Shown here one piece after another: positions 1 through 64,000 of a stretch of 64,000 bases of DNA. Location of the stretch: positions 496,001 through 560,000 of the forward strand of contig NZ_AP025592.1 of assembly GCF_023169965.1 (NCBI RefSeq), read 5' to 3'. How positions within the stretch are numbered: the stretch's first letter is position 1; the number at the start of each line of letters is the position of its first letter. This stretch comes from Anaeromyxobacter paludicola. GTDB taxonomy: Bacteria; Myxococcota; Myxococcia; Myxococcales; Anaeromyxobacteraceae. The notes under the pieces are model-generated. The model ran no database searches, was not told where the DNA came from, and was given only the letters and a program-made list of their open reading frames with translations. Made by a program: the position numbers and the translations under genes.

Positions 1-10
1 CCTGGGGCAT
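1..10 (-). CDS. Possible first codons of a gene running off the left edge
   Basis: On the minus strand an ATG at 10-8 is preceded by a strong ribosome-binding sequence (GGAGGAGGACGTC directly before the ATG), and the frame continues off the window as Met-Pro-Gln. Only three codons are visible, so the product cannot be named. The call rests on the ribosome-binding site alone. Confidence 0.3.
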
Positions 11-120
11 GACGTCCTCCTCCGGGCAGGCGCGGAGGCGCCGGCCCGCGGAGGGGGAGCGTGACACGTCGCGCTCCGGCCCGCGATCCGGCCGGTGGGT
101 TCGCTCCGAGGTCGGGCCCC

Positions 121-140
121 GGCGGGACCCCCGTCCCGCC
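121..140 (-). terminator. Hairpin just after the first chemoreceptor gene
   Basis: A perfect 8-bp stem (GGCGGGAC at 121-128, GTCCCGCC at 133-140) with a CCCC loop begins 5 bp beyond the chemoreceptor stop codon at 145-147. There is no T-run, so it may be a weak or factor-assisted terminator or a 3'-end-stabilising hairpin. Confidence 0.45.
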
Positions 141-144
141 CGGG

Positions 145-3100
145 CTAGAACTTCCCCAGGTCGTCGTCGTCCTCGAGCGGGATGAGCTCCTCGGGGGTGA
201 GGTGGATCCCGTTGGTCCCGTTCTTCTTCGCCGCGCCGTTCGCGGCCGGGGGAGGCGAGGCCGGCGGCCGGCGCGGGCCGGGCGCGGCCGGGGCCGGGAG
301 CCGGGGCGCGGCGGCGCGCGGCGCCGGCCGGGCGGGGGCGTCCGTGCCGGTGAGGCGGAAGGATCCCACCATCGCCGCGAGCTCCTCCGACTGGCCGGAG
401 AGCTCGCTCGCCGCCGAGGACGACTGCTCGGAGCTGGCGGCGTTCTGCTGCGTCACCCGGTCCATCTCCTCGACCGCCCGGTCGAGCTGGGCGAGCCCGT
501 TCGACTGCTCCTTCGCGGCGGCGGCGATCTCGGCGATGATGTCGGTGACCTTCCCGACGCCGCCCACGATCTCGCCCAGCTTCTCGGCGACGTGCCGCGA
601 GGTGCGCGCGCCCTCGCCGGCCTGCTTCACCGACTCGCGGATGAGGGCCTCGGTCTTCTGCGCCGCCTCCTTGCTCCGGAGCGCCAGCGAGCGGACCTCC
701 TCGGCGACGACGGCGAAGCCGCGCCCCGCCTCGCCGGCCCGCGCGGCCTCCACCGCGGCGTTGAGGGCGAGGAGGTTGGTCTGGAAGGCGATCTCGTTGA
801 TGTCGCGGATGATGGCGCTCGTCCCCTCGGCCGCGGCCCGGATCTTCTCCATCGCGCCCTGCATCTGCTCCACCGCGCCGGCGCCCTCGACCGCCTGCCC
901 CTTGGCCCCCTGGGAAAGCGCGCTCGCCTGGGCCGCGTTCTCGGCGGAGGTGCGCGCCATGCCGGCGACCGACTCGAGGCTGGCGCCGGTCTCCTCGAGG
1001 CTGGCGGCCTGCTCCGACGCGCCGCTCGCCACCGCCTGCGCGGAGGCGGCGATCTGCCCGGCGGCGCTCGACACCTGGCGCACCGCCTGCGAGACCTGCG
1101 CCAGGGCCTCGTCGAGCGCCCGGGCCGTCCCGTTGACCGCCTCCTGCATGCGGGCGTGGTCGCCGCGGTACTCGCCGGTCACCCGCGCCGTGAGGTCGCG
1201 GGCCGCGAGCCGCTCCAGCACCGCGCTCGACTCGCGGACCGGCGCGAGCACCGCGTCGAGCGTGGCGTTCACGCCCTCGACCACCTTGCGGAAGTCGCCC
1301 TGGTGACGCGAGGCGTCGGCCCGGGTGTCGAGCCGCCCCTCCACCGCGGCTCGGACCAGCCCGTCGGCGTCCGCCACGAGGGCGTTCACGGCGTCGATGC
1401 AGGTGTTGAGGTTCTGCTCGAGGGCGCGGAAGTCGCCCGGCCACCCGGCGTCGCTCCGGGGCGGGATGCGCCCCTTGGAGATGTCGTCCACGCAGCGGGC
1501 CGCGACCTGGAGCGGGCCGGTGATGGAGTCGAGCATCGCGTTCAGGTTCTGGAGCAGCACGCCGTTGTAGCCGCCGTACCGGGAGACGTCGGCGCGCACG
1601 CCGAGCCGCCCCTCGCGCGCGGCCTGGAAGAGCCGCTCCATGTCGGCGCCGCGCATCCGGATGACGTCGGTGAAGGTGTTCCAGTGCTCCTTGAGCGCGC
1701 CGTAGTCCCCGCGCATCTCGGTGGTGATGGGCGGGGGGACCGAGCCCTGGGCGAAGAGCTGCACGTAGCCGATGCTGAGCTGGAGCGGGGCCAGGAAGGC
1801 GTCCACGCTCGCGTTGACCCCCTCGATGACCTTGCGGAAGTCGCCCTGGTGGCGCGCCGCGTCGGCGCGGGCCTGCAGCTGCCCCTCCACCGCCGCGCGG
1901 GCCAGCGCCTGGGCGTCCACCACGAGCGCGTTCACCGCGGCGATGCAGCGGTTCAGGCCCAGCTTCAGCTCCTCGAAGCGCCCGCGGTAGGTCGCCTCGA
2001 TGGGCGGCGGGATCTCGCCGCGCGAGATGCGCTCGACGCACACCGCGGCGGCCGCGAGCGGCTCGGCGACGGCGTCGAGGAGCCGGTTCATGCCCTCGAT
2101 CACCCGCGCGTTCTGGCCCTGGTACGCCGAGGCGTCGGCGCGGACCGAGAGGTCGCCGGCCAGGGCCGCCTCGATGAGGAGGTCGAGGTCGCGCGAGCGC
2201 GCGTTCACCATCGCGATGAGCTGGTTGAGGCTGTCCTTCACCGCGTTGAAGTCGCCCTGGTACTCGGTCTCGATGGGGTGGGCCGGCTCGCCGCGGGCGA
2301 TGAGGCCGATGGTCAGCTCCGCCTCCTGGAAGGGCGCCTGGAAGGCGTCCACGGTGGCGTTCACGCCGTCCACGATGCCGCGGAACTCGGGCTCCACGCG
2401 GGAGGGATCGCCGCGCACCGAGAGGTCGCCCTCCCGCACCGCCCGCGCGAGCCGCTCCGACTCGGCGCGGAGCGCGGCCAGGCTCCGGCCGATGAGCCGG
2501 CCGAGCAGGAGCGCGATGGTGACGAGGAGCAGCGCGCCGACGGCGATGGCGCCGGCGATGGCGGTCATGGAGCGGGCGGCGGCCTTGTCGCCCTCGCCCC
2601 GCTGCTGGTCCGCCTCGGCGCGGAGCGCCTCGTTGAGATCGCCGAGCGCGGCGTCGGCGGCGGAGAAGGCGGTCTCGAGGGCCGCGAAGGCGATGGAGGC
2701 CTCGCGGTCGGCGCGCGCCGCCGCCTCGCCGTCGCGCGACTGGTCGCGCCGCGCCAGCGCCGCCAGGGCCTGCTGGGCCGCCTGCGCCCAGTCGGCCAGG
2801 GGCCCCTTGGCCGCCGTCCAGAGCTCGTCCACGCGCGGGGTGCGGGGCAGGGCCTCGAAGGCGGCCTGCGACTCGTCCACCGCCTGCATCGCCTGCTGGG
2901 CGCGCCCCTCCGCCATCTGGCGGATCTGGACGCCGCGGGCCGACAGGCCCGAGTAGGCGGCCAGCATCACCTTCGACTCGCCGTCGCGCAGGGCCGCCAC
3001 CGCCTGGACGCTCGGGAGCGTCTTCGTGGCGACGTGCACCAGCCGGCCGCGGATCGCGGCGGCGCTCCAGTAGGCGAGCCCGCCCACCACGATCGAGACC

Positions 3101-3156
3101 GCCACGGCTCCGGCGAAGGAGATCAGGATGCGCTTCCGGATGCTCATCGACTGCAT
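145..3156 (-). CDS. Methyl-accepting chemotaxis protein with poly-HAMP array
   Basis: A 1003-residue inner-membrane chemoreceptor. One membrane helix lies near residues 10-35, followed by a short all-helical periplasmic domain of about 150 residues (4HB-like) and a second helix near 200-225. Next come about ten tandem HAMP-like units alternating between two forms, one carrying G-D-L-x-V-R-A-D and one carrying S-R-G-E-I-P-P-P-I. The signalling hairpin tip ([19 protein letters not shown]) lies near residue 785, so the protein should drive a CheA/CheW array. The C-terminus is a Pro/Ala-rich linker ending in an acidic tail ([10 protein letters not shown]). No NWETF-type CheR tether is seen. The start is the first ATG, behind GAGAGGCG. 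It lies 3' of an orphan PstS-like gene but is separated from it by a strong hairpin. The ligand is unknown. Confidence 0.93.
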
Positions 3157-3198
3157 GGACGCCTCTCGTTCAGGTGAACCCTGCCCCTGGGTGGGATC

Positions 3199-3230
3199 GG
3201 CCCCGGGGTCGTCGGCGACGCCCCGGGGCC
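3199..3230 (-). terminator. Strong hairpin after the PstS-like gene
   Basis: A 10-bp perfect stem (GGCCCCGGGG at 3199-3208, CCCCGGGGCC at 3221-3230) is extended inward by CGTC/GACG around a GGC loop, with one bulged T. It lies just 3' of the minus-strand stop at 3244 and should separate the binding-protein transcript from the chemoreceptor. No T-tract follows. Confidence 0.6.
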
Positions 3231-3243
3231 CCCTCGACCGCGG

Positions 3244-4056
3244 CTAGCGAACGGGGACGAAGCTCTTCGCCACGATCTGCTGCCCCTCGGGGGAGAGCAT
3301 GAAGTCGTAGAACTGCTTGAGCGCGCCGGTGGGGCGGGCCCTGGAGACCAGCAGGAGCGGCCGTGAGAGCAGGTACGTCCCGGCGCGGATGTCGTCCTTG
3401 CTCGGCATGATCCCGTCGAGCGGGATGGCCCGCACGCCGGTGGCCGAGTAGGCCATGGTCGCCGGGCCGAGGGCCGCCGGGTTGCCGGCGATGAGCTTCA
3501 CGCAGTCGCTGGCGTCGTCGAGCTCCTTCACCGCGCCGTAGGGGTCGCCGTCGAGCACGGTGGCGCGGAAGGCGTCCACGGTGGCGCGGCCGCTGTTGAC
3601 CGGCTCGCTGCAGGCGACGATGGGCAGGTTCGCGCCGCCCACCTCCTTCCAGTTCTTGATCTTCCCGGTGTAGATGCCCTTGAGCTGCGCCTTGGTGAGC
3701 ACCTTCACCGGGTTCTTCTGCGACACGAACACGCCGAGGGCGTCGTAGCCGATGATCTGGAAGTGGGGGCGCCGGCCGAGCTCGTCCGGCGTGAGCGCGC
3801 GGGACACCCCGGCCACCGACACCTCGCCCGCGAGCGCGGCCTTGAGCCCCTTGCCCGCGCCGCTCGTGCCGACGCGCGCGAACTTGACCCCGGACTTCTG
3901 CTCGAAGCGGGGCACCGCCTCCTTCATGATCTTCCCGGCGATGCTGGTGGCGCCGTCGTAGGTGAGCTCCTCGGCGGCGGCGCTGGCCCCCGAGGTGAGC
4001 GCGGCGGCGGCGGTGACGGCGGCCGCGAGGGCCCGCAGTGAGCGCAGGTGGGACAT
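3244..4056 (-). CDS. PstS-like periplasmic substrate-binding protein
   Basis: A 270-residue exported protein of the PBP-like family used by phosphate (PstS-type) ABC importers. A signal peptide (M-S-H-L-R-S-L-R then a hydrophobic Ala-rich core ending about residue 27) precedes a mature start of E-E-L-T-Y-D-G-A-T-S. Family-typical segments are V-G-T-S-G-A-G-K-G-L (anion-binding loop) and I-Y-T-G-K-I-K-N-W-K-E-V-G-G. A longer frame reaches 4116, but the ATG at 4056 directly precedes the signal peptide and has GGAAGAGA upstream. No pstCAB genes are nearby, so it is an orphan binding protein. It could scavenge phosphate or another oxyanion with a transporter encoded elsewhere, or feed a chemoreceptor. 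The ligand cannot be read from the sequence. Confidence 0.8.
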   Translation of the reverse strand: MSHLRSLRALAAAVTAAAALTSGASAAAEELTYDGATSIAGKIMKEAVPRFEQKSGVKFARVGTSGAGKGLKAALAGEVSVAGVSRALTPDELGRRPHFQIIGYDALGVFVSQKNPVKVLTKAQLKGIYTGKIKNWKEVGGANLPIVACSEPVNSGRATVDAFRATVLDGDPYGAVKELDDASDCVKLIAGNPAALGPATMAYSATGVRAIPLDGIMPSKDDIRAGTYLLSRPLLLVSRARPTGALKQFYDFMLSPEGQQIVAKSFVPVR

Positions 4057-4169
4057 GTGGTCTCTCTTCCGACGTGATCGGGCCGCGGCGCGCGGCCGGA
4101 TCCACTCTCCCTGCAAACTCCGGACGCGCCGGGCGCCCGGCCGCGTTACTCGTCTCCCGGGAGGTCCTC

Positions 4170-5012
4170 ATGCACGTGCTCATCGCCGGCTGCGGCTGGC
4201 TCGGCCAGGCGGTCGCGGCGGCGCTCCTCGCCCGCGGCGACCGGGTCACCGGGGTCCGCCGCGATCCGGCGCGGGCGGCGGCGCTGGCCCCGCTCGGCGT
4301 CGCCCCGCTCGCCGCCGACCTGACCGATCCCGCCGCGCTGGAGCGGCTCCCCGGCGACGTGGACGCCGTCGTCGCCTGCCAGTCGGCCCGCGCCGACGGG
4401 GAAGGGCCCTACCGGGACGCCTACGTCCGCTCCAACGAGACCCTGCTCGCGCTCGCCCGCCGGCGGCCGCTGCGCGCCTTCGTCTACACCGGCTCCACCG
4501 GCGTGTTCGGGCAGCGGGACGGGGAGGACGTGGACGAGACCACCCCGCCCGACCCCCGCTCTCCCGGGGCGGAGGTGCTGGTGCAGGCGGAGCGGCTCGT
4601 GCTGGGCGCCGCGCCGGGGGTGCCGGCGCGGCTCGTCCGGCTGTCCGGCCTCTACGGCCCGGGGCGGGCCGGGATCCTCGAGCGGGTCCGCGGCGGCGCG
4701 CTGGCGCTCGGCCCCGGCGACGGCGCCTGGATGAACTTCTGCCACCGCGACGACGCGGTGGCGTTCGTGCTCGCCGCGCTCGACCGCGGCCGCGACGGCG
4801 GGGTCTACCACGGCAGCGACGCGCGTCCGGCGCGGCGGCGCGAGGTGGTGACGTGGGTGGCCGCGGCGCTCGGGATCCCGCCCGCGCGGCGCGAGGAGGC
4901 GCCCGCGGGGCCGGACCGGCGCATCCTCTCCGAGCGCTCCCGGCGCGAGCTCGGTCTCACCTTGTCCTACCCGTCCTTCGCGGAGGGCGTGAAAATGCTC
5001 TTACCGAGGTGA
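4170..5012 (+). CDS. NAD(P)-dependent epimerase/dehydratase-family protein (extended SDR, YeeZ-like)
   Basis: A 280-residue Rossmann-fold protein. The N-terminal nucleotide-binding motif is G-C-G-W-L-G-Q-A (residues 8-15), with the basic V-R-R-D after strand 2 favouring NADP. Y-T-G-S-T-G-V-F-G (around residue 110) and a later L-Y-G-P-G-R segment are typical of extended short-chain dehydrogenases acting on nucleotide sugars or small metabolites. The start at 4170 is set by the dinucleotide motif and the GGGAGGT ribosome-binding sequence; an upstream in-frame start at 4038 would add unrelated residues. It is divergent from the PstS-like gene and 34 bp upstream of the cytochrome synthase gene. 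The substrate is unknown. Confidence 0.82.
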   Translation: MHVLIAGCGWLGQAVAAALLARGDRVTGVRRDPARAAALAPLGVAPLAADLTDPAALERLPGDVDAVVACQSARADGEGPYRDAYVRSNETLLALARRRPLRAFVYTGSTGVFGQRDGEDVDETTPPDPRSPGAEVLVQAERLVLGAAPGVPARLVRLSGLYGPGRAGILERVRGGALALGPGDGAWMNFCHRDDAVAFVLAALDRGRDGGVYHGSDARPARRREVVTWVAAALGIPPARREEAPAGPDRRILSERSRRELGLTLSYPSFAEGVKMLLPR

Positions 5013-5046
5013 CCTCCGCCCGGAAAAATGCTTTCCTTGCGGCCCT

Positions 5047-7296
5047 ATGAAGAAGCTCGTCGAAGCGCTCGCCTCGTTGAAGCTGGCCGTGGTTCTCCTC
5101 GTGCTGCTGCTCCTCGGCCTCTCGGCCGGCACGATCGTCGAGTCCTCGCGCGGCGCCGAGGTGGCGGGAAAGCTCGTCTACTACTCCTGGTGGTTCCTCG
5201 GGCTCGAGGTGGTGTTCCTCGTGAACGTCGCCTGCTCGATCGTGCACCTGTACCCGTGGGGCAAGCCGCGGATCGGCTTCCTCGTGACGCACGGCGCGAT
5301 GGTGGTGATCCTGGCCGGCGCCAGCGCCTCCTACTTCCTGAAGCAGGAGGGGCAGCTCATGCTCTGGGAGGGCGAGACCGGCAACCAGCTCGTGGCCCGC
5401 GAGGCCGACGGCGGGGCCGCGGTGACCCTCCCGTTCGCGGTGCAGCTCGAGCGCTTCCGCATCGACCACTACCCGGGCACCATGCGCCCCTCGAACTTCC
5501 GCAGCGACGTGCGGATCATCGACTCGACCGCCGGCGATCCCTTCCCGGCCGCCATCTGGATGAACCACCCGTTCGACCACCGCGGCTGGCGCTTCTTCCA
5601 GTCGAGCTACCAGCAGCAGGGCGGCCGCTCCGCCACCGTGCTCTCGGTCTCGAAGGATCCCGGCGAGCCCATCGTGTTCGTCGGCTACGGGCTCCTCGTC
5701 CTCGGCATGTGCCTCGTGCTCGGCACCCGCATCTCGCAGGCCCGCGCCAAGAAGAAGGCGCTCGAGGCGCTCGGCGCCCTCGCGGCCCTGGCGCTCCTCG
5801 GCGTCGCCCTCCCGGCGCACGCCGCCGATCCGGGCCTGGAGCAGCTGCGCCGGCTGCCGGTGCAGCACGACGGCCGGGTGATGCCGCTCGACACGCTCGC
5901 CCGCGAGCAGGTGGTGGCCGTGACCGGCGAGCGCGCCTTCCAGGGGTCCGACCCGGTGCAGACCGTCGTCTCCTGGTGGGCGGAGCCGCAGGCCGCCGCC
6001 CAGGCGCCGGTGGTGAAGCTCGGCCACCCCGACCTCGCGGCCGCCGTGGGCGCCCCGGGGATGACCCACGCCTCGTTCGCGCAGATCGTGAACAGCCAGG
6101 CGGCGATGCAGCTGCTCGATCAGGCCCGCGAGGCCGCCGCCTCCGGCCGGCCGCGCCAGGGCGTGCTCTCCGCCGCCGAGAAGCTCGAGGAGCGGCTCGT
6201 GGCCATGCAGGCCATCCTCCAGCGCGAGGTCATCCGCCCCGTGCCCCCGCCCGGCGACGTCACCCAGCGCTGGGGCGTGCCGCGCGTGGGCGGGGCGGCA
6301 GAGCTCACCGCGCTCGCCGCCGGCCCCCGCCTCCAGGGCTGGCCCTCGGCCGCCGAGATCGACCGCGAGATCACCTACAACCAGGTGCGCCCGACGCGGG
6401 TGGCCTGGATCGTCCTGGTGCTGGCGCTCCTCGTGTCCATCTACGCCTGGAGCGGCCGCAGCAAGCTGCTCGACGGGATCGCGCTCGCCGGGCTCGTCGC
6501 CGGCTTCGCGGTGATGACCTGGGGCATCGGCACCCGCTGGGCCATCGCCGGCCGCATTCCGGCCTCGAACATGTACGAGTCGCTCCTGTTCCTGGCCTGG
6601 GGCGTGGGGCTCTTCGCGGTGGTCGCCTTCGCGCTCATGCGCAACCGGCTCGTGGTGCTGAACGCCAACGCCATGGCGGCGCTCACGATGCTCCTCACCG
6701 ACCTCCTGCCGATCGACGGCTTCGTCCACCCGGTGCCGCCGGTGCTCTCCGGCACGCCCTGGCTCGCCATCCACGTGCCCATCATCATGGTGAGCTACTC
6801 GGTGCTGGCGCTCGGCGTGGTCATCGCGCACATGCAGGTGGGGTTCACCATCTTCTCGCCCCGCCGCGCCGAGCTCATCGAGCGCATGGCGGACCTGCTC
6901 TACTGGTACATGTTCGTGGGCTCGATCCTGCTCATCGCCGGCATCCTCACCGGCTCGATCTGGGCCGCGTCGTCCTGGGGCCGGTACTGGGGCTGGGATC
7001 CGAAGGAGGTCTGGTCGCTCGTCGCCTTCCTCGCCTACATGGCCATCGTCCACGGCCGCTTCGACAAGCTCATCGGCAACTTCGGCGTGGCCGCCATCAG
7101 CATCGTGGCCTTCCAGACCATCCTCATGACCTACCTGGGCGTGAACTTCGTGCTCACGACCGGCATGCACTCCTACGGCATGGGCGACTCGCCGGTGGTC
7201 ACCTGGATGATCGTCGTGGCCCTCGCCGAGATCGCGTTCCTGGTGATCGGCTGGGCCGCGCACCAGCGGCAGCAGAAGGCGCTCGCGGCGGCGTGA
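5047..7296 (+). CDS. Fused CcsB-CcsA (ResB-ResC) cytochrome c synthase
   Basis: A 749-residue membrane protein that fuses the two System II cytochrome c maturation subunits; these carry haem to the outer face of the membrane and attach it to CXXCH apocytochromes. The N-terminal ~230 residues are ResB/CcsB-like, with membrane helices and an external domain. A middle segment of about 170 residues is largely soluble. The C-terminal ~350 residues are CcsA, with the tryptophan-rich haem-handling motif W-G-R-Y-W-G-W-D-P-K-E-V-W-S-L near residue 640. Candidate haem-ligand histidines are seen in A-I-H-V-P and G-M-H-S-Y-G. This is probably the general synthase of the cell, because a second, split synthase lies at 49-57 kb beside multiheme cytochromes. 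The stop codon overlaps the next gene's GTG by 4 bp. Confidence 0.93.
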   Translation: MKKLVEALASLKLAVVLLVLLLLGLSAGTIVESSRGAEVAGKLVYYSWWFLGLEVVFLVNVACSIVHLYPWGKPRIGFLVTHGAMVVILAGASASYFLKQEGQLMLWEGETGNQLVAREADGGAAVTLPFAVQLERFRIDHYPGTMRPSNFRSDVRIIDSTAGDPFPAAIWMNHPFDHRGWRFFQSSYQQQGGRSATVLSVSKDPGEPIVFVGYGLLVLGMCLVLGTRISQARAKKKALEALGALAALALLGVALPAHAADPGLEQLRRLPVQHDGRVMPLDTLAREQVVAVTGERAFQGSDPVQTVVSWWAEPQAAAQAPVVKLGHPDLAAAVGAPGMTHASFAQIVNSQAAMQLLDQAREAAASGRPRQGVLSAAEKLEERLVAMQAILQREVIRPVPPPGDVTQRWGVPRVGGAAELTALAAGPRLQGWPSAAEIDREITYNQVRPTRVAWIVLVLALLVSIYAWSGRSKLLDGIALAGLVAGFAVMTWGIGTRWAIAGRIPASNMYESLLFLAWGVGLFAVVAFALMRNRLVVLNANAMAALTMLLTDLLPIDGFVHPVPPVLSGTPWLAIHVPIIMVSYSVLALGVVIAHMQVGFTIFSPRRAELIERMADLLYWYMFVGSILLIAGILTGSIWAASSWGRYWGWDPKEVWSLVAFLAYMAIVHGRFDKLIGNFGVAAISIVAFQTILMTYLGVNFVLTTGMHSYGMGDSPVVTWMIVVALAEIAFLVIGWAAHQRQQKALAAA

Positions 7297-7874
7297 GGCT
7301 CCTCCTCGCGGCCTTCCCGCCGGAGCTCGCCGGGCTCGACGGCGCGCCGCCGCCCGGCTGGCGCGTCGCCACCTGCGGGGTGGGGGCCGTGACGGCCGCC
7401 GCCCGGACGGCGCGCCTCCTCGCCGCCGAGCGGCCGGAGCGGGTGCTCTTCGTCGGGACCTGCGGGGCGCTCGATCCGGCGCTCGCGCCGGGAGCCCTCG
7501 TCGGCGTCGAGGCCGCGATCGCGACCTCGACGGAGGAGCTCACCGGGCGGGCCTACCGTCCGGCCGTCGAGCCGGTGAGGTGGGCCTGCGGCTGGGCGCT
7601 GCCCCTGCCGGCGGTCGTGGTCGCGGTGCCGCCGGCCATCACCTCGAGCGAGGAGGGCGCCGGGGCCCTGGCGCGGGTGGCCGCGGTGGAGCACCTCGAG
7701 CTCACGGGCGTGCTCGCCGCCTGCGCCGAGGCCGGAGTCCCGGCCGGCGCGGCGCTGGCGGTCGCGAACCGGGTCGGGCCGGGGGCGAACGCCGAGTGGC
7801 GGGCCCACCATGCCCGCGTGAGCCGCGCGCTCGTCGCCGAGCTGCGCCGGCTCGGCGTGCTGCCGCCGCCCTGA
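7293..7874 (+). CDS. Small nucleoside phosphorylase/futalosine hydrolase-like protein
   Basis: A 193-residue protein of the PNP/MTA-SAH nucleosidase fold. The GTG start is part of a GTGA overlap with the preceding cytochrome synthase stop codon, implying translational coupling. Fold hallmarks are C-G-V-G-A-V-T-A-A near residue 28, V-G-T-C-G-A-L-D near residue 51, and a C-terminal V-E-H-L-E-L-T-G-V followed by A-N-R-V-G-P-G. The last segment resembles futalosine hydrolase (MqnB), which removes hypoxanthine in the alternative menaquinone pathway. The normally conserved M-E-G around the ribose-binding Glu is changed to L-E-L, so specificity is uncertain. An MqnB role would suit a menaquinone-using anaerobe, but no other mqn gene is in the window. 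Confidence 0.65.
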   Translation: MRLLLAAFPPELAGLDGAPPPGWRVATCGVGAVTAAARTARLLAAERPERVLFVGTCGALDPALAPGALVGVEAAIATSTEELTGRAYRPAVEPVRWACGWALPLPAVVVAVPPAITSSEEGAGALARVAAVEHLELTGVLAACAEAGVPAGAALAVANRVGPGANAEWRAHHARVSRALVAELRRLGVLPPP

Positions 7875-7894
7875 TCAGCCCCCAGAAAGCGAGA

Positions 7895-7922
7895 AAGCCC
7901 GGCCTCGCGAGAGACCGGGCTT
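7895..7922. terminator. Bidirectional terminator between convergent genes
   Basis: AAGCCCGG (7895-7902) pairs perfectly with CCGGGCTT (7915-7922). The hairpin lies between the plus-strand nucleosidase stop and the minus-strand cold-shock gene stop. Reading the minus strand, the stem is followed by the T-rich TTTCTCGCTTTC, so it works best for cspA. Confidence 0.8.
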
Positions 7923-7945
7923 CCTATCCATTCACCGCGAAGCGG

Positions 7946-8149
7946 TTAGATGGCGCGGACGTTCGCCGCCTGCAGGCCCTTGGGGCCCTTGACGACGTCG
8001 AACTCCACCTTCTGACCCTCGGCGAGGGTACGGAAGCCCTCGGCCTGGATCGCGGTGTGGTGGCAGAACACGTCCTCGCCGCCGCTGTCCTGGGTGATGA
8101 AGCCGAAGCCCTTGGCGTCGTTGAACCACTTCACGGTACCGGTAGCCAT
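7946..8149 (-). CDS. cspA: Cold-shock domain protein
   Basis: A 67-residue single cold-shock domain covering the whole protein. Both nucleic-acid-binding motifs are intact: K-G-F-G-F-I (RNP1) and D-V-F-C-H-H-T-A-I (RNP2, with Cys where Phe-Val is more usual). It binds single-stranded RNA or DNA and melts RNA structure. Upstream on the minus strand there is a leader of about 145 bp with a small hairpin (GGCA...TGCC) and a plausible promoter (TCGACA, 17 bp, TAGACG near 8227-8255). A long structured leader is typical of cold-shock genes. The start is the only ATG in frame with the domain, behind AGAGAAGAAACG. A terminator follows at 7895-7922. It could equally be a constitutive Csp paralogue. 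Confidence 0.95.
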
Positions 8150-8294
8150 TACTGAAACTCGTTTCTTCTCTGTTCCGGCGGCAGAAAGTGCCGTTCGGAC
8201 CCTTCCCGATGCGGGGAGGGAGCAAAGCGTCTACACGAACGCACGGGGAATGTCGAGAGTCTGACGCGCCGGAGTACCCATTTGATACAGGGCC

Positions 8295-8747
8295 TCACTC
8301 TAACGAGGGAGGTTCGCGCCCGACGGCGATGACGCTGAGCTCCAGGCGGCCCCTCGGCCGCTCCACCTCGACCGCCTCTCCGGCCTCTCTCCCCAGCAGC
8401 GCCCGGCCGAGCGGCGAATCGACGCTCAGGAGGCCGCGCCGGACGTCGGCCTCGTCGGGACCGACGAGCCGCCAGGCGCGGCGCGCCCCGTCCTCTCCCT
8501 CCACGGTCACCCAGGTGCCGAAGCCGGCCTTCCCGGGCGGGGCCGCCTCCGGGCCGAGCACGGTGAGGGCGGCCAGCGTGCCCTCGAGGAAGCGCGCCCG
8601 CTCCCCCTGGGCTCCCGCCAGCTCGGCCACGAGCGCGGCGTGTCCCTCGGGCGTCACGTACCGGACCTCGCCGGGAGCGAGCCGGGGCGGCGCGCGGAGC
8701 ACCGGCGCAGGCTCGGGGGTCTCCTCGCTCGTGAACGCCTTCGACAT
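8295..8747 (-). CDS. Gre-like transcription factor with shortened coiled coil
   Basis: A 150-residue relative of GreA/GreB, which enter the RNA polymerase secondary channel. The C-terminal FKBP-like domain is complete: G-T-W-V-T-V-E-G-E-D-G, then R-L-V-G-P-D-E-A-D, D-S-P-L-G-R-A-L-L-G and G-E-A-V-E-V. The N-terminal hairpin starts normally at V-T-P-E-G-H-A-A-L, but only about 45 residues separate it from the C-terminal domain, against roughly 70 in GreB. The G-D-R-S-E-N-A-D-Y-like tip with the two acidic residues that place Mg2+ for transcript cleavage is absent. About 28 unstructured Pro/Glu-rich residues precede the domain. It probably binds polymerase without stimulating cleavage, acting instead as a competitor or regulator (inference). 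It is transcribed toward cspA. Confidence 0.8.
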   Translation of the reverse strand: MSKAFTSEETPEPAPVLRAPPRLAPGEVRYVTPEGHAALVAELAGAQGERARFLEGTLAALTVLGPEAAPPGKAGFGTWVTVEGEDGARRAWRLVGPDEADVRRGLLSVDSPLGRALLGREAGEAVEVERPRGRLELSVIAVGREPPSLE

Positions 8748-8912
8748 GACCGGATCCTAACACCGGGGGCGCCGCGGCGGCCCGCCCGGCGGGGCCGAGG
8801 GGCTGCCTCTCGGGGATGCCGCCGCCGGGCAGGTGCGCCGCCGCCGGACCCACCCCACCGTTGCCTGTCGTGCGGCGCGCCGCCCGGGCGGCGGCGGAGG
8901 AGGCGGCGGATC

Positions 8913-10334
8913 ATGGCGCGGAGCCGGCCGGTGGTGGTGCTGGAGTTCAACGAGCTGTCCCCGGCGCTCATGGAGCGCTTCCTCGGGGAGGGCGCCCTCC
9001 CGCGGTTCCGGCGGCTGCGGGACGCCTCGCAGGCCTTCGTGACCGAGGCGGAGGAGCGGTACCCGTACCTCGAGCCCTGGGTGCAGTGGCTCACCGTCCA
9101 CTCGGGGATGAACTACCGCGAGCACGGGGTCCACCACCTCGGCGAGGGGCACCGGGTGCGCGCGAAGCGGGTCTGGGACGTGCTCTCGGACCACGGCTAC
9201 GCGTCCTGGATCTGCGGCAGCATGAACGCGGGCCTCGCCTCGCCGCTGCGCGGCGCCATCCTGCCGGACCCCTGGTCGCCCGCGGTCGAGCCCCGGCCGC
9301 GGGAGCTCGCCGCCTACTTCGACTTCGTCTCGGCGATGGTCCACGGCCACGCCAGCGGCGGCGGGCTCGCCGCGCGGCGGGCGCTGCGCTTCGCCGCCTT
9401 CATGGCCGGCCACGGCCTGGGCGCGCCCACGGTGGCGGGGGTCGCCGCGCAGCTCGTCGAGGAGCGGCTCGCGGCCCGGCGCGGGCTCGACGCCGGCTGG
9501 AAGCGGGCCTGCGTGCTCGACCAGCTGCAGCTCGACCTCTTCCGCTCGCTCTGGCTCCGCGACCGGCCCGACTTCGCCACTTTCTTCTCCAACAGCACCG
9601 CCCATTTCCAGCACTGGCACTGGCGCAACCTCGAGCCGGAGCGCTTCCAGGTGAAGCCGACCGCGCGCGAGCAGGCCTCCTACGCCGGCGCGGTCCGGCA
9701 CGGCTACGAGCGGATGGACCGGCTCGTGGGCGAGGTGCTCGACTTCTGCGGTGACGACGCGGTGGTGGTGCTCTGCACCGCGCTCTCCCAGCAGCCCTGC
9801 CTCGTCTACGAGGACGAGGGCGGGCGCGTGAACTATCGCCCCCGGGAGCTGCGGGCCTTCCTCGCGCGCGCCGGCGTGGCGGGCGTCCTCGCCGCCGAGC
9901 CGGTGATGGACGAGCAGTTCCGGATCCGCTTCGCCGGAGAGCCCGAGGCCGAGCGCGGCCTGGCCCGGCTCTCGGCGCTCTCGACCGGCGGGCGCGGGCT
10001 GATGGTGGTCCGGCGGCAGGGGACGGAGCTCCTCGCCGGCTGCGCCGTGCACGAGCCGGTGCCGGCCGGGGCGCGCGTCGCAGGGGAGGGGCTCGACGTC
10101 CCCTTCGAGGAGCTCCTGTTCCGGCTCCCGGGGATGAAGAGCGGGATGCACCACCCCGACGGCCTCCTCTGGATCCGCGTGCCGGGCTGCGCGCCGCGCG
10201 TCCACCCCGAGAAGGTCGCCCTCGACCGCGTGGCGCCGACCCTGCTCGGGCTCTTCGGGCTCCCGCCGGCGGCGACGATGCGCGGCGCGCCGCTCGAGCT
10301 CCCCCGGCCGGGCCGGCGCCGCGTCGCGGCCTGA
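8913..10334 (+). CDS. Alkaline-phosphatase-superfamily hydrolase (type I phosphodiesterase-like)
   Basis: A 473-residue cytoplasmic protein without a signal peptide. The first strand, V-V-V-L-E-F-N-E-L-S-P, holds the first metal-site acid as Glu-Phe-Asn rather than the usual Asp-Gly. W-V-Q-W-L-T-V-H-S-G (near residue 60) places a Thr where this superfamily has its nucleophile, and N-S-T-A-H-F-Q-H-W-H-W (near 230) is His-rich and likely metal binding. The ATG at 8913 is chosen because GGAGGAGGCGGCGG precedes it and the fold starts there; a longer frame exists to 8640 but overlaps nothing conserved. Similar proteins occur in surface-polysaccharide loci and may act on nucleotide or phospho-sugars, but no such genes are adjacent. 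The substrate is unknown. Confidence 0.7.
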   Translation: MARSRPVVVLEFNELSPALMERFLGEGALPRFRRLRDASQAFVTEAEERYPYLEPWVQWLTVHSGMNYREHGVHHLGEGHRVRAKRVWDVLSDHGYASWICGSMNAGLASPLRGAILPDPWSPAVEPRPRELAAYFDFVSAMVHGHASGGGLAARRALRFAAFMAGHGLGAPTVAGVAAQLVEERLAARRGLDAGWKRACVLDQLQLDLFRSLWLRDRPDFATFFSNSTAHFQHWHWRNLEPERFQVKPTAREQASYAGAVRHGYERMDRLVGEVLDFCGDDAVVVLCTALSQQPCLVYEDEGGRVNYRPRELRAFLARAGVAGVLAAEPVMDEQFRIRFAGEPEAERGLARLSALSTGGRGLMVVRRQGTELLAGCAVHEPVPAGARVAGEGLDVPFEELLFRLPGMKSGMHHPDGLLWIRVPGCAPRVHPEKVALDRVAPTLLGLFGLPPAATMRGAPLELPRPGRRRVAA

Positions 10335-10476
10335 GCTTCACCGCTCGTCACTCGCGGCGCGGCGCGCGCCGGCCCGCGGCGGCTCTGCCCGGCGCGCTTT
10401 CCCTCCCTGCCGCGGGACCGGCGGTGTAGGCTCTCCCGGACGCCTCCCCGGCGCGGGGGGCGCGAGGAGAGCCCAC

Positions 10477-12288
10477 ATGAACGCCGTCACGCTGGTCTTC
10501 GTGGCGCTTTGCGTCTTCGCGATCGCCTACCGCTTCTACGGGCTGTTCATCGCCCGGCGCGTGCTCGAGCTCGACGACCGCCGGGTGACGCCGGCGGTGG
10601 CGCTCGAGGACGGGCACGACTACCACGAGACCAACCGGTACGTGCTCTTCGGCCACCACTTCGCGGCCATCGCCGCGGCCGGCCCGCTGCTCGGGCCGGT
10701 GCTGGCGGCCCAGTTCGGCTTCCTGCCCGGCGCGATCTGGATCGTGGTGGGCAGCGTGCTCGCCGGCGCGGTCCACGACATGGTCGTGCTCTTCGCCTCG
10801 GTGCGCCACAAGGGCAAGAGCCTGTCGCTCATCGCCGAGCACGAGATCGGCAAGCGCGCCGGCATCGTGGCCTCGTTCGCCATCCTCTTCATCCTCGTCC
10901 TGACGCTGGCCGGCCTCTCCATCGCGGTGGTGAACGCGCTCTTCAAGAGCCCCTGGGGCACCTTCACGGTGCTCGCCACCATCCCGATCGCGCTCCTGAT
11001 GGGCGTGTACCTGTACAAGCTCCGCCCCGGCGACGTGAAGGGCGCGAGCGTCATCGGCGTCGGGCTCCTCTTCCTGGCGCTCCTCGCCGGCCCCTACGTG
11101 GCCGCGAACCCGACGCTCGCGGGCTGGTTCACGCTCTCCCGCAACCAGATCGCGCTCGTCATCCCGCTCTACGGCTTCGCCGCCTCGGTGCTGCCGGTCT
11201 GGCTGCTGCTCTGCCCGCGCGACTACCTCTCGACCTACCTCAAGCTCGGCACCATCGCGATCCTGGTGCTCGGGATCGCGATCGTCCACCCGACGCTGCA
11301 GATGCCGGCCATCACCCAGTACGTGCACGGCGGCGGGCCCATCATCCCCGGCGCGGTCTTCCCCTTCATCTTCATCACCATCGCCTGCGGCGCGCTCTCC
11401 GGCTTCCACGCCATCATCGGCACCGGCACCACCCCGAAGATGATCGGGAGCGAGAAGGACGTGCTCTTCGTCGGCTACGGCGCGATGCTGGTCGAGGGCG
11501 TGGTGGCCATCATGGCGCTCGTCGCCGCCTGCGTGCTCATCCCGGGCGACTACTTCGCCATCAACACCAGCGCCAAGGCCTTCTCCACGCTCGGCCTGAG
11601 CACGGTGCACCTGCCCGAGCTGGCGAAGGAGGTGGGCGAGCAGCTCCAGGGGCGCCCGGGCGGCGCGGTCTCGCTCGCGGTCGGCATGGCCTACGTCTTC
11701 TCGGCCGTGCCCTTCATGAAGGGGCTCGCCGGCTACTGGTACCACTTCGCCATCATGTTCGAGGCGGTCTTCATCCTCACCGCCGTGGACACCGGCACCC
11801 GCGTCGGCCGCTACATGCTGCAGGAGATGATCGGGAAGGTGATCCCGAAGTTCGAGGAGAAGAAGTGGATGCCGGGCATCGTGATCACGAGCCTCGCCTT
11901 CACCGGCTGCTGGGGGTACCTCGTCTACACCGGCGACATCGCCACCATCTGGCCGCTCTTCGGCATGTCGAACCAGCTCCTCGCCACCTGCGCGCTCATC
12001 GTCTGCACCACGATGATCATCCGGCTCGGCAAGGCCCGCTTCGCCTGGGTGACCGCCGTCCCCGGCATCCTCATGATCCCGGTCACGATGAGCGCCGGCT
12101 ACCTCAACATCACCCGGAACTACCTGCCGAAGGGGCTCTACCTCCTCGTCGGGCTCTCGGCGGTGCTGATGGTGCTCATGACCGTGGTCTTCGTGGAGGC
12201 GTTCTGGCGCTGGTACGAGCTGCTCCAGATCCACGCGCCGGTGAAGGACAAGTACGGGCAGCTCGTGCTCACCGACGTGGACGAGTGA
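10477..12288 (+). CDS. cstA: CstA carbon starvation family transporter
   Basis: A 603-residue integral membrane protein with about 16 hydrophobic segments. It matches the CstA family throughout: the N-terminal R-F-Y-G-L-F-I-A-R-R-V-L-E-L-D and T-P-A-V, H-H-F-A-A-I-A-A-A-G-P-L-L-G-P near residue 60, and G-F-H-A-I-I-G-T-G-T-T-P-K near residue 310. CstA proteins import peptides or pyruvate during carbon limitation. At 603 residues it is the shorter class, lacking part of the C-terminal extension of the ~700-residue E. coli protein. GAGGAGA precedes the ATG. It is followed at once by a hairpin, so it is probably monocistronic. A pyruvate or peptide importer fits beside the acetate- and formate-handling genes elsewhere in the window. 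Confidence 0.93.
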   Translation: MNAVTLVFVALCVFAIAYRFYGLFIARRVLELDDRRVTPAVALEDGHDYHETNRYVLFGHHFAAIAAAGPLLGPVLAAQFGFLPGAIWIVVGSVLAGAVHDMVVLFASVRHKGKSLSLIAEHEIGKRAGIVASFAILFILVLTLAGLSIAVVNALFKSPWGTFTVLATIPIALLMGVYLYKLRPGDVKGASVIGVGLLFLALLAGPYVAANPTLAGWFTLSRNQIALVIPLYGFAASVLPVWLLLCPRDYLSTYLKLGTIAILVLGIAIVHPTLQMPAITQYVHGGGPIIPGAVFPFIFITIACGALSGFHAIIGTGTTPKMIGSEKDVLFVGYGAMLVEGVVAIMALVAACVLIPGDYFAINTSAKAFSTLGLSTVHLPELAKEVGEQLQGRPGGAVSLAVGMAYVFSAVPFMKGLAGYWYHFAIMFEAVFILTAVDTGTRVGRYMLQEMIGKVIPKFEEKKWMPGIVITSLAFTGCWGYLVYTGDIATIWPLFGMSNQLLATCALIVCTTMIIRLGKARFAWVTAVPGILMIPVTMSAGYLNITRNYLPKGLYLLVGLSAVLMVLMTVVFVEAFWRWYELLQIHAPVKDKYGQLVLTDVDE

Positions 12289-12307
12289 GCGCCGCGCGAC
12301 GCGGCGC
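12289..12307 (+). terminator. Hairpin directly after cstA
   Basis: GCGCCGCG (12289-12296) and CGCGGCGC (12300-12307) form a perfect 8-bp stem with a CGA loop, beginning at the base after the cstA stop codon. No T-tract follows. Confidence 0.5.
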
Positions 12308-12470
12308 GTAGGGAATTCCCGGGCCGCTCGGGACGTTCGCGCGGGGAGGGCCGCGCGGGGCCGCGATCGCCCCGCGCGCCCCAAAGCCCGCGTCGACACC
12401 GCGGGTGGAAATGTGCTTTGCTGGCACCCCCTTTCCACCCCCCTCTTCTCGCTCCAGGAGGAGCCCGGAC

Positions 12471-14091
<1,621 letters not shown>

Positions 14092-14093
<2 letters not shown>

Positions 14094-14270
14094 TGCTCCC
14101 ACCCAGGCCTGCTGCCTACTGCGAGCGACGACCCTCTCGCTGCGGCGGGCGGCCTCGTCGGTGCGCTGCTCGGCGTAGCGCTGCTACGCCTCCGCGGCTC
14201 CCTCCTCGGGCGCCCACCTCGCGTCGGTCTCGTCGCGCTCGTCACGTCCTCAGGCCTGGGTAGGAGCACT
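14092..14270. repeat. MITE-like 179-bp palindromic element with 20-bp terminal inverted repeats
   Basis: The left end (14092-14111, AGTGCTCCCACCCAGGCCTG) and right end (14251-14270) are inverted copies with one mismatch in 20 bp. The centre holds a perfect hairpin (GGCGTAGC 14172-14179, loop GCT, GCTACGCC 14183-14190), and the arms between show patchy complementarity (GCGAGCGACGAC against GTCTCGTCGCGCTC). The whole piece can therefore fold into one long imperfect hairpin. It contains no credible gene. It may be a non-autonomous mobile element or a bidirectional terminator between fumarase and the convergent fdhE. No second copy was noticed in the window. Confidence 0.6.
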
Positions 14271-14281
14271 GACCACGCCGG

Positions 14282-15097
14282 TCAGCGGGGCAGGAGCCAG
14301 CTGCGCCCCAGCGGCTCCCAGCCCTCTGCGGCGACGAGCGCGTCGAGCAGCGGCGAGGCGAGGTCCTCGGCGACCGGCTCGGCGCGCGGCCGCCGCTCGA
14401 GGTGCGCGAGCTTGAGGTAGCCGCGGCAGGCCCGGCACGCCTCGGCCACGAGCCCCGGGCCGCCGCCCGCCACCGCGAGCTGCTCGAGGTCGCCGGCGCC
14501 GCAGCGGGCGCAGGCGCCCCGCGCGCGCGCCCAGCCGGTGCCGCAGAGCCCGCACCAGAGGAGCCGGCGGCCGTCGCCCTCGATGGTCGCCCCGGCCGGC
14601 GGCGCACCGCAGGCCGGGCAGGCGGCGCCCCCGCCCGCGAGCGCGCTCGCTTCGAGCGCGGCGGCGCCCCGGGCGAAGGCCACCTGCAGCCCGGCCGCGA
14701 CGAAGGTGGCGGCGGCCAGCTCGCCGGGGGCCGGCGCGCCCGCGAGCACCCGCTCCGCGAGGGCGGCGAGCTCGGCGTCGCTCGCCGCGGCCACCCGGCG
14801 CGCCGCCTCGCGGGCGGGCGCCGGCAGCGGCCGGCCGGCGAGGGCGGCCGCCACGGCGCGGGAGGCGGCGGGGGCGGCGGGGTCGCGCCAGGCGGCGAGG
14901 TCGAGGGGCGGCCGCGGGCCGGGGGAGGGCAGGGCCGGCGCCGGCGCGGGCAGCTCCGGCGCGGCGGCCGCCTGGGCGGCGGCGAGCCGGGCGCAGAACG
15001 CGAGGAACCCGCTCGCGTCCTCGGGCGCGAGCTCCGCGAGGCGGGCGGCCCGCCGCGCCAGGAGCGCGCCCGGGTCGGGGAGCCGGACCGTCGTCAT
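14282..15097 (-). CDS. fdhE: Formate dehydrogenase accessory protein FdhE
   Basis: A 271-residue cytoplasmic protein needed for maturation or activity of exported formate dehydrogenases. The Ala-rich N-terminal half is weakly conserved (F-L-A-F-C-A-R-L-A-A-A-Q near residue 40). The C-terminal half carries the FdhE rubredoxin-like metal sites: A-C-P-A-C-G-A-P-P near residue 165, L-L-W-C-G-L-C-G-T-G-W near 185, A-C-A-R-C-G-A-G near 200 and E-A-C-R-A-C-R-G-Y-L-K near 225. That makes four CX2C pairs, expected to bind Fe. Its ATG overlaps the stop codon of the Fe-S subunit gene by 4 bp (ATGA), giving a tightly coupled operon: catalytic subunit, Fe-S subunit, FdhE. A shift to a more distant start is unlikely because the frame upstream is the Fe-S subunit's shadow. 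Confidence 0.9.
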   Translation of the reverse strand: MTTVRLPDPGALLARRAARLAELAPEDASGFLAFCARLAAAQAAAAPELPAPAPALPSPGPRPPLDLAAWRDPAAPAASRAVAAALAGRPLPAPAREAARRVAAASDAELAALAERVLAGAPAPGELAAATFVAAGLQVAFARGAAALEASALAGGGAACPACGAPPAGATIEGDGRRLLWCGLCGTGWARARGACARCGAGDLEQLAVAGGGPGLVAEACRACRGYLKLAHLERRPRAEPVAEDLASPLLDALVAAEGWEPLGRSWLLPR

Positions 15098-15798
15098 TCG
15101 CCCCGGAGATCCTGGCGCAGCTTGCGCGCGTAGGGGCGCGGCACCGGGTGGTTCGGGAGGCCGTACTGCTCGGGCCAGCCGAGCGGCAGGACGTACATCA
15201 CGTGCGTCCCGTTCACGCTCTCCGGGTCGTAGAGGGCCGGCTCCGGGAAGCCGCGCTGGCGCAGCTCGGCCATGCGCGCCTCGGCCTTGGCGAGCATCTG
15301 CTCCTTCGTGCCGAAGGAGAGCGCGCGGGTGGGGCAGGTCTTCACGCAGGCCGGGAGCTGGCCCGCGTCCAACCGGTCCTTGCAGAAGTTGCACTTGCGC
15401 GCCTTCTTCTCGGGGCCGGGGCTCATCCGCGGGACGGCGAAGGAGCAGGCGTCCACGCAGTAGCCGCACCCGACGCACCGGTCGTCGCGGTACTCGACGA
15501 GCCCGCTGTCGTGCTGCACGATGGCGCCGCGCTGGCAGGCCTCCTGGCAGGCCGGCTTCTCGCAGTGCTTGCAGCCGTCCTTCATGGGCAGGAGCCGCAT
15601 CCTCCCGCCCACGAGCCGCTCGCTGTAGCGGAGGACGGTCCACATGGTGGCGCTCAGGTCCGCGGGGTTCTGGAGCGTGCCGGTGCAGCGCCCCACCTCG
15701 CCCCGCTGGCCGTTCCACTGCATGCAGGCGGCCTGGCAGCCCTTGCACCCGGTGCACCGGGAGATGTCGATGAGCATCGCGATCCCGCCGCTCGCCAT
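15094..15798 (-). CDS. Formate dehydrogenase iron-sulfur (beta) subunit
   Basis: A 234-residue electron-transfer subunit with cysteine sets for four [4Fe-4S] clusters: C-T-G-C-K-G-C-Q-A-A-C (near residue 16), C-K-H-C-E-K-P-A-C-Q-E-A-C (near 75), C-V-G-C-G-Y-C-V-D-A-C (near 108), and C-N-F-C with a later C-V-K-T-C-P-T (130-155). It passes electrons from the catalytic subunit outward. It has no signal peptide, as expected if it is exported by hitch-hiking on the Tat signal of its partner. Unlike E. coli FdnH (about 294 residues) it ends at K-L-R-Q-D-L-R-G-E with no C-terminal membrane helix. It starts 7 bp after the catalytic subunit stop, behind GAGGGCGAG. The ATG at 15777 is a possible later start. 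Confidence 0.93.
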   Translation of the reverse strand: MASGGIAMLIDISRCTGCKGCQAACMQWNGQRGEVGRCTGTLQNPADLSATMWTVLRYSERLVGGRMRLLPMKDGCKHCEKPACQEACQRGAIVQHDSGLVEYRDDRCVGCGYCVDACSFAVPRMSPGPEKKARKCNFCKDRLDAGQLPACVKTCPTRALSFGTKEQMLAKAEARMAELRQRGFPEPALYDPESVNGTHVMYVLPLGWPEQYGLPNHPVPRPYARKLRQDLRGE

Positions 15799-15805
15799 CT
15801 CGCCC

Positions 15806-18800
15806 TCACGCCTTCTCGAGGCCCACCAGGAAGGCCTTGTACTCGGGGGTCTGGGTGTTCGGGTCCCCGACCACCGGCGTGAGGCCGTTGGTCAGGTGGC
15901 CGGGGCGGGTGAGCCCCTCGAAGCCCCAGTGCAGCGGCAGCCCGACCACGTGCACCGGGCGCCCGTTCACCTCGAGCGCCTTGAGCCGGCTCGTCACCAC
16001 GGCAATCGCCGTGACCTGGCCGCGCCGCGACCGGATCACCACCCGATCGCCGCTCTTGATCCACTTCTCCTGCGCCAGGTCCTCGCCGAGCTCGACGAAC
16101 GCCTCCGGCTGCAGGATGGCGTTCACGAGCGCGTGCTTGCTCCAGAAGTGGAAGTGCTCCGGGACGCGGTAGGTGGTGCCGACGTAGGGGAACTCGGCGG
16201 AGGTGCCGAGGCGCGCGCGGTCGCCGGCGAAGAGGCGCACGGCCGGGTTCTGGGCCGGGCCGGCGTGGAGCCCGTTCCCTTCGACGGGGCTCTCGAACGG
16301 CTCGTAGTGCTCGGGGAAGGGGCCGTCGGCCATCCCGTCGAGCGCGAAGAGCCGGCCGACGCCGTCGGGGTTCATGATGAACGGCGACATGCCCTGCTCC
16401 GGAGCGGCGTCCGGCTTGTAGTCCGGCACGTCCGGGCCGCTCCAGCGGCGCGCCTCGGGATCCCAGCGGACCGGCGCGCGCCGGGGGTCCCAGGGGCGGC
16501 CGTCGGGCGCGCAGGAGGCGCGGTTGTAGAGCACGCGGCGGTTGGCGGGCCAGGCCCAGCCCCAGCCCGGCGCGAGCCCCAGGCCGCCCGGGTCGGCCGG
16601 GTCGCGCCGCGCCATCTGGTTCCCCTTCTCGGTGAACGCGCCGCAGTAGAGCCAGCAGCCGCAGGCGGTGCTGCCGTCGGCCTGCAGGTGCGCGAAGGTG
16701 GCGAGCTGCTCCCCGCGCCGCGCCAGCGGCTTCGCCGGATCCTTCGGGTCCTTCACGTCCTCGAGCGCCTGGCCGTTGTACTCGCGCGCGAGCTCCTCGG
16801 GGGACGGCCGGGTCGGCTCGCGGTAGGGCCAGTGGAGCTGCCGGATCGGCTCGGGGGCGGCGCCGCCCTCCTGCGCGTAGAGCGCGCGGAGCCGGGTGAA
16901 GAGCTCCGCCACGATCTCCACGTCGCCCTTCGCCTCGCCCGGCGCGTCGGCCGCCTTCCAGTGCCACTGCAGCCAGCGGGCCGACGAGACGATGGCGCCC
17001 TCCTCCTCGGCGAAGAGGGCGGCCGGCAACCGGAACACCTCGGTGTCGATCCGGAGCGGCTCGACCGGGTGGAGCTCGCCGCGGGGCTTCCAGAACGTGC
17101 TGGTCTCGGTGGCGAGCGGGTCGATGGTGACGAGGAACTTGAGGCGGGAGAGGGCGGCGGTGTTCTTGTCCTTGTCGGGGAGCGAGGCGAGCGGGTTGAA
17201 GCCCTGGCAGAAGAGCCCCGTGATCTTCCCCTCCGACATGCGCTCGAAGAGCGCCAGGGCGTCCACCGGCTGGTCTACCTTGGGGAGGAAGTCGTAGGCG
17301 AAGCCGTTGGCGGCGGTGGCGGCCGGCCCCCACCAGGCCTTCATGAGCGAGACGTGGAACTTGGGGTAGTTCTGCCAGTAGGAGAGCTGGCCGGGCCGGA
17401 GCGGCTTGCGGGTCCGCTTCGCGAGGAAGCCCTCGAGGTCGCGGTCGGCCTCGGTGGGCATCGTGAGGTAGCCGGGCAGGTTCACCGGCGTGAGGCCGAG
17501 ATCGGTCAGCCCCTGCACGTTGGAGTGGCCGCGCAGCGCGTTCACGCCACCGCCGGGCAGGCCCACGTTCCCGAGCAGGAGCTGGATGACGGCGATGGCC
17601 CGGACGTTCTGCGCCCCGACGGAGTGGTGGCACCAGCCGAGCGCGTACAGGCTGGTCATCACGCGGTCGGGCGCGCTGGTCTCCGCGATGAGCTCGCACA
17701 CCTCCCGGAACTCGCGGAGCGGCGTGCCGGTGACGGCGCAGACCCGCTCCGCGGTGTAGCGGGCGTAGTGCGCCTTCAGGAGCTGCAGCACGCAGCGCGG
17801 GTGCTCGAGGGTGGGATCGGTGAGCGGCTGCCCCTGCGCGTCGAGCTGGTAGGCCCAGCTCGACCGGTCGTAGCGGCCGTGCGCCTCGTCCCAGCCGGAG
17901 AAGAGCCCGCGGTCGAAGGCGAAGTCCTCGCGGACCAGGAAGCTCGCGTTGGTGTACGCGGCCACGTACTCGCGCTGGATCTTCTCCGTCTCGAGCAGGT
18001 GGTGGATGACGCCGCCGAGGAAGGCGAGATCGGTGCCCGGGCGGAGGGGGGCGTAGACGTCGGCGACCGCGGCGGTGCGGGTGGCGCGCGGATCGACCAC
18101 CACCAGCTTCGCCCCGCGGTTCGCCTTGGCCTCGAGCACCCACTTGAAGCCGCACGGGTGCGCCTCCGCCGGGTTCCCGCCCATCACCAGGATGACGTCG
18201 GCGTTCCGGATGTCGATCCAGCCGTTGGTCATCGCGCCGCGGCCGAAGGTGGGGGCCAGACCGGCCACCGTCGGCGCGTGTCAGAGCCGGGCCTGGTTGT
18301 CGATGGCGGTCATGCCCATCGACCGGAGCACCTTGTGCGTCAGGTAGCCCGCCTCGTTCGACGCGGCGGAGGCGGCGAGGAAGCCGACCGTGGGCCAGCG
18401 GTTCACGGTCAGGCCGGCGGCGTTGCGCTCGACGAAGCTGCGGTCGCGGTCCTCCTTCATGAGCCGGGTGATGCGGGAGAGCGCGAAGTCCCACGAGACC
18501 CGCCGGAACGAGGTCTCCCCGGGTCCGCGGTACTCCGGGAACCGCAGCCGGTCGGGGCTCTCGATCAGGTCCGCGAGCCCCGCGCCCTTGGGGCAGAGCG
18601 AGCCGCGGCTCACCGGGTGATCCGGGTCGCCCTCGACGTGGAGCACCTTCTGCCGGCCGTCCACCGCGCCGGAGTAGAGCAGCAGGCCACAGCCGACGGA
18701 GCAGTACGGGCAGGTGTTCCGGGTCTCCTTGTAGCGCTCGAGCTTCGGCCCGAAGACGTCCGCCCGGGCCGCGCGCGGCGCGAACCCGAGCGCGGCCAGC

Positions 18801-18859
18801 GCGGCGGCGCCGAGGCCCGTCGCTCCGGCCTGGAGGAACTCCCTGCGTGTGACGTCCAT
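15806..18859 (-). CDS. Selenocysteine formate dehydrogenase, catalytic subunit (Tat-exported)
   Basis: A 1017-residue molybdo- or tungsto-bis-MGD enzyme oxidising formate to CO2. Read-through of UGA at 18283-18281 joins two frames: the upstream part ends A-I-D-N-Q-A-R-L and the downstream part continues H-A-P-T-V-A-G-L-A-P-T-F-G-R-G-A-M-T-N. This is the active-site sequence of FdnG-type enzymes, with Sec at residue 193. The N-terminus is a twin-arginine signal (T-R-R-E-F-L-Q then a hydrophobic stretch ending A-A-R-A near 33). A [4Fe-4S] site follows: C-P-Y-C-S-V-G-C-G plus S-L-C-P-K-G. The protein is therefore periplasmic. GAGGCG precedes the ATG at 18859. It heads the operon with the Fe-S subunit and FdhE; no membrane cytochrome b gene follows. 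Conventional gene calling would split it or truncate it to 820 residues starting near 18268. Confidence 0.96.
18248..18283 (-). promoter_or_regulatory. SECIS element with UGA selenocysteine codon
   Basis: The UGA (18283-18281) is followed after 18 nt by the loop GGUCU (18262-18258) on a GGCC/GGCC stem (18266-18263 with 18257-18254), extended by GGU (18269-18267) against ACC (18250-18248) across a small asymmetric bulge. The 18-nt spacing and GGUCU loop match, from memory, the E. coli fdhF element that recruits SelB. It lies wholly within the coding sequence, as bacterial SECIS elements do. Confidence 0.88.
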
Positions 18860-18868
18860 CCGCCTCGA

Positions 18869-18887
18869 TGCCCCCTGTGAGGGGGCA
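18869..18887 (-). promoter_or_regulatory. Hairpin in the formate dehydrogenase leader
   Basis: TGCCCCCT (18869-18876) and AGGGGGCA (18880-18887) form a perfect 8-bp stem with a GTG loop, ending about 10 bp before the catalytic-subunit start and just before its ribosome-binding site. It could modulate translation or stabilise the 5' end. A second palindrome, GCAAAGTTTGC (18924-18934), lies further up between the divergent genes and could be an operator. Confidence 0.5.
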
Positions 18888-18985
18888 AGGTAGCACACGG
18901 GCGACCGGTCGCATAGTGAAACTGCAAAGTTTGCGCCGTCTGGCCCTCGACGGCTCAGGGCCATTCGTGGTCTCTTCCGCCTCCC

Positions 18986-19606
18986 GTGCGCAACCTCTGC
19001 CTCCGCTGCCTGCGCCCCACGGGCTTCTGCCTCTGCGGCGACCTGCCCTCCATCCGGTCGGCCTGCCAGGTGGTGCTCCTGCAGCACCCGCGGGAGGCCC
19101 GCCTCGCCATCTGCACCGCCCGGATGGCGCACCTCTCGCTGCCGGGCTCGGAGCTCCACCGCGGCGTGGTGTTCGAGGAGCACCCGCGCGTCCGCGAGCT
19201 CTGCGCCCGGCCCGACGCGGCGCTCCTCTTCCCGGGCGCCGGCGCCGTGCTGGCCGAGGAGCGCGCCGCCGCGCCGCCCGGCGTGCTCTTCGTCATCGAC
19301 GGCACGTGGCACCTCGCCGCCAAGATCGTGAAGGTCAACCCGTCGCTCGCCGCGCTCCCGCGCATCTCCCTCGCGCCGGCCGAGCCGAGCGGCTACGCCG
19401 GGCTCCGCAAGGAGCCGGAGGCGCACTGCCTCTCCACCATCGAGGCGGTGGCGCTGGCGCTCGGCACGCTGGAGCGCGACCCGGCCCGGTACGAGCCGCT
19501 GCGCGCGGCCTTCCGCCGCTCCGTGGCGCGCCAGCTCGCCTGCGCCGAGGACGGGCGCAAGAGCCCGCGCCACCGCATCCGCGGCGTTCGAGAGCCCTTA
19601 GGGTAG
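18986..19606 (+). CDS. DTW-domain protein, probable tRNA-uridine aminocarboxypropyltransferase
   Basis: A 206-residue protein of the DTW family (TapT/YfiP type), whose members put an acp group on a tRNA uridine using S-adenosylmethionine. The N-terminal zinc-type cluster C-L-R-C-L-R-P-T-G-F-C-L-C-G is complete at residues 5-18. The family motif is V-I-D-G-T-W-H-L-A-A-K near residue 108 (D-x-T-W), and the C-terminal half contains L-S-T-I-E-A-V-A-L-A-L. The start is a GTG at 18986, chosen because the zinc motif begins at residue 5; no ATG precedes it in frame near this point. It is divergent from the formate dehydrogenase operon, and its last 9 bp overlap the 3' end of the convergent beta-CASP gene. 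Confidence 0.88.
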   Translation: MRNLCLRCLRPTGFCLCGDLPSIRSACQVVLLQHPREARLAICTARMAHLSLPGSELHRGVVFEEHPRVRELCARPDAALLFPGAGAVLAEERAAAPPGVLFVIDGTWHLAAKIVKVNPSLAALPRISLAPAEPSGYAGLRKEPEAHCLSTIEAVALALGTLERDPARYEPLRAAFRRSVARQLACAEDGRKSPRHRIRGVREPLG

Positions 19607-20992
19607 CGGCAGCTCCTCGAGGTGCCGCGGCACGGCGGCCTCCCAGCCCGCCGCCCGCAGCCGGGCCTGCGTCGCCGCGAGGGCGGCCGGCTCGCCGTGC
19701 ACGCAGCAGGTCAGGGCCGGCGGGCGCGGCAGCGCGGCGAGCCAGCGCCCCACCTCGTCCCGATCGCCGTGCGCCGAGAAGCCCGACAGCGCGGCCACGC
19801 GCGCGCGCACCGGGACCTCCTCGCCGTGGATGCGGAGGGTGGCGGCGCCCGAGAGCAGGCTCGCGCCGCGCGTGCCCGCCGCCTGGAACCCGACCAGCAG
19901 CACGGTGGTGCGCGGATCGGGGAGCCGGTGCGCCAGGTGGTGCAGCACGCGCCCGCCGGTCGCCATCCCCGAGGCCGACAGGATGACGCACGGGCCCTCG
20001 ACGTGGTTGATGGCCTTCGACTGCTCCGGCGTGCGCGCGAACGCGAGCCGGCGCGGCCGGAGCGGCTCCTGCCCCTCCGCGAGCAGCCGGGCCATCTCGT
20101 CGTCGAGGTCGTCCCGGTGGGCGGCGTGGAGGGCCGTGGCGTCGATGGCCATCGGGGAGTCCACGAAGACCGGCAGCTCCGGGATCCGCCCGGCCGCCTC
20201 CAGCGCGCGCAGGTGGAAGAGGATCTCCTGCGTCCGCCCCACCGCGAACGCGGGGATCACGAGCGCGCCGCCGCGCCGGACCGCCTCCTGGACCTCGCCG
20301 GCGAGGGCGTCGGCGGGCGAGCCCGGGGGGTGCGCCCGGTCGCCGTAGGTGCACTCGACCACCAGCGCGTCGGCCGCGCGCGCGGGCTCGGGATCCGGGA
20401 GGATGGGGACGCCGTAGCGCCCGAGGTCGCCGGAGAAGAGCACCCGCCGCAGGGGCGCGCCCGGCTCGGAGAGCTCGAGCTCCACCGTGGCGCTCCCGAG
20501 GATGTGCCCGGCGCGATGGAAGCGGAAGGCGATCCCCGGCGCGACCTCCTGGCGGACCCCGTAGCGCACCGGGGCGAGGAGGTCGAGGGCGCGGGCGGCG
20601 TCGGCCTCGTCGTAGAGCGGGCGCGCGTTCGGGGCGTGCTTGGAGTAGCCGCGCCGGTTGGCCCAGCGGGCCTCCTCCTCCTGGAGCCGCGCCGAGTCGG
20701 GCAGCAGGAGCGCGCACAGGTCGCGGGTGGCGGGCGTGCACCAGACCTGGCAGCGCAGCCCCTGCCGCGCCAGGAGCGGCAGCGCGCCGGAGTGATCCAC
20801 GTGGGCGTGGGTGAGGATCACCGCGTCGATCGAGGCCGGGGGGATCGGGAGCTCGGCCCAGTTGCGGAGCCGAAGCTCCTTCAGCCCCTGGAACAGCCCG
20901 GCGTCCACCAGCACCTGCCGCCCGCCCGCCCGCACCAGGTGGCGCGAGCCGGTGACCGTGCCGGCCGCGCCCAGGAACCGGATCGACGCCAT
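19598..20992 (-). CDS. Beta-CASP metallo-beta-lactamase-fold hydrolase (RNA-processing type)
   Basis: A 464-residue enzyme of the CPSF-73/Ysh1-like family of zinc-dependent RNA nucleases. The metal-binding motif 2 is T-H-A-H-V-D-H-S-G near residue 61. Later metal and catalytic residues occur in A-G-H-I-L-G-S-A (about 158), F-S-G-D-L-G-R-Y (about 182) and the C-terminal G-F-S-A-H-G-D-R (about 415). The beta-CASP cap holds V-F-V-D-S-P-M-A-I (about 275) and I-L-S-A-S-G-M-A-T-G-G (about 336). All core residues appear present, so it should be active on RNA, but the target is unknown. It is the last of three same-strand genes (purT, MFS transporter, this gene) separated by gaps of 61 and 54 bp. Confidence 0.9.
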   Translation of the reverse strand: MASIRFLGAAGTVTGSRHLVRAGGRQVLVDAGLFQGLKELRLRNWAELPIPPASIDAVILTHAHVDHSGALPLLARQGLRCQVWCTPATRDLCALLLPDSARLQEEEARWANRRGYSKHAPNARPLYDEADAARALDLLAPVRYGVRQEVAPGIAFRFHRAGHILGSATVELELSEPGAPLRRVLFSGDLGRYGVPILPDPEPARAADALVVECTYGDRAHPPGSPADALAGEVQEAVRRGGALVIPAFAVGRTQEILFHLRALEAAGRIPELPVFVDSPMAIDATALHAAHRDDLDDEMARLLAEGQEPLRPRRLAFARTPEQSKAINHVEGPCVILSASGMATGGRVLHHLAHRLPDPRTTVLLVGFQAAGTRGASLLSGAATLRIHGEEVPVRARVAALSGFSAHGDRDEVGRWLAALPRPPALTCCVHGEPAALAATQARLRAAGWEAAVPRHLEELPLP

Positions 20993-21046
20993 GGCGTCCC
21001 CCTCGCCGCCATCCTACGCCTTCCGCGCGGCGCGGGCGCTCCCCGG

Positions 21047-22270
21047 TCAGACGGCGGCGGGGGCGGGGGAGGGCGCCTCCTTCGGCGCGCCCCAGTAGCG
21101 GAAGGCGAGGGCGATGGTCCCGAGCTGCACGAGGGCGACCAGCGCCACGCACGCCGTCCAGCCCCCCAGGTGCCACGCGGCGGCGGGCAGGATCCCGCCG
21201 GCGGCGCCGCCGAGGTAGTAGGACGAGACGTAGATCCCGGCGGCGGTGGAGCGCGCCTCGGGCTCGGCCGCCGACTGGAGGAAGGCGGTCGAGGCCGACT
21301 GGCTCACGAAGACCGCGGTGCAGCAGAGGGCCAGCCCGAGCGCCACCGCCCAGAGGGCCGGCAGCAGGGTGAGGCCGCCGCCCGCGACGGCGGTCGCGAG
21401 CACCACCGCGAGGGCGCGCCGCGAACCGACGCGGTCGATCCAGCGGCCGGCGAACGGGGTGATCACCGCGCCGACGAGGTAGACGAGGAAGATCGAGGAG
21501 AGCGCGGCCGCCCCGAGCCGGAAGGGCGGGGCGGCGAGGTGGAAGGTGGCGTAGGTGAACATCGCCACCTGGACGAAGAGCACGTTGAAGCCGACGGCGT
21601 AGGTGGCGAGGAGCCGCGGCGTGGCGAGCCGGGGCCCGAGCCGGCGGATCGCCTCGAGGGGGCGGAGCGCCCGGGGCGCGCCCGACGGCGGCGGCTGCCT
21701 GGGGAGGAAGCGCGAGGTGGCGAGGGCCCCGATCGCGGTGAGGAGCCCGAGCGCGACGAAGACCGCGCGCCAGCCGGCGTGCTCGCCCACGAAGCCGGAG
21801 ACGGCGCGGCCGCAGAACCCTCCCACCACGTTCCCGGTGACGAGCGCGGCCATGCCGCGGGCCAGGGCCGCCCCGCCGCAGGCCTCGCTGATGTAGGCGA
21901 TGCCGACGGCGTAGATCCCCGGCACCGCCAGCCCCTGCGCGAAGCGCCAGGCCACGAGCGCGCCGATCCCGCTCGAGGTGGCGGCGAGGAGGGTGGGGAC
22001 GGAGAGGGCGAAGAGCGACCCGACGATCACGCGGCGGCGCCCGAAGCGGTCGGCGATGGCGCCGAAGAAGGGCGAGGCGAGCGCCACCGCCACGGTGGGC
22101 GCGCTCACCGTCAGCGCCGCCTCTCCGCTCGAGATCCCGAACACCTCGCGGAACAGCGGCAGGAGCGGCTGCGTCGCGTAGACGTTGAGGAAGGCGCAGA
22201 ACCCGGCGAGCCCGAGGGCGAGGAGGGTCGAGGCGGGGACCGACGGGGCTGCGGGAGGCGGGCGAGGCAT
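21047..22270 (-). CDS. MFS transporter (YnfM-like)
   Basis: A 407-residue major facilitator protein with about 12 membrane helices. The early segment N-V-Y-A-T-Q-P-L-L-P-L-F-R-E-V-F-G is typical of the YnfM/drug-efflux branch. The conserved loop between helices 2 and 3 is present as G-A-I-A-D-R-F-G-R-R-R-V-I, and the matching loop of the second half reads G-R-W-I-D-R-V-G-S-R-R. It probably exports a small molecule by proton antiport. The substrate cannot be read from the sequence. It lies 61 bp after purT on the same strand; nothing else suggests a shared pathway. Confidence 0.85.
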   Translation of the reverse strand: MPRPPPAAPSVPASTLLALGLAGFCAFLNVYATQPLLPLFREVFGISSGEAALTVSAPTVAVALASPFFGAIADRFGRRRVIVGSLFALSVPTLLAATSSGIGALVAWRFAQGLAVPGIYAVGIAYISEACGGAALARGMAALVTGNVVGGFCGRAVSGFVGEHAGWRAVFVALGLLTAIGALATSRFLPRQPPPSGAPRALRPLEAIRRLGPRLATPRLLATYAVGFNVLFVQVAMFTYATFHLAAPPFRLGAAALSSIFLVYLVGAVITPFAGRWIDRVGSRRALAVVLATAVAGGGLTLLPALWAVALGLALCCTAVFVSQSASTAFLQSAAEPEARSTAAGIYVSSYYLGGAAGGILPAAAWHLGGWTACVALVALVQLGTIALAFRYWGAPKEAPSPAPAAV

Positions 22271-22331
22271 GGAGCGGGGGCAGGATGGACCCGCGCCGCC
22301 CCTCTCGTCAAATCTCGTTTACGTCGGCGGC

Positions 22332-23498
22332 TCAGCCCACGCTCACCTTGGCGGCCGTGGCCTTCGCCTCCTCGACCAGCTCGGCCACGTCGGCGCCGGG
22401 CGCGCCCCACGCGAGCGCCACGCCCATGCGCCGGTGCGGCCGGAGCACCGGCTTGCCGAAGATGCGGACGTCCGCCCGCGGGGCGGCGAGCGCCGCCGCG
22501 AGCCCCTTCACCTCGGGGACGCCCTCGCCCTTCGCCAGGATCACCGCCGAGGCGCCGCTCCGGACGAGCTCGAGCTCGGGGATGGGCAGGCCGAGGATGG
22601 CGCGCAGGTGGAGCTCGAACTCGGTGAGCGGCTGGGTGCCGGCGAGCGTCACCATCCCGGTGTCGTGCGGGCGGGGCGACAGCTCCGAGAACCAGATCTC
22701 GTCGTCGCCGAGGAAGAACTCGACGCCCCAGAGCCCGGCGCCGCCGAGCGCGCGCGTCACCCGGTCGGCCATGCGCCGCGCCTCGGCGAGCAGCTTCTCC
22801 GGCATGGGGTGGGGCTGCCAGCTCTCCTGGTAGTCGCCGCGCTCCTGCCGGTGGCCGATGGGCGGACAGAAGAGGGTCTCGCCGCTCTTCTGGGTCACGG
22901 TGAGGAGGGTGATCTCCGAGCGGAACCGGATGAGCTCCTCGACGATCACCTCGCGCAGGTCGCCGCGGGTGCCGCGCATGGCGTAGTCCCAGGCCGCCGC
23001 GATCCCGGCCTCGTCGCGGACCACGCTCTGCCCCTTGCCCGACGAGCTCATGAGCGGCTTCACCACGCACGGCAGCCCGATCCGGGCCACCGCCTCGCGG
23101 AAGGCCTCGAGCGAGTCGGCGTAGGCGTAGCGCGCGGTCCGGAGCCCCAGCTCCCCCGCCGCGAGGTCGCGGATCGCCTTCCGGTTCATGGTGAAGTTGG
23201 CCGCCCGGGCGCTCGGCACCACCTGGATGCCGGCCCGCTCGTAGTCGTAGAAGCGCTCGGTGCGGATGGCCTCGATCTCGGGCACCACCAGGTCGGGCCG
23301 GTGCTTCGCCACCACCGCGTCGAGGGCGTCCCCGTCGAGCATCGGGATGACCTCGCGGGCGTGCGCCACCTGCTGCGCCGGCGCCCCGTCGTACGAGTCC
23401 ACCGCCACGACCACCTGCCCGAGCCGCTGCGCCGCGATGACGAGCTCCTTGCCGAGCTCGCCGGAGCCCAGGAGCAGGATCTTCTTCGAGTCGCTCAT
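22332..23498 (-). CDS. purT: Formate-dependent GAR transformylase PurT
   Basis: A 388-residue ATP-grasp enzyme that formylates glycinamide ribonucleotide directly from formate and ATP in purine synthesis. The N-terminal domain begins [13 protein letters not shown], followed by V-A-V-D-S-Y and [11 protein letters not shown]-grasp residues include [14 protein letters not shown] near residue 150, G-V-E-F-F-L near 263, and [14 protein letters not shown], which is highly diagnostic. The start at 23498 gives the family length; an ATG at 23516 would add six residues. Either start lies within 25 bp of the divergent gene's GTG. Together with formate dehydrogenase and PurU it places three formate-handling enzymes in the window. 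Confidence 0.95.
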
Positions 23499-23522
23499 GA
23501 TCGGGATGAGTATCATCGGGCG

Positions 23523-24293
23523 GTGTTCCTCGTCCTCTCCAAGGTGCTCGACTGGTTCGCGGAGCCGCTCGCCTGGGTCCAGCTCCTCGCCCTCGGCGCC
23601 CTGGTCGCGGCGGCGCGCCGGCGGCGCGGGGGGGCGGCCGCGCTCGGGGGCGCCGCGCTCGCGGTGCTCGTCACCTTCTCGCTCCCGGCGGTCGCGAACG
23701 CGCTGCAGCGGCGCGCCGAGGCGCCGGCCCGCGACACCTCGCGGCCGGGCCTGGTCTACGACGCCGCCATCGTCCTCGGCGGGGCCTCCGAGCCGTCGGC
23801 GGAGCGGCTCAGCGGGGAGCTCGAGCTGAACGACGCGGTGGACCGGTACGTGCGCGGGTTCGAGCTCGCCCGGACCGGCCGCGCCCGCTACCTGCTCCTC
23901 TCCGCCGGGCTCATCCGCCCGGAGCGCGGGGAGCCGTCGGAGGCCGACCGGGTCGCGGCGAAGCTCGTGGCCTGGGGGATCCCGCGCGAGCGGATCGTGG
24001 CCGAGGGGCACAGCCGCAACACGCGCGAGAACGCGGTTGAGTCGGAGCGGGTGGTGCGGGCGCGCGGCTGGCGGACGCTGCTCCTCGTGACCAGCGCCGC
24101 CCACATGCCCCGCGCGCTCGGGTGCTTCCGCGCGGTCGGGCTCGAGCCCGACGCCCTGCCGGTGGACCGGCGCGCCCGGGACGGCAGCGACGACGGCTGG
24201 CTCCCGCGCGCGTCGGCGCTGGCGCGCAGCACCGAGGTGCTGCACGAGCTCACCGGCCGGGTGGTGTACCGGCTCGTGGGCTACGCCCGCTGA
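23523..24293 (+). CDS. DUF218 (YdcF/ElyC/SanA-like) membrane protein
   Basis: A 256-residue protein with two N-terminal membrane segments (about residues 10-30 and 38-60) followed by a DUF218 domain. Domain markers are A-A-I-V-L-G-G-A near residue 82, Y-L-L-L-S-A-G near 122, [11 protein letters not shown] near 162 and [12 protein letters not shown] near 187. This matches the ElyC/YdcF arrangement; relatives affect cell-envelope integrity and peptidoglycan or lipid-carrier metabolism, but the biochemical reaction is not settled. The start is a GTG at 23523, chosen as the first codon of the first membrane helix; no clear ribosome-binding sequence precedes it. It is divergent from purT with almost no spacer and convergent with the following acetyltransferase gene. 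Confidence 0.82.
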
Positions 24294-24302
24294 GCGGCGC
24301 CC

Positions 24303-25040
24303 TCAGGCCGCAGGCCGCAGCGCCGGGACGTCGGCCGCGAGCGCGAGGGCGCCCTGGCGCGGCGCGCGGGCCGGGTCGAACAGCAGCCAGGGGCTCTCGC
24401 GCTCCGCGAGCGACTCCACCCCGGCCGCGAGCCGCGCCGCCGGCTCGGTCCACCAGCCCTCGCGGGAGGGGACGAGCGTGCGCGGCAGGTCGGCCGGGCG
24501 CATGCGCTGGAAGCCGAGGTGCTCGTAGACGGCGAGACAGCGCGGGTTCTCGGCCTGGAGCGCCACCCGTCCGCCGCGGCCGACGGCGAGGCTGGTGCGC
24601 ACCGCCTGGACCAGGAGGGCGGTCCCGGCGCCGCGGCGCGACTCGATGGCCGGCGGGTCGTCCGGCCCGAGCAGGTTCCAGGGCGCGGCCACCAGGTACT
24701 CGACGAAGATGGCGCGGCGGCAGCGGAACAGGGCGGCGACGGCCTGCACCCGGCCCCCGGAGCGGGCGACCCGGAGGACGCGCCCCGGCGCGTCGGCCTC
24801 ACCCGGCTTCTCGCCGGTGAGGGTCTCCTCGAGGTCGAACAGCAGCCGCTCGTCGTCGGAGAGCCTGCGGCGCGTCTCGGCGGCGACGTCACGCCGGCGC
24901 AGCTCGCGGGCCTTCGCCTCCCACTCGTGGATCAGCCCGAGCAGCGCGGCGTCGGGAGGGAGGCGGTGAATCGTGAAGCTCGCCCGGCCGCGCGGCAGCC
25001 GGGCGCAACGTTCTTCTGGGTCGTCGAGGCTGGTGTGCAT
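24303..25040 (-). CDS. GNAT-family N-acetyltransferase
   Basis: A 245-residue protein whose C-terminal half is a GNAT fold. V-E-Y-L-V-A-A-P-W-N is followed by R-R-G-A-G-T-A-L-L-V-Q-A (acetyl-CoA pyrophosphate loop, near residue 140), and then by L-Q-A-E-N-P-R-C-L-A-V-Y-E-H-L-G-F-Q-R-M (near 165). The last motif is typical of acetyltransferases acting on amines of small molecules or proteins. The N-terminal ~90 residues are charged and helical and not recognised. The start is the ATG at 25040. It lies 98 bp after the SGNH hydrolase gene on the same strand, and its 3' end is 9 bp from the convergent DUF218 gene. The substrate is unknown. Confidence 0.75.
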   Translation of the reverse strand: MHTSLDDPEERCARLPRGRASFTIHRLPPDAALLGLIHEWEAKARELRRRDVAAETRRRLSDDERLLFDLEETLTGEKPGEADAPGRVLRVARSGGRVQAVAALFRCRRAIFVEYLVAAPWNLLGPDDPPAIESRRGAGTALLVQAVRTSLAVGRGGRVALQAENPRCLAVYEHLGFQRMRPADLPRTLVPSREGWWTEPAARLAAGVESLAERESPWLLFDPARAPRQGALALAADVPALRPAA

Positions 25041-25138
25041 GCGGCGGAAGGAAACACCCGAACCCCGGTGCGCGTCCAGCAACGGAAGGCGACTTCTTCG
25101 TGAACCCGAGGGATCACGAGGGCTTGCGCGGGCTCGCC

Positions 25139-26260
25139 TCAGGGTGGGTAGAGGGGCGACACCGCCTCCGCCCAGGCCCGGTTCACGGCCACCGCCCCCT
25201 GGTCGTCGGGGTGGAGGCCGTCGGCGATCCGCTCCGGGTGGTCGCGGAACCAGCCGTACAGGTCGGGCCCGGGCAGGAGCCCGGCCTCGGCGGTCACCTG
25301 GTCCACCCCGGCGGCGAGCGGGGCGGCGTAGTCGAAGGGGTACTTGGTCTGGAACGGGACCCGGGCCAGCACCGGGATCCGCCCGGCGGCGCGGATCCGC
25401 CGGACCAGCTCCGCGAGCCCGGCCCGGAACGGCGCCGGCGGGTTGTCGTTCGAGCCGATGCCGATGGCCACCACCCGGACGTCGGGGTTCTGGGCCAGGA
25501 GCGGATCGATGCGGCGCACCAGGTCCTCGACGTGCGCGTTGCAGAGCCCGGCGGCGAGGGTGGCGGGGTGGTAGCCCGGGTGGGCCCGGGCGATCGCCTC
25601 GGCGAAGCTCGGCTGGTGGGCCGGGGCCCGGTCGAAGACCTCCGCGGTGATGCTGTCGCCGAGGAAGAGCCAGACGTCGTCGCCGCCGCCCGAGAGATCG
25701 TGCAGGTCCACCTCGTCGAGGAAGAGGCCCCAGGGGTTCACGCGCGCGGGGAGCCCGGTCACCACCAGGCGGACCCAGCGCCGCCCGCGGAAGTCGAACG
25801 AGTGGGCGCGGGCGTGGACCGCGTTGCCCGTCACCTGGACCACCGTGCGCCAGTGGCCGTCCGCGCCGTCGCGCGAGTCGGACGAGGTCTCGATCCGGTA
25901 GTCGGCCGGCGCGCCGTAGTACACGTCGTCGTAGTCGTGGTTGTGCGACGAGCTCCAGGAGAGGAGCAGCCGCCTCGGGCCGCGGCCGACCCGGATCGCC
26001 ACCCACGCCGGCGCGCCGGGGGTGGGGTGGCCGCCGCACCAGACCGCCCCGGTGCGGTAGGCGCCGTCCACCAGCACCGCGCCGCCGGGAGGGCTCGAGG
26101 CGACCGGCTTCCCCCGCGACACGAGCGGCGCCGGCCGGAGCGGCCCGCCCCATCGCTCGCTGGCCGGGCGCCGGCGGGAGGCCAGGTGGGCCGCGCCGGC
26201 CAGCGTCAGGGCGAGGGCGCCGAGAGCCAGCAGGGCCCGGCGCGGGAAGGGGGAGGGCAT
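25139..26260 (-). CDS. Secreted SGNH/GDSL hydrolase with N-terminal beta-sandwich domain
   Basis: A 373-residue exported esterase-type protein. A signal or anchor sequence occupies residues 1-27 (R-R-A-L-L-A-L-G-A-L-A-L-T-L-A-G-A-A). Residues ~55-190 form a beta-rich region resembling a discoidin-like carbohydrate-binding module (W-V-A-I-R-V-G near 88, D-Y-R-I-E-T-S-S-D-S near 123). The catalytic SGNH domain follows: F-L-G-D-S-I-T near 201 (Ser nucleophile), G-L-C-N near 238, G-I-G-S-N-D-N near 272 (Asn), and D-G-L-H-P-D-D-Q-G near 350 (Asp/His pair). All four blocks are complete, so it should be active, probably on acetylated polysaccharide or a lipid ester. It is divergent from the yedF-like gene, with 70 bp between them. 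Confidence 0.85.
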   Translation of the reverse strand: MPSPFPRRALLALGALALTLAGAAHLASRRRPASERWGGPLRPAPLVSRGKPVASSPPGGAVLVDGAYRTGAVWCGGHPTPGAPAWVAIRVGRGPRRLLLSWSSSHNHDYDDVYYGAPADYRIETSSDSRDGADGHWRTVVQVTGNAVHARAHSFDFRGRRWVRLVVTGLPARVNPWGLFLDEVDLHDLSGGGDDVWLFLGDSITAEVFDRAPAHQPSFAEAIARAHPGYHPATLAAGLCNAHVEDLVRRIDPLLAQNPDVRVVAIGIGSNDNPPAPFRAGLAELVRRIRAAGRIPVLARVPFQTKYPFDYAAPLAAGVDQVTAEAGLLPGPDLYGWFRDHPERIADGLHPDDQGAVAVNRAWAEAVSPLYPP

Positions 26261-26330
26261 CGGGGCTCGCCTTCTTACGCGCCCGATCGGCTCCCGTAAA
26301 GCGTGCTAATGGGCGAGGAGGAGGTGACGC

Positions 26331-26672
26331 GTGCAGCACGGCACGGTGGTGGTGGTGAGCGGCGAGACCCTGGGGCGCGGCGACGACGGGCTCGGGGCGA
26401 AGCTGCTCGGCAACTTCCTCAGGACGCTCGCCACGGTGGAGCCCAAGCCGGAGGCGATCGTCTTCTACAACGCCGCGGTGCGGCTCCTGGGGCGGGGCAC
26501 GCCGCACGAGGAGGCGCTCCGGCAGCTCGAGGACGGCGGGGTCGAGCTCCTCGCCTGCGTCACCTGCCTCGAGTTCTACGGTCTGACCGCGCAGCTGGCG
26601 CTCGGGCAGGTGAGCAACATGCGCGAGATCGTGCAGCGGCTCCTGGCGGCGACGAAGACCATCACCGTCTAG
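26331..26672 (+). CDS. YedF-like DsrE-fold protein (lacks TusA domain)
   Basis: A 113-residue protein matching the C-terminal DsrE-like part of YedF, a family annotated as selenium-metabolism sulfurtransferase-like. Visible features are [12 protein letters not shown] (residues 10-21), the core [11 protein letters not shown] near 45, and two cysteines in [12 protein letters not shown] near 80. Full YedF proteins begin with a ~70-residue TusA/SirA domain, which is absent here. A GTG at 26331 with GAGGAGGAGGTGACGC before it is a convincing start, so this is not an annotation error. No TusA gene is adjacent. A role in selenium supply to the formate dehydrogenase encoded 8 kb away is an inference from family naming only. 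Confidence 0.78.
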
Positions 26673-26841
26673 GTCGCGTCCGGCCCGGCGACCGGTCCGG
26701 GCGCGCCCCTTGCGTGACTCGACGCGCCGCGCCGTCGTTTCCTCCTTGCCGGGGCGCGCGAAGGTTCGGCACGATGGCCGGTCCTGCGCCGGCCCCCCCG
26801 GCCTCCCGCGCGCTCGGCCCCCCCGCCGACTGGAGGAATCG

Positions 26842-28800
26842 ATGTCCCAGGACCCGAAGAGCTCTCCTGCCGCCCACGCCTTCACCGAGTCGCAGCGCGC
26901 CGCCATCGACGCGCTCGGCCGCGACGAGCAGGTGATCCAGGCGCCGATCTGGCTCGCCCGCCAGGCGGTGGTCTCGAACGACGCGGTGGAGCGGAACCAC
27001 GCGGCGCAGGACCCCGACGGCTTCTGGGGCGAGCGCGCCAAGGCCATCGACTGGATGCAGCCCTGGGAGCGGGTGCTCCAGGCCGACCCGCCCGATCACC
27101 GCTGGTTCACCGGGGGCAAGCTCAACGCCACCGTGAACTGCATCGACCGGCACGTCCACGGCGACCGCCGCCTCAAGGCCGCCCTCATCTGGGTGGGCGA
27201 GAACGGCGAGGAGCACACGTACACGTACAACCGGCTCTACCGCGAGGTGAACCGGTTCGCGAACGCGCTCAAGCGGCTCGGGGTGAAGAAGGGCGATCGC
27301 GTCATCGTCTACATGCCGCTCACGCCGGAGGGGATCATCTCGATGCTGGCCTGCGCCCGCATCGGCGCCATCCACTCGGTGGTCTTCGCCGGCATGGGCA
27401 CGCAGGCGCTCCGCAGCCGCATCGAGGACTCGGGCGCGAAGGTGGTCATCTGCTCCGACTACACCTGGCGGCGCGGCAAGAAGCTGCCGCTCAAGCCGAC
27501 GGTGGAGGAGGCGGTCCGCGACCTCTACTCGGTGGAGCACGTCATCGTGCACCGACGCGGCTCCCGGCCCGGCGACGCGCCGCACCAGTTCGAGTCGGAG
27601 CGCGAGCACGACTTCTACGACATCCAGGAGGGGCGCGAGATCCACTGCGCGCCCGAGCCGATGGACTCGGAGGACCCGCTCTTCATCCTCTACACCTCCG
27701 GCACCACCGGGAAGCCGAAGGGCGTGGTGCACAGCACCGGCGGCTACCTCGTCGGCGTCTCCTACCTCTCGAAGGCCTTCTTCCAGATCGGCGAGCGCGA
27801 CATCTACTGGAGCACCTCCGACATCGGCTGGATCGTCGGCCACTCCTTCATCGTGTACGGCCCGCTCTCGGTGGGCGCGACCATCTTCTGCCGCGAGGGC
27901 GTGCCCGACTACCCGTCGCCGGACGTCACCTGGGAGCTCTGCGAGCGGTACGGCATCAACGTCATGTTCACCGCCCCGACGGCGGTGCGCATGTGGATGA
28001 GCCACGGCGCCGAGGCGCCGGAGCGCTACGACCTCAAGAAGCTGCGCCTCGTGGCCTGCGCCGGCGAGCCGCTCAACCCGGAGGCGCACCTCTGGGCGCA
28101 GCGCCACCTCGTGGGCCAGTCGAACGGCATGGTGGTGGACAACTGGTGGCAGACCGAGATCGCCGGGCCGGTGCTCGGCACGCTGCCGACGTTCGACGCC
28201 CGGCCCGGCAAGGTCGGCAAGCCGCTCCCGGGCGTGCACGTCGAGGTCGTCGGTCCGGACGGCGCGCCGGTGCCGGACGGGCAGGGCGGCCTGCTCGTGA
28301 TCCGGCAGCCGCTCCCGTACATGCTCCGCACGGTCTGGGGAGACCACGCCCGCTACCAGAACTACTGGAAGCAGATCCCGGGCTGCTACACCGCGGGTGA
28401 CATCGCGGTGAAGGACCGGGACGGCTACTTCGCCGTCCTCGGGCGCGCCGACGACGTGATGAACGTGGCCGGTCACCGCATCGGCACCGCCGACGTGGAG
28501 GGCTCGCTCCTCCGCCACCCGGCGGTCGCCGAGAGCGCGGTGGTGGGCCTGCCCGACAAGGTCAAGGGCGAGCGGATCAAGGCCTTCGTCGTGCTCAAGC
28601 CCGGCGTCGCCAGGGGCCCGGGCGTGGTGGCGAGCCTCAAGGACCACGTCCGCCAGGACCTCGGCCCCATCGCCACGCCGTCCGACGTGGAGCTGCGCGA
28701 CTCGCTCCCGAAGACCCGCTCCGGCAAGATCGTGCGCCGCTACCTGAAGGCGGTGGAGATGGGCGAGGACCCCGGCGACCTCTCGACGCTGGCCGACTGA
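26842..28800 (+). CDS. acs: Acetyl-coenzyme A synthetase
   Basis: A 652-residue AMP-forming ligase that activates acetate to acetyl-CoA through an acetyl-adenylate. Features in order are the N-terminal cap with [11 protein letters not shown] (about residue 130), the P-loop [11 protein letters not shown] (about 290), W-W-Q-T-E (about 435, acetate pocket and adenylate motif), Y-T-A-G-D (about 515), [15 protein letters not shown], and the regulatory lysine motif [10 protein letters not shown] near the C-terminus. In known enzymes that lysine is acetylated to switch the enzyme off. TGGAGGAATCG precedes the ATG at 26842. Length and motifs are normal. It would let the cell use acetate and fits the carbon-scavenging CstA gene. 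Confidence 0.97.
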
Positions 28801-28889
28801 GGCGGCGCCGCTTCCGCCCGACCGGCGGCCGCCGACCTGGGCCGCAGCCCTCCCTCCCACCGGCGACCGCCGAGAGAGGCAGCATCCCT

Positions 28890-28914
28890 CCCTCCCCACC
28901 GGCGGTGGGGAGGG
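28890..28914 (+). terminator. Hairpin downstream of acs
   Basis: CCCTCCCCACC (28890-28900) and GGTGGGGAGGG (28904-28914) form a perfect 11-bp stem with a GGC loop, about 90 bp after the acs stop. No T-run follows. The surrounding 28801-28951 also contains several near-copies of CCCTCC and ACCGGCG, so it may be a dispersed palindromic repeat rather than a dedicated terminator. Confidence 0.5.
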
Positions 28915-28951
28915 CCGGGTAGGGGCGGCCCGTTGTACACTCCCGGCCCCC

Positions 28952-29704
28952 ATGCACGCCCACACCCGCGCCTTCCCGGTCCACAGCTACGAGGTGGACG
29001 CCTTCGGCGAGCTGACCGCGCCGTCGCTCGCCGGCTACCTGCAGGAGATCGCCGGCAACCACGCGAGCGCGCTCGGCTGGAGCCTCCCCGAGCTGATGCG
29101 GCAGGGGCTGACGTGGGTGCTGGCGCGCCAGCGCGTCGAGGTCGCGGCGTCGATCCGGGCGGGCGACGTCCTCGAGGTCACCACCTGGCCCTCCGGGCTC
29201 GACCGGCTCGCGGCGCTGCGCGACTTCCGCGTGCGCCGGCAGCGCGACGGCCTGGAGGTGGCCCGGGCGGTGAGCCAGTGGTTCGTGCTCGACCTCGAGA
29301 CCCGCCGCCCGGTGCGGCCGGAGCGGGTGGTGACCGAGGTGCCGGCGGACCTGCCGCCGCACGTCTTCGCGCCGCCCCCGGCCCGGCTCCCGGCGCTCGA
29401 GGGCGGGCACGAGGAGAAGCGCTTCCGGACCCGCTTCTCCGACATCGACGTGAACCAGCACGTGAACAACCTGTCCTACGTGGCCTGGGCGCTCGAGTCG
29501 GTGCCGGAGGAGACCTGGCGCCGGCAGCGGCTCGCCGCGCTCGACGTGCAGTTCCTGGCCGAGTGCCACTACGGCGCGGCGGTGCTCTCGCGGACCGCCG
29601 CGGCCGGGCAGGGGGTGTTCCGGCACGCCATCGTGCGCGAGGAGGACGGGCGCGAGCTGGCCCGCCTCGAGACCGACTGGCTCCCGCGCGCCGGCCCGGC
29701 GTAG
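28952..29704 (+). CDS. Acyl-ACP thioesterase-like protein (double hot-dog)
   Basis: A 250-residue cytoplasmic protein of the FatA-type thioesterase family, which releases fatty acids from acyl carrier protein. It consists of two hot-dog halves: the first runs from residue ~5 to 125 (Y-E-V-D-A-F-G-E-L-T-A, then Y-L-Q-E-I-A-G-N-H-A), and the second begins near 145 with F-R-T-R-F-S-D-I-D-V-N-Q-H-V-N-N. The latter carries the conserved Asp, Asn and His of the active site. The start at 28952 fits the first strand; no strong ribosome-binding sequence is visible. It is convergent with the small membrane protein at 29723. Chain-length preference and whether the acyl group sits on ACP or CoA cannot be told. 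Confidence 0.82.
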   Translation: MHAHTRAFPVHSYEVDAFGELTAPSLAGYLQEIAGNHASALGWSLPELMRQGLTWVLARQRVEVAASIRAGDVLEVTTWPSGLDRLAALRDFRVRRQRDGLEVARAVSQWFVLDLETRRPVRPERVVTEVPADLPPHVFAPPPARLPALEGGHEEKRFRTRFSDIDVNQHVNNLSYVAWALESVPEETWRRQRLAALDVQFLAECHYGAAVLSRTAAAGQGVFRHAIVREEDGRELARLETDWLPRAGPA

Positions 29705-29722
29705 CGCCGGCGCGGGCCCCGC

Positions 29723-29878
29723 TCAAGGGCGGGGGCGCGGATCCGCGAGGCGGTCCCGCTGCTCCTGGCGCCGCTCCCAGGCGTCGAGCACCTTCGGCAC
29801 CGTGAACGGCACCACGAGACAGATGGCGATGACGGCGATGGCCCAGCGGATCAGGCCGGCGTCTGCGAGCTGTTCCAT
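29723..29878 (-). CDS. Small single-helix membrane protein (51 aa)
   Basis: The minus strand encodes a 51-residue protein starting M-E-Q-L-A-D-A-G-L-I. A hydrophobic helix of about 20 residues (W-A-I-A-V-I-A-I-C-L-V-V-P-F) is followed by a charged tail (A-W-E-R-R-Q-E-Q-R-D-R) and a Pro/Arg-rich end. A GGGGGGAAAG ribosome-binding sequence sits 6 bp before the ATG, and the stop lies 18 bp from the convergent thioesterase stop. The topology resembles small subunits or assembly factors of membrane complexes, but no family is recognised. It would be missed at the usual minimum gene length. Confidence 0.6.
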   Translation of the reverse strand: MEQLADAGLIRWAIAVIAICLVVPFTVPKVLDAWERRQEQRDRLADPRPRP

Positions 29879-30045
29879 GCGGCGCTTTCCCCCCGGATGC
29901 GCGCGGTTGACGACCCATCTCTACGGCCGGATACGGACACGCCCGGCCGCGACGGCGCCACTGTACGCCTGCGCGCCGGAGGAGTCGCGCTCTTTCCCGC
30001 CGCGGGGCGGCCGCAAACCCTCGGCACGAAAGCTGTAATGACGCG

Positions 30046-30087
30046 CCAAAAAGGAACGCCGGCGCGGGCACGAGGCCCGGCCGGCGT
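30046..30087 (-). terminator. Rho-independent terminator of the Tsx-like porin gene
   Basis: On the minus strand ACGCCGGC (30087-30080) pairs perfectly with GCCGGCGT (30063-30056), with inner GC pairing, and is followed by TTCCTTTTT (30055-30047). It lies about 40 bp beyond the porin stop codon. It is the clearest intrinsic terminator in the window. Confidence 0.85.
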
Positions 30088-30126
30088 CGGTGCGCGCGCG
30101 GTCTTCCAGCCGCGCTCGCTAGCGGA

Positions 30127-30906
30127 CTAGTTGAAGTTCCACTGCAGCATCGCCTGCGGGACCTGCTCGTCGCCGTGGGTCTTGTTGAAGTGCAGGTAGT
30201 ACTCGCAGCCGGCGTAGAGCTTGCCGGCCTTGCCGCCGAACGGGGCGAGCACGTCCACGAGGAGCTCGGGCTGGGCGAGCACGTCCACGCCGTCGAGCGA
30301 GTTGTCGCCGTTGCCGTCCTTCTTCCAGCCCTGGACGTCCACGAAGCCGGTGAAGAGGAAGGGCACCGGGCCGATGTTGAAGGGCAGGGTCCAGAACGGG
30401 CTCACCTGGAAGGTGTCGTGCAGGTACTGATCGTACTTGTAGTAGACGTTGACGCCGACCACGCCGGGGATGGGGAGGTCGAGGTCGCCGCCGAGGCCGC
30501 CGAGGTAGCCGAAGTAGCCGCTGCCCAGGTTGAGCTCGGCCGCGGGGCCGAAGTTCTTGAAGCCCGGCATCTTGAAGCCGAGGAGCTTGGTGGCGTCGAG
30601 GCGGGGGTGCCACTCGCCGTAGGCCTTGGCGCGATCGTAGTCGTGCGCGGTGCCCGAGAAGTCGAGGAAGTTGCCGCGGTACAGGTCGACGAAGAAGAAG
30701 TTGTCGCCGTACGCCCAGGTGCTGAAGTGGTTGATGGTGACGGTGGTCATCGCCCCCGAGCTGGTGTTGTAGCCGAGGGTCTTGTCGTGGAAGTTCCAGC
30801 CCTGCAGCAGCTGGACGTTGGTGGTCGAGAAGTCGGCGCGGGCGGCCGGGGCGGCGAGAACGGCGGCGAGCGCGAGCACGCGCAGCGGGACGGCGAGACG
30901 GTTCAC
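30127..30906 (-). CDS. Tsx/OmpK-like outer-membrane channel protein
   Basis: A 259-residue exported protein. A signal peptide covers residues 1-24 (cleavage after A-A-R-A). The mature part begins D-F-S-T-T-N-V-Q-L-L-Q-G-W-N-F and alternates hydrophobic and polar residues as a beta barrel, ending in the strand Q-A-M-L-Q-W-N-F-N. Segments F-F-F-V-D-L-Y-R-G-N-F-L-D-F and Y-G-E-W-H-P-R-L-D match the Tsx/OmpK nucleoside-channel family (also called DUF5020-like). It probably lets nucleosides or other small solutes through the outer membrane. It is a single gene with its own terminator and a plausible promoter on the minus strand (TGGACA, 16 bp, TACGCT at about 30930-30960). It is divergent from the LolD-like gene. 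Confidence 0.78.
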   Translation of the reverse strand: MNRLAVPLRVLALAAVLAAPAARADFSTTNVQLLQGWNFHDKTLGYNTSSGAMTTVTINHFSTWAYGDNFFFVDLYRGNFLDFSGTAHDYDRAKAYGEWHPRLDATKLLGFKMPGFKNFGPAAELNLGSGYFGYLGGLGGDLDLPIPGVVGVNVYYKYDQYLHDTFQVSPFWTLPFNIGPVPFLFTGFVDVQGWKKDGNGDNSLDGVDVLAQPELLVDVLAPFGGKAGKLYAGCEYYLHFNKTHGDEQVPQAMLQWNFN

Positions 30907-31066
30907 GGTGACCCTCCTCCTGGGGTGTGGGGCGCGAAGCGTACCGTTTGGGGTTCAACTGTCCAGCAGGATCTGAAATCCCACCCTTGACTACATGACG
31001 TAAAGTGAAGCCCGCCCCGTCGGTCGGGCGTCCGCGGCCCGGTCGCGCTATGAAGGCGAGCGCCCC

Positions 31067-31743
<677 letters not shown>

Positions 31744-31747
<4 letters not shown>

Positions 31748-34275
31748 GGGGCTACTTCGCCGCGGCGCTGCGCGCCCAGCTCGCCGCCGGCCGCGCCCTG
31801 TTCCTGCTCTCGGTGGCCGGCGTGGCGCTCGGTGTCGGGGCGGTGCTCTCGATCCAGATCCTGAACCAGAGCGCGCTCGGCGCCTTCGCCGGCGGCGTCC
31901 GCGCGGTCTCCGGCGAGGCCGACCTGCAGATCCTGCCGCGCGGCCCGTGGCTCCCGGACGAGGTGGTGGCGCGGGCCCTCGAGGCGCGCGGGGTGCGCGC
32001 CGCCCTGCCGATCTGGCGCGCCGAGGTGGAGGTGGAGGGCGCGCCCGGCGGGCTCATGCTGGAGCTGGTCGGGACCGACCTCCTGGCGCCGGTCCGGGTG
32101 CCGTGGCGGCTCCCCGCGGGCGGGATCGCGGCGGCCCTCTCGCGCCCGGGCTGGGTGGCGGTGACGCCGGCCCTGGCCGCCGAGCGCGGCTGGCGCGAGG
32201 GGAGCCGCCTCGACGTCACGCTCGGCTCGCGCCGGGTCGGGCTCGAGGTGGGCGCGCTCGTGGACTTCCAGAAGCTCTCGCCGCTCGCCTCGCGGCGGCT
32301 CGCGGTGATGGACGTCGCCCAGGCCCAGGGCCTGTTCGGCGCCCGCGGCCGGCTGCACCAGGTGGATCTCCTCGCCGAGCCCGGGGCCGACCGGGCCGGC
32401 CTGGCGCGACGGCTCGCCGAGCGGCTCGGCCCGGCCGTGCGCGTCGCGCCGCCCGAGCAGCGGCAGGCCGACGCCGCCGGCCTCCTCGCCGCCTTCCGGC
32501 TCAACCTCACCGCCCTGTCGCTCATCTCGCTCTTCGTGGGCGGCTTCCTGGTCTACGCCACCACCCGGGCCGCCCTGTCGCGGCGGCGCGAGGAGCTCGG
32601 GCTGCTCCGCGCGCTCGGCGCCACCCGCGGCCAGGTGCTCTCGCTGGTGCTCGGCGAGGCGGCGCTGCTGGGGCTCCTCGGCACCGCGGCCGGCCTGCCG
32701 CTCGGGTGGCTCGCGGCGCGCGCCAACGTGGGCGCGGTGAGCGCCACGCTCCAGAACGTCTACCTGCTCGAGGGGATCGAGGCGATCGAGGTCTCCCCCT
32801 GGCTCTACCTGCTCGCGGTGGCGATGGGGCTCGCCGGGGCGATCGCCGGCGCGCTGCTCCCCGGGCTCGAGGTGGCGCGGCGCGATCCCCGGGCGCTGCT
32901 CGCGCCGCCGCGGCTCGACCCGGCCGGCGGGGCGCGCGGGCAGGGCGCGCTGGCGCTCGCCGGGTGGGGCCTCGCCGCGCTCGCCTGGGCCTGGCAGGCC
33001 ACGCTCGGCCGCGCGCTCCGCCCGTCCGGCTTCGTGCTCGCGGCCGCGCTGCTCGTGGCGGTCCCGCTCACCGCCCCGTGGCTCCTCGCACGCGCCGCGC
33101 GGCTCGGCCGGCCCCGGCGCCTCTCGCTCGCCTACGGGCTGCGGACGGTGGGCGGGCGCGCCGGCGCCGCGGCGGTCTCGGCGGCGGCCCTGGCGGTCGC
33201 GGTGAGCATGGCGGCCGGCGTGACGGTGATGATCGGCAGCTTCCGCCGCACCGTCGAGACCTGGCTCGACGACACGCTGCGGGCCGACGTCTACGTGACG
33301 AGCCCGTCCTGGCGCCGCGCCCGCAGCGAGGCCGGGCTCGACCCGGCGCTGGTGGAGGCGCTCTCGCGGGCGCCGGGGGTGGTGGCCGCCGATCGGCTGC
33401 GGCAGGTGCAGGTGGAGGCGGCCGGGCGGCGCATCTCGCTGTCGGGCTTCGACGCCGGGCTGCCGCAGTCGGCCGGCCGGGTGCGGCTCGTGGAGGGACG
33501 GCCCGAGCCGGCGCTGCGCGAGGTCCGCGACGCCGGCGCGGCGCTCGTCTCCGAGCCGCTCTCGCGCAAGGCGGGGCTCCACCCCGGCGACGTCCTCCCG
33601 GTGGTCACGCCGCGCGGCGCGGTCCCGGTCCGGATCGCCGGGGTCTACTCCGACTACGGCAACGAGGGGGGCGCGGCCCTGGTCTCGCTGCCGCGGCTCG
33701 CGCAGCTCTTCGGGCCGGGCGCGGTGTCGAACGTGGCGCTCTACCTCGGCCCCGGCGCCGATCCCGAGCGCGAGGTGGACCTCCTGAAGCGCCGCTTCGC
33801 CGGGGTGCCGCTCCTCGTCCGCTCCAACCGGACGCTCCGGACCGAGGTGCTCGCCATCTTCGAGCAGACCTTCGCCGTGACCCGGCTGCTCCAGGGGGTG
33901 AGCCTGGTCATCGCCGCCGCCGGCATCACGCTCTCGCTGCTCGTGCTGGCGCGCGAGCGGGCGGCGGAGCTCGCGCTCTACCGGGCGCTCGGGGCGACGC
34001 GCGGCCAGCTCTTCCTGGTCTTCCTCGGGCGCGGTCTCGGCATCGCCTGCGGCGGGCTCGTCCTCGGCGCGCTCGGCGGCGCCGGGCTGGCGCTCGTCCT
34101 GGTGCGGCTCGTGAACCGCGCCTGGTTCGGCTGGACCATCGCCCTGTCCTGGCCGGCCGGGGCCCTCGGGGCCCAGGCGCTCACCGTGCTCGCGGCGGCG
34201 GCGCTCGCGAGCCTCTACCCGGCGGCGCGGGCGAGCCGCACCCCTGCCGCGGAGCTCTCGCGCGATGCGCTCTAG
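31744..34275 (+). CDS. FtsX-family ABC permease (double FtsX, MacB-like)
   Basis: An 843-residue inner-membrane permease with an N-terminal anchor helix (about residues 17-37) and a large external MacB-PCD-like domain. A first FtsX core of three helices follows near 255-390 (motif L-L-R-A-L-G-A-T-R-G-Q-V-L). A pair of helices lies near 400-450, then a second external domain and a second FtsX core near 715-830 (L-Y-R-A-L-G-A-T-R-G-Q-L-F). The duplicated R-A-L-G-A-T-R-G-Q signature is diagnostic. It partners the ATPase before it; the GTG start overlaps that gene by 4 bp. The next gene begins 11 bp inside its 3' end. Such proteins move lipoproteins or lipids between the inner membrane and the periplasm. 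Confidence 0.9.
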
Positions 34276-35398
34276 GTCCGCCCTCGCCCTCGGGGCGGCC
34301 GGGCTCCTCGCGGCCGCGGTCGCCGCCGCCGGCGCGGACCCCGCCTTCCGGCTCGCCGCGCCGGGGTACGCGTGGTCCTTCCCGCGCGACCACTCCACCC
34401 ACCCCGGCTACCGGAACGAGTGGTGGTACTTCACCGGCCAGCTCGCGGCCGAGGGCGAGCCCGCGCGCCGCTTCGGCTACCAGCTCACGCTCTTCCGCGT
34501 CGGGCTCGTCCCCGAGCGGCCGCCGTTCGACTCCGCCTGGTCCGCCGCCAACCTCGCCATGGGGCACGCCGCCCTGAGCGAGCTCTCCGCCGGGCGGCAC
34601 CGCTTCTCCGAGGTGCTCGCCCGCGAGACCCCGTTCCTCGGCGGGTTCCCGCCCTTCCCGGATCCGCTCCTCGCCTGGGTGCGGGCGCCGTCGGGGACCG
34701 AAGGGCGCTGGACGGTCCGCCGCGAGGGCGACGGCTTCGCGCTCGCCATGGAGGACCGGGCGCAGGGCTTCGCGCTCCGGCTCTCGGCCCGGCCGCGCAA
34801 GCCGGTCGTGCTGCAGGGGCCGGGCGGGCTCTCGGTCAAGTCGGCCGCGCCCGGGCACGCCAGCCTCTACTACAGCCTGACCCGGCTCGAGACCTCGGGA
34901 GAGCTCGAGGTGGACGGCCGCCGCTACCGGGTGGCGGGGGAGAGCTGGATGGACAAGGAGGTCGGCTCGTCCCAGCTCGGGCCGGGGCAGGTGGGCTGGG
35001 ACTGGTTCAGCCTGCAGCTCGCCGACGGGCGCGACCTCATGCTCTACGCGCTCCGGCGGGCCGACGGGAGCGTGGACTTCGCGAGCGCCACGCTGGTGGA
35101 CGCCGCCGGCCGGCCGCGCTGGCTCGCCCCGGGCGAGTGGAGCGCGCGCAGCGACGGCCGCTGGAGGAGCCCGGCCACCGGCGCCGACTACCCCGCCGGC
35201 TGGCGGGTCGAGGTGCCGGGGGAGGGCATTCGACTCACGGTGACGCCGCTCCTCGCCGACCAGGAGAACCGGGCCCGGGCCGGCGGGCTCTTCTACTGGG
35301 AGGGGGCCGTGAGCCTCTCGGGGGACGGGGGCCGCCCGGCGGGGCAGGGGTACGTCGAGCTCACCGGGTACGGGCGGGAGAACCGCCCACCGCTCTAG
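34265..35398 (+). CDS. CrtC/AttH-type lipocalin-like secreted hydrolase
   Basis: A 377-residue exported protein with a signal peptide (residues 1-24, hydrophobic A-L-G-A-A-G-L-L-A-A-A-V-A-A-A). Family signatures are F-P-R-D-H-S-T-H-P (about 41) and N-E-W-W-Y-F-T-G (about 53), then G-Y-Q-L-T-L-F-R. In the C-terminal half, G-E-S-W-M-D-K-E-V-G-S-S-Q-L (about 228) and G-W-D-W-F-S-L-Q-L are present. This is the double-lipocalin fold of hydroxyneurosporene hydratase (CrtC) and AttH proteins. In many bacteria the gene follows a LolD-FtsX pair exactly as here, so it is likely a periplasmic partner of the exporter rather than a carotenoid enzyme; no other carotenoid genes are in the window. It overlaps the permease gene by 11 bp. 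Confidence 0.88.
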   Translation: MRSRSALALGAAGLLAAAVAAAGADPAFRLAAPGYAWSFPRDHSTHPGYRNEWWYFTGQLAAEGEPARRFGYQLTLFRVGLVPERPPFDSAWSAANLAMGHAALSELSAGRHRFSEVLARETPFLGGFPPFPDPLLAWVRAPSGTEGRWTVRREGDGFALAMEDRAQGFALRLSARPRKPVVLQGPGGLSVKSAAPGHASLYYSLTRLETSGELEVDGRRYRVAGESWMDKEVGSSQLGPGQVGWDWFSLQLADGRDLMLYALRRADGSVDFASATLVDAAGRPRWLAPGEWSARSDGRWRSPATGADYPAGWRVEVPGEGIRLTVTPLLADQENRARAGGLFYWEGAVSLSGDGGRPAGQGYVELTGYGRENRPPL

Positions 35399-35459
35399 CG
35401 GGTCCGCCCCTCCCCACCTTCGATGGGACCTCGCGCCCGGCGCGCCCTAGACTCGTGCC

Positions 35460-36995
35460 ATGGTCCTCGACATCGACCGGAGCGCGCCCTCGGAGGGCGC
35501 CCGCCGGCTGTTCCTGCCGGAGTACGACCGGCTCGACGCCACCGCCCTCGCCGAGCTCGTGGCGCGCCGGGAGGTCACCCCGGCCGAGCTCCTCGAGGCC
35601 GCCATCGCGCGCGTGGAGGCGCGGAACCCGGCGCTGAACGCGGTGGTGGGGCGGCACGACGAGGAGGCGCGCGCGGTGGCGCGGGGGCCGCTGCCCGGCG
35701 GGCCGTTCCGCGGGGTGCCGTTCCTGCTGAAGGACTTCCTCGGGTTCAAGAAGGGCTGGCCCCAGACCGCCTCGTCCCGCCTCTTCGAGAAGGCGGTCGC
35801 GCCGGAGGACAGCGAGATCGTGCGCCGCTTCCGGCGGGCGGGGCTGGTGCTCTTCGGCCAGACCAACACGCCGGAGCTCGCCATCCACGCCTTCACCGAG
35901 TCGCGCCTGCGCGGCACCTGCCGCAACCCCTGGGATCCGGACTTCACCCCCGGCGGCTCGTCGGGCGGCTCGGCGGCGGCGGTGGCGGCGCGGATGGTCC
36001 CCATGGCCCACGCCAACGACGGCGGCGGCTCCATCCGCATCCCGGCCTCGTGCTGCGGGCTCTTCGGCCTCAAGCCCACCCGCGGGCGGGTCTCCTTCGC
36101 GCCGTTCTTCGGCGACGTGCTCTTCGGGTTCGTGCAGGAGCTGGCGGTTACGCGGAGCGTGCGCGACGCCGCCGCGCTGCTCGACGCGGTCGCGGGGCCG
36201 ATGCCCGGCGATCCCTACGCCGCGCCGCCCCCGGCCCGCCCCTTCCGCGAGGAGGCGGGCGCGCCGCCCGGCCGGCTCCGGATCGCGTTCACCACGCGGT
36301 CGCTCTTCGGCCACTCGACGTCGCCGGAGTGCCGGGCGGCGGTGGAGGCGGCGGCGGGGCTGCTCGCCTCGCTCGGGCACGACGTCGAGGAGGCCCACCC
36401 GCCGTTCGCGCGCGACGCCCTGGTCCGCGCCTACCTGGTGGCGCTCTCGGCGAGCATCCGGGCCGACCTGGAGGAGCTGGCGGTGCGCGCCGGCCAGCGG
36501 CTCGACCCGTCGCGGCTCGAGCCCGAGACCTGGGCCCTCGCCGTCGCCGGCCGCGTGCTCCGGGCCGACGCGGTGGCCTGGGCCCGGACCGAGACCCAGC
36601 GGGCCGCGCGCGAGCTCGCCGGCTTCTTCGCCGTGCACGATCTCCTGCTCACGCCGACGCTCGCCCACCCGCCGGCGCGGACCGGGGCCTTCCAGCTCAG
36701 GCCCATCGAGCGGCTCGGCCTCGCGGCCATGCGCCGGCTGCCCTCGCGCCCGTTCGTGGAGCTGCTGCTCGAGAGCATCTCGGCCAAGTCCTTCGAGGCG
36801 ACCGGCAACACCATGCTCTTCAACCAGACCGGCCAGCCGGCCGCCTCGATCCCGCTCCACTGGAGCGGCGCCGGCCTGCCCATCGGCGTGCAGCTCGCCG
36901 CCCGGTTCGGGGACGAGGCGACGCTGCTCCGGGTGGCCGCCCAGCTCGAGGAGGCGCGCCCCTGGGCCGGGCGCGTCCCGCCTATCGCGGCGTAG
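35460..36995 (+). CDS. Amidase (amidase-signature family)
   Basis: A 511-residue cytoplasmic amide hydrolase. The catalytic Ser-cisSer-Lys triad is visible: Lys in F-L-L-K-D-F near residue 91, the cis-Ser within T-P-G-G-S-S-G-G-S near 165, and the nucleophile Ser in [12 protein letters not shown] near 190. The region [12 protein letters not shown] follows, and the C-terminus has the usual [13 protein letters not shown] and G-V-Q-L-A-A-R-F-G segments. Length and order are normal for the family (GatA-like fold), but it lacks partner gat genes, so it is a stand-alone amidase of unknown substrate. The 3' end overlaps the convergent chemoreceptor gene by 14 bp. Confidence 0.9.
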
Positions 36996-39900
36996 CGCGG
37001 GCCTCGAGCGCCCGCGGCGCCCGCCGGCGCTTCGCCTCCGCGCCGCCCTCGAGCCGGAACTCCGCCACCATGCCGGCCAGCTCGGCGGCCTGCCCCGAGA
37101 GCTCCCCGGCCGCCGAGGAGGACTCCTCGGCGCTGGCGGCGTTCTGCATGGTGACCTTCTCCACCTCCGCGACCGCGCGGTTCACCTCGTCGAGCGCCTG
37201 CACCTGCGCCTGCGCCGCCGCCGAGATGCCCGCCACCACCTCGCCCACGCGCCCGACGGATCCCACGATCCCGGCGAGCCGGCTGCTCACCTCGGCGGCG
37301 GTGCTCTCGCCCTCGGCGGCCTGCTTCACCGACTCCACGATGAGCGCCTCGGTCCGCTGCGCCGCCTCCTTGCTCCGGAGCGCGAGCGAGCGGACCTCCT
37401 CGGCGACGACCGCGAAGCTGCGCCCCGCCTCGCCGGCCCGGGCCGCCTCCACCGCGGCGTTGAGGGCGAGGAGGTTGGTCTGGAAGGCGATCTCGTTGAT
37501 GTCCTTGATGATCTGCGAGGTGCTCTCGGCGGCGGCGCGGATCTGGGCCATGGCCCCGGTCATCCGCTCCACCGCCTCGTTGCCCCCGCCCGCCTCGCGG
37601 CGCACGTCCTCCGCGAGCCGGGCCGCCTCGAGCGCCGAGGCGGTGCTCTGGCGGGCCTTGCCGGCCACCGCCTCCACCGACTCGGTGGCGCGCTCGAGCG
37701 TCGCCGCCTGGAGGGTGGCGCCGCTTGCGACCGACTGGCTCGACCCGGCGATCTGCTCGGCGGCGGAGGCCACCTGGTTCACCGACGACGCGACGTGCGC
37801 GAGGGCGTCGCGCAGCGCCTCGGCGGTGAGGTTCAGGGACTCCTTGAGGCGCGCGTGGTCGCCCTGGTACTCGCCGCCGACGCGCGCGGTGAGGTCGCGG
37901 CGGGCCAGCCGGTCGAGCACCCCGGTGGCCTCGTTGACCGGGGCCACCAGCGCCTCCACGGTCCGGTTCACGCCCTCGAGCACGGCCCGGTAGGCGCCCT
38001 GGCTCCGCTCGGCCGCGGCGCGCCGGGCCAGGTCGCCGCGGCTCGCGGCGGCGATGACGGCGTTCACCTCCTCGAGGAGGACGGCGAGCGCCTCGCCGGA
38101 GCGGTGCAGGTTCTCCTTGAGGACGCCGAAGTCGCCCGGCAGCTCCTCGGCGATGGGCGGCGGGAGCTCGCCCCGCGAGATCCGCTCGACGTACCGGGCG
38201 GCGACCTCGACGGGGCCGATCACCGCGTCGAGCGTGGCGTTGACGCCCTCGACGATGCGGCGGAAGTCGCCGCCGTGGCGGGTGGCGTCGGCGCGCGTCC
38301 CCAGCTTGCCGGCCACCGCCGCCCGGGCGAGCGCGCCGGCGTCCTCGACGAGCCGGTTCACCGCCCCGATGCAGCGGTTGAGGTCGTCGCGCAGCTCGTT
38401 GAAGCGGCCGGCGTACTCCGCGGTGATCGGGGCCGGGATCTCGCCGCGCGAGATGGCGTCCACCGCGGCGGCCGCGGCGGCGAGGGGCCCCGTCACCGCG
38501 TCGAGGGTGGCGTTCACGCCCTCGACCACCTTCCGGTACTCGCCCTGGTGGCCGGCGGGGTCGGCGCGCACCTCGAGCCGGCCCTCCACCGCCGCCTGGG
38601 CCAGGGCCTCCGCGTCGCTCACGAGGGCCCGGACCGAGGCGGTCGCCGCGTTGAGGTCGTCGCGGAGGTTGCGGTACTCGCCCGGCCAGTCCTCGGTGAT
38701 GGCGGCGGGGAGGTCGCCGCGGGCGATCCGGTCCACCACCGCGGCGGCGCTGCGGAGCGGGGCGACGAGCGCGTCGAGGGTCCGGTTCATGCCCTGGAGC
38801 ACCTGCGCGTAGGCGCCGGCGCAGACGCTGGCGTCGGCGCGGGCCGCCAGCCGGCCCTCCACCGCGGCCACCGTCAGCGCGCCCGTCTCGCCCACCATGG
38901 CCCGCAGCGCGGACTGCGCGCCGGCGAGGCTGCGGGTGAGCCGATCGTGCTCGGACCTCGGCGTGAGCGTCGCCCCGAGGTCGCCGGCCCCGATGGCCTC
39001 GGCGGCCCGGGCCGCCTCGCGCACGTAGCCCACTGTGGAGCGGAAGGAGTCGGCGAGCCGCCCGACCTCGTCGTCGGACCGGTAGGTGACCTCCTGCTCC
39101 ACGTCGCCCACCGCGATGCGCGCCGCGGCGGCGGCCATCTCCTCCACCGGGCGCGAGAGCCGGCGGGCGGCGGCGCTCGCGAAGAACCAGACGGCGGCGA
39201 GCAGGAGCGCGGCCAGCCCGAGCACCCAGAGGGCGGCCACGGTGAGCGCGCTGCCGGCGGCCTGCGCCGCCGAGGTGGCCTCGTCGACGTCCATGCCGGC
39301 CACGAGGACCCAGTCCCAGGGGGCGAAGTAGGTGGCCGCGGCGATCCGCTCCCGCTCCACGCCGGCCGCGTCCTTCGCGCGGAAGCGCTCCAGGCGCCCC
39401 CCGGCCTCGCCCCCGTCGCCGGAGAGCGCCGCGCCGACGAGCTCCTGCACCCAGGCGCGTCCGTTCGCGTCCTTCGCGTCCCAGAGCTCCTGCCCCTCGG
39501 CGCCCGGCTCGGGCGAGATGAGCACGCGGCCGCGGTCCTTGCCCTTGGCGCCGAACACCTGGACCGAGCCCGAGCGGCCGATGCGCGCGCGGGCCACGGC
39601 GCCGCGGATCGACTCGAGCCCGTCCTGGCGCACGCCGACGAAGAGCATCCCGGTGATCCGCCCCGCGGCGTCGCGCAGCGGCTCGTAGGCCGTGACGTAC
39701 CAGGCGTCCACCACGAAGGCGCGCCCCTCGAACGTCTGGCCCGCGAGCACCTTCGCGATCACCGGGTTCGGCTTGCCGTCCGGCTCGGTCGCCGGGATGA
39801 AGGTGCCGATGGCGCGCGAGCCGTCCTTGGCGAGGACGCTCGTCGCCACGCGCAGCATGTCGCCCCGCTCGTTCATGCGCTGGAACACGGTGGCCCGGCT

Positions 39901-40335
39901 GCCGACGAGGCGCTGGACCTCGTCCACGAGCAGGGTGGGGCGGGCCGGGTCGCGGTTCTGGCCGAGCCAGGCGCCGCCGAGCGAGAGCTTCGGGAGCGTC
40001 ACCTCGACCGTGGACTTGTCCGACTGGTTCACCGCGCGCCAGCTCACCTGCTCGGCCCCCGGCGCGAGCCCGCCGGCCCGGGCGGAGAGCTCGCGCGCCA
40101 CCGCCAGGCTGTTCCGGACGCGGATCGCGATCTCCGCCTGGGAGGACTCGCAGAGGAGCCGCAGGTCGTTCGCGGTCCGCGCGAGGCTCGAGCTCGCGAG
40201 CCCGGTCACCTCCCGCTCGATCCGCCCGGCCACCAGCGCTCGCTGCACGCCGAGGACGGCCAGGAAGGCGAGGGCGAGGGCGGCGGCCGGGGCCACCCCG
40301 GCGAAGAGGATCTTGTGGCGGAGCTGGGGCTTCAT
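36982..40335 (-). CDS. Cache-domain chemoreceptor with poly-HAMP array
   Basis: An 1117-residue methyl-accepting chemotaxis protein. The N-terminal helix (about 10-30) is followed by a periplasmic Cache_3/Cache_2-type sensor of roughly 330 residues ([37 protein letters not shown]), then a second membrane helix near 365-390. About ten HAMP-like units follow, the first classical ([12 protein letters not shown]) and later ones alternating G-R-L-x-x-R-A-D and I-S-R-G-E-x-P-x-P-I forms. The signalling tip ([18 protein letters not shown]) is near residue 945. No CheR tether is present. Its array and tip are close to those of the receptor at 145-3156, pointing to duplication with exchange of sensor domains. 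Cache_3/Cache_2 sensors commonly bind organic acids; the ligand here is unknown. Confidence 0.94.
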
Positions 40336-40532
40336 CGGAAGGGGCTCTCCCGGGGGGGCAGCGAGGGTGCGCTGCTGAACAATGCAACGTCCGCGCCCGC
40401 GAAAACCCGTGTGCGCGTAGGCGTTCCTCGCACCCCGCGTCCGGGATCGCGCGACCCGGGGGTCCCGCCAGACCCCATGCCGGGACGAAGACCGCCCGGG
40501 CGTGCCCGCGAGTTCCGTGGCACATTTCGCTC

Positions 40533-42176
40533 ATGGCCCTGCACCCGCTCGCCGGCAAGCCGGCGCCCCGTGAGCTCCTGGTGGACGTCCCGCGCCTGCT
40601 CGCCGCCTACGCGGAGCACCCGGACCCCGGCGACCCCGCCCAGCAGGTGAGCTTCGGGACCTCCGGCCACCGCGGCTCCTCGCTGCGGCGGAGCTTCAAC
40701 GAGGATCACGTGCTCGCGATCGTCCAGGCCACCTGCGAGCACCGCGCGGCCCAGGGCATCGACGGGCCGCTCTTCCTCGGGCGGGACACCCACGCCCTCT
40801 CGATCCCCGCCGAGGAGAGCGCCCTCGAGGTGCTGGCGGCCAACGGCGTGGAGGTCCGGTACGCCGCGGGCGGCGAGGCGACCCCGACGCCGGTCGTCTC
40901 CCACGCCATCCTCGGCTGGAACCGCGGGCGCGACGCCGGCCGCGCCGACGGCATCGTGATCACGCCGAGCCACAACCCGCCGGAGGACGGCGGCATCAAG
41001 TACAACCCGCCCGACGGCGGGCCCGCCGACACCGCCATCACCGGCTGGATCGAGCGCCGCGCCAACGCGCTGCTCGCCGGGGGCAACCGCGAGGTGCGGC
41101 GGGTGACGCCGGCGCAGGCGCGCCGGGCCGCCCACGTGCGCCCGCACGACTTCGTGCGCGGCTACGTCGCCGACCTCGGGGCGGTGCTCGACCTCGAGGC
41201 GATCCGGGGCGCCGGGCTGAAGCTCGGGGCCGACCCGCTCGGCGGCTCGAACCTCGGCTACTGGGGCCCCATCGCCGAGACCTGGGGGCTCGACGTCGAG
41301 GTGGTGAACCCGCGGCTCGACCCGACCTTCGGCTTCATGCCGCTCGACCACGACGGCAAGATCCGCATGGACTGCTCGTCCCCCTGGGCGATGGCCAGCC
41401 TGGTCGGGATGAAGGACCGGTTCCGCCTCGCCTTCGGCAACGACGCCGACTCCGACCGGCACGGCATCGTCACGCCGGGCGCGGGCCTGCTCAACCCGAA
41501 CCACTACCTGGCCGTCGCCATCGCGTACCTCTTCCAGCACCGGCCGGGCTGGGGCGCGGCGGCGGCGGTCGGCAAGACGCTCGTCTCGTCGGGCCTCATC
41601 GATCGGGTGGCGGCGGAGCTCGGGCGCCGGGTGCTCGAGGTGCCGGTCGGGTTCAAGTGGTTCGTCCCGGGGCTGCTCGACGGCTCGCTCGGCTTCGGCG
41701 GGGAGGAGAGCGCCGGGGCCTCGTTCCTCCGGCGCGACGGCACCGCCTGGTCCACGGACAAGGACGGCATCATCATGGACCTGCTCGCGGCCGAGATCCT
41801 GGCGCGCACCGGGAAGGACCCGGGTGAGCGCTACGGCGAGCTCTCCGCGCGGCTGGGCGCGCCCCGCTACACGCGGGTGGACGCCCCCGCCACCGCTCGC
41901 CAGAAGGCGATCCTCAAGCAGCTGACGCCCGGCGCGGTGCGGGCCTCGACGCTGGCCGGCGAGCCCATCCTGGCGAAGCTCACCCGGGCGCCGGGCAACG
42001 GGGCCGAGATCGGCGGCCTCAAGGTGGTGGCCGAGAGCGGCTGGTTCGCCGCCCGGCCGAGCGGCACCGAGGAGGTCTACAAGATCTATGCAGAGAGCTT
42101 CCGGGACGAGTCGCACCTGACCCGGATCCTCGACGAGGCCCGGGCCATGGTCGGCGCCGCCTTCGAGGCCGCGTGA
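40533..42176 (+). CDS. pgm: Alpha-D-phosphoglucomutase
   Basis: A 547-residue phosphohexomutase interconverting glucose 1- and 6-phosphate. The early loop [10 protein letters not shown] near residue 32 is typical of the long bacterial Pgm branch. The active Ser lies in [12 protein letters not shown] near residue 145. The metal-binding loop is N-D-A-D-S-D-R-H near 305, the sugar-binding loop G-G-E-E-S-A-G near 389, and the phosphate-binding loop R-P-S-G-T-E near 507. All four blocks are intact. The ATG at 40533 opens the conserved N-terminus (H-P-L-A-G-K-P-A). It is divergent from the Cache chemoreceptor, with 197 bp between the starts. It links glycogen and surface-sugar synthesis to central metabolism. 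Confidence 0.96.
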
Positions 42177-42387
42177 GGCGAAGCGGGCGGCCGGCGCCAT
42201 CCGGCGGGAACCTGGAAAGGCCGTTGCTCGTCGAACGTTTGGAGCCCCGGAGGGCCGGGACGTTGCTTCCGATCGCGCTCTGGGAGAGAATTCGCCGGAC
42301 GTGAACCTCGGCGCTGGCCCGAGGATTGCTCGTGAGGACGAGACCCGTTCCGGGGGGAACAGGCTGGAAAGGCGTCACCCGGACCGC

Positions 42388-42930
42388 ATGAGTCACACCT
42401 CCCTCCTCCGCCCCTCCTGGCCCGCCCTGCTGCAGCGCCTGCTCGCGGCCGCGGCGGTCCTGCTCGCCCTCGGAGGCTGCCACCGGCAGGCCGTGACCTA
42501 CGCCAAGAGCGAGGCGGGCGTCGCCGCGCCCCGGCCGTTCGCCGTCTTCGAGGGCCCCTCGGGCCGGAGCAGCCGGGTGGACCTGGAGGTGGCGCGGACG
42601 CTCGAGGAGCGGAACCGCGGCCTCATGTTCCGCGAGCGGCTCGACGCGAACGCCGGGATGCTCTTCGTCTTCGAGAGCGAGGACCAGCACTCCTTCTGGA
42701 TGAAGAACACCTACATCCCGCTCGACCTCGTCTTCATCGACGAGATGGGCGAGATCACCGGCGTCGTCGAGGAGGCCGAGCCCCACTCGCTCGCGCCGAT
42801 GAGCGGCGGGCCGAGCCGCTACGTCATCGAGGTGAACGGCGGCTGGTGCGAGGCGCACGGCGTCCGCACCGGCGACCGCGTCCGGCTCGAGAACCTGCCG
42901 CCCGTCCCCGCCGGCGCCGAGGAGGAGTGA
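42388..42930 (+). CDS. DUF192-family lipoprotein
   Basis: A 180-residue protein with a lipoprotein signal: a hydrophobic core (L-L-A-A-A-A-V-L-L-A-L) ending in the lipobox L-G-G-C at about residue 31. The rest is one DUF192 domain with R-T-L-E-E-R-N-R-G-L-M-F-R, M-L-F-V-F-E-S, the hallmark S-F-W-M-K-N-T-Y-I-P-L-D-L-V-F-I and a C-terminal G-D-R-V-R-L. The function of DUF192 is not established. The ATG at 42388 is preferred because the signal peptide begins there; an in-frame GTG at 42301 would add a charged extension. The ~210 bp between pgm and this start hold no gene, only a repeated CTGGAAAGGC at each end. A small membrane protein follows 10 bp later. Confidence 0.85.
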   Translation: MSHTSLLRPSWPALLQRLLAAAAVLLALGGCHRQAVTYAKSEAGVAAPRPFAVFEGPSGRSSRVDLEVARTLEERNRGLMFRERLDANAGMLFVFESEDQHSFWMKNTYIPLDLVFIDEMGEITGVVEEAEPHSLAPMSGGPSRYVIEVNGGWCEAHGVRTGDRVRLENLPPVPAGAEEE

Positions 42931-42940
42931 CGGCGCGGCC

Positions 42941-43243
42941 GTGACGTGGCTCCGCTACATGTCGCTCGTGGCGCTGGTCCTGGCGCCCGTGGTCACCTGG
43001 CCGGCGCCTGCCGGGGTGGGCGGGGCGCTCCGTCGCTGGGCGCTCCGGCTCGGGATCTGGGCCGGCGCCAGCCTCTCGCTCTGGTTCGTGGTGGCGCCCT
43101 GGTGCCGCGAGCTCCTGGCGACGGGCCGCTCGAGCGATCGCTTCGGCGCGCCCATCCCGCTCGCGCTGGCGCTGGCGGTCGGGCTCGCAGGCATGCGGGC
43201 GTGGGCCGCCGGAAGACCCGCGGCTCCCGTCGAGCGGCGCTGA
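42941..43243 (+). CDS. Small membrane protein, unknown function
   Basis: A 100-residue protein with three predicted membrane segments: residues 7-22 (S-L-V-A-L-V-L-A-P-V-V-T-W), 36-55 (I-W-A-G-A-S-L-S-L-W-F-V-V-A-P-W) and 72-88 (P-L-A-L-A-L-A-V-G-L-A-G). The start is a GTG 10 bp after the DUF192 lipoprotein stop, so the two are probably cotranscribed. I recognise no family. Coding potential is supported by the close spacing and the orderly hydrophobic pattern, but it remains a hypothetical gene. Confidence 0.6.
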   Translation: MTWLRYMSLVALVLAPVVTWPAPAGVGGALRRWALRLGIWAGASLSLWFVVAPWCRELLATGRSSDRFGAPIPLALALAVGLAGMRAWAAGRPAAPVERR

Positions 43244-43252
43244 GGCGCGGGG

Positions 43253-43408
43253 CTATCCCGGGCCGCGCTCCGGCTCCTTCTGCGCGCTCGACTCCGGCTG
43301 CGACCAGCCCTCCTCCTCGCGCTCCTCGATGTCGGGCGCGACGACCTTGCCCTTCGGCTCCTCGGGCTGCGGCGGCGGCTGGCGGCGGGGCGTCTCCTTC
43401 GGATCCAT
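43253..43408 (-). CDS. Small charged hypothetical protein (51 aa)
   Basis: The minus strand encodes a 51-residue, Pro/Glu/Lys-rich protein beginning M-D-P-K-E-T-P-R-R-Q-P-P-P and containing D-I-E-E-R-E-E-E-G-W. A near-ideal ribosome-binding sequence, AGGAGGAGCCAC, directly precedes the ATG, which is the main reason to call it. The composition suggests a disordered cytoplasmic protein. No family is recognised. It is convergent with the small membrane protein gene, its stop lying 9 bp beyond that gene. Confidence 0.55.
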   Translation of the reverse strand: MDPKETPRRQPPPQPEEPKGKVVAPDIEEREEEGWSQPESSAQKEPERGPG

Positions 43409-43528
43409 GTGGCTCCTCCTGGCTGGAGCCAAAGCTGGGGTGACCCCGGCGGTGGGACAACGGCGCCGGTGACCGACCGGGCGGGCTGACGTACACTCGC
43501 CCGCCGCACCACACCAGGAGCCGACACC

Positions 43529-44038
43529 ATGCGCCTCGCCCCCCGCGCCGTCCTCGCCGCCGCCGCACTCTCGCTCTCCGCCGTCCCCGCCGCCGCCCGC
43601 GCCAGCGTCACGCTCGAGGCCTCGGTGGGGAAGGGCTGGAAGGTGTCTCCGGGCTCGGAGGTCACGCCCACCAACCTGATGCTCACGCCGGGCCTGGGGA
43701 TCCTCGGCGACGTGGTCCAGGCGCAGCTCGGGCTCGTCGCCAACCTCAGCGACGTGCAGCGCTCGAGCTACCAGGCGCCCAGCTTCGACCTCGAGCTGCG
43801 CCCGATGCTCAAGATCGCGCCGCCGCTCGTGCCGGTCTACGGCAAGGCGATCCTGGCGGTCACCAACCTCACCGGCAGCGCCGGCCCGACGCGCGTCGCG
43901 TACGGCGCGGCGGCCGGGGTCGAGCTGAAGCTCCCGGTCGTCGGGCTCTTCCTCGAGGCCGGGGCGCTGCCCCGCAGCGTGGACGGCACCTTCGTCTGGG
44001 TGGTCGAGGGCCGGGCCGGCGCCTCGCTGTCGTTCTAG
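43529..44038 (+). CDS. Exported beta-barrel-like protein, unknown
   Basis: A 169-residue protein with a clear signal peptide (residues 1-25: R-L-A-P-R then a long Ala/Leu/Val core, cleavage near A-R-A-S). The mature part, about 144 residues, alternates hydrophobic and polar residues in short strands (L-G-L-V-A-N-L-S-D-V, F-D-L-E-L-R-P-M-L-K-I, V-P-V-Y-G-K-A-I-L-A-V) and ends G-A-S-L-S-F, a C-terminal Phe as in outer-membrane barrels. It is probably a small (about 8-strand) outer-membrane or periplasmic protein. CAGGAG precedes the ATG. It overlaps the convergent glutaredoxin gene by 4 bp. No family is recognised. Confidence 0.7.
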   Translation: MRLAPRAVLAAAALSLSAVPAAARASVTLEASVGKGWKVSPGSEVTPTNLMLTPGLGILGDVVQAQLGLVANLSDVQRSSYQAPSFDLELRPMLKIAPPLVPVYGKAILAVTNLTGSAGPTRVAYGAAAGVELKLPVVGLFLEAGALPRSVDGTFVWVVEGRAGASLSF

Positions 44039-44328
44039 GCCGGCTTCGAGCCGGGCAGGACCGGCGGGCTCGCCTCACCCCGCAGGATGGGGTCGAGGCG
44101 GCCCGCCTTGTCGAGGGCGTCGATGTCGCTGAAGCCGCCGAGGGGCTTCCCGGCGGCGAAGATCTGGGGCACCGTCCGCTGGCCGGTCACCTCGACCAGC
44201 CAGAGCCGCTTCGCGTCGTCGTCCTCGACGTCCACCTCCGCGTAGCGGACGCCCTTCTTGTCGAGCAGCCGCTTCGCCGAGGTGCAGTAGGGACAGACCT
44301 TCTTCGTGTAGATCTCCACGTCGACCAT
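44035..44328 (-). CDS. Glutaredoxin (GrxC-like)
   Basis: A 97-residue thiol-disulfide oxidoreductase with the classical active site K-V-C-P-Y-C-T-S-A at residues 10-18. The cis-Pro segment T-V-P-Q-I-F (about 53) and the glutathione-binding G-G-F-S-D-I-D-A-L (about 64) complete the fold. It uses glutathione or another low-molecular-weight thiol to reduce disulfides in the cytoplasm. The C-terminal tail S-P-P-V-L-P-G-S-K-P-A extends slightly beyond the fold. It is a single gene between the exported protein and the five-heme cytochrome gene. Confidence 0.94.
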   Translation of the reverse strand: MVDVEIYTKKVCPYCTSAKRLLDKKGVRYAEVDVEDDDAKRLWLVEVTGQRTVPQIFAAGKPLGGFSDIDALDKAGRLDPILRGEASPPVLPGSKPA

Positions 44329-44412
44329 GGCGGGATCCTAACCGGGGAGGGGCGCGCGCGCCGCTCGGGATGGAGCGAGGGCCGTGCCGCGCGGCGCTCG
44401 CCGCGGGCGGGA

Positions 44413-44430
44413 CGGGGCTGATCGGCCCCG
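44413..44430 (-). terminator. Hairpin ending the cytochrome operon
   Basis: CGGGGC (44413-44418) and GCCCCG (44425-44430) form a perfect 6-bp stem around TGATCG, immediately after the stop codon of the five-heme cytochrome (44431-44433), the last gene of the minus-strand operon. No T-run follows. Confidence 0.45.
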
Positions 44431-45567
44431 CTAGCGCGGGTCCTCGGTGAGCGAGTTCGAGTCGGCGTTGTGCACGCCGTGGCAGGTGGTGCAGCGGACC
44501 TGGTTGCTCGAGTCGAACATCAGCTTGTTGGTGGCGAGCGGGTCGGCGCCGCCACTCCCCTGGACCGCGCCGTTCACGTCGAGCGGCTGCGGCACGCCGC
44601 CGGTGGCGCGGTCGTAGCTCTGCGCCAGGGTGACCCCGGGGCCGGTGGGGTGGCTGTAGGTGATGCCCGACGAGGTGTCGCAGGAGTCGCCGCCGCCGGT
44701 GGTGGCGCCGGAGCTGCCCTGGACGCACGCGGCGGTCTGCACGCGGTCCCGGTGGCAGTCCTCGCAGAGCGCGCTGTTGAGGTTCGAGGTGCGCAGGAAG
44801 GAATTAGAGACGGTGAACATCTTCCACTGGTCGCCGGCGACGAAGGACCCGGCGAACGTGACCGTGACGGTCGGGCCGGTGGCGTCGCTGTCGAGCGTCA
44901 CCGGGCTCGCCGTGCTGGCCGCGGCGGTCCAGGAGACGCCGTTGTCGTAGGAGGCGACGTAGGTGGCCGTGCCGGTGGCGCCGCCCGCGGAGATCCGGAT
45001 GATGTAGGCGCGGGGGCGCGCGCCGCTGCGCGCGGCGGTCGCCGCCACCACCGAGGTGAGCGTGAGGGTCCCGGTGCCGGTCCCGGCGGTCCGGGTCAGG
45101 AGGGAGCCCGCCTGGAGCTTCGCGTCGGGCGAGAAGACGTGCTGCGTCGCGCCGAGGGCGTTGGTGGTCGAGCCGTCGTGCTGGTCGTGACAGGTGGAGC
45201 AGGTGACGACCCCGCCCTGATCGAGCGCCGCGGCGAGCGCGGCGTTGTTCGGCGGCTTGGCGCCGTGGAGCGGGTTGGTCGCCGGGGAGTCCCAGCGGTG
45301 CGAGTGGCCGCCCGCGCCGGGGACCGCCTCGTTCTGGGCCGTCCAGGGGAAGTTGCGCCAGGTGCCCACGCCCGTCTGGCTGTGGCAGCTGAAGCAGAGG
45401 TTGGAGTTGCCGTACTGCGAGGTCAGCGCGCCGCCCTGGGCGCTGTGCGCGATGTGACAGCTCGTGCAGGTGGTCTGCGTCGAGGCGTCGTGGGGCGCGT
45501 CGAGCGCGACGGCGGTCGCGGCGAGGAGGAGGGTGGCGGTTCCGGCGAGCAGCGGGCGGCGCGTCAT
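44431..45567 (-). CDS. Exported five-heme c-type cytochrome with inserted beta domain
   Basis: A 378-residue secreted cytochrome with a signal peptide (residues 1-21: M-T-R-R-P-L-L then a Leu/Ala core). Five CXXCH haem sites are C-T-S-C-H (~34), C-F-S-C-H (~57), C-S-T-C-H (~122), C-E-D-C-H (~270) and C-T-T-C-H (~357). Between sites 3 and 4 lies a gap of ~145 residues with a beta-rich region (T-G-T-L-T-L-T-S, Y-V-A-S-Y-D-N-G-V-S-W-T, F-V-A-G-D-Q-W-K-M-F) resembling the sandwich inserts in the large cytochrome of this locus. Motifs such as P-H-D-A-S, H-S-A-Q-G and S-H-P-T-G-P-G are typical of multiheme cytochromes with His-rich distal ligation. Its ATG overlaps the preceding surface-protein stop by 4 bp. 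It probably relays electrons in the periplasm or at the cell surface. Confidence 0.9.
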   Translation of the reverse strand: MTRRPLLAGTATLLLAATAVALDAPHDASTQTTCTSCHIAHSAQGGALTSQYGNSNLCFSCHSQTGVGTWRNFPWTAQNEAVPGAGGHSHRWDSPATNPLHGAKPPNNAALAAALDQGGVVTCSTCHDQHDGSTTNALGATQHVFSPDAKLQAGSLLTRTAGTGTGTLTLTSVVAATAARSGARPRAYIIRISAGGATGTATYVASYDNGVSWTAAASTASPVTLDSDATGPTVTVTFAGSFVAGDQWKMFTVSNSFLRTSNLNSALCEDCHRDRVQTAACVQGSSGATTGGGDSCDTSSGITYSHPTGPGVTLAQSYDRATGGVPQPLDVNGAVQGSGGADPLATNKLMFDSSNQVRCTTCHGVHNADSNSLTEDPR

Positions 45568-48500
45568 GGCGCACTCCCTTGAGTGGCGAGGACGGTGACG
45601 GTCACGGCCGCGGGCGCGCTCCGGAGGCGCCCGTCGTCCACCTCGAGCTCGAACCCGTAGCGGCCGGGCCGGAGGGGGCGGAAGGAGGGGGTGGCCGACG
45701 TCGGGTCGTCGAGGAGGACCCACGGGCCGCTGGTCTGCGTCCAGCGGTAGCGCAGGAAGTGGCGGTCGGGGTCGTAGCTCCCCGTGCCGTCGAGCGAGAG
45801 CGAGGTGCCGGCGAGCGCCGGCGCCGGCCCCGCGGCCGCCGCGACCGGGAGCCCCTGCCCGGCGGCCGCGCTGGTCGCCCGCAGGGCCACGCGGGCCGGC
45901 AGCCCGGGCACGCCGCCCTCGGAGACGGTCAGCTCGAAGACGTACGCGCCGGGAGAGAAGGGCACCACCGTGGCGACCGCGCGGTCGGCGTCGGTGAGCC
46001 CGGCGGCCGGGCCGGAGACCTGCCGCCAGGCGTAGGTGAGGCCGTTCCCGGCGGCGCCGGTGCTCGACGCGCCGTCGAGCGTCACGGGCTCGCCCGCGGT
46101 GGCGGTGCCCGTGACCGGCGCGATGGCGGCCTGGGCCAGCGCTCCGCCCGGACCGGCGTAGACGTCCACCCGGGCCGGCGGCGAGCGGAGCGGGCCGGCG
46201 ACCAGGGTCAGCTGGAAGGCGTAGGCGCCGGACAGCGTCGGGGTGAAGGTCGGCGACGGACCGTCGGCCCCGGAGAGCACGACCGGCGTGCCCGCCACCT
46301 GGACCCACTGGTAGGTCACGGCGCCGGGGACGAAGCTGGCCGAGGCGTCGAGCGTGACCGGCGCGCCGACGGCGGCGGTCACCGGGCTCACCACCGAGGC
46401 GGTGGGGCTCTCGCCGGCGGCGCCGAGGACGAGGAGCGGCGCCTCGGCGGTGGCGCGCGCGCCGGCCGGATCGGTGGCCGCGAGCTGGAAGGCGAAGAAG
46501 CCGGGCTGCGCGAGCTTCACCGAGAGGGTGGCGCCGGCGGCCGCGCCCATCAGCGGGGCGCCGGAGGACTGATCCCAGGCGAAGCCGAGCGCGTCGCCGT
46601 TGGCGTCGCTGGAGAGCCGGCCGTCGAGGGTGGCGCGGCTCCCGGCCCGGAGCACGGCCACGCGGCCGGCGTCCGCGCGGGGCGGCACGTTGCGAATGCT
46701 GGCCTCCAGCACCGCCGGGGCGCTCGTCGCGGTCCCGCAGGTGGCGACGCCCTGGAACTGGTAGCGGGCGGTGGCGCGCCCCACGAACGAGGGCGAGAGG
46801 GTGTCGGCGCCGCGCAGCGTCACGGCCGGTCCGAGCCGCTGCTTCCAGCTCACCTTGCAGCTCGCCGAGCCCGAGCGGACGGAGGCGGCGAAGCGCACCA
46901 GGCCGGGGTCGCTCACCTTCGCCGGCGGCACGATGAGCGCCGGCCTGGTGTCGGCGGGGGTGCTCTGCGGGGCGTACGGACCGTCGGCGAGCCGCGGGTT
47001 GGTCCCGAGCTTGTACTCCGCCAGGTTGGTGAGCCCGTCGCCGTCGAGGTCCATGAGCGCGTCGCCCGCCCAGTTCGGGTTGAGCCCGTTCTTGAGCTCC
47101 CACCAGTCGGGCATGCCGTCGCAGTCGGAGTCGCCCGGGCAGGCCGGGAGGGGGTGGGCGGCGCCGTACCGCTCGAGCGTGCCGGCGCCCTGGTTCAGGA
47201 CGACGACGTCCTGGTTCGGCAGGAGGGCCACGTCGGAGGGCTGCTGCAGCTGCCCGGCCTGCGTCCCGAACTGCCCCAGGGTGGCGACGAACGCGCCGTT
47301 CGAGCTCACCACCTGCACCTTGCCCTGGAAGATGTCGGCCAGGTACAGGAGCCCGTTGGCGTCGGTGGCGATGCCGCCGACCCGCGTGACCTGCCCCGGG
47401 CCGCTGCCGAAGCCGACCGTGCTCAGGAGGTAGGTGCCCGAGAGCGAGAAGGCGTGCGCCACCGGGCCGAGCTCGTTCGAGGACTGCGCCACCCAGAGGA
47501 CGCCGCGGGGACCGTCCACGGCGAGCGCCACCGGGCTCAGGAGCGGATTCGCCCCGGCCTGCGTCAGCGCGAGCGCGACCGTCCCGTTGGCGCGGAAGGC
47601 GCGGACGCGGTTCATGCTCCGCTCGGCGGCCCAGAGCAGGGCGCTGGCGGGGTCGTAGGCGAGGGCCACGGCGATCCCGCTCAGCAGCTGGGTCCGGATG
47701 ACGCGGCCGCTCGCCGGGTCGATGGCCAGCAGCTTGGAGTCGTCGGTGGAGACCATCAGCTGGTCGTTCGCGTAGGCCACGGCGACCGGACGTCCGGGCA
47801 GGGCGTAGTTGCCCATGAGGCGCCCGTCGCGCGTGACCGCGAAGAGCTGCTTCGTCATGCCGTCCACGACGTAGAGGTCGCCGCTGGGCGCCACCGCGAC
47901 GCGCTGGGGGGCGCCGAAGGTGGACTCGAGGTGACCCTCGTAGATCGCGAGCACCACCGGCAGCGAGAAGGTGCTCGAGACGGTGACGCCGGCGGCGTTC
48001 GTCACGGTGACGGTGACGCCGTAGCCGCCGGGCGCCGTGGGCGCGGTCCAGGTCGCGGTGGCGCCGCTCGCCAGCAGGGTGCCGCCGGTCGAGGTCCACG
48101 CGTAGGAGAGCGAGCCGCCGCTCGGGTCGTGGGCCTGGATGGCGAGCGTGACCTTGGTGCCCGGCAGCACCTCGCCGGCGGGGCCGGAGACCTCGTCCAC
48201 CACGGGAGGCGGCGCGGTGACGACCGTCGTGACCGTCACGGTCATCGGGACGAGGGCCCAGGCGTTGCCGCCGTACAGGCCGACGTCGTCGTCGATGGCG
48301 TCGCAGGTGATGGTGTAGCTGCCGGGGGCCGGGGTGGACCAGACGATCGTCGCGGAGGCGGAGGTCGCGGGGGTGACGTCCACGGTGGCGACGGTCCCGC
48401 CGCCGGGCAGCGTCCCGCCCGACACCGTGAACTTGAACTGGCGGACGTTGCCGCCGTCCACCTCGTGGGCCGAGCACTGGACGTTGACCGAGCCGTTGGC

Positions 48501-48671
48501 GGGGACCGGGTTCGCCGCCACCTGCACCCCGTCGATCGTCGGGCCGGTGTTGCGCTTCTGCAGCGCCGCGGCTCGGCCGGGGAACGCAACCGCGAAGACG
48601 GCCAGGATCAGGAAAGCGCGAACAGGGGCACGGGGGCTCACGGTGGATGCCATATGCAAATGATCGGCCAT
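45564..48671 (-). CDS. Secreted NHL/TSP3/PKD-repeat surface protein
   Basis: A ~1035-residue exported protein. The signal peptide core is F-L-I-L-A-V-F-A-V-A-F, ending A-A-A near residue 37. It has PKD/Ig-like repeats in residues ~45-210 and six or so NHL beta-propeller repeats in ~215-465 (L-Y-V-V-D-G, L-L-A-I-D, L-Y-L-A-D, D-V-V-V-L-N). A calcium-binding TSP3/EF-like stretch follows near 485-525 (D-S-D-C-D-G-M-P-D-W-W-E, D-L-D-G-D-G-L-T-N). Then come about five PKD-type repeats up to the C-terminus (L-D-G-x-x-S, Y-x-W-x-Q-x-x-G, G-x-Y-x-F-x-L). It has no haem motif. The start is uncertain: ATG at 48671, ATG at 48653, or TTG at 48674. It probably acts as a surface scaffold or adhesin for the cytochromes, since it is translationally coupled (4-bp overlap) to the five-heme gene. 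Confidence 0.85.
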   Translation of the reverse strand: MADHLHMASTVSPRAPVRAFLILAVFAVAFPGRAAALQKRNTGPTIDGVQVAANPVPANGSVNVQCSAHEVDGGNVRQFKFTVSGGTLPGGGTVATVDVTPATSASATIVWSTPAPGSYTITCDAIDDDVGLYGGNAWALVPMTVTVTTVVTAPPPVVDEVSGPAGEVLPGTKVTLAIQAHDPSGGSLSYAWTSTGGTLLASGATATWTAPTAPGGYGVTVTVTNAAGVTVSSTFSLPVVLAIYEGHLESTFGAPQRVAVAPSGDLYVVDGMTKQLFAVTRDGRLMGNYALPGRPVAVAYANDQLMVSTDDSKLLAIDPASGRVIRTQLLSGIAVALAYDPASALLWAAERSMNRVRAFRANGTVALALTQAGANPLLSPVALAVDGPRGVLWVAQSSNELGPVAHAFSLSGTYLLSTVGFGSGPGQVTRVGGIATDANGLLYLADIFQGKVQVVSSNGAFVATLGQFGTQAGQLQQPSDVALLPNQDVVVLNQGAGTLERYGAAHPLPACPGDSDCDGMPDWWELKNGLNPNWAGDALMDLDGDGLTNLAEYKLGTNPRLADGPYAPQSTPADTRPALIVPPAKVSDPGLVRFAASVRSGSASCKVSWKQRLGPAVTLRGADTLSPSFVGRATARYQFQGVATCGTATSAPAVLEASIRNVPPRADAGRVAVLRAGSRATLDGRLSSDANGDALGFAWDQSSGAPLMGAAAGATLSVKLAQPGFFAFQLAATDPAGARATAEAPLLVLGAAGESPTASVVSPVTAAVGAPVTLDASASFVPGAVTYQWVQVAGTPVVLSGADGPSPTFTPTLSGAYAFQLTLVAGPLRSPPARVDVYAGPGGALAQAAIAPVTGTATAGEPVTLDGASSTGAAGNGLTYAWRQVSGPAAGLTDADRAVATVVPFSPGAYVFELTVSEGGVPGLPARVALRATSAAAGQGLPVAAAAGPAPALAGTSLSLDGTGSYDPDRHFLRYRWTQTSGPWVLLDDPTSATPSFRPLRPGRYGFELEVDDGRLRSAPAAVTVTVLATQGSAP

Positions 48672-48674
48672 CAA

Positions 48675-48876
48675 CCGGGAGTGGCGCGGAACGCGTGTCA
48701 GTAGCCTAAGTGGCTGATAATTGGCGAGTTAGTTCGGCTGACGCGACGCGCACCCGGAGAGCGGCCGGGTGAGTTCCCGCTTATGGGGTAATTCACCCAG
48801 ACCACCTCCCACCACCACCGCTCACTCCCTGCTGCCGGCCGCCGCGAGCCGGGGCCCCGGAGCGCGCCGGCCCGGC
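48675..48876. other. AT-richer spacer within the cytochrome locus
   Basis: These ~200 bp between the lipoprotein and the surface-protein gene hold no gene. Around 48700-48740 the sequence is unusually AT-rich for this genome (AAGTGGCTGATAATTGG), so an internal minus-strand promoter for the surface protein and five-heme cytochrome is likely. No convincing -35/-10 pair can be assigned. Confidence 0.4.
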
Positions 48877-49425
48877 TCAGGGCGCGGCCGGCGGAGCCGT
48901 TCGCGCGGGGGCCTGGTGGGCCAGCCCCGAGCCTCTCTTGGGCTCGAAGTCGGGGCGCGGGATGGGCTTCTCGGTGTCCGGGTCGTAGTACTGGTTCCAG
49001 GGCACGGTCACGCTGCGGACCTTCCAGCGCCCCTCCTCCTGGAGCAGCTCGTACTCCACCTTCATGTCGGCGAGGAACTCCGGCCCGGGCAGCGCGCCCG
49101 GCGCGATGGGCCGATCGTGGTACCGCCAGCGCTCCTCGGTGGCGACGGTCATCCGGTCGTTCCCGGGCCGCTTCACGTCCTTCACCTCGAGGCGGAGCAG
49201 CTTCGACTCGAGGACCACCTGGCTCTCCTTCTTCAGGTCCACGAGGGCGGCGATCTTCCGCGCCTCCTTGGCGACCGCCACCTCCCGCAGGTGCGAGGGA
49301 TCGTTCTGGCCGTAGGCCGCGACGACCACCTCGTTGTAGTGGCGCACCGCCTCCTCGCCCTCGCGGCGGGCGGGCGAGCAGGCGAGGCACGCCAGGAGGC
49401 CCAGGCGGGCGATGGTTCGCGTCAT
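48877..49425 (-). CDS. Small lipoprotein of the cytochrome locus
   Basis: A 182-residue predicted lipoprotein. The signal sequence R-L-G-L-L-A-C-L-A-C ends at a lipobox (L-A-C) near residue 16. The mature domain is alpha/beta with E-A-V-R-H-Y-N-E-V-V-V-A-A-Y, V-D-L-K-K-E-S-Q-V-V-L, and T-V-A-T-E-E-R-W-R-Y-H-D-R. It also has V-E-Y-E-L-L-Q-E-E-G-R-W-K-V-R-S-V, the shape of an NTF2/SnoaL-like cone domain. Its ATG overlaps the ResB stop by 4 bp, so it is translated with the split cytochrome synthase. It could chaperone apocytochrome or haem outside the inner membrane; that is inference from position only. The C-terminus is a disordered Ala/Pro tail. About 200 bp of non-coding sequence separates it from the surface-protein gene. 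Confidence 0.75.
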   Translation of the reverse strand: MTRTIARLGLLACLACSPARREGEEAVRHYNEVVVAAYGQNDPSHLREVAVAKEARKIAALVDLKKESQVVLESKLLRLEVKDVKRPGNDRMTVATEERWRYHDRPIAPGALPGPEFLADMKVEYELLQEEGRWKVRSVTVPWNQYYDPDTEKPIPRPDFEPKRGSGLAHQAPARTAPPAAP

Positions 49426-50648
49426 TCCTCTCCGTCTCCTTCCACGGACGCGGCGCCCTCCCAGTCGGAGCGCAGCGCCTCTCCCCCCCGCTGCACGAAT
49501 ACCAGACCGGCCCACGGTTCGCCCTCGCCGCCGAGCCGGGCCACGCCGGCCGGGACGGCGAGCAGCGCCGAGCCGGCCAGCAGGAGCAGGAACGACGCGA
49601 GGACGCCGGGCAGGCCCGGGTCCCGGCTGTACTTGTACTCTCCCCAGCGATCGACCCGGGCCAGGCGGGCGCCGGTGGGGCCGAACGGCGCCGCGTCCGA
49701 CACCAGGCGCGCCCCCTCGGCCGTCTCGAACCGCACCGAGAGCCGGCCGGTCCCCGCCTGGTCGTGGACGTCGCGCTCGGACTCGGCGACGAAGGTGCCG
49801 CGCCCGAGCATCGGGTCGTCCACCCCCACCACGGACCGGTGCTCCCCGGCCTCCAGCAGGTCGAGGACCGTGTAGCGGCCGTCGGGCCACTCGAGCCGGA
49901 GCGCGAGCCCGGTGGGGATGGCCTGGAAGAAGTCGATCCCCTCGAACGTCACGCCGGCGGCGCGGTCGAGCGTCGCCGTGAGCCGTCCGGCGCGCGAGCG
50001 GAGCCCGAGCCGGCTGCGGCGATCGATGACGTAGCCCGCCTGCCGCTGGAAGGGGTCGAAGGCCGCCAGCGTGGCCTCCACCGCGGGGGGCGACTCCGGC
50101 GCCAGCGGGCCGCGCTCGCGGCCGAACACCACCCCGGGCTGGTCGAGGCTCACGGCCTCGCCGCTGGCCAGCCGGAAGAGCCCCTCGTCGTGGAAGAGCT
50201 GCTGGACGGCCACCGACGCGAGGAGGCCGAGCAGGCCGAGGTGCAGGATCCAGCCGCCCCAGAACCCGGCGCGCCAGCGGACGAGCGCGTCGCCCCGCCG
50301 CGCGAAGCCGCGGGCGCGCAGGAAGGACTCCAGGTCCTGGCCCGGGCGGGCGGGGAAGGGCGCCGCGCCGGGCGGCAGGGCCCCCCGGCTCGCGGCCAGG
50401 CACCGGCGCCAGCGCGGGAGGGCGCAGGCGGCGGTGCTCGCGAACAGGAGGGCGTTCCCGGCGAGGAACGGCCAGGACGAGAAGGGCCGATCGAGCCCGG
50501 TCGCGGCCGCCCAGCCCGGCGCCGGTGCCGACCCCCGGGCGAAGCTCGCCCACGCGCCCACCCCGCACCAGGCCGCCAGGAACGCGATGAGGCCCAGCGC
50601 CAGCCGCGGGGAGCGCAGCCAGCCGAGGACGTGACGGAGAACTGCCAT
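49422..50648 (-). CDS. Stand-alone ResB/CcsB cytochrome c biogenesis protein
   Basis: A 408-residue membrane protein of the ResB family, the partner of CcsA in System II haem attachment. Membrane segments fall near residues 15-38 (L-A-L-G-L-I-A-F-L-A-A-W-C), 58-77, 128-148 (G-W-I-L-H-L-G-L-L-G-L-L-A-S-V) and 345-365. The large external domain between the last two contains G-I-D-F-F-Q-A-I-P-T-G-L-A-L-R-L, typical of ResB. The His in W-I-L-H-L-G may be a haem ligand. It lies 33 bp after the giant cytochrome gene in the same transcript, and the matching CcsA is divergent on the far side of that cytochrome. It is separate from the fused synthase at 5047-7296 and clearly divergent in sequence from its ResB half. 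Confidence 0.88.
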   Translation of the reverse strand: MAVLRHVLGWLRSPRLALGLIAFLAAWCGVGAWASFARGSAPAPGWAAATGLDRPFSSWPFLAGNALLFASTAACALPRWRRCLAASRGALPPGAAPFPARPGQDLESFLRARGFARRGDALVRWRAGFWGGWILHLGLLGLLASVAVQQLFHDEGLFRLASGEAVSLDQPGVVFGRERGPLAPESPPAVEATLAAFDPFQRQAGYVIDRRSRLGLRSRAGRLTATLDRAAGVTFEGIDFFQAIPTGLALRLEWPDGRYTVLDLLEAGEHRSVVGVDDPMLGRGTFVAESERDVHDQAGTGRLSVRFETAEGARLVSDAAPFGPTGARLARVDRWGEYKYSRDPGLPGVLASFLLLLAGSALLAVPAGVARLGGEGEPWAGLVFVQRGGEALRSDWEGAASVEGDGEE

Positions 50649-50681
50649 GCGGCACTCTACCCCGGCGACCCGGCCGGGCGT

Positions 50682-53600
50682 CTAGCCGTGGGTCGAGGAG
50701 TTGCTGCAGCCGCAGTACTGCTCGTTGTCGAAGTAGCCGTTCGTGGGCACGGAGCGGATGAAGAGGCGCTTGCTGCTCACCGACTGGTCGTAGGGGTAGA
50801 CGTTGTCGCTGAACCCGGTGCCGTTGCCGTTGTTGAGCATGCCGATGCTCGAGGAGCCGTGCGGGATGGCGGTGTGGCAGTCGAAGCACTTGATGTTGCC
50901 GGCGTGGTCGCCCACGCGGTGCTTGGGGAAGCGGCTCTCGAAGGTGCCGCTCGTCGGGAAGCTGGCGTCGTGGCAGTTGGCGCAGAAGGTGCCAGCGGGC
51001 ATGCCTGAGCTGGTGTTCTTCACGTTCTCGTCCCAGGTCCGGTTCGGCCCCTTGAGCATGAACTTGTAGGAGGAGCCGTGCGGGCCGCCCGCGTCGTTGG
51101 GCGAGTCGGCCTCGTGGCAGTCGCTGCAGGTCATCACGCTCGACATGTTCCAGGGGGGGAGGATGTTCTGCGTCACCGGCCAGTACTTCCCGGCGGTCTT
51201 CGGGTCGCCGATGCTGTTGGGCGAGCCGTAGCCGGTCTGGGTGGTGCGGGAGGCCAGCACCGGGTGGTACCCGGCGTTCTTGGTGTTGAACTCCTGCAGC
51301 TGATCCGTGTGGGTCATCTGGATCGAGTAGGCCGCCGCGGAGGCCGTCGCGCCGAGGTAGGGCGTGGCGAGCGTGAGCGAGGTGGCGCTCGCCACGCTCG
51401 CGATCCTGTAATAGGTGCCGTCGGCGGAGTTCTTGATGAGCGCCCCGACGTAGCGGTTGGGCGTGACCGTGGTGCGCCAGGTCGTCCCCTGGCCGGTCAC
51501 CGCGGTGGAGTTCTGGGTGAAGGTGGCCGTGCCGACGTAGTAGCTGAAGCCGGAGGCCGACACCGGCGGCGTGGCGCTGCCCCACCAGTAGTTGGAGTGG
51601 CACTTGAAGCAGAGGTACGCCTCGAGGTCCGAGTTGTAGACCAGCTTCTTCTTGGCCATGTCGGTCGCGGTCGGCTTGGCGCCGGCGGCGACGTTGGTGA
51701 AGTCCGGGACCACGCCCCAGGCGCCGTCGATGGACGGGCCGGCCTTGTTGCTCATCTGCTCGATGCGGTAGGCGACGTTGGTCTGCGCGGTGGCGGGGCC
51801 GGCGCCGGTCAGCGTGAGCGTGGTCGGGCCGCTGACGCTCGCGATGGTGTACCAGACGGCCGTGCGGCTGGTGTCGAGCGTGTTGGAGCCGAACTTGATG
51901 CGGGCGCCGTTGTAGAAGGAGGTCCAGCGGGTGTCCACGCCGGTGACGGCCGTGCCGCTCGCCGCCACGGAGACCGTCCCGGTGATGTAGGAGTGGCCGC
52001 CGCGCTTGGCGAGGTGGGTCACGTGGCAGTCGAGGCAGCTCGCGTGGCGGGTGCCCGGCCCGTTGCCGAGCTGGTTGCCCCAGGCCGCGGCGTTGTACTC
52101 GGCGTCGCCGAGCTGGTGCTGGGTGTCGCTGCCGATGGGGTGCGCGTAGAACTTGTTCGCGGGGGAGGCGAGGTCGTTCGAGCGGTTCACGCCGATGACG
52201 CCGTTGCCGTGGCAGTTGAAGCAGAGGAAGACGGCCTGGCCGTCGGCGCCCGGCTTGAGCGAGCCGGAGAGCAGCTTCGGGTAGTCGGAGTAGTGGACCG
52301 CGCCGAAGGGGTAGGTGTCGTCGGACGGCTGGCGGTCGGCCCGGTCGGAGTGGCACTTGGTGCAGTTGCGCCGGAACCGGGAGCCGTCGCGCAGGGTGTA
52401 GCCCCAGGTGCCCCAGACCACGTCGTCGTCGAAGTCGTGCGCGGTCCCGGCGTAGGTGCTCTTGGAGATGGTGTAGCCGCCCGAGTTGATGGGCAGCTGG
52501 TGGCAGCTCGCGCACAGGCCGCCGCCGGGCTGGCTCGCGTCGAAGTCGGTGTCCGACACGTTTCCGGCGGCGATCTCGCCGTCGCTGCCGCGCGTCACCG
52601 CCCGGCTCGCGCCGGTGGTCGGGTCGCCGTAGACGCCGAAGGAGTGCGTCCAGCCGCCTGGCTCGTTGTGCCGCTTGTCGGGGTGGCACATGTTGAGGCA
52701 GGAGCGCGCCGACGGGTCGTTGACGGTCTTGAGCGGCCCGGTGGCCCAGGAGACGTTGTTGTCGGTGGCCGAGGCGTTCGTGCCGGGCACGTTGCCGATG
52801 GGGTGGCGCGAGACCTTCGCCACCGTGCCGTTCATGCGCTCCCAGATCTTCTGGTGGCACTGATCGCAGGAGTCGCCGCCGCGGCTCTCGGGGCTGAAGC
52901 CGTTCTTGTGCTTGTGGCAGTTGAGGCAGGGGGTCGTCCCGGACTTCTGGGAGTAGTGGGTGTCGGAGTTGCCGCTGTTGCGCCAGCGCGGCACCGACGC
53001 GTCCCACGGGTTCGAGGTGCGGGTGTGGCAGGTCTGGCAGGGACCGGTCCCGTCGGAGTTGATGAACGAGGCGTTCGCGGGGCTCCCGCTGTCCACGCCC
53101 GAGTCGCCGGTCGTCTTGCGGAACTGCACCGTGCGCGGGGCCTGGACGCCGTTCACGGCCGGCGGGGTGATCTGCTCCCGCAGGAGGAACGTGTTCTTGC
53201 TGCCGTGCGGCGTGTGGCAGTCCCGGCAGCCGATGGCGAAGGAGCCGTACTTGCGGCTCGTGGTCTCGGAGGAGTGGGAGCGCAGGCTGTGGCAGTCGGT
53301 GCAGATCTGGTCCGAGTTGTCGCGGACGAGGAGGCTGCCGTCGCCGGCGCGGCCCCCCTTGACGACCACGTTGACCGGCCGCGACTGCACCACGCCGGCG
53401 CTGGTCCGGGCGCAGGCGCGCAGGATGTAGCTCCCCTGCGACAGCGAGGAGACCTGCGTCTCGAAGATGCCGGCGCGCCCGCCGAGCTGGTAGTTGCCGC
53501 TCAGGGTGAGCGCCTTCGTGGTGCCGGTGCAGTCCGGGGCGGCGCCGTTGGTCGAGTACGCGTAGGAGAGCAGGTCGGTCACGCCGTTGGCGGTCGGGCT

Positions 53601-56420
53601 CCAGACGTGCACCTGCAGGCGGAAGGAGCCGCTCAGCACCTTGTTGTCGGCCGGGTTCACGATCGACACCTGCGGCAGGAGCGAGTAGCCGGCGGTGCTC
53701 CCCTCGGGGACGGCGCCGGCGACGACGGCGAAGGCGTTGCCGGTCACGGTGGACCCGGTGGCCGCGGCGGGGGCCGCGAGCGAGACGTCCGGGACCGCGA
53801 TCTGGAGCTGGAACTGCTTGCCGACGGTGGCGGCGCGCGCCGCGGCCACCGTCACGCGCAGCGTGAGGGAGCTGCCGGCGGTGAGGGTGGTGGAGAGCCC
53901 GGAGAGCACGTAGCGGGCGGCGCTGGCGTTCCAGGTGGCCACGCCCAGGATCGCCCCGGTGGAGTCGTTCGCGATCACCACGCTCGCGATGTCGGTGTCG
54001 GCGGCCGCGGGGGAGGTCGAGGCCGCGTTGGCGATGGAGATCCCGGAGAGCGTCACGGCGCTCGCCCCGGCGGTGAGCTTGGCGTAGCCGGCGATGACCG
54101 GCGCGCCGCCGCGGGTGATCGTCCCCGTGGGCTGCGTGACGGTCGCGAGCGTGGCGCTGGGCAGCGTCACCGAGGGGCCGCCGTAGACGTCGGCGCCCAC
54201 CGACCAGTTGTTGCAGGAGTCCCGGGTGAACGCCCGGTAGTAGTAGGTGGTCCCGTTCACGAGGCCGCTGTCGGCGCAGCTGGCGATGCTCCCGGAGCAG
54301 GCCACGGCGACCTTGGCGGAGAGCGCGGCGCCGGCCGCGTAGCTGGCGGTGCCCTCGCTCGGCGCCGCGTGGATCGGGGCGGTGCTGCGCGCGAGCAGCG
54401 TGTAGGCGCCGGTGCTGGTCCAGGTGACCGTCATCTGGCCGGAGCCGGGGCTCGACGCGGCGAGCCCGGTCACCGGGGACGGCGAGACGTTGTCGAGGGT
54501 GAGCGTCGCCTCGGCGGTGTCGGAGACGCGGAGGTTGGTCGCGAGCGCCTTGGTCGCGCCCACGACGCGGGCGGTGAGCCCGTACGCGGCGCCGGGGACC
54601 TCGGGGAGCAGCGTGTGCGGCTGGGGCGTGAGCTGGATCCGGTACTGCGCCGCGGCGGCCGGCGACACCGGCGCCGGGAGCGAGAGGCCGGTGAAGGTCC
54701 AGTCGTCGCCGGCGGCGGGGCGCGTCCCGGTGGCCAGGACCACGTTGTTCCCGTCGGTCAGGGTGACCGCGGCCACCCGCGGGGAGGTGCCGGCGGCGAG
54801 CCGCACGGTGAGGCCGGTGACGGTGTCGGCCGCGCCGCTGCTCGCCTGGAGGCTGAAGGCGTCGGCGAAGGTCATGCCGTCGCCGGGGCAGAGGGTAGCG
54901 ACGCTGGTCGCCGCGGGGGAGCCGTCGGCGAGGGTGGTGGTCGGGCCGGGCGTGACCGGGCCCGCGACGTTGCTCGCGCCGGAGTAGTTGCCGTAGAGGT
55001 CCACCGCGAACGCTTGGTAGTACCAGGTGCCGCTCGCCTGGGTGTCGGTGCAGCTCGTCCCGGGCTTCGCCACCACGCAGGCCACCGTACCGTTGCCGAG
55101 GGCGTTGCCCACGGCGTAGGTGGTCCCCTCGGCCGGCACGCCGGTGAAGGTGGCCGAGGCGCCGCGGACCACCACCACCTGGCTGAGGTCGCTGTTGAGC
55201 GGGTTGGTCCAGGCCAGGCTCTCCTGGTTGGTGCCCGCCTGCGCGGAGAGGCCGCTGGGCGGCGACGGCGGGAGGTTGTCCACGACGATCCGGGCGCTGT
55301 CCCCGTCGGTGAGGGTGACCGGGAGCGCGCTCGTCACGCCGTACACCACCGCGCGGACGGTCCAGGTCTTCACGGCCGGGAGCGCGGCCGAGGACTTGGG
55401 CGTCACCCGCACCCGGTACTCGGTCGCCGTGGTGGTGGCGAGGATGGCCGGGTTGAGGGCGACGTCGAAGGTGTCGAGGGCCGGGTTGGCGACCGAGCCG
55501 TACACCGTGCTGCCGCTCGCGTTCGTCACCTCCACCAGGCTCACCGCCTCGGCCGTGCCGGCGTCGAACGCCAGGGTGACGGCGAAGATGGACGGGCTGG
55601 TGTTGGAGGTGGTGGAGACGAGGAAGCCGTCGAGCAGGATGGCGCCGCTGCCGGGCGCGACCACGGTGCCGTTGGTCGCCTCCTTGGTGGCGACGTCGGC
55701 GACGGTGATGGTCCCGGAGGTGCCCTCGTCCACCACCAGGGTGCCCGAGGCGTCGCCGACCGCGCGCGAGTCGCCCACGTACATCGTGATGGAGTTGCCG
55801 GCGCTGTTCGTGACCAGCGCCACCTGCATGGCGAGGTTGGTGCCGGCCGGTGCCACGCCCGCGACCCGCGACAGGTCGGGCGTGAGGACGCCGCCTCCGG
55901 TCGGGACCGCCACCTCGGTGTAGCCCCACGGGTAGAAGAAGCCGCCCATGGCGTAGCCCAGGGTGAAGCGCACCGTGGCCGCGAGCGCGCTCACGGACTT
56001 GTTGAAGGCGAAGCGGGTTCCGCTCCCCGCGGGCTTGCCGGTGACGAGGGTGTCGGCGGTATAGGCCGTGTCGCTGATGGCGAGCAGCACCTCGTACGGG
56101 CCGCTCTGGGAGGTCGAGATGGAGGTGCCGGTGTTGCAGAGGAAGGCGCCGGTGTTCATCGCGCTGACGCGCCGCTGCGCGAGGTTCGAGGCCGTGCTGC
56201 AGCCCCAGGAGTTGTACGTGGCGCCGGCGCTGACCGTGTATCCGCCGAAGGTGCCCGTCGTGTCCGAGGGCTGCCAGCGGTAGGTCACGGTCTGGGCGGC
56301 CGCCGGCACGGCCCAGAAGGCGAGCGAGACCAGGAGCACGAGCAGGCCACGGCGAGCCGTGCTGCGAGCCGTGCATCGCGACGCGTGGAGCACCCGGGCC
56401 GGCGGAGAGAGTCGGGGCAT
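50682..56420 (-). CDS. Giant secreted multiheme cytochrome c with FN3-like N-terminal half
   Basis: A 1912-residue exported cytochrome. The signal peptide core is L-L-V-L-L-V-S-L-A-F-W-A-V, cleaved near A-A-A-Q (about residue 43). Residues ~45-1030 are beta-rich, with several Ig/FN3-like modules (one reads Y-Y-Y-R-A-F-T-R-D-S near ~730). Residues ~1039-1850 carry 13 CX2CH sites, the first C-T-D-C-H near 1039 and the last C-F-D-C-H near 1845, plus one CX3CH site (C-L-N-M-C-H, near 1240). Two ~75-residue beta-sandwich inserts (about 1477-1560 and 1620-1700) interrupt the haem series. The C-terminus has two further Cys (C-G-C-S) without His. The ATG at 56420, behind AAAGGGGCC, starts the signal peptide; upstream in-frame codons to 56537 are not conserved in type. 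It is probably a surface or extracellular electron-transfer protein. Confidence 0.9.
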   Translation of the reverse strand: MPRLSPPARVLHASRCTARSTARRGLLVLLVSLAFWAVPAAAQTVTYRWQPSDTTGTFGGYTVSAGATYNSWGCSTASNLAQRRVSAMNTGAFLCNTGTSISTSQSGPYEVLLAISDTAYTADTLVTGKPAGSGTRFAFNKSVSALAATVRFTLGYAMGGFFYPWGYTEVAVPTGGGVLTPDLSRVAGVAPAGTNLAMQVALVTNSAGNSITMYVGDSRAVGDASGTLVVDEGTSGTITVADVATKEATNGTVVAPGSGAILLDGFLVSTTSNTSPSIFAVTLAFDAGTAEAVSLVEVTNASGSTVYGSVANPALDTFDVALNPAILATTTATEYRVRVTPKSSAALPAVKTWTVRAVVYGVTSALPVTLTDGDSARIVVDNLPPSPPSGLSAQAGTNQESLAWTNPLNSDLSQVVVVRGASATFTGVPAEGTTYAVGNALGNGTVACVVAKPGTSCTDTQASGTWYYQAFAVDLYGNYSGASNVAGPVTPGPTTTLADGSPAATSVATLCPGDGMTFADAFSLQASSGAADTVTGLTVRLAAGTSPRVAAVTLTDGNNVVLATGTRPAAGDDWTFTGLSLPAPVSPAAAAQYRIQLTPQPHTLLPEVPGAAYGLTARVVGATKALATNLRVSDTAEATLTLDNVSPSPVTGLAASSPGSGQMTVTWTSTGAYTLLARSTAPIHAAPSEGTASYAAGAALSAKVAVACSGSIASCADSGLVNGTTYYYRAFTRDSCNNWSVGADVYGGPSVTLPSATLATVTQPTGTITRGGAPVIAGYAKLTAGASAVTLSGISIANAASTSPAAADTDIASVVIANDSTGAILGVATWNASAARYVLSGLSTTLTAGSSLTLRVTVAAARAATVGKQFQLQIAVPDVSLAAPAAATGSTVTGNAFAVVAGAVPEGSTAGYSLLPQVSIVNPADNKVLSGSFRLQVHVWSPTANGVTDLLSYAYSTNGAAPDCTGTTKALTLSGNYQLGGRAGIFETQVSSLSQGSYILRACARTSAGVVQSRPVNVVVKGGRAGDGSLLVRDNSDQICTDCHSLRSHSSETTSRKYGSFAIGCRDCHTPHGSKNTFLLREQITPPAVNGVQAPRTVQFRKTTGDSGVDSGSPANASFINSDGTGPCQTCHTRTSNPWDASVPRWRNSGNSDTHYSQKSGTTPCLNCHKHKNGFSPESRGGDSCDQCHQKIWERMNGTVAKVSRHPIGNVPGTNASATDNNVSWATGPLKTVNDPSARSCLNMCHPDKRHNEPGGWTHSFGVYGDPTTGASRAVTRGSDGEIAAGNVSDTDFDASQPGGGLCASCHQLPINSGGYTISKSTYAGTAHDFDDDVVWGTWGYTLRDGSRFRRNCTKCHSDRADRQPSDDTYPFGAVHYSDYPKLLSGSLKPGADGQAVFLCFNCHGNGVIGVNRSNDLASPANKFYAHPIGSDTQHQLGDAEYNAAAWGNQLGNGPGTRHASCLDCHVTHLAKRGGHSYITGTVSVAASGTAVTGVDTRWTSFYNGARIKFGSNTLDTSRTAVWYTIASVSGPTTLTLTGAGPATAQTNVAYRIEQMSNKAGPSIDGAWGVVPDFTNVAAGAKPTATDMAKKKLVYNSDLEAYLCFKCHSNYWWGSATPPVSASGFSYYVGTATFTQNSTAVTGQGTTWRTTVTPNRYVGALIKNSADGTYYRIASVASATSLTLATPYLGATASAAAYSIQMTHTDQLQEFNTKNAGYHPVLASRTTQTGYGSPNSIGDPKTAGKYWPVTQNILPPWNMSSVMTCSDCHEADSPNDAGGPHGSSYKFMLKGPNRTWDENVKNTSSGMPAGTFCANCHDASFPTSGTFESRFPKHRVGDHAGNIKCFDCHTAIPHGSSSIGMLNNGNGTGFSDNVYPYDQSVSSKRLFIRSVPTNGYFDNEQYCGCSNSSTHG

Positions 56421-56734
56421 GTGGCCCCTTTCGTGCAAATATCGTTCCGCCGACCCGTGACCAGGGCTCGTGCCGAGCTCCGTGCGCCGGGGCGAGGCTG
56501 CCGCGGGCTTGCGAGGCCGGCGAGCCCGCGGAGTCACAAAGGGTGAAGGGAGAAGGGCGAAAAAGACTTACCGCGTTAGGGCTAAATCGCCCAGGGGTGG
56601 GGGTACTGACCCATGTGAGCTAGTCCGCCGCCCCCGCAGGCGCCGGTCCCGGACGACCCCGGGTCACGGGGACCGGCTCTGCCTCACGGGAGCCAGACTT
56701 GCGGCTCGCGCCCGTGGCGGTCTATGCAGGGCCC
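56421..56734. other. Divergent regulatory region between giant cytochrome and ccsA
   Basis: The largest gene-free stretch, 314 bp, holds the promoters of both flanking genes. It contains a perfect 9-bp inverted repeat (CCGCGGGCT 56501-56509 / AGCCCGCGG 56523-56531) in the cytochrome leader. A second hairpin in the ccsA leader pairs CCGGTCCC (56643-56650) with GGGACCGG (56669-56676). Between them, 56536-56590 is AT-richer (AAAAAGACTTACCGCGTTAGGGCTAAATCGCC) and probably carries the core promoters. No known riboswitch core was recognised. Confidence 0.5.
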
Positions 56735-57547
56735 ATGCAGAGCCTTACCTTCTGGGCAGCCGTCACCTGCTACGCTGTCGCCTCCGTCCTGTTCTTCCTC
56801 TCGGTCGCCCTGCGGGGCGTCCGGACCGGTCTGGCGGCGAGGGTCGTGGTGGCGGTGGGTCTGCTGCCGCACGCGGTCTCCCTGGCCCTCCGCTGGGCGG
56901 AGGTCGGCCACGGGCCGTACAGCACCCGGTACGAGGTGATCTCGAGCAACGTGCTGGTGCTGGTCGCGGCCTGGCTCGGCGCGAGCGCCTTGGCGCGAGG
57001 CCTGCGCCCGCTCGGCGCCTTCGTCGCTCCCGTCGCCTTCCTGGCCATGGGCTGGGCCGTCATGACCTTCGGGGTGAAGGCCGAGGTCCCGATCATCTTC
57101 AAGTCGTACTGGCTCGCGCTGCACATCGGCTTCGCCAAGCTGTTCGGCATGAGCATGATGCTGTCCGCCGGCTGCGCCGCCGCGTACCTCCTCCGCACGC
57201 GCCCGTCGGCCGCGCCCGCCCGCAGGGAGGCCGCGGCGCGGCTCGGGCGCTACGCGCACCAGCTCCTGCTCGTGGCCTTCTTCCTGCTCGGGGTGATGAT
57301 CGCGGCCGGCGCGCTCTGGGCGCACCAGTCCTGGGGCCGCTACTGGGGCTGGGATCCCATCGAGACGAGCTCGCTCGTCACCTGGCTCGTCCTCGGCATG
57401 ATCCTGCACCTGGGCTCGCTCCACGGCTGGTCGGGGCGGCGCCTGGCCTGGCTCAACTTCGTCGCCCTCGGCTTCGCCATCGTGACCGTGTACGTCGTCG
57501 CGATGGTCGTGCCGACCATCCACAACTCCTACCTGATCGCTCGCTGA
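56735..57547 (+). CDS. ccsA: Stand-alone CcsA cytochrome c biogenesis protein
   Basis: A 270-residue polytopic membrane protein with about eight helices, the haem-handling half of a System II cytochrome c synthase. The tryptophan-rich motif is intact: W-G-R-Y-W-G-W-D-P-I-E-T-S-S-L near residue 203. Candidate haem-ligand histidines are in W-L-A-L-H-I-G-F (about 131) and V-P-T-I-H-N-S-Y near the C-terminus, where the fused CcsBA at 5047 has G-M-H-S-Y-G. It is preceded in frame by GTG/TTG-type codons to 56699, but the ATG at 56735 (behind GCAGGG) opens the first helix. Divergent placement next to the giant cytochrome, and a stand-alone ResB on that gene's other side, make these two a functional pair. 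Confidence 0.93.
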   Translation: MQSLTFWAAVTCYAVASVLFFLSVALRGVRTGLAARVVVAVGLLPHAVSLALRWAEVGHGPYSTRYEVISSNVLVLVAAWLGASALARGLRPLGAFVAPVAFLAMGWAVMTFGVKAEVPIIFKSYWLALHIGFAKLFGMSMMLSAGCAAAYLLRTRPSAAPARREAAARLGRYAHQLLLVAFFLLGVMIAAGALWAHQSWGRYWGWDPIETSSLVTWLVLGMILHLGSLHGWSGRRLAWLNFVALGFAIVTVYVVAMVVPTIHNSYLIAR

Positions 57548-57552
57548 CGCCC

Positions 57553-57580
57553 CGCCGGCCCGGGGAGCCCCGGGCCGGCG
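57553..57580. terminator. Bidirectional terminator hairpin between convergent genes
   Basis: CGCCGGCCCGGGG (57553-57565) and CCCCGGGCCGGCG (57568-57580) form a perfect 13-bp stem (a few innermost bases must open as the loop). It lies centrally in the 42 bp between the ccsA stop and the convergent Kelch lipoprotein stop, so it can serve both transcripts, though without a T-run. Confidence 0.7.
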
Positions 57581-57589
57581 CCGGATCGA

Positions 57590-60500
57590 TCAGGGCAGCA
57601 GGTAGTCCACCTGCAGGCCGATCCAGTCCGTCCAGAGATCGCTCGGGATCCCGGCGCCTCCGGGCGGCGAGGAGGGCTGGCTCGGCACCGCCAGGAGCGC
57701 GATCCGCCCCTGCTGGACGAAGTTGCCGGACAGCGACGGCAGGGGCGCGTCGATCGCCCCCGGCGCCGCCTCGGTGCCGGAGGTGGTCCCGAGCGCGACC
57801 CAGGTCCCGGCGATCCAGTCCCAGGCCAGGAGGTCCACCCCGTAGGTCGCGGCGCCGCTCGCCAGCCCGCCGGCGGTGAGGTCGCCGCGGCCGGCGCCGG
57901 CGTAGCTCGCCGAGGCGCCGGTGAGCGTCGCCTGCGCGTCCACGGCGAAGAGGGCGACCTGGGCGGCGGTGGTGGCGGACGGCGTCCGGCGATCGAGCTG
58001 CCAGAGATCGCCGAGGTCGAGGTTGAGCGGCAGGTCGCCCGGCAAGGTCGAGGCCGAGCCGCCGAGGAGCGCGAGCGCGCCGGCGGCGGGGCTCCAGGCC
58101 AGGGCCGCGGCGGTGCGCGGGCCCGGCGAGCGGAGCCCGCCGGCCGGCAGGGCCGGGCGCGTCCAGCTCGCGCCGTCCCACTCCCAGGCCGCGCCGTCGT
58201 CGTCCACGAGCACGGTGCGGCTGGCGAGGGGGTCGTAGGCGAGCGCGGGCGAGCCGGAGGCCGGCGGGCTCCCGGCGGGCGCCCGCGAGGTCCAGCCGCC
58301 GGCGCCCAGCTCCCAGGTGTCCTGGAGCGGCTGGGCGCCGCCCCCGAGCCCGCCGAAGAGCACCGTCACGCCGCGGCGGCCGTCGAAGGCGAGGCCGCCG
58401 TACGCCCGGGCCGGGGGCGGGCTCGCCGGCTGGAGCTCGGTCCAGTCGTTCCCGTCCCAGGTCCAGGTCTCGGCGAGCAGCGCGCCGCTCGCGTCCACGC
58501 CGCCGAAGAGCACCGTCACCCCGCGCGCCGCGTCCCAGGCGAGGGCGTGCCCGCCGCGGGCGCTCGGCAGGTGGGCCGGGGCGCGCTGCTGGAAGGAGGT
58601 CCCGTCGAGCTCCCAGGTGGCGCAGGTCGGGCTCGCGTCGGCGGTGCAGCCGTGGAGCACCGTCACGCCGCGGGCGGCGTCGAAGGCCATGGCCCCGGCC
58701 GCGAGGACCGGCACGTCCGCCGTGCCCTGGTGCCAGCCGGACGCGTCGAAGGTCCAGGCGTCGCTGGCGGCGGGGCTCGGATCGGTGCCGTTGCCGTGCG
58801 CGAAGAGGGCCCGCTGGGTCCCGTCGAAGACGAAGGGGGCCCGGGCGCGCGCCGCCGGGACCGCGGGCGCGGTGGGATAGCCGGACCAGGCGTTCGAGGC
58901 GTAGCTCCAGACCGCGAGCTGGTCGGGGAGCGCGTCGCCGGCGAGGAGCACCCGGGGCACGTCGGCGCCGAGGGTCCCGGGGTACCAGGCGAGCACGTGG
59001 GAAGAGCGGGGGCCGGCGGGGAGGTCCGGCCCCTGCGTCCAGCGCGAGCCGTCGAACCGCCAGGTCTCGAGCCCCACGCTGGAGGGCTGCCCGCCCTGCA
59101 GCACGGCCACCCCCGCGTTGGCGTCGTAGGTCATCGCGGCGCCGCTGCGCGCGGTCAGGGTGGGCGGGACCGGCTGCTGCGTCCAGCCCGCGCCGTCGAA
59201 CTGCCACGAGTCGCCGAGCCGGTCGCCGGCGGCGCCCAGGCCGCCGAAGAGCACGCAGCGCTGGACCGTCTGCACGTAGGCCATGGCGGCCCCGGAGCGG
59301 GCCGGCGGCGCGGGCGCCACGGGGACCTCCGACCAGCCGCCGGCGAGATCGTAGGACCAGGTGTCGCCGAGCGCCCCGGCGGCGCCGGTGCCGCCGAAGA
59401 GCACCACCGCCTGCCGCATCACGTCGAGGGCGAGCGAGGCGTCGAAGCGGGCCGGGGGCGCCCCCGCGAGCGCGAGCTCGGTCCAGGCGGCGCCGTCCCA
59501 GGACCAGGTGTCGCCGAGCGGCGCGCCGGCGCCGTCGAGGCCGCCGAAGAGCAGCACGCTGCCGGTCCCGAGGTCCACCATGGCGGCGTTGGAGCGCGGC
59601 GGCGGCTTCACCCCGCCCGACGGCGCCGCCGCGGTCCAGGTCCCGGAGAGCGGGTCGAGCTCCAGCGTCTCGTCGAGCACCTGCGCCCCGTCCCAGCCGC
59701 CGAAGACCACCAGCCGGCCGCGGAGCGAGTCGAGGGCGCCGGCGACGTGGGCGCGCGCCCCGCCGGAGAGGAGGCTCCAGCCGCCGCCGAGGACGGCGCC
59801 GGGCACCGCCGCGGGCGTGGGGATCACGACCCCGTCCCGCAGCGCCGCGGCCGCCGCGTCGGCGGCCGAGACCTCGTCCCCGAGGAGGAGCGCGTCGCCC
59901 GGGCCGGCCTGCCGGGGGTCGAAGGGGGCGCTGAAGGCGTAGAGCGCGCCCGAGAGCGGCGTGAGCGGCGCGTGGCGGTCGCGCCCCGCCACCGTGAGCA
60001 GCGCGCTCACCCGGCGCGACAGCGCGGCCGCGGCGGTGTTGCCGGCCTTGTCGGTGGCCACCACCCGCACCCGGTCGCCCGGGACCGGGCCCACCGCCTG
60101 GTCCGCGAAGCTGCCGTCGGCGGCGGCGGGGAAGGGGGCGGCGAGCGGCGCGCCGGTGCCGGGGTGGAGGAGGTCCACCTCGCGGACCGCCAGGAAGGTC
60201 GGGTCCACGACCGCGCCGGAGAGGCCGTGCACCGCGGTCGCGCCGCCGGGCTGGAGCGCGTAGACCACGAGCGTCGGATCGATCACGGGCGGGGTCACGT
60301 CGGCGTTGAGCGCCTCGACGGCGGCGCTCGAGGAGAGGCCGCACTTGTCGGTCGCGCTCACCCAGAGCCGGGGGTAGCTCGCGCTCAGGGTGCCGACCGG
60401 GATCTCGAGGAAGCTGCCGTCGGCCGCCGCCGCGCTCCCCTGGGCGACGAGATCGGCGCCGGGGGGGAGGGCGGGCGAGGTCGCCACGTCCACGGTCGCC

Positions 60501-61858
60501 ACGAAGCAGCCGGCGGCGAACGCGGCCGCGCCGCCGCTCACGCCGTCCTGCAGGCCGAGCGCGCGCCGGTGGATCGAGACCTGCGCACCGTCGCCGGCCG
60601 GGCCGGCGGTGTCGCGCCCCACCTGCACCTCGACCCGCGCCCCCTCGTTGCCGCACTTGTCCACGCCCGCCGCCAGCAGGCGGGCGGGGGTGATCGCGCC
60701 GGCCGGGAGGAAGGGCGGGCCGAGCGGCACCTCGGCGAAGCCGCCGTCCGCGGCGGCCGGCGTCGCGCCGAGGAGCGTGCCGTCCGGCAGGTAGAGGCGG
60801 ATCGCGGTGAGCGCGCTCGCGTCGACGAACGCGCCGGCGTGCCCGGCGACGCCGTCGAAGGAGAGCAGGTCGCGCCGGGCGAAGCCGAGCCGCGCGCCGT
60901 CGCCCACGGGGCCGTCGAGATCGCGGCCCGCCGGGATGCTCACCGGGGCGCTCTCGACGCCCGCCTGGCTCACCGCCGAGGCGAAGACCTCTCGCGGCGC
61001 CGCGTTCCCGGCGGAGCCGTCGCTGGCCGGGATCGCCGTCTCGGGGAAGGACCCGTCGGCGGCCGGGACCGCGGTGGCGAGCAGCGCGCCGGCGGCGCTG
61101 CGCAGGTTGACCTTGGCCGGGCGCTCGAGGAGGTTCGAGGAGGCCATGCCGGGGAGCGCCCCGGCCGCCCCCGCGACGGCGTCGTCCTGCCCCATCGGCT
61201 TGCGGACGATCTGGAGCCTGGCGACGTCGAGGACGGGGGGGAGGGAGGTGTCGGGCGAGAGCGACATCGCGGGCGCGCCCACGGTCCGGCCGTACGCGAC
61301 GGTCACCGCCGCGGTGGCGCTGGCGTAGCCGGAGGCGGCGGCGAGGAGCGTCCGCGGCCCGGGGCTGGCGCCGGAGATGCGGTAGGTCCCGTCGGCGGCC
61401 GTGGTGGCGGCGAGCTGGGTGCCGGGGATCGTGACCAGCACGCCGCTCGAGCTCGCGGCGCCCTGCAGCGTGACCTGCCCGGTGACGTCGCCGATCGGGG
61501 AGAGGGTGAGCGCGGGCGCCTGGGCGGTCTGGCCGGCGACGACGGTCGCGGTCGCCGAGACGCTCCGCTCGACCGTCCACGGCGCGCTGGCGACCACGAG
61601 GTAGGTTCCGGGGAGGAGCCCGGAGAACTGGCGCTGCCCCGCCGCGTCGGTGGTGGCGGCGGCCGTGGTCGGACCGGTGAGCGAGAGCTGCACCCCCGAC
61701 TGGTCGGCCTCCCCGGTGAGCGCCACCGTCACCTGGAGCGCGCCGCTGGCCGCCGGCGGCACGGTGCCGCTGCCGGGATCGCAGGCGGAGAGGAGGGCGG
61801 TCGCCAGCAACGCGACGGCCGGCGGTACCCGGGCAGGGCAGCGGGGGAGAAAGGGCAT
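57590..61858 (-). CDS. Large Kelch-repeat lipoprotein
   Basis: A 1422-residue predicted lipoprotein. The signal sequence (A-V-A-L-L-A-T-A-L-L-S-A-C) has its lipobox Cys at about residue 26. Residues ~40-200 carry two or more carboxypeptidase-regulatory-like (CNA-B type) beta-sandwich domains (G-L-L-P-G-T-Y-L-V-V-A, A-A-D-G-T-Y-R-I-S-G). Residues ~210-690 hold further beta repeats with A-A-D-G-S-F recurring. From ~700 to ~1290 there are ten or so Kelch units of about 55 residues, each with V-L-F-G-G followed by D-T-W-x-W-D-G, forming one or two beta propellers. The C-terminal ~130 residues are unassigned. The ATG at 61858 is chosen because the lipobox follows, behind GGAGGCCC; the frame extends to 61948. 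It is probably a surface-exposed binding protein with no visible enzymatic motif. Confidence 0.85.
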   Translation of the reverse strand: MPFLPRCPARVPPAVALLATALLSACDPGSGTVPPAASGALQVTVALTGEADQSGVQLSLTGPTTAAATTDAAGQRQFSGLLPGTYLVVASAPWTVERSVSATATVVAGQTAQAPALTLSPIGDVTGQVTLQGAASSSGVLVTIPGTQLAATTAADGTYRISGASPGPRTLLAAASGYASATAAVTVAYGRTVGAPAMSLSPDTSLPPVLDVARLQIVRKPMGQDDAVAGAAGALPGMASSNLLERPAKVNLRSAAGALLATAVPAADGSFPETAIPASDGSAGNAAPREVFASAVSQAGVESAPVSIPAGRDLDGPVGDGARLGFARRDLLSFDGVAGHAGAFVDASALTAIRLYLPDGTLLGATPAAADGGFAEVPLGPPFLPAGAITPARLLAAGVDKCGNEGARVEVQVGRDTAGPAGDGAQVSIHRRALGLQDGVSGGAAAFAAGCFVATVDVATSPALPPGADLVAQGSAAAADGSFLEIPVGTLSASYPRLWVSATDKCGLSSSAAVEALNADVTPPVIDPTLVVYALQPGGATAVHGLSGAVVDPTFLAVREVDLLHPGTGAPLAAPFPAAADGSFADQAVGPVPGDRVRVVATDKAGNTAAAALSRRVSALLTVAGRDRHAPLTPLSGALYAFSAPFDPRQAGPGDALLLGDEVSAADAAAAALRDGVVIPTPAAVPGAVLGGGWSLLSGGARAHVAGALDSLRGRLVVFGGWDGAQVLDETLELDPLSGTWTAAAPSGGVKPPPRSNAAMVDLGTGSVLLFGGLDGAGAPLGDTWSWDGAAWTELALAGAPPARFDASLALDVMRQAVVLFGGTGAAGALGDTWSYDLAGGWSEVPVAPAPPARSGAAMAYVQTVQRCVLFGGLGAAGDRLGDSWQFDGAGWTQQPVPPTLTARSGAAMTYDANAGVAVLQGGQPSSVGLETWRFDGSRWTQGPDLPAGPRSSHVLAWYPGTLGADVPRVLLAGDALPDQLAVWSYASNAWSGYPTAPAVPAARARAPFVFDGTQRALFAHGNGTDPSPAASDAWTFDASGWHQGTADVPVLAAGAMAFDAARGVTVLHGCTADASPTCATWELDGTSFQQRAPAHLPSARGGHALAWDAARGVTVLFGGVDASGALLAETWTWDGNDWTELQPASPPPARAYGGLAFDGRRGVTVLFGGLGGGAQPLQDTWELGAGGWTSRAPAGSPPASGSPALAYDPLASRTVLVDDDGAAWEWDGASWTRPALPAGGLRSPGPRTAAALAWSPAAGALALLGGSASTLPGDLPLNLDLGDLWQLDRRTPSATTAAQVALFAVDAQATLTGASASYAGAGRGDLTAGGLASGAATYGVDLLAWDWIAGTWVALGTTSGTEAAPGAIDAPLPSLSGNFVQQGRIALLAVPSQPSSPPGGAGIPSDLWTDWIGLQVDYLLP

Positions 61859-61951
61859 GCGGGGCGGGCCTCCAGGCGGGCATCTTAGCCCATCTGGGAG
61901 GAGGTTTGCCCCTGCAAGGGTCCCGCGAACGTGGGGGAAATCGCCCACCCG

Positions 61952-61980
61952 GGCCGGCCGCGCGCGAAGGCGCGGAGGCC
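61952..61980 (-). terminator. Hairpin after purU
   Basis: CCGCGC (61958-61963) pairs with GCGCGG (61970-61975), extended outward by GGCC (61952-61955) and GGCC (61977-61980). The structure starts 3 bp beyond the purU stop on the minus strand. No clear T-run follows. Confidence 0.5.
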
Positions 61981-61982
61981 GA

Positions 61983-62843
61983 CTACGCGAAGACCACGGT
62001 CTTGTTGCCGTGGACGATGACCCGGTCCTCGCAGTGCCAGCGGACGGCGCGCGCCAGCACCCGCCGCTCCAGGTCGCGCCCGAGGGCCTTCAGGTCCTCC
62101 ACCGCGTGCCGGTGGGAGACCCGCGCCACGTCCTGCTCGATGATGGGCCCGGCGTCGAGCTCCGCGGTCACGTAGTGGGCCGTCGCGCCGACGATCTTCA
62201 CCCCGCGCTCGAAGGCCTGCCGGTACGGGTCGGCGCCGACGAAGGCGGGGAGGAAGGAGTGGTGGATGTTGATGAGCCGGTTCTGGAACCGCGCCGCGAA
62301 GTCCTCGGAGACGATCTGCATGTAGCGGGCGAGCACCACCACGTCGGCGTCGGCGAGGAGCTCGAGCATGCGGGCCTCGGCCTGGGGCCGCTGGCTCCGA
62401 TCGTTCGGCACGTGCTCGAAGCGCACGCCGAAGCCCTCCACCGCCGCCCGGAGGTCGGGGTGGTTCGAGATCACGAGGGACAGGTCGGCCGCGAGGTCGC
62501 CGCGCTGGAACTGCCAGAGCAGCTCGAGCAGCGCGTGGTCGTGCCGGGACACCAGCACCGCCACCTTCTTGCGCTCCGAGCAGAGGTCGAGCCGCCACTG
62601 CATCGCGTACGGGCGCGCCACCTGGAGCTCGAACAGCTCGCGCAGCCGGTCCAGGGTCACGTCGAGCCCGCCCGTCTGCAGCTCGAGCCGCATGAAGTAG
62701 GCGCCGGGCTCGGCGTCGGTCGAGTGCTGGTCGAGGTCGGTGATGTTGGCCCCGTGGGCGAACAGGAAGCTGGAGATGGCGGCCACGAGGCCGGGCCGGT
62801 CGGGGCACTGGATGAGCAGGACGGCGCGGGGATCGGTCTTCAC
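61983..62843 (-). CDS. purU: Formyltetrahydrofolate deformylase
   Basis: A 286-residue enzyme hydrolysing 10-formyl-THF to formate and THF. The N-terminal ACT domain (residues ~8-85) begins L-I-Q-C-P-D-R-P-G-L-V-A and is followed by the formyltransferase-like domain. Catalytic segments include V-L-V-S-R-H-D-H-A-L near 97, I-S-N-H-P-D near 127, and I-N-I-H-H-S-F-L-P-A-F near 213. G-A-T-A-H-Y-V near 236 and the conserved D-A-G-P-I-I-E-Q-D-V follow. The Asn, His and Asp of the catalytic set are present. PurU-derived formate can feed PurT (22332-23498), which lies elsewhere in the window rather than in an operon. An ACT domain suggests control by an amino acid, as in E. coli. Confidence 0.96.
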   Translation of the reverse strand: MKTDPRAVLLIQCPDRPGLVAAISSFLFAHGANITDLDQHSTDAEPGAYFMRLELQTGGLDVTLDRLRELFELQVARPYAMQWRLDLCSERKKVAVLVSRHDHALLELLWQFQRGDLAADLSLVISNHPDLRAAVEGFGVRFEHVPNDRSQRPQAEARMLELLADADVVVLARYMQIVSEDFAARFQNRLINIHHSFLPAFVGADPYRQAFERGVKIVGATAHYVTAELDAGPIIEQDVARVSHRHAVEDLKALGRDLERRVLARAVRWHCEDRVIVHGNKTVVFA

Positions 62844-62922
62844 GCGCCGGACCTTACCAGCGAGCCGCCGGGGCGCAAGGGGGCGGCGCCGCGGCGGCCG
62901 TGAGGGAGCGCTCTCCGGGCCC

Positions 62923-63621
<699 letters not shown>

Positions 63622-63623
63622 GT

Positions 63624-64000
63624 TCAGCTCCGGAAGAGCCTCGAGTAGAGCCGGTCGGCCTGGGCCTGGGCGAGCTCGAGGAGGGGTGAGGTGAGGGCGG
63701 CCTCGGAGGGCGAGCGCGCCTCGCAGGCGGCGAGGGCCTCCTCGAGGGCCGGGGCGAGCGCGGCCTGGAGCCCCTGCGCCTCGAGCGGCCCCGCCGCGCC
63801 GAGCCGCACCGCGGCCGAGAGCACGCCGCGCAGGACGAGGAAGAGGTGCAGCCGGCCCGCCTGCAGGCGCTCGAGCCCGAGCGCGCCGGCGACGGCGCCG
63901 AGGGCGACCGGGAGGTGGCCGGGGAGCCCGTCGCGCGCCACCTCCCCGGCGAGGCGCGCCGGCTCGCCGCCGAAGGCCGCGGCCGCGGCGCGCCAGAGCC
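63624..64000 (-). CDS. ureF: Urease accessory protein UreF (5' part missing)
   Basis: The frame is open to the window edge, giving about 125 C-terminal residues; a GTG at 63941 is only an internal Val codon. The visible all-helical sequence includes [29 protein letters not shown] and a C-terminal [12 protein letters not shown]. This matches the end of UreF, the scaffold that joins UreG and UreD/UreH on apo-urease. It is identified by this pattern and by its 2-bp spacing to ureG. Confidence 0.85.

Follow-up and report, generated by a model that had tools for sequence, protein, structure and literature searches.

A probable selenocysteine-containing formate dehydrogenase encoded in a cassette without a gamma-subunit gene in Anaeromyxobacter paludicola

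Alpha-subunit gene and its in-frame UGA

The window analyzed here, a stretch of 64,000 nucleotides from the genome of Anaeromyxobacter paludicola (0.496–0.560 Mb; GC content 0.747), contains a formate dehydrogenase cassette with the gene order fdnG-fdnH-fdhE. The whole cassette occupies positions 14087–18943 (no strand assigned), as delimited by the blastn alignments on either side. The fdnG-type gene of the alpha subunit is located at 15806–18859 on the minus strand, begins with an ATG at 18859, and encodes 1017 residues followed by the final stop. When UGA is translated as selenocysteine, the 1017-residue frame has UGA at one internal position, codon 193 (18281–18283, minus strand), which is read here as selenocysteine 193.

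The alpha subunit matches the TIGR01553 model of FDH-N alpha subunits with 1427.2 bits (cut-off 814.2) over model positions 1–1009 of 1009, and the chain of Escherichia coli FDH-N from PDB entry 1KQF with 1428.6 bits, with residues 1–1017 aligned. The UGA at codon 193 is positioned opposite the X of 1KQF chain A, which we take to be selenocysteine. Both the score and the active-site selenocysteine codon place the protein among FDH-N alpha subunits, and the alignment bears out the initial annotation, which had described two frames joined at an active-site UGA encoding Sec193. The N-terminus of the protein, MDVTRREFLQ, is twin-arginine-like and presumably constitutes a Tat motif. Cysteines are present at positions 50, 53, 57, and 89, and a Pfam Fe4S4 domain covers residues 44–99.

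A plain listing of open reading frames contains an 820-residue frame at 15806–18268 (minus strand) that starts from a GTG at 18268. Its product would lack the signal peptide and the [4Fe-4S] site, as had been predicted, because the twin-arginine start and all four cysteines are encoded upstream. The expectation that automatic annotation would list this 820-residue protein holds for a naive caller of open reading frames, but in one RefSeq record of E. coli the homologue is a single 3051-nt coding sequence that continues across the UGA.

Since the window is GC-rich and one further frame of the same strand is free of stops across the whole alpha gene, an open frame is weak evidence of coding at this position. 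Open reading frames longer than 1000 residues from both the plus and the minus strand overlie the alpha stretch. It is the homology to TIGR01553 and 1KQF on both sides of the UGA that raises the alpha frame above chance. The GC content of third codon positions (GC3) is 0.97 upstream of the UGA and 0.98 downstream. A chance open frame or pseudogene was considered and rejected on the basis of this homology, the presence of TGA in homologues, and the intact frame with its even GC3.

Codon 193 was compared in 113 homologous loci including that of the window, which encode 107 distinct proteins and are all readable at this codon. Thirty loci, the window among them, come from a search of the family, three from a second search (one repeats a locus of the family search), and the remainder are the best 80 of at least 587 confirmed candidates. 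In this set, which includes the best 80 of at least 587 candidates, codon 193 is TGA in 112 of the 113 loci and TGC in one. The sole TGC belongs to a Telmatospirillum MAG (L120), in which GCGCT takes the place of the SECIS loop. The cysteine codon and the loss of the loop thus coincide in one example, and selenocysteine was likely replaced by cysteine in this protein.

The 24 genomes of the family, its own included, yielded 48 match rows, of which 36 cover codon 193 and have TGA without exception, whereas the other 12 do not reach it. Every match in the 23 relatives searched is at most 67% identical to the window copy, and the 66% complete genome G008 contains no match to the window alpha subunit. 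Two proteins from genomes of the same family are identical to those of other records, L034 to Anaeromyxobacter oryzae (L064) and L029 to Anaeromyxobacter sp. PSR-1 (L063). In a tree of 41 rows chosen from the 107 (L059 and the incomplete L047, L048, and L049 are among those omitted), the window copy forms a long branch of uncertain placement, and its constraint may therefore be relaxed.

SECIS element and selenocysteine-decoding genes

Beside the in-frame UGA, at 18228–18286 on the minus strand, the sequence matches the Rfam family SECIS_3 (RF01989) with 67 bits in cmscan, above the gathering score of 63, over the full model (1–59), and is assigned to this family. The apical GGUCU is positioned exactly 18 nt downstream of the UGA; the legible SECIS of the initial annotation is recovered with its spacing. 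In the alignment, four stem positions, which make up two pairs, carry the mark for non-standard pairing. The folding energy of the element by itself is unremarkable (z of -1.52), with 18 of 200 shuffled sequences folding equally well or better.

The pairing was surveyed in 81 distinct TGA-bearing homologous 59-mers, from loci that include the best 80 of at least 587 candidates. The pairs of the Rfam model are formed in 90% of cells, in contrast to 31–52% when the pairing is slid by 1–3 positions. Changes on both sides occur in at least four pairs (11-45, 21-33, 22-32, and 24-30), and two pairs are often unpaired, with 8-48 formed in 40 and 15-42 in 34 of the 81 sequences. The loop is GGTCT in 41 of them, AGTCT in 39, and AGTTT in one. 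The pair counts support the element but do not prove it, because the columns are also constrained by the protein and the sequences are related. The entropy of synonymous codons is not lower over the SECIS (mean of 1.018 in 11 columns) than in the 219 other columns (1.012). Some SECIS columns are frozen, such as that of Thr197, encoded by ACG in 104 of the 107 proteins, which include those of the best 80 of at least 587 candidates.

The genome, a single contig of 4.59 Mb that is 99.97% complete, contains the selA, selB, selC, and selD genes that had been predicted from the window, and is assigned the bacterial selenocysteine-decoding trait. In the profile search of the genome, selA scores 514.4 bits, selD 391.1 bits, the tRNA-Sec of selC 75.1 bits, and selB 295 bits, or 319.8 bits when its C-terminal part is included; each is over its cut-off. 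The tRNA-Sec model is poorly specific: a second tRNA of the genome, with 51 bits, is also above the cut-off, and the model fired in 14 of 14 control genomes, in five of them above the cut-off. The selC call therefore rests on the 75-bit match together with ARAGORN, which independently calls tRNA-SeC(tca) at the same site. The gene fdhD is present with 171.4 bits. The selD gene (L060:1065–2093, at about 4260864 of G000:C1) has a UGA near its start, at the beginning of the conserved part, within GAGUACK. This is presumably the position at which known selenocysteine-containing SelD proteins have selenocysteine, and SelD, the selenium donor enzyme, is likely itself a selenoprotein.

Matches to SECIS_3 with E up to 1 occur at four places in the genome, two of them above the gathering score, and each of the four lies in a formate dehydrogenase alpha gene that has TGA at the codon corresponding to codon 193. 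The genome thus holds four alpha genes with UGA at the same codon, the window copy and those of L057, L058, and L059. The fourth alpha gene, that of L059 (about 4.194 Mb of G000:C1), has TGA and GGTCT, with a SECIS_3 score of just 30.4 bits (gathering score 63). It clusters with fdhD and a radical SAM gene that we take to be MoaA-like. Next to another selenocysteine formate dehydrogenase, at L058:2765–4948 (about 1.771 Mb of G000:C1), the iron-sulfur subunit and a long hydrophobic membrane part form one fusion protein of 727 residues, the gene of which is followed by an open reading frame labeled as fdhE-like by eye.

It is very improbable that UGA193 reflects a sequencing error, or a nonsense mutation at a single position of a cysteine codon, which would make the window copy a pseudogene. 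The divergence of the copy and its long branch would fit such a loss, for which the three other alpha subunits could compensate. However, the SECIS scores above its threshold in register with the UGA, the three other alpha genes likewise have TGA at this codon, as do 112 of the 113 loci compared (the best 80 of at least 587 candidates included), the remaining frame is intact with similar GC3 on either side, and the genome has the full set of sel genes. A true stop at codon 193, followed by a separate 820-residue protein translated from the GTG at 18268, agrees with the listing of the naive caller, but this reading is scarcely credible. Such a protein would be devoid of the active-site residue as well as of the twin-arginine start and the four cysteines at positions 50, 53, 57, and 89, and its GTG start codon, 12 nt past the UGA, falls within the SECIS. 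With a probability of roughly 95%, a figure that refers to the selenoprotein and not to its solubility, the product of the gene is a functional alpha subunit of a molybdopterin-dependent formate dehydrogenase and contains selenocysteine.

Composition and genomic site of the cassette

The fdnH-type gene for the iron-sulfur beta subunit is located at 15094–15798 on the minus strand and encodes 234 residues with 17 cysteines (four groups of four). The gene for the formate dehydrogenase accessory protein FdhE, at 14282–15097 (minus strand), has an ATG that overlaps the stop of the beta gene (ATGA). Three Pfam FdhE domains are above their cut-off in its product, whereas the match to TIGR01562, with 119.9 bits, is below the cut-off of 187.65.

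FDH-N is a complex of alpha, beta, and gamma subunits, in which a C-terminal helix of the beta subunit contacts gamma. The C-terminal membrane helix of FDH-N-type beta subunits was not found in the beta subunit of the window, whose hydropathy over 19 residues peaks at 0.93 anywhere in the protein and at 0.33 in the tail. Its match to TIGR01582 has 253.7 bits, below the cut-off of 334.7, and ends at position 237 of 283. In contrast, the beta subunit encoded with a paralogue at 4.406–4.409 Mb, the alpha subunit of which is 68% identical to that of the window, has a hydrophobic C-terminal stretch reaching 1.54. A gene for gamma (cytochrome b) was found neither in the cassette nor elsewhere in the 64-kb window. 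The gamma model TIGR01583 matches the genome at three places, 4.404, 0.574, and 2.706 Mb, and the match at 4.404 Mb, which adjoins the paralogue, is the sole one above the cut-off.

Among 111 loci with a beta match, which include the best 80 of at least 587 candidates, a beta subunit without the terminal helix was flagged in the locus of the window (L027) and in L059. The flag of L059 reflects a partial match, and its 340-residue beta subunit has the helix. The flag applies to beta genes that end within the sequence of their locus, which is not the case in L048 at least, and such loci are not counted apart from the 111.

In G012, an 80% complete genome of the same genus, the two genes that flank the cassette, presumably fumarase-like and DTW-like, are adjacent, with their order and orientation kept. 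Forty-four nucleotides of G012 separate the two blastn alignments, the inner limits of which are 14086 and 18944 in the window. G012 has formate dehydrogenase alpha matches of its own, with identities to the window copy of 65, 43, and 44%. This near-empty site, the missing gamma gene, and the beta subunit without an anchor extend the description beyond the initial annotation.

Recent duplication of the 68% identical paralogue within the genome is disfavored by the AU test, with p of 0.0144 for the window copy grouped with L050 and 0.00964 for its grouping with L050 and L038. The force of this result is moderate, because the groups were chosen with the tree already known and the row of the window has a long branch and an odd letter composition. 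The cassette may have been transferred in or may be an old copy that was lost elsewhere, which corresponds to a gain here or a loss in G012.

Elsewhere in the window, positions 7892–8292 on the minus strand match the Rfam cspA thermoregulator with 83.4 bits (gathering score 78), in a genome that is not enterobacterial.

Proposed function and comparison with known formate dehydrogenases

By analogy with the known bacterial pathway, from which the selenocysteine insertion, export, and activity of the enzyme are inferred, ribosomes would reach UGA193, where SelB carrying Sec-tRNA(UCA) and held by the downstream SECIS hairpin would insert selenocysteine. FdhE and FdhD would assist maturation, and the alpha subunit would be exported by the Tat system jointly with the iron-sulfur beta subunit. 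Because the beta subunit is without a membrane helix and there is no gamma gene beside it, we infer a soluble periplasmic alpha-beta selenoenzyme, which may hand electrons to a periplasmic carrier, for example a c-type cytochrome.

It is also conceivable, if unlikely, that the alpha-beta pair is not soluble and docks onto the gamma subunit whose gene, at 4.404 Mb, adjoins the paralogue. A gamma subunit above the cut-off does exist in the genome, and the alpha subunits of the window and the paralogue are 68% identical; however, the beta subunit of the window is without the C-terminal helix that is present in the beta subunit of the paralogue. The wider reading, that an FDH-N-type selenoenzyme lost its anchor, moved as a compact fdnG-fdnH-fdhE cassette into one myxobacterial lineage, and became soluble in the periplasm independently of the Desulfovibrio type, is put forward tentatively, at slightly less than even odds. 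If correct, it would provide a modest example from nature of a membrane-bound respiratory enzyme that became soluble and kept its selenocysteine, and the cassette might be of some use for soluble selenium formate dehydrogenases in CO2 reduction. The recoding itself is a textbook event, accompanied by a complete selenocysteine-decoding set in the genome, and is useful for correct annotation.

The closest counterpart is E. coli FdnG (1KQF), which resembles the alpha subunit of the window in the full-length alignment, the X opposite the UGA, and a similar N-terminus. The operon differs from that of E. coli FDH-N in that it comprises alpha, a short beta, and fdhE, without gamma. The initial annotation had likened the locus to E. 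coli fdhF, the SECIS of which has a similar layout, and the likeness is limited to this layout. The enzyme is of the FDH-N type, since FDH-H (1AA6) matches the alpha subunit with 161 bits, against 1428.6 for 1KQF. PDB entries 6SDR, 8CM4, and others are by name selenocysteine-containing alpha subunits, as is predicted for the window, and we take 6SDR and 8CM4 to be soluble selenocysteine formate dehydrogenases of the Desulfovibrio type, which have an alpha-beta layout without a membrane subunit. Chains of this type score 919–927 bits, in contrast to 1428.6 for FDH-N, and any likeness of the window enzyme to them is one of layout and not of closest descent.

Table 3 of Zhang et al. 2006 (PMC1794560) lists 11 selenoproteins for Anaeromyxobacter dehalogenans, including FdhA (3) and SelD; the former entry compares with four UGA-bearing formate dehydrogenase alpha genes in the genome of the window. 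A passage of the same paper gives FdhA as present in 67 of 75 selenocysteine-using organisms, and an excerpt of a 2007 survey of stop codons (PMC1914089) describes a cluster of 45 formate dehydrogenase alpha subunits with TGA. Selenocysteine formate dehydrogenases have long been known, and the gene of the window is ordinary in kind; some novelty belongs to the cassette without an anchor and to nothing else at the locus, with solubility suggested by its gene content.

Follow-up and report, generated by a model that had tools for sequence, protein, structure and literature searches.

The giant multihaem cytochrome encoded in the DNA analysed here (the window, a 64-kb stretch spanning positions 496001-560000 of the complete 4.59-Mb chromosome of Anaeromyxobacter paludicola) carries at its sixth haem site a CX3CH motif, and we have established that this motif is conserved among homologues, that histidines covary with it, and that the flanking ResB/CcsA synthase genes form a cassette with the cytochrome independently of the cysteine spacing. 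We consider it likely that site 6 is a true c-type haem site that has been conserved since ancient times and that the cassette synthase serves the whole cytochrome, not the single CX3CH site.

The open frame of the cytochrome occupies 50682-56537 on the minus strand, with a likely ATG at 56420 and a Sec signal peptide, followed by an N-terminal half of about 1,030 residues that is free of haem motifs and then by the C-terminal haem region. The features of the gene that matter here are as follows:

50682..56420, minus strand: giant 14-haem cytochrome (motif count, Paired_CXXCH_1 and Cytochrome_C7 domain matches, inspection of the start and signal peptide)
50874..53303, minus strand: haem region, sites 1-14 (motif scan)
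52683..52700, minus strand: site 6, CX3CH, reading C-L-N-M-C-H (motif scan, homologue alignment, paralogue comparison)
52668..52682, minus strand: P-D-K-R-H immediately after site 6, its last His being profile column 86 (homologue alignment)
50682..50714, minus strand: conserved C-terminal cysteine pair, CGCSNSSTHG and then the stop (homologue alignment)

The protein contains exactly 14 CXnCH motifs, 13 CX2CH and one CX3CH, as the initial annotation had reported; its description of the sixth site as C-L-N-M-C-H, with three residues between the cysteines, was also accurate, as was its placing of the motif. The sole further multihaem frame in the window encodes a five-haem protein (44434-45570, all CX2CH), and a motif scan found neither CX3CH nor CX4CH in any multihaem ORF of the window other than the giant cytochrome. 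The PF09698 (GSu_C4xC__C2xCH) profile has no match in the giant cytochrome. Two similar beta-rich insertions lie between haem sites 10 and 11 (51756-51992) and sites 11 and 12 (51315-51542); their strands are confidently predicted within an otherwise poor structure model, they are absent from many homologues, and across the second the sequence weakly resembles that of a phage distal tail protein.

Homologue searches covered the family, the phylum and a genome collection; a scan of genome contigs with the single protein gave no matches, but an alignment-based scan did. The initial annotation had proposed aligning orthologues to see whether CX3CH is conserved, and it is: among 38 non-redundant homologue rows typable at site 6, several of which are paralogues and hence non-independent, 30 are CX3CH and eight are CX2CH (a further row, L130, was left untyped, as its alignment at site 6 looks wrong). 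The CX3CH forms come from Myxococcota, Acidobacteriota, Nitrospirota, Lentisphaerota (Victivallales), Thermodesulfobacteriota (Desulfarculales) and Binatota, with the consensus RSC[V/T/L]xMCHxDHxHN. The CX2CH rows have the consensus RRCLMCHVDHxIF and define a sister subfamily with CLMCHVDH at site 6. Both cysteines and the histidine of the site are invariant in the two sets alike; the signal peptide and the alignment together make site 6 a conserved Cys-X3-Cys-His motif of a secreted protein. Two other positions separate the sets. The His at column 86, five residues past the motif, is present in 30/30 CX3CH rows and in 0/6 of the CX2CH subfamily, and that at column 96 in 29/30 and 0/6, respectively. 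On a tree built without the site-6 columns, the spacing label requires three changes; the CX2CH rows L133 and L141 are placed uncertainly, and the other six cluster with weak bootstrap support (66). Judged from these alignments, CX3CH is the signature of a C-terminal module of about ten haems, anciently conserved in at least six phyla, and no one-off oddity. In sister genera the same CX3CH module terminates proteins with about 60 or more haem motifs (L058, L060 and L063), many of which are CX4CH (CSNTYCH) and CX3CH (CATYCH); in L058, the PF09698 matches are repeats upstream of the module.

The chromosome itself holds seven copies of the haem module. Site 6 is CX3CH in five of them (the window copy, L049, L050, L051 and L052) and CX2CH, as CLMCH, in L053 and L054. 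The paralogue L049, at 3.03 Mb, is 82% identical to the window cytochrome and has an identical CLNMCH, and around site 6 the comparison of these two genes gives an omega of about 0.29, indicating purifying selection. The CX3CH at site 6 is neither chance nor a sequencing slip, given the motif in this paralogue, the low local omega and the typed homologues that share it.

The genes around the cytochrome, together with the fused synthase used for comparison, are:

49422..50648, minus strand: ResB-like subunit (CcsB) of a split System II cytochrome c synthase (PF05140, E 6e-9; conserved WILHLG His)
about 56735..57547, plus strand: CcsA/ResC-like subunit with an intact WWD motif (WGRYWGWD) and conserved His (PF01578, TIGR03144)
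48877..49422, minus strand: small putative lipoprotein in the same operon, with its start overlapping the ResB stop (sequence inspection)
45564..48674, minus strand: NHL/PKD-repeat protein, probably of the same operon (domain matches)
44434..45570, minus strand: five-haem cytochrome, all CX2CH, probably of the same operon (motif scan, domain matches)
5047..7296, plus strand: fused ResB-CcsA protein of the housekeeping type, for comparison

The initial annotation had held that an extra ResB/CcsA pair flanks the giant cytochrome, and this arrangement is indeed present. ResB shares the strand of the cytochrome gene and lies 33 bp downstream of its end, CcsA lies upstream of that gene and is divergently transcribed, and the word "extra" fits the eight CcsA-type (PF01578) loci of the genome. 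The PF05140 (ResB) and PF01578 (CcsA) scores both exceed their cut-offs, and the TIGR03144 match of CcsA falls below the NCBIfam cut-off (123 versus 187.6 bits). The window CcsA retains the WWD motif and the His residues shared with its relatives, and ResB its conserved His, so the pair looks functional. Downstream of ResB, 44434-49422 is probably an operon of the small lipoprotein, the NHL/PKD-repeat protein and the five-haem cytochrome. Five-haem ORFs adjoin other copies of the module too (L050, L053 and L061), and a Kelch-repeat protein with carboxypeptidase-regulatory-like domains (57590-61948) adjoins the CcsA gene.

Genes for ResB and CcsA adjoin most homologues of the module, commonly in the order cytochrome-resB-ccsA, and relative to this usual order the window CcsA has been moved to the divergent side. 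This adjacency does not follow the cysteine spacing: it was found for 21/27 CX3CH rows, including three with the synthase 5-9 kb away in the cluster, and for 6/8 CX2CH rows (Fisher p=1), a comparison of low power, as the CX2CH side has only eight typed rows and two of these are uncertainly placed. It also extends to many distant homologues (Thiobacillus, Geothrix and others) in which the site-6 region is missing and similarity to the module starts only at about site 8. In a CcsA tree, the neighbours of CX2CH and CX3CH forms interleave. One CX3CH cytochrome in the window's genome (L050, 2.185-2.199 Mb) has a different ResB/CcsA pair on each side, with CcsAs of different clades. Furthermore, inspection of gene neighbourhoods found no synthase near the CX3CH copies L049, L052, L057, L060, L110 and L111. 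In genome G011, a cassette-type pair, 86% identical to the pair of a sister genome, is encoded on a different contig from the two CX3CH cytochromes and, because of that location, may act in trans.

The genomes of L110 and L111, both Acidobacteriota MAGs, each contain the CX3CH module. Their PF01578 matches proved to be CcmF and CcmC, encoded near CcmE, and split ResB/CcsA was not detected alongside this System I (CcmC/E/F) in assemblies that may be incomplete. If System I is truly alone there, the CX3CH spacing persists under a different maturation system. Proteins of Acidobacteriota G195 and G196 were considered as fused CcsBA and rejected, being identified as CcmF and CcmC.

On the likeliest reading of these results, the neighbouring ResB/CcsA pair is a System II synthase private to the cytochrome, which travels with it as a cassette and serves the whole protein, perhaps by supplying capacity or by recognizing the polypeptide. 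All 14 sites would carry haem for electron transfer, and the module of about ten haems would belong to giant multihaem cytochromes that are probably located at the cell surface. A variant of this reading, which we regard as rather unlikely, is that the synthase of the cassette, as a System II enzyme, tolerates varied cysteine spacing and loads sites that the fused housekeeping synthase loads poorly; such broadened tolerance would have been shaped by a cytochrome family accumulating CX3CH, CX4CH and an odd C-terminal cysteine pair.

The initial annotation had gone further, pairing the CX3CH site with the flanking synthase on the ground that non-standard spacing usually needs a modified enzyme. 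Part of this pairing stands, in that CX3CH is conserved and the cytochrome and ResB/CcsA form a recurrent cassette, but the part that makes the pair present because of the CX3CH site does not. The general rule stems from documented System II synthases dedicated to odd motifs, namely the Wolinella enzymes NrfI, for CXXCK, and CcsA1, for CX15CH (PMC10663686, PMC12285233), and a pair that flanks the cytochrome and recurs in homologues might be taken for another such enzyme. However, a dedicated synthase gene should be found with the odd motif and be absent with the canonical one, and the adjacency counts show no such partition, just as the CcsA phylogeny fails to separate the two kinds of neighbour and CX3CH is retained both without an adjoining synthase and in the genomes where only System I was found. 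Ten PF09698 (CX4CH) matches occur in the window's own genome, across several ORFs, and no CcsA or ResB locus lies near any of them; cytochrome genes of this type at 2.656-2.665, 2.994, 4.243 and 4.443 Mb adjoin no synthase. Finally, mass spectrometry has proven that haem is attached at both CX3CH and CX4CH in the Methanosarcina acetivorans cytochrome MmcA (PMC11024163), so such spacing need not demand a special lyase. A causal link between the CX3CH site and the ResB/CcsA pair is therefore not supported, and a modified synthase dedicated to CX3CH is quite improbable.

It is similarly improbable that site 6 holds no haem, its cysteines and histidine being structural and the protein carrying 13 haems. 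The spacing is non-standard, altered cysteine spacing can, according to a review, make attachment go wrong (PMC3601427), and conserved Cys and His could also persist for a disulfide or a metal site. However, the cysteine pair and histidine are invariant, a canonical CX2CH occupies the very same position in the sister subfamily, and the CX3CH of MmcA is loaded (PMC11024163). Moreover, the two histidines retained by CX3CH forms are absent from the CX2CH subfamily, an indication that this is a real haem site whose ligands differ. The extra residue goes with these two added downstream histidines, and the fold around the site would differ from that of the CX2CH subfamily, as probably would the distal axial ligand. 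Thus, from conservation and the covarying histidines, site 6 is probably haem-loaded with a distal-ligand arrangement unlike that of its sister forms. Structure prediction was of limited help. An AlphaFold2 model of the 882-residue haem region of the window protein had a mean pLDDT of 45 and was not used for haem sites. A further model, built for the homologous L124 module, had a pLDDT of 72 and a pTM of 0.79, and a Foldseek search with it matched no solved structure in the PDB. Sequence matches in the PDB, mostly to photosynthetic reaction-centre cytochromes, were too weak for homology to be accepted.

We consider it very unlikely that the private synthase exists for some other unusual feature, such as the C-terminal cysteine pair, taken as a possible non-canonical site number fifteen. 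In favour of this, every CX3CH row that aligns at the C terminus has a Cys there and 17/22 have a second one, and cysteine pairs of variable spacing end most members of a family that as a whole has the synthase. Against it, the pair varies greatly in its spacing and in several versions does not end in CH, which is more in keeping with a disulfide. The pair is CGC...H in the window and CX3CH to CX9CH-like or CH...C in other clades, and from these sequences it could possibly be either a disulfide cap or a fifteenth haem site.

A single odd motif turns out to be a trait of a whole family, in which a CX3CH haem site has been retained in at least six phyla. The CX2CH sister subfamily, with one residue fewer and a changed set of histidines, offers a natural experiment on cysteine spacing, haem ligation and synthase tolerance. 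More generally, finding a synthase gene next to an unusual haem motif does not in itself amount to evidence that the synthase exists for that motif.

Several known systems resemble parts of this arrangement. In MmcA, as in the window protein, a CX3CH site (with a CX4CH site besides) stands among canonical CX2CH sites of a multihaem c-type cytochrome, but MmcA is archaeal, has seven haems and is matured by a Ccm-type pathway. We know of no ResB/CcsA cassette for MmcA. ImcH of Geobacter and its relatives also has a single conserved CX3CH among CX2CH motifs (PMC6295460) and functions in bacterial extracellular electron transfer, although it is an inner-membrane quinol oxidase of about 500 residues whose CX3CH adjoins a transmembrane region. 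In Geobacter, 9.6% of haem-motif proteins have both CXXCH and CXXXCH (PMC11434368). The PF09698 family of Geobacter (CxxxxCH...CXXCH) shares the widened cysteine spacing in giant multihaem cytochromes, and its repeats lie upstream of the module in sister genera, although the window protein itself is without a match. As for the cassette, two Geobacter species each have four ResB-related genes for which co-transcription with a ResC-like gene and multihaem cytochrome genes is predicted, and thus several split System II pairs; the account of these genes in that report presents them as gene clusters and draws no link to CX3CH (PMC2700814). In Wolinella, NrfI and CcsA1 are likewise System II synthases encoded alongside an unusual cytochrome substrate; there, however, the synthase is tied to the odd motif, whereas the association in the window is independent of spacing.
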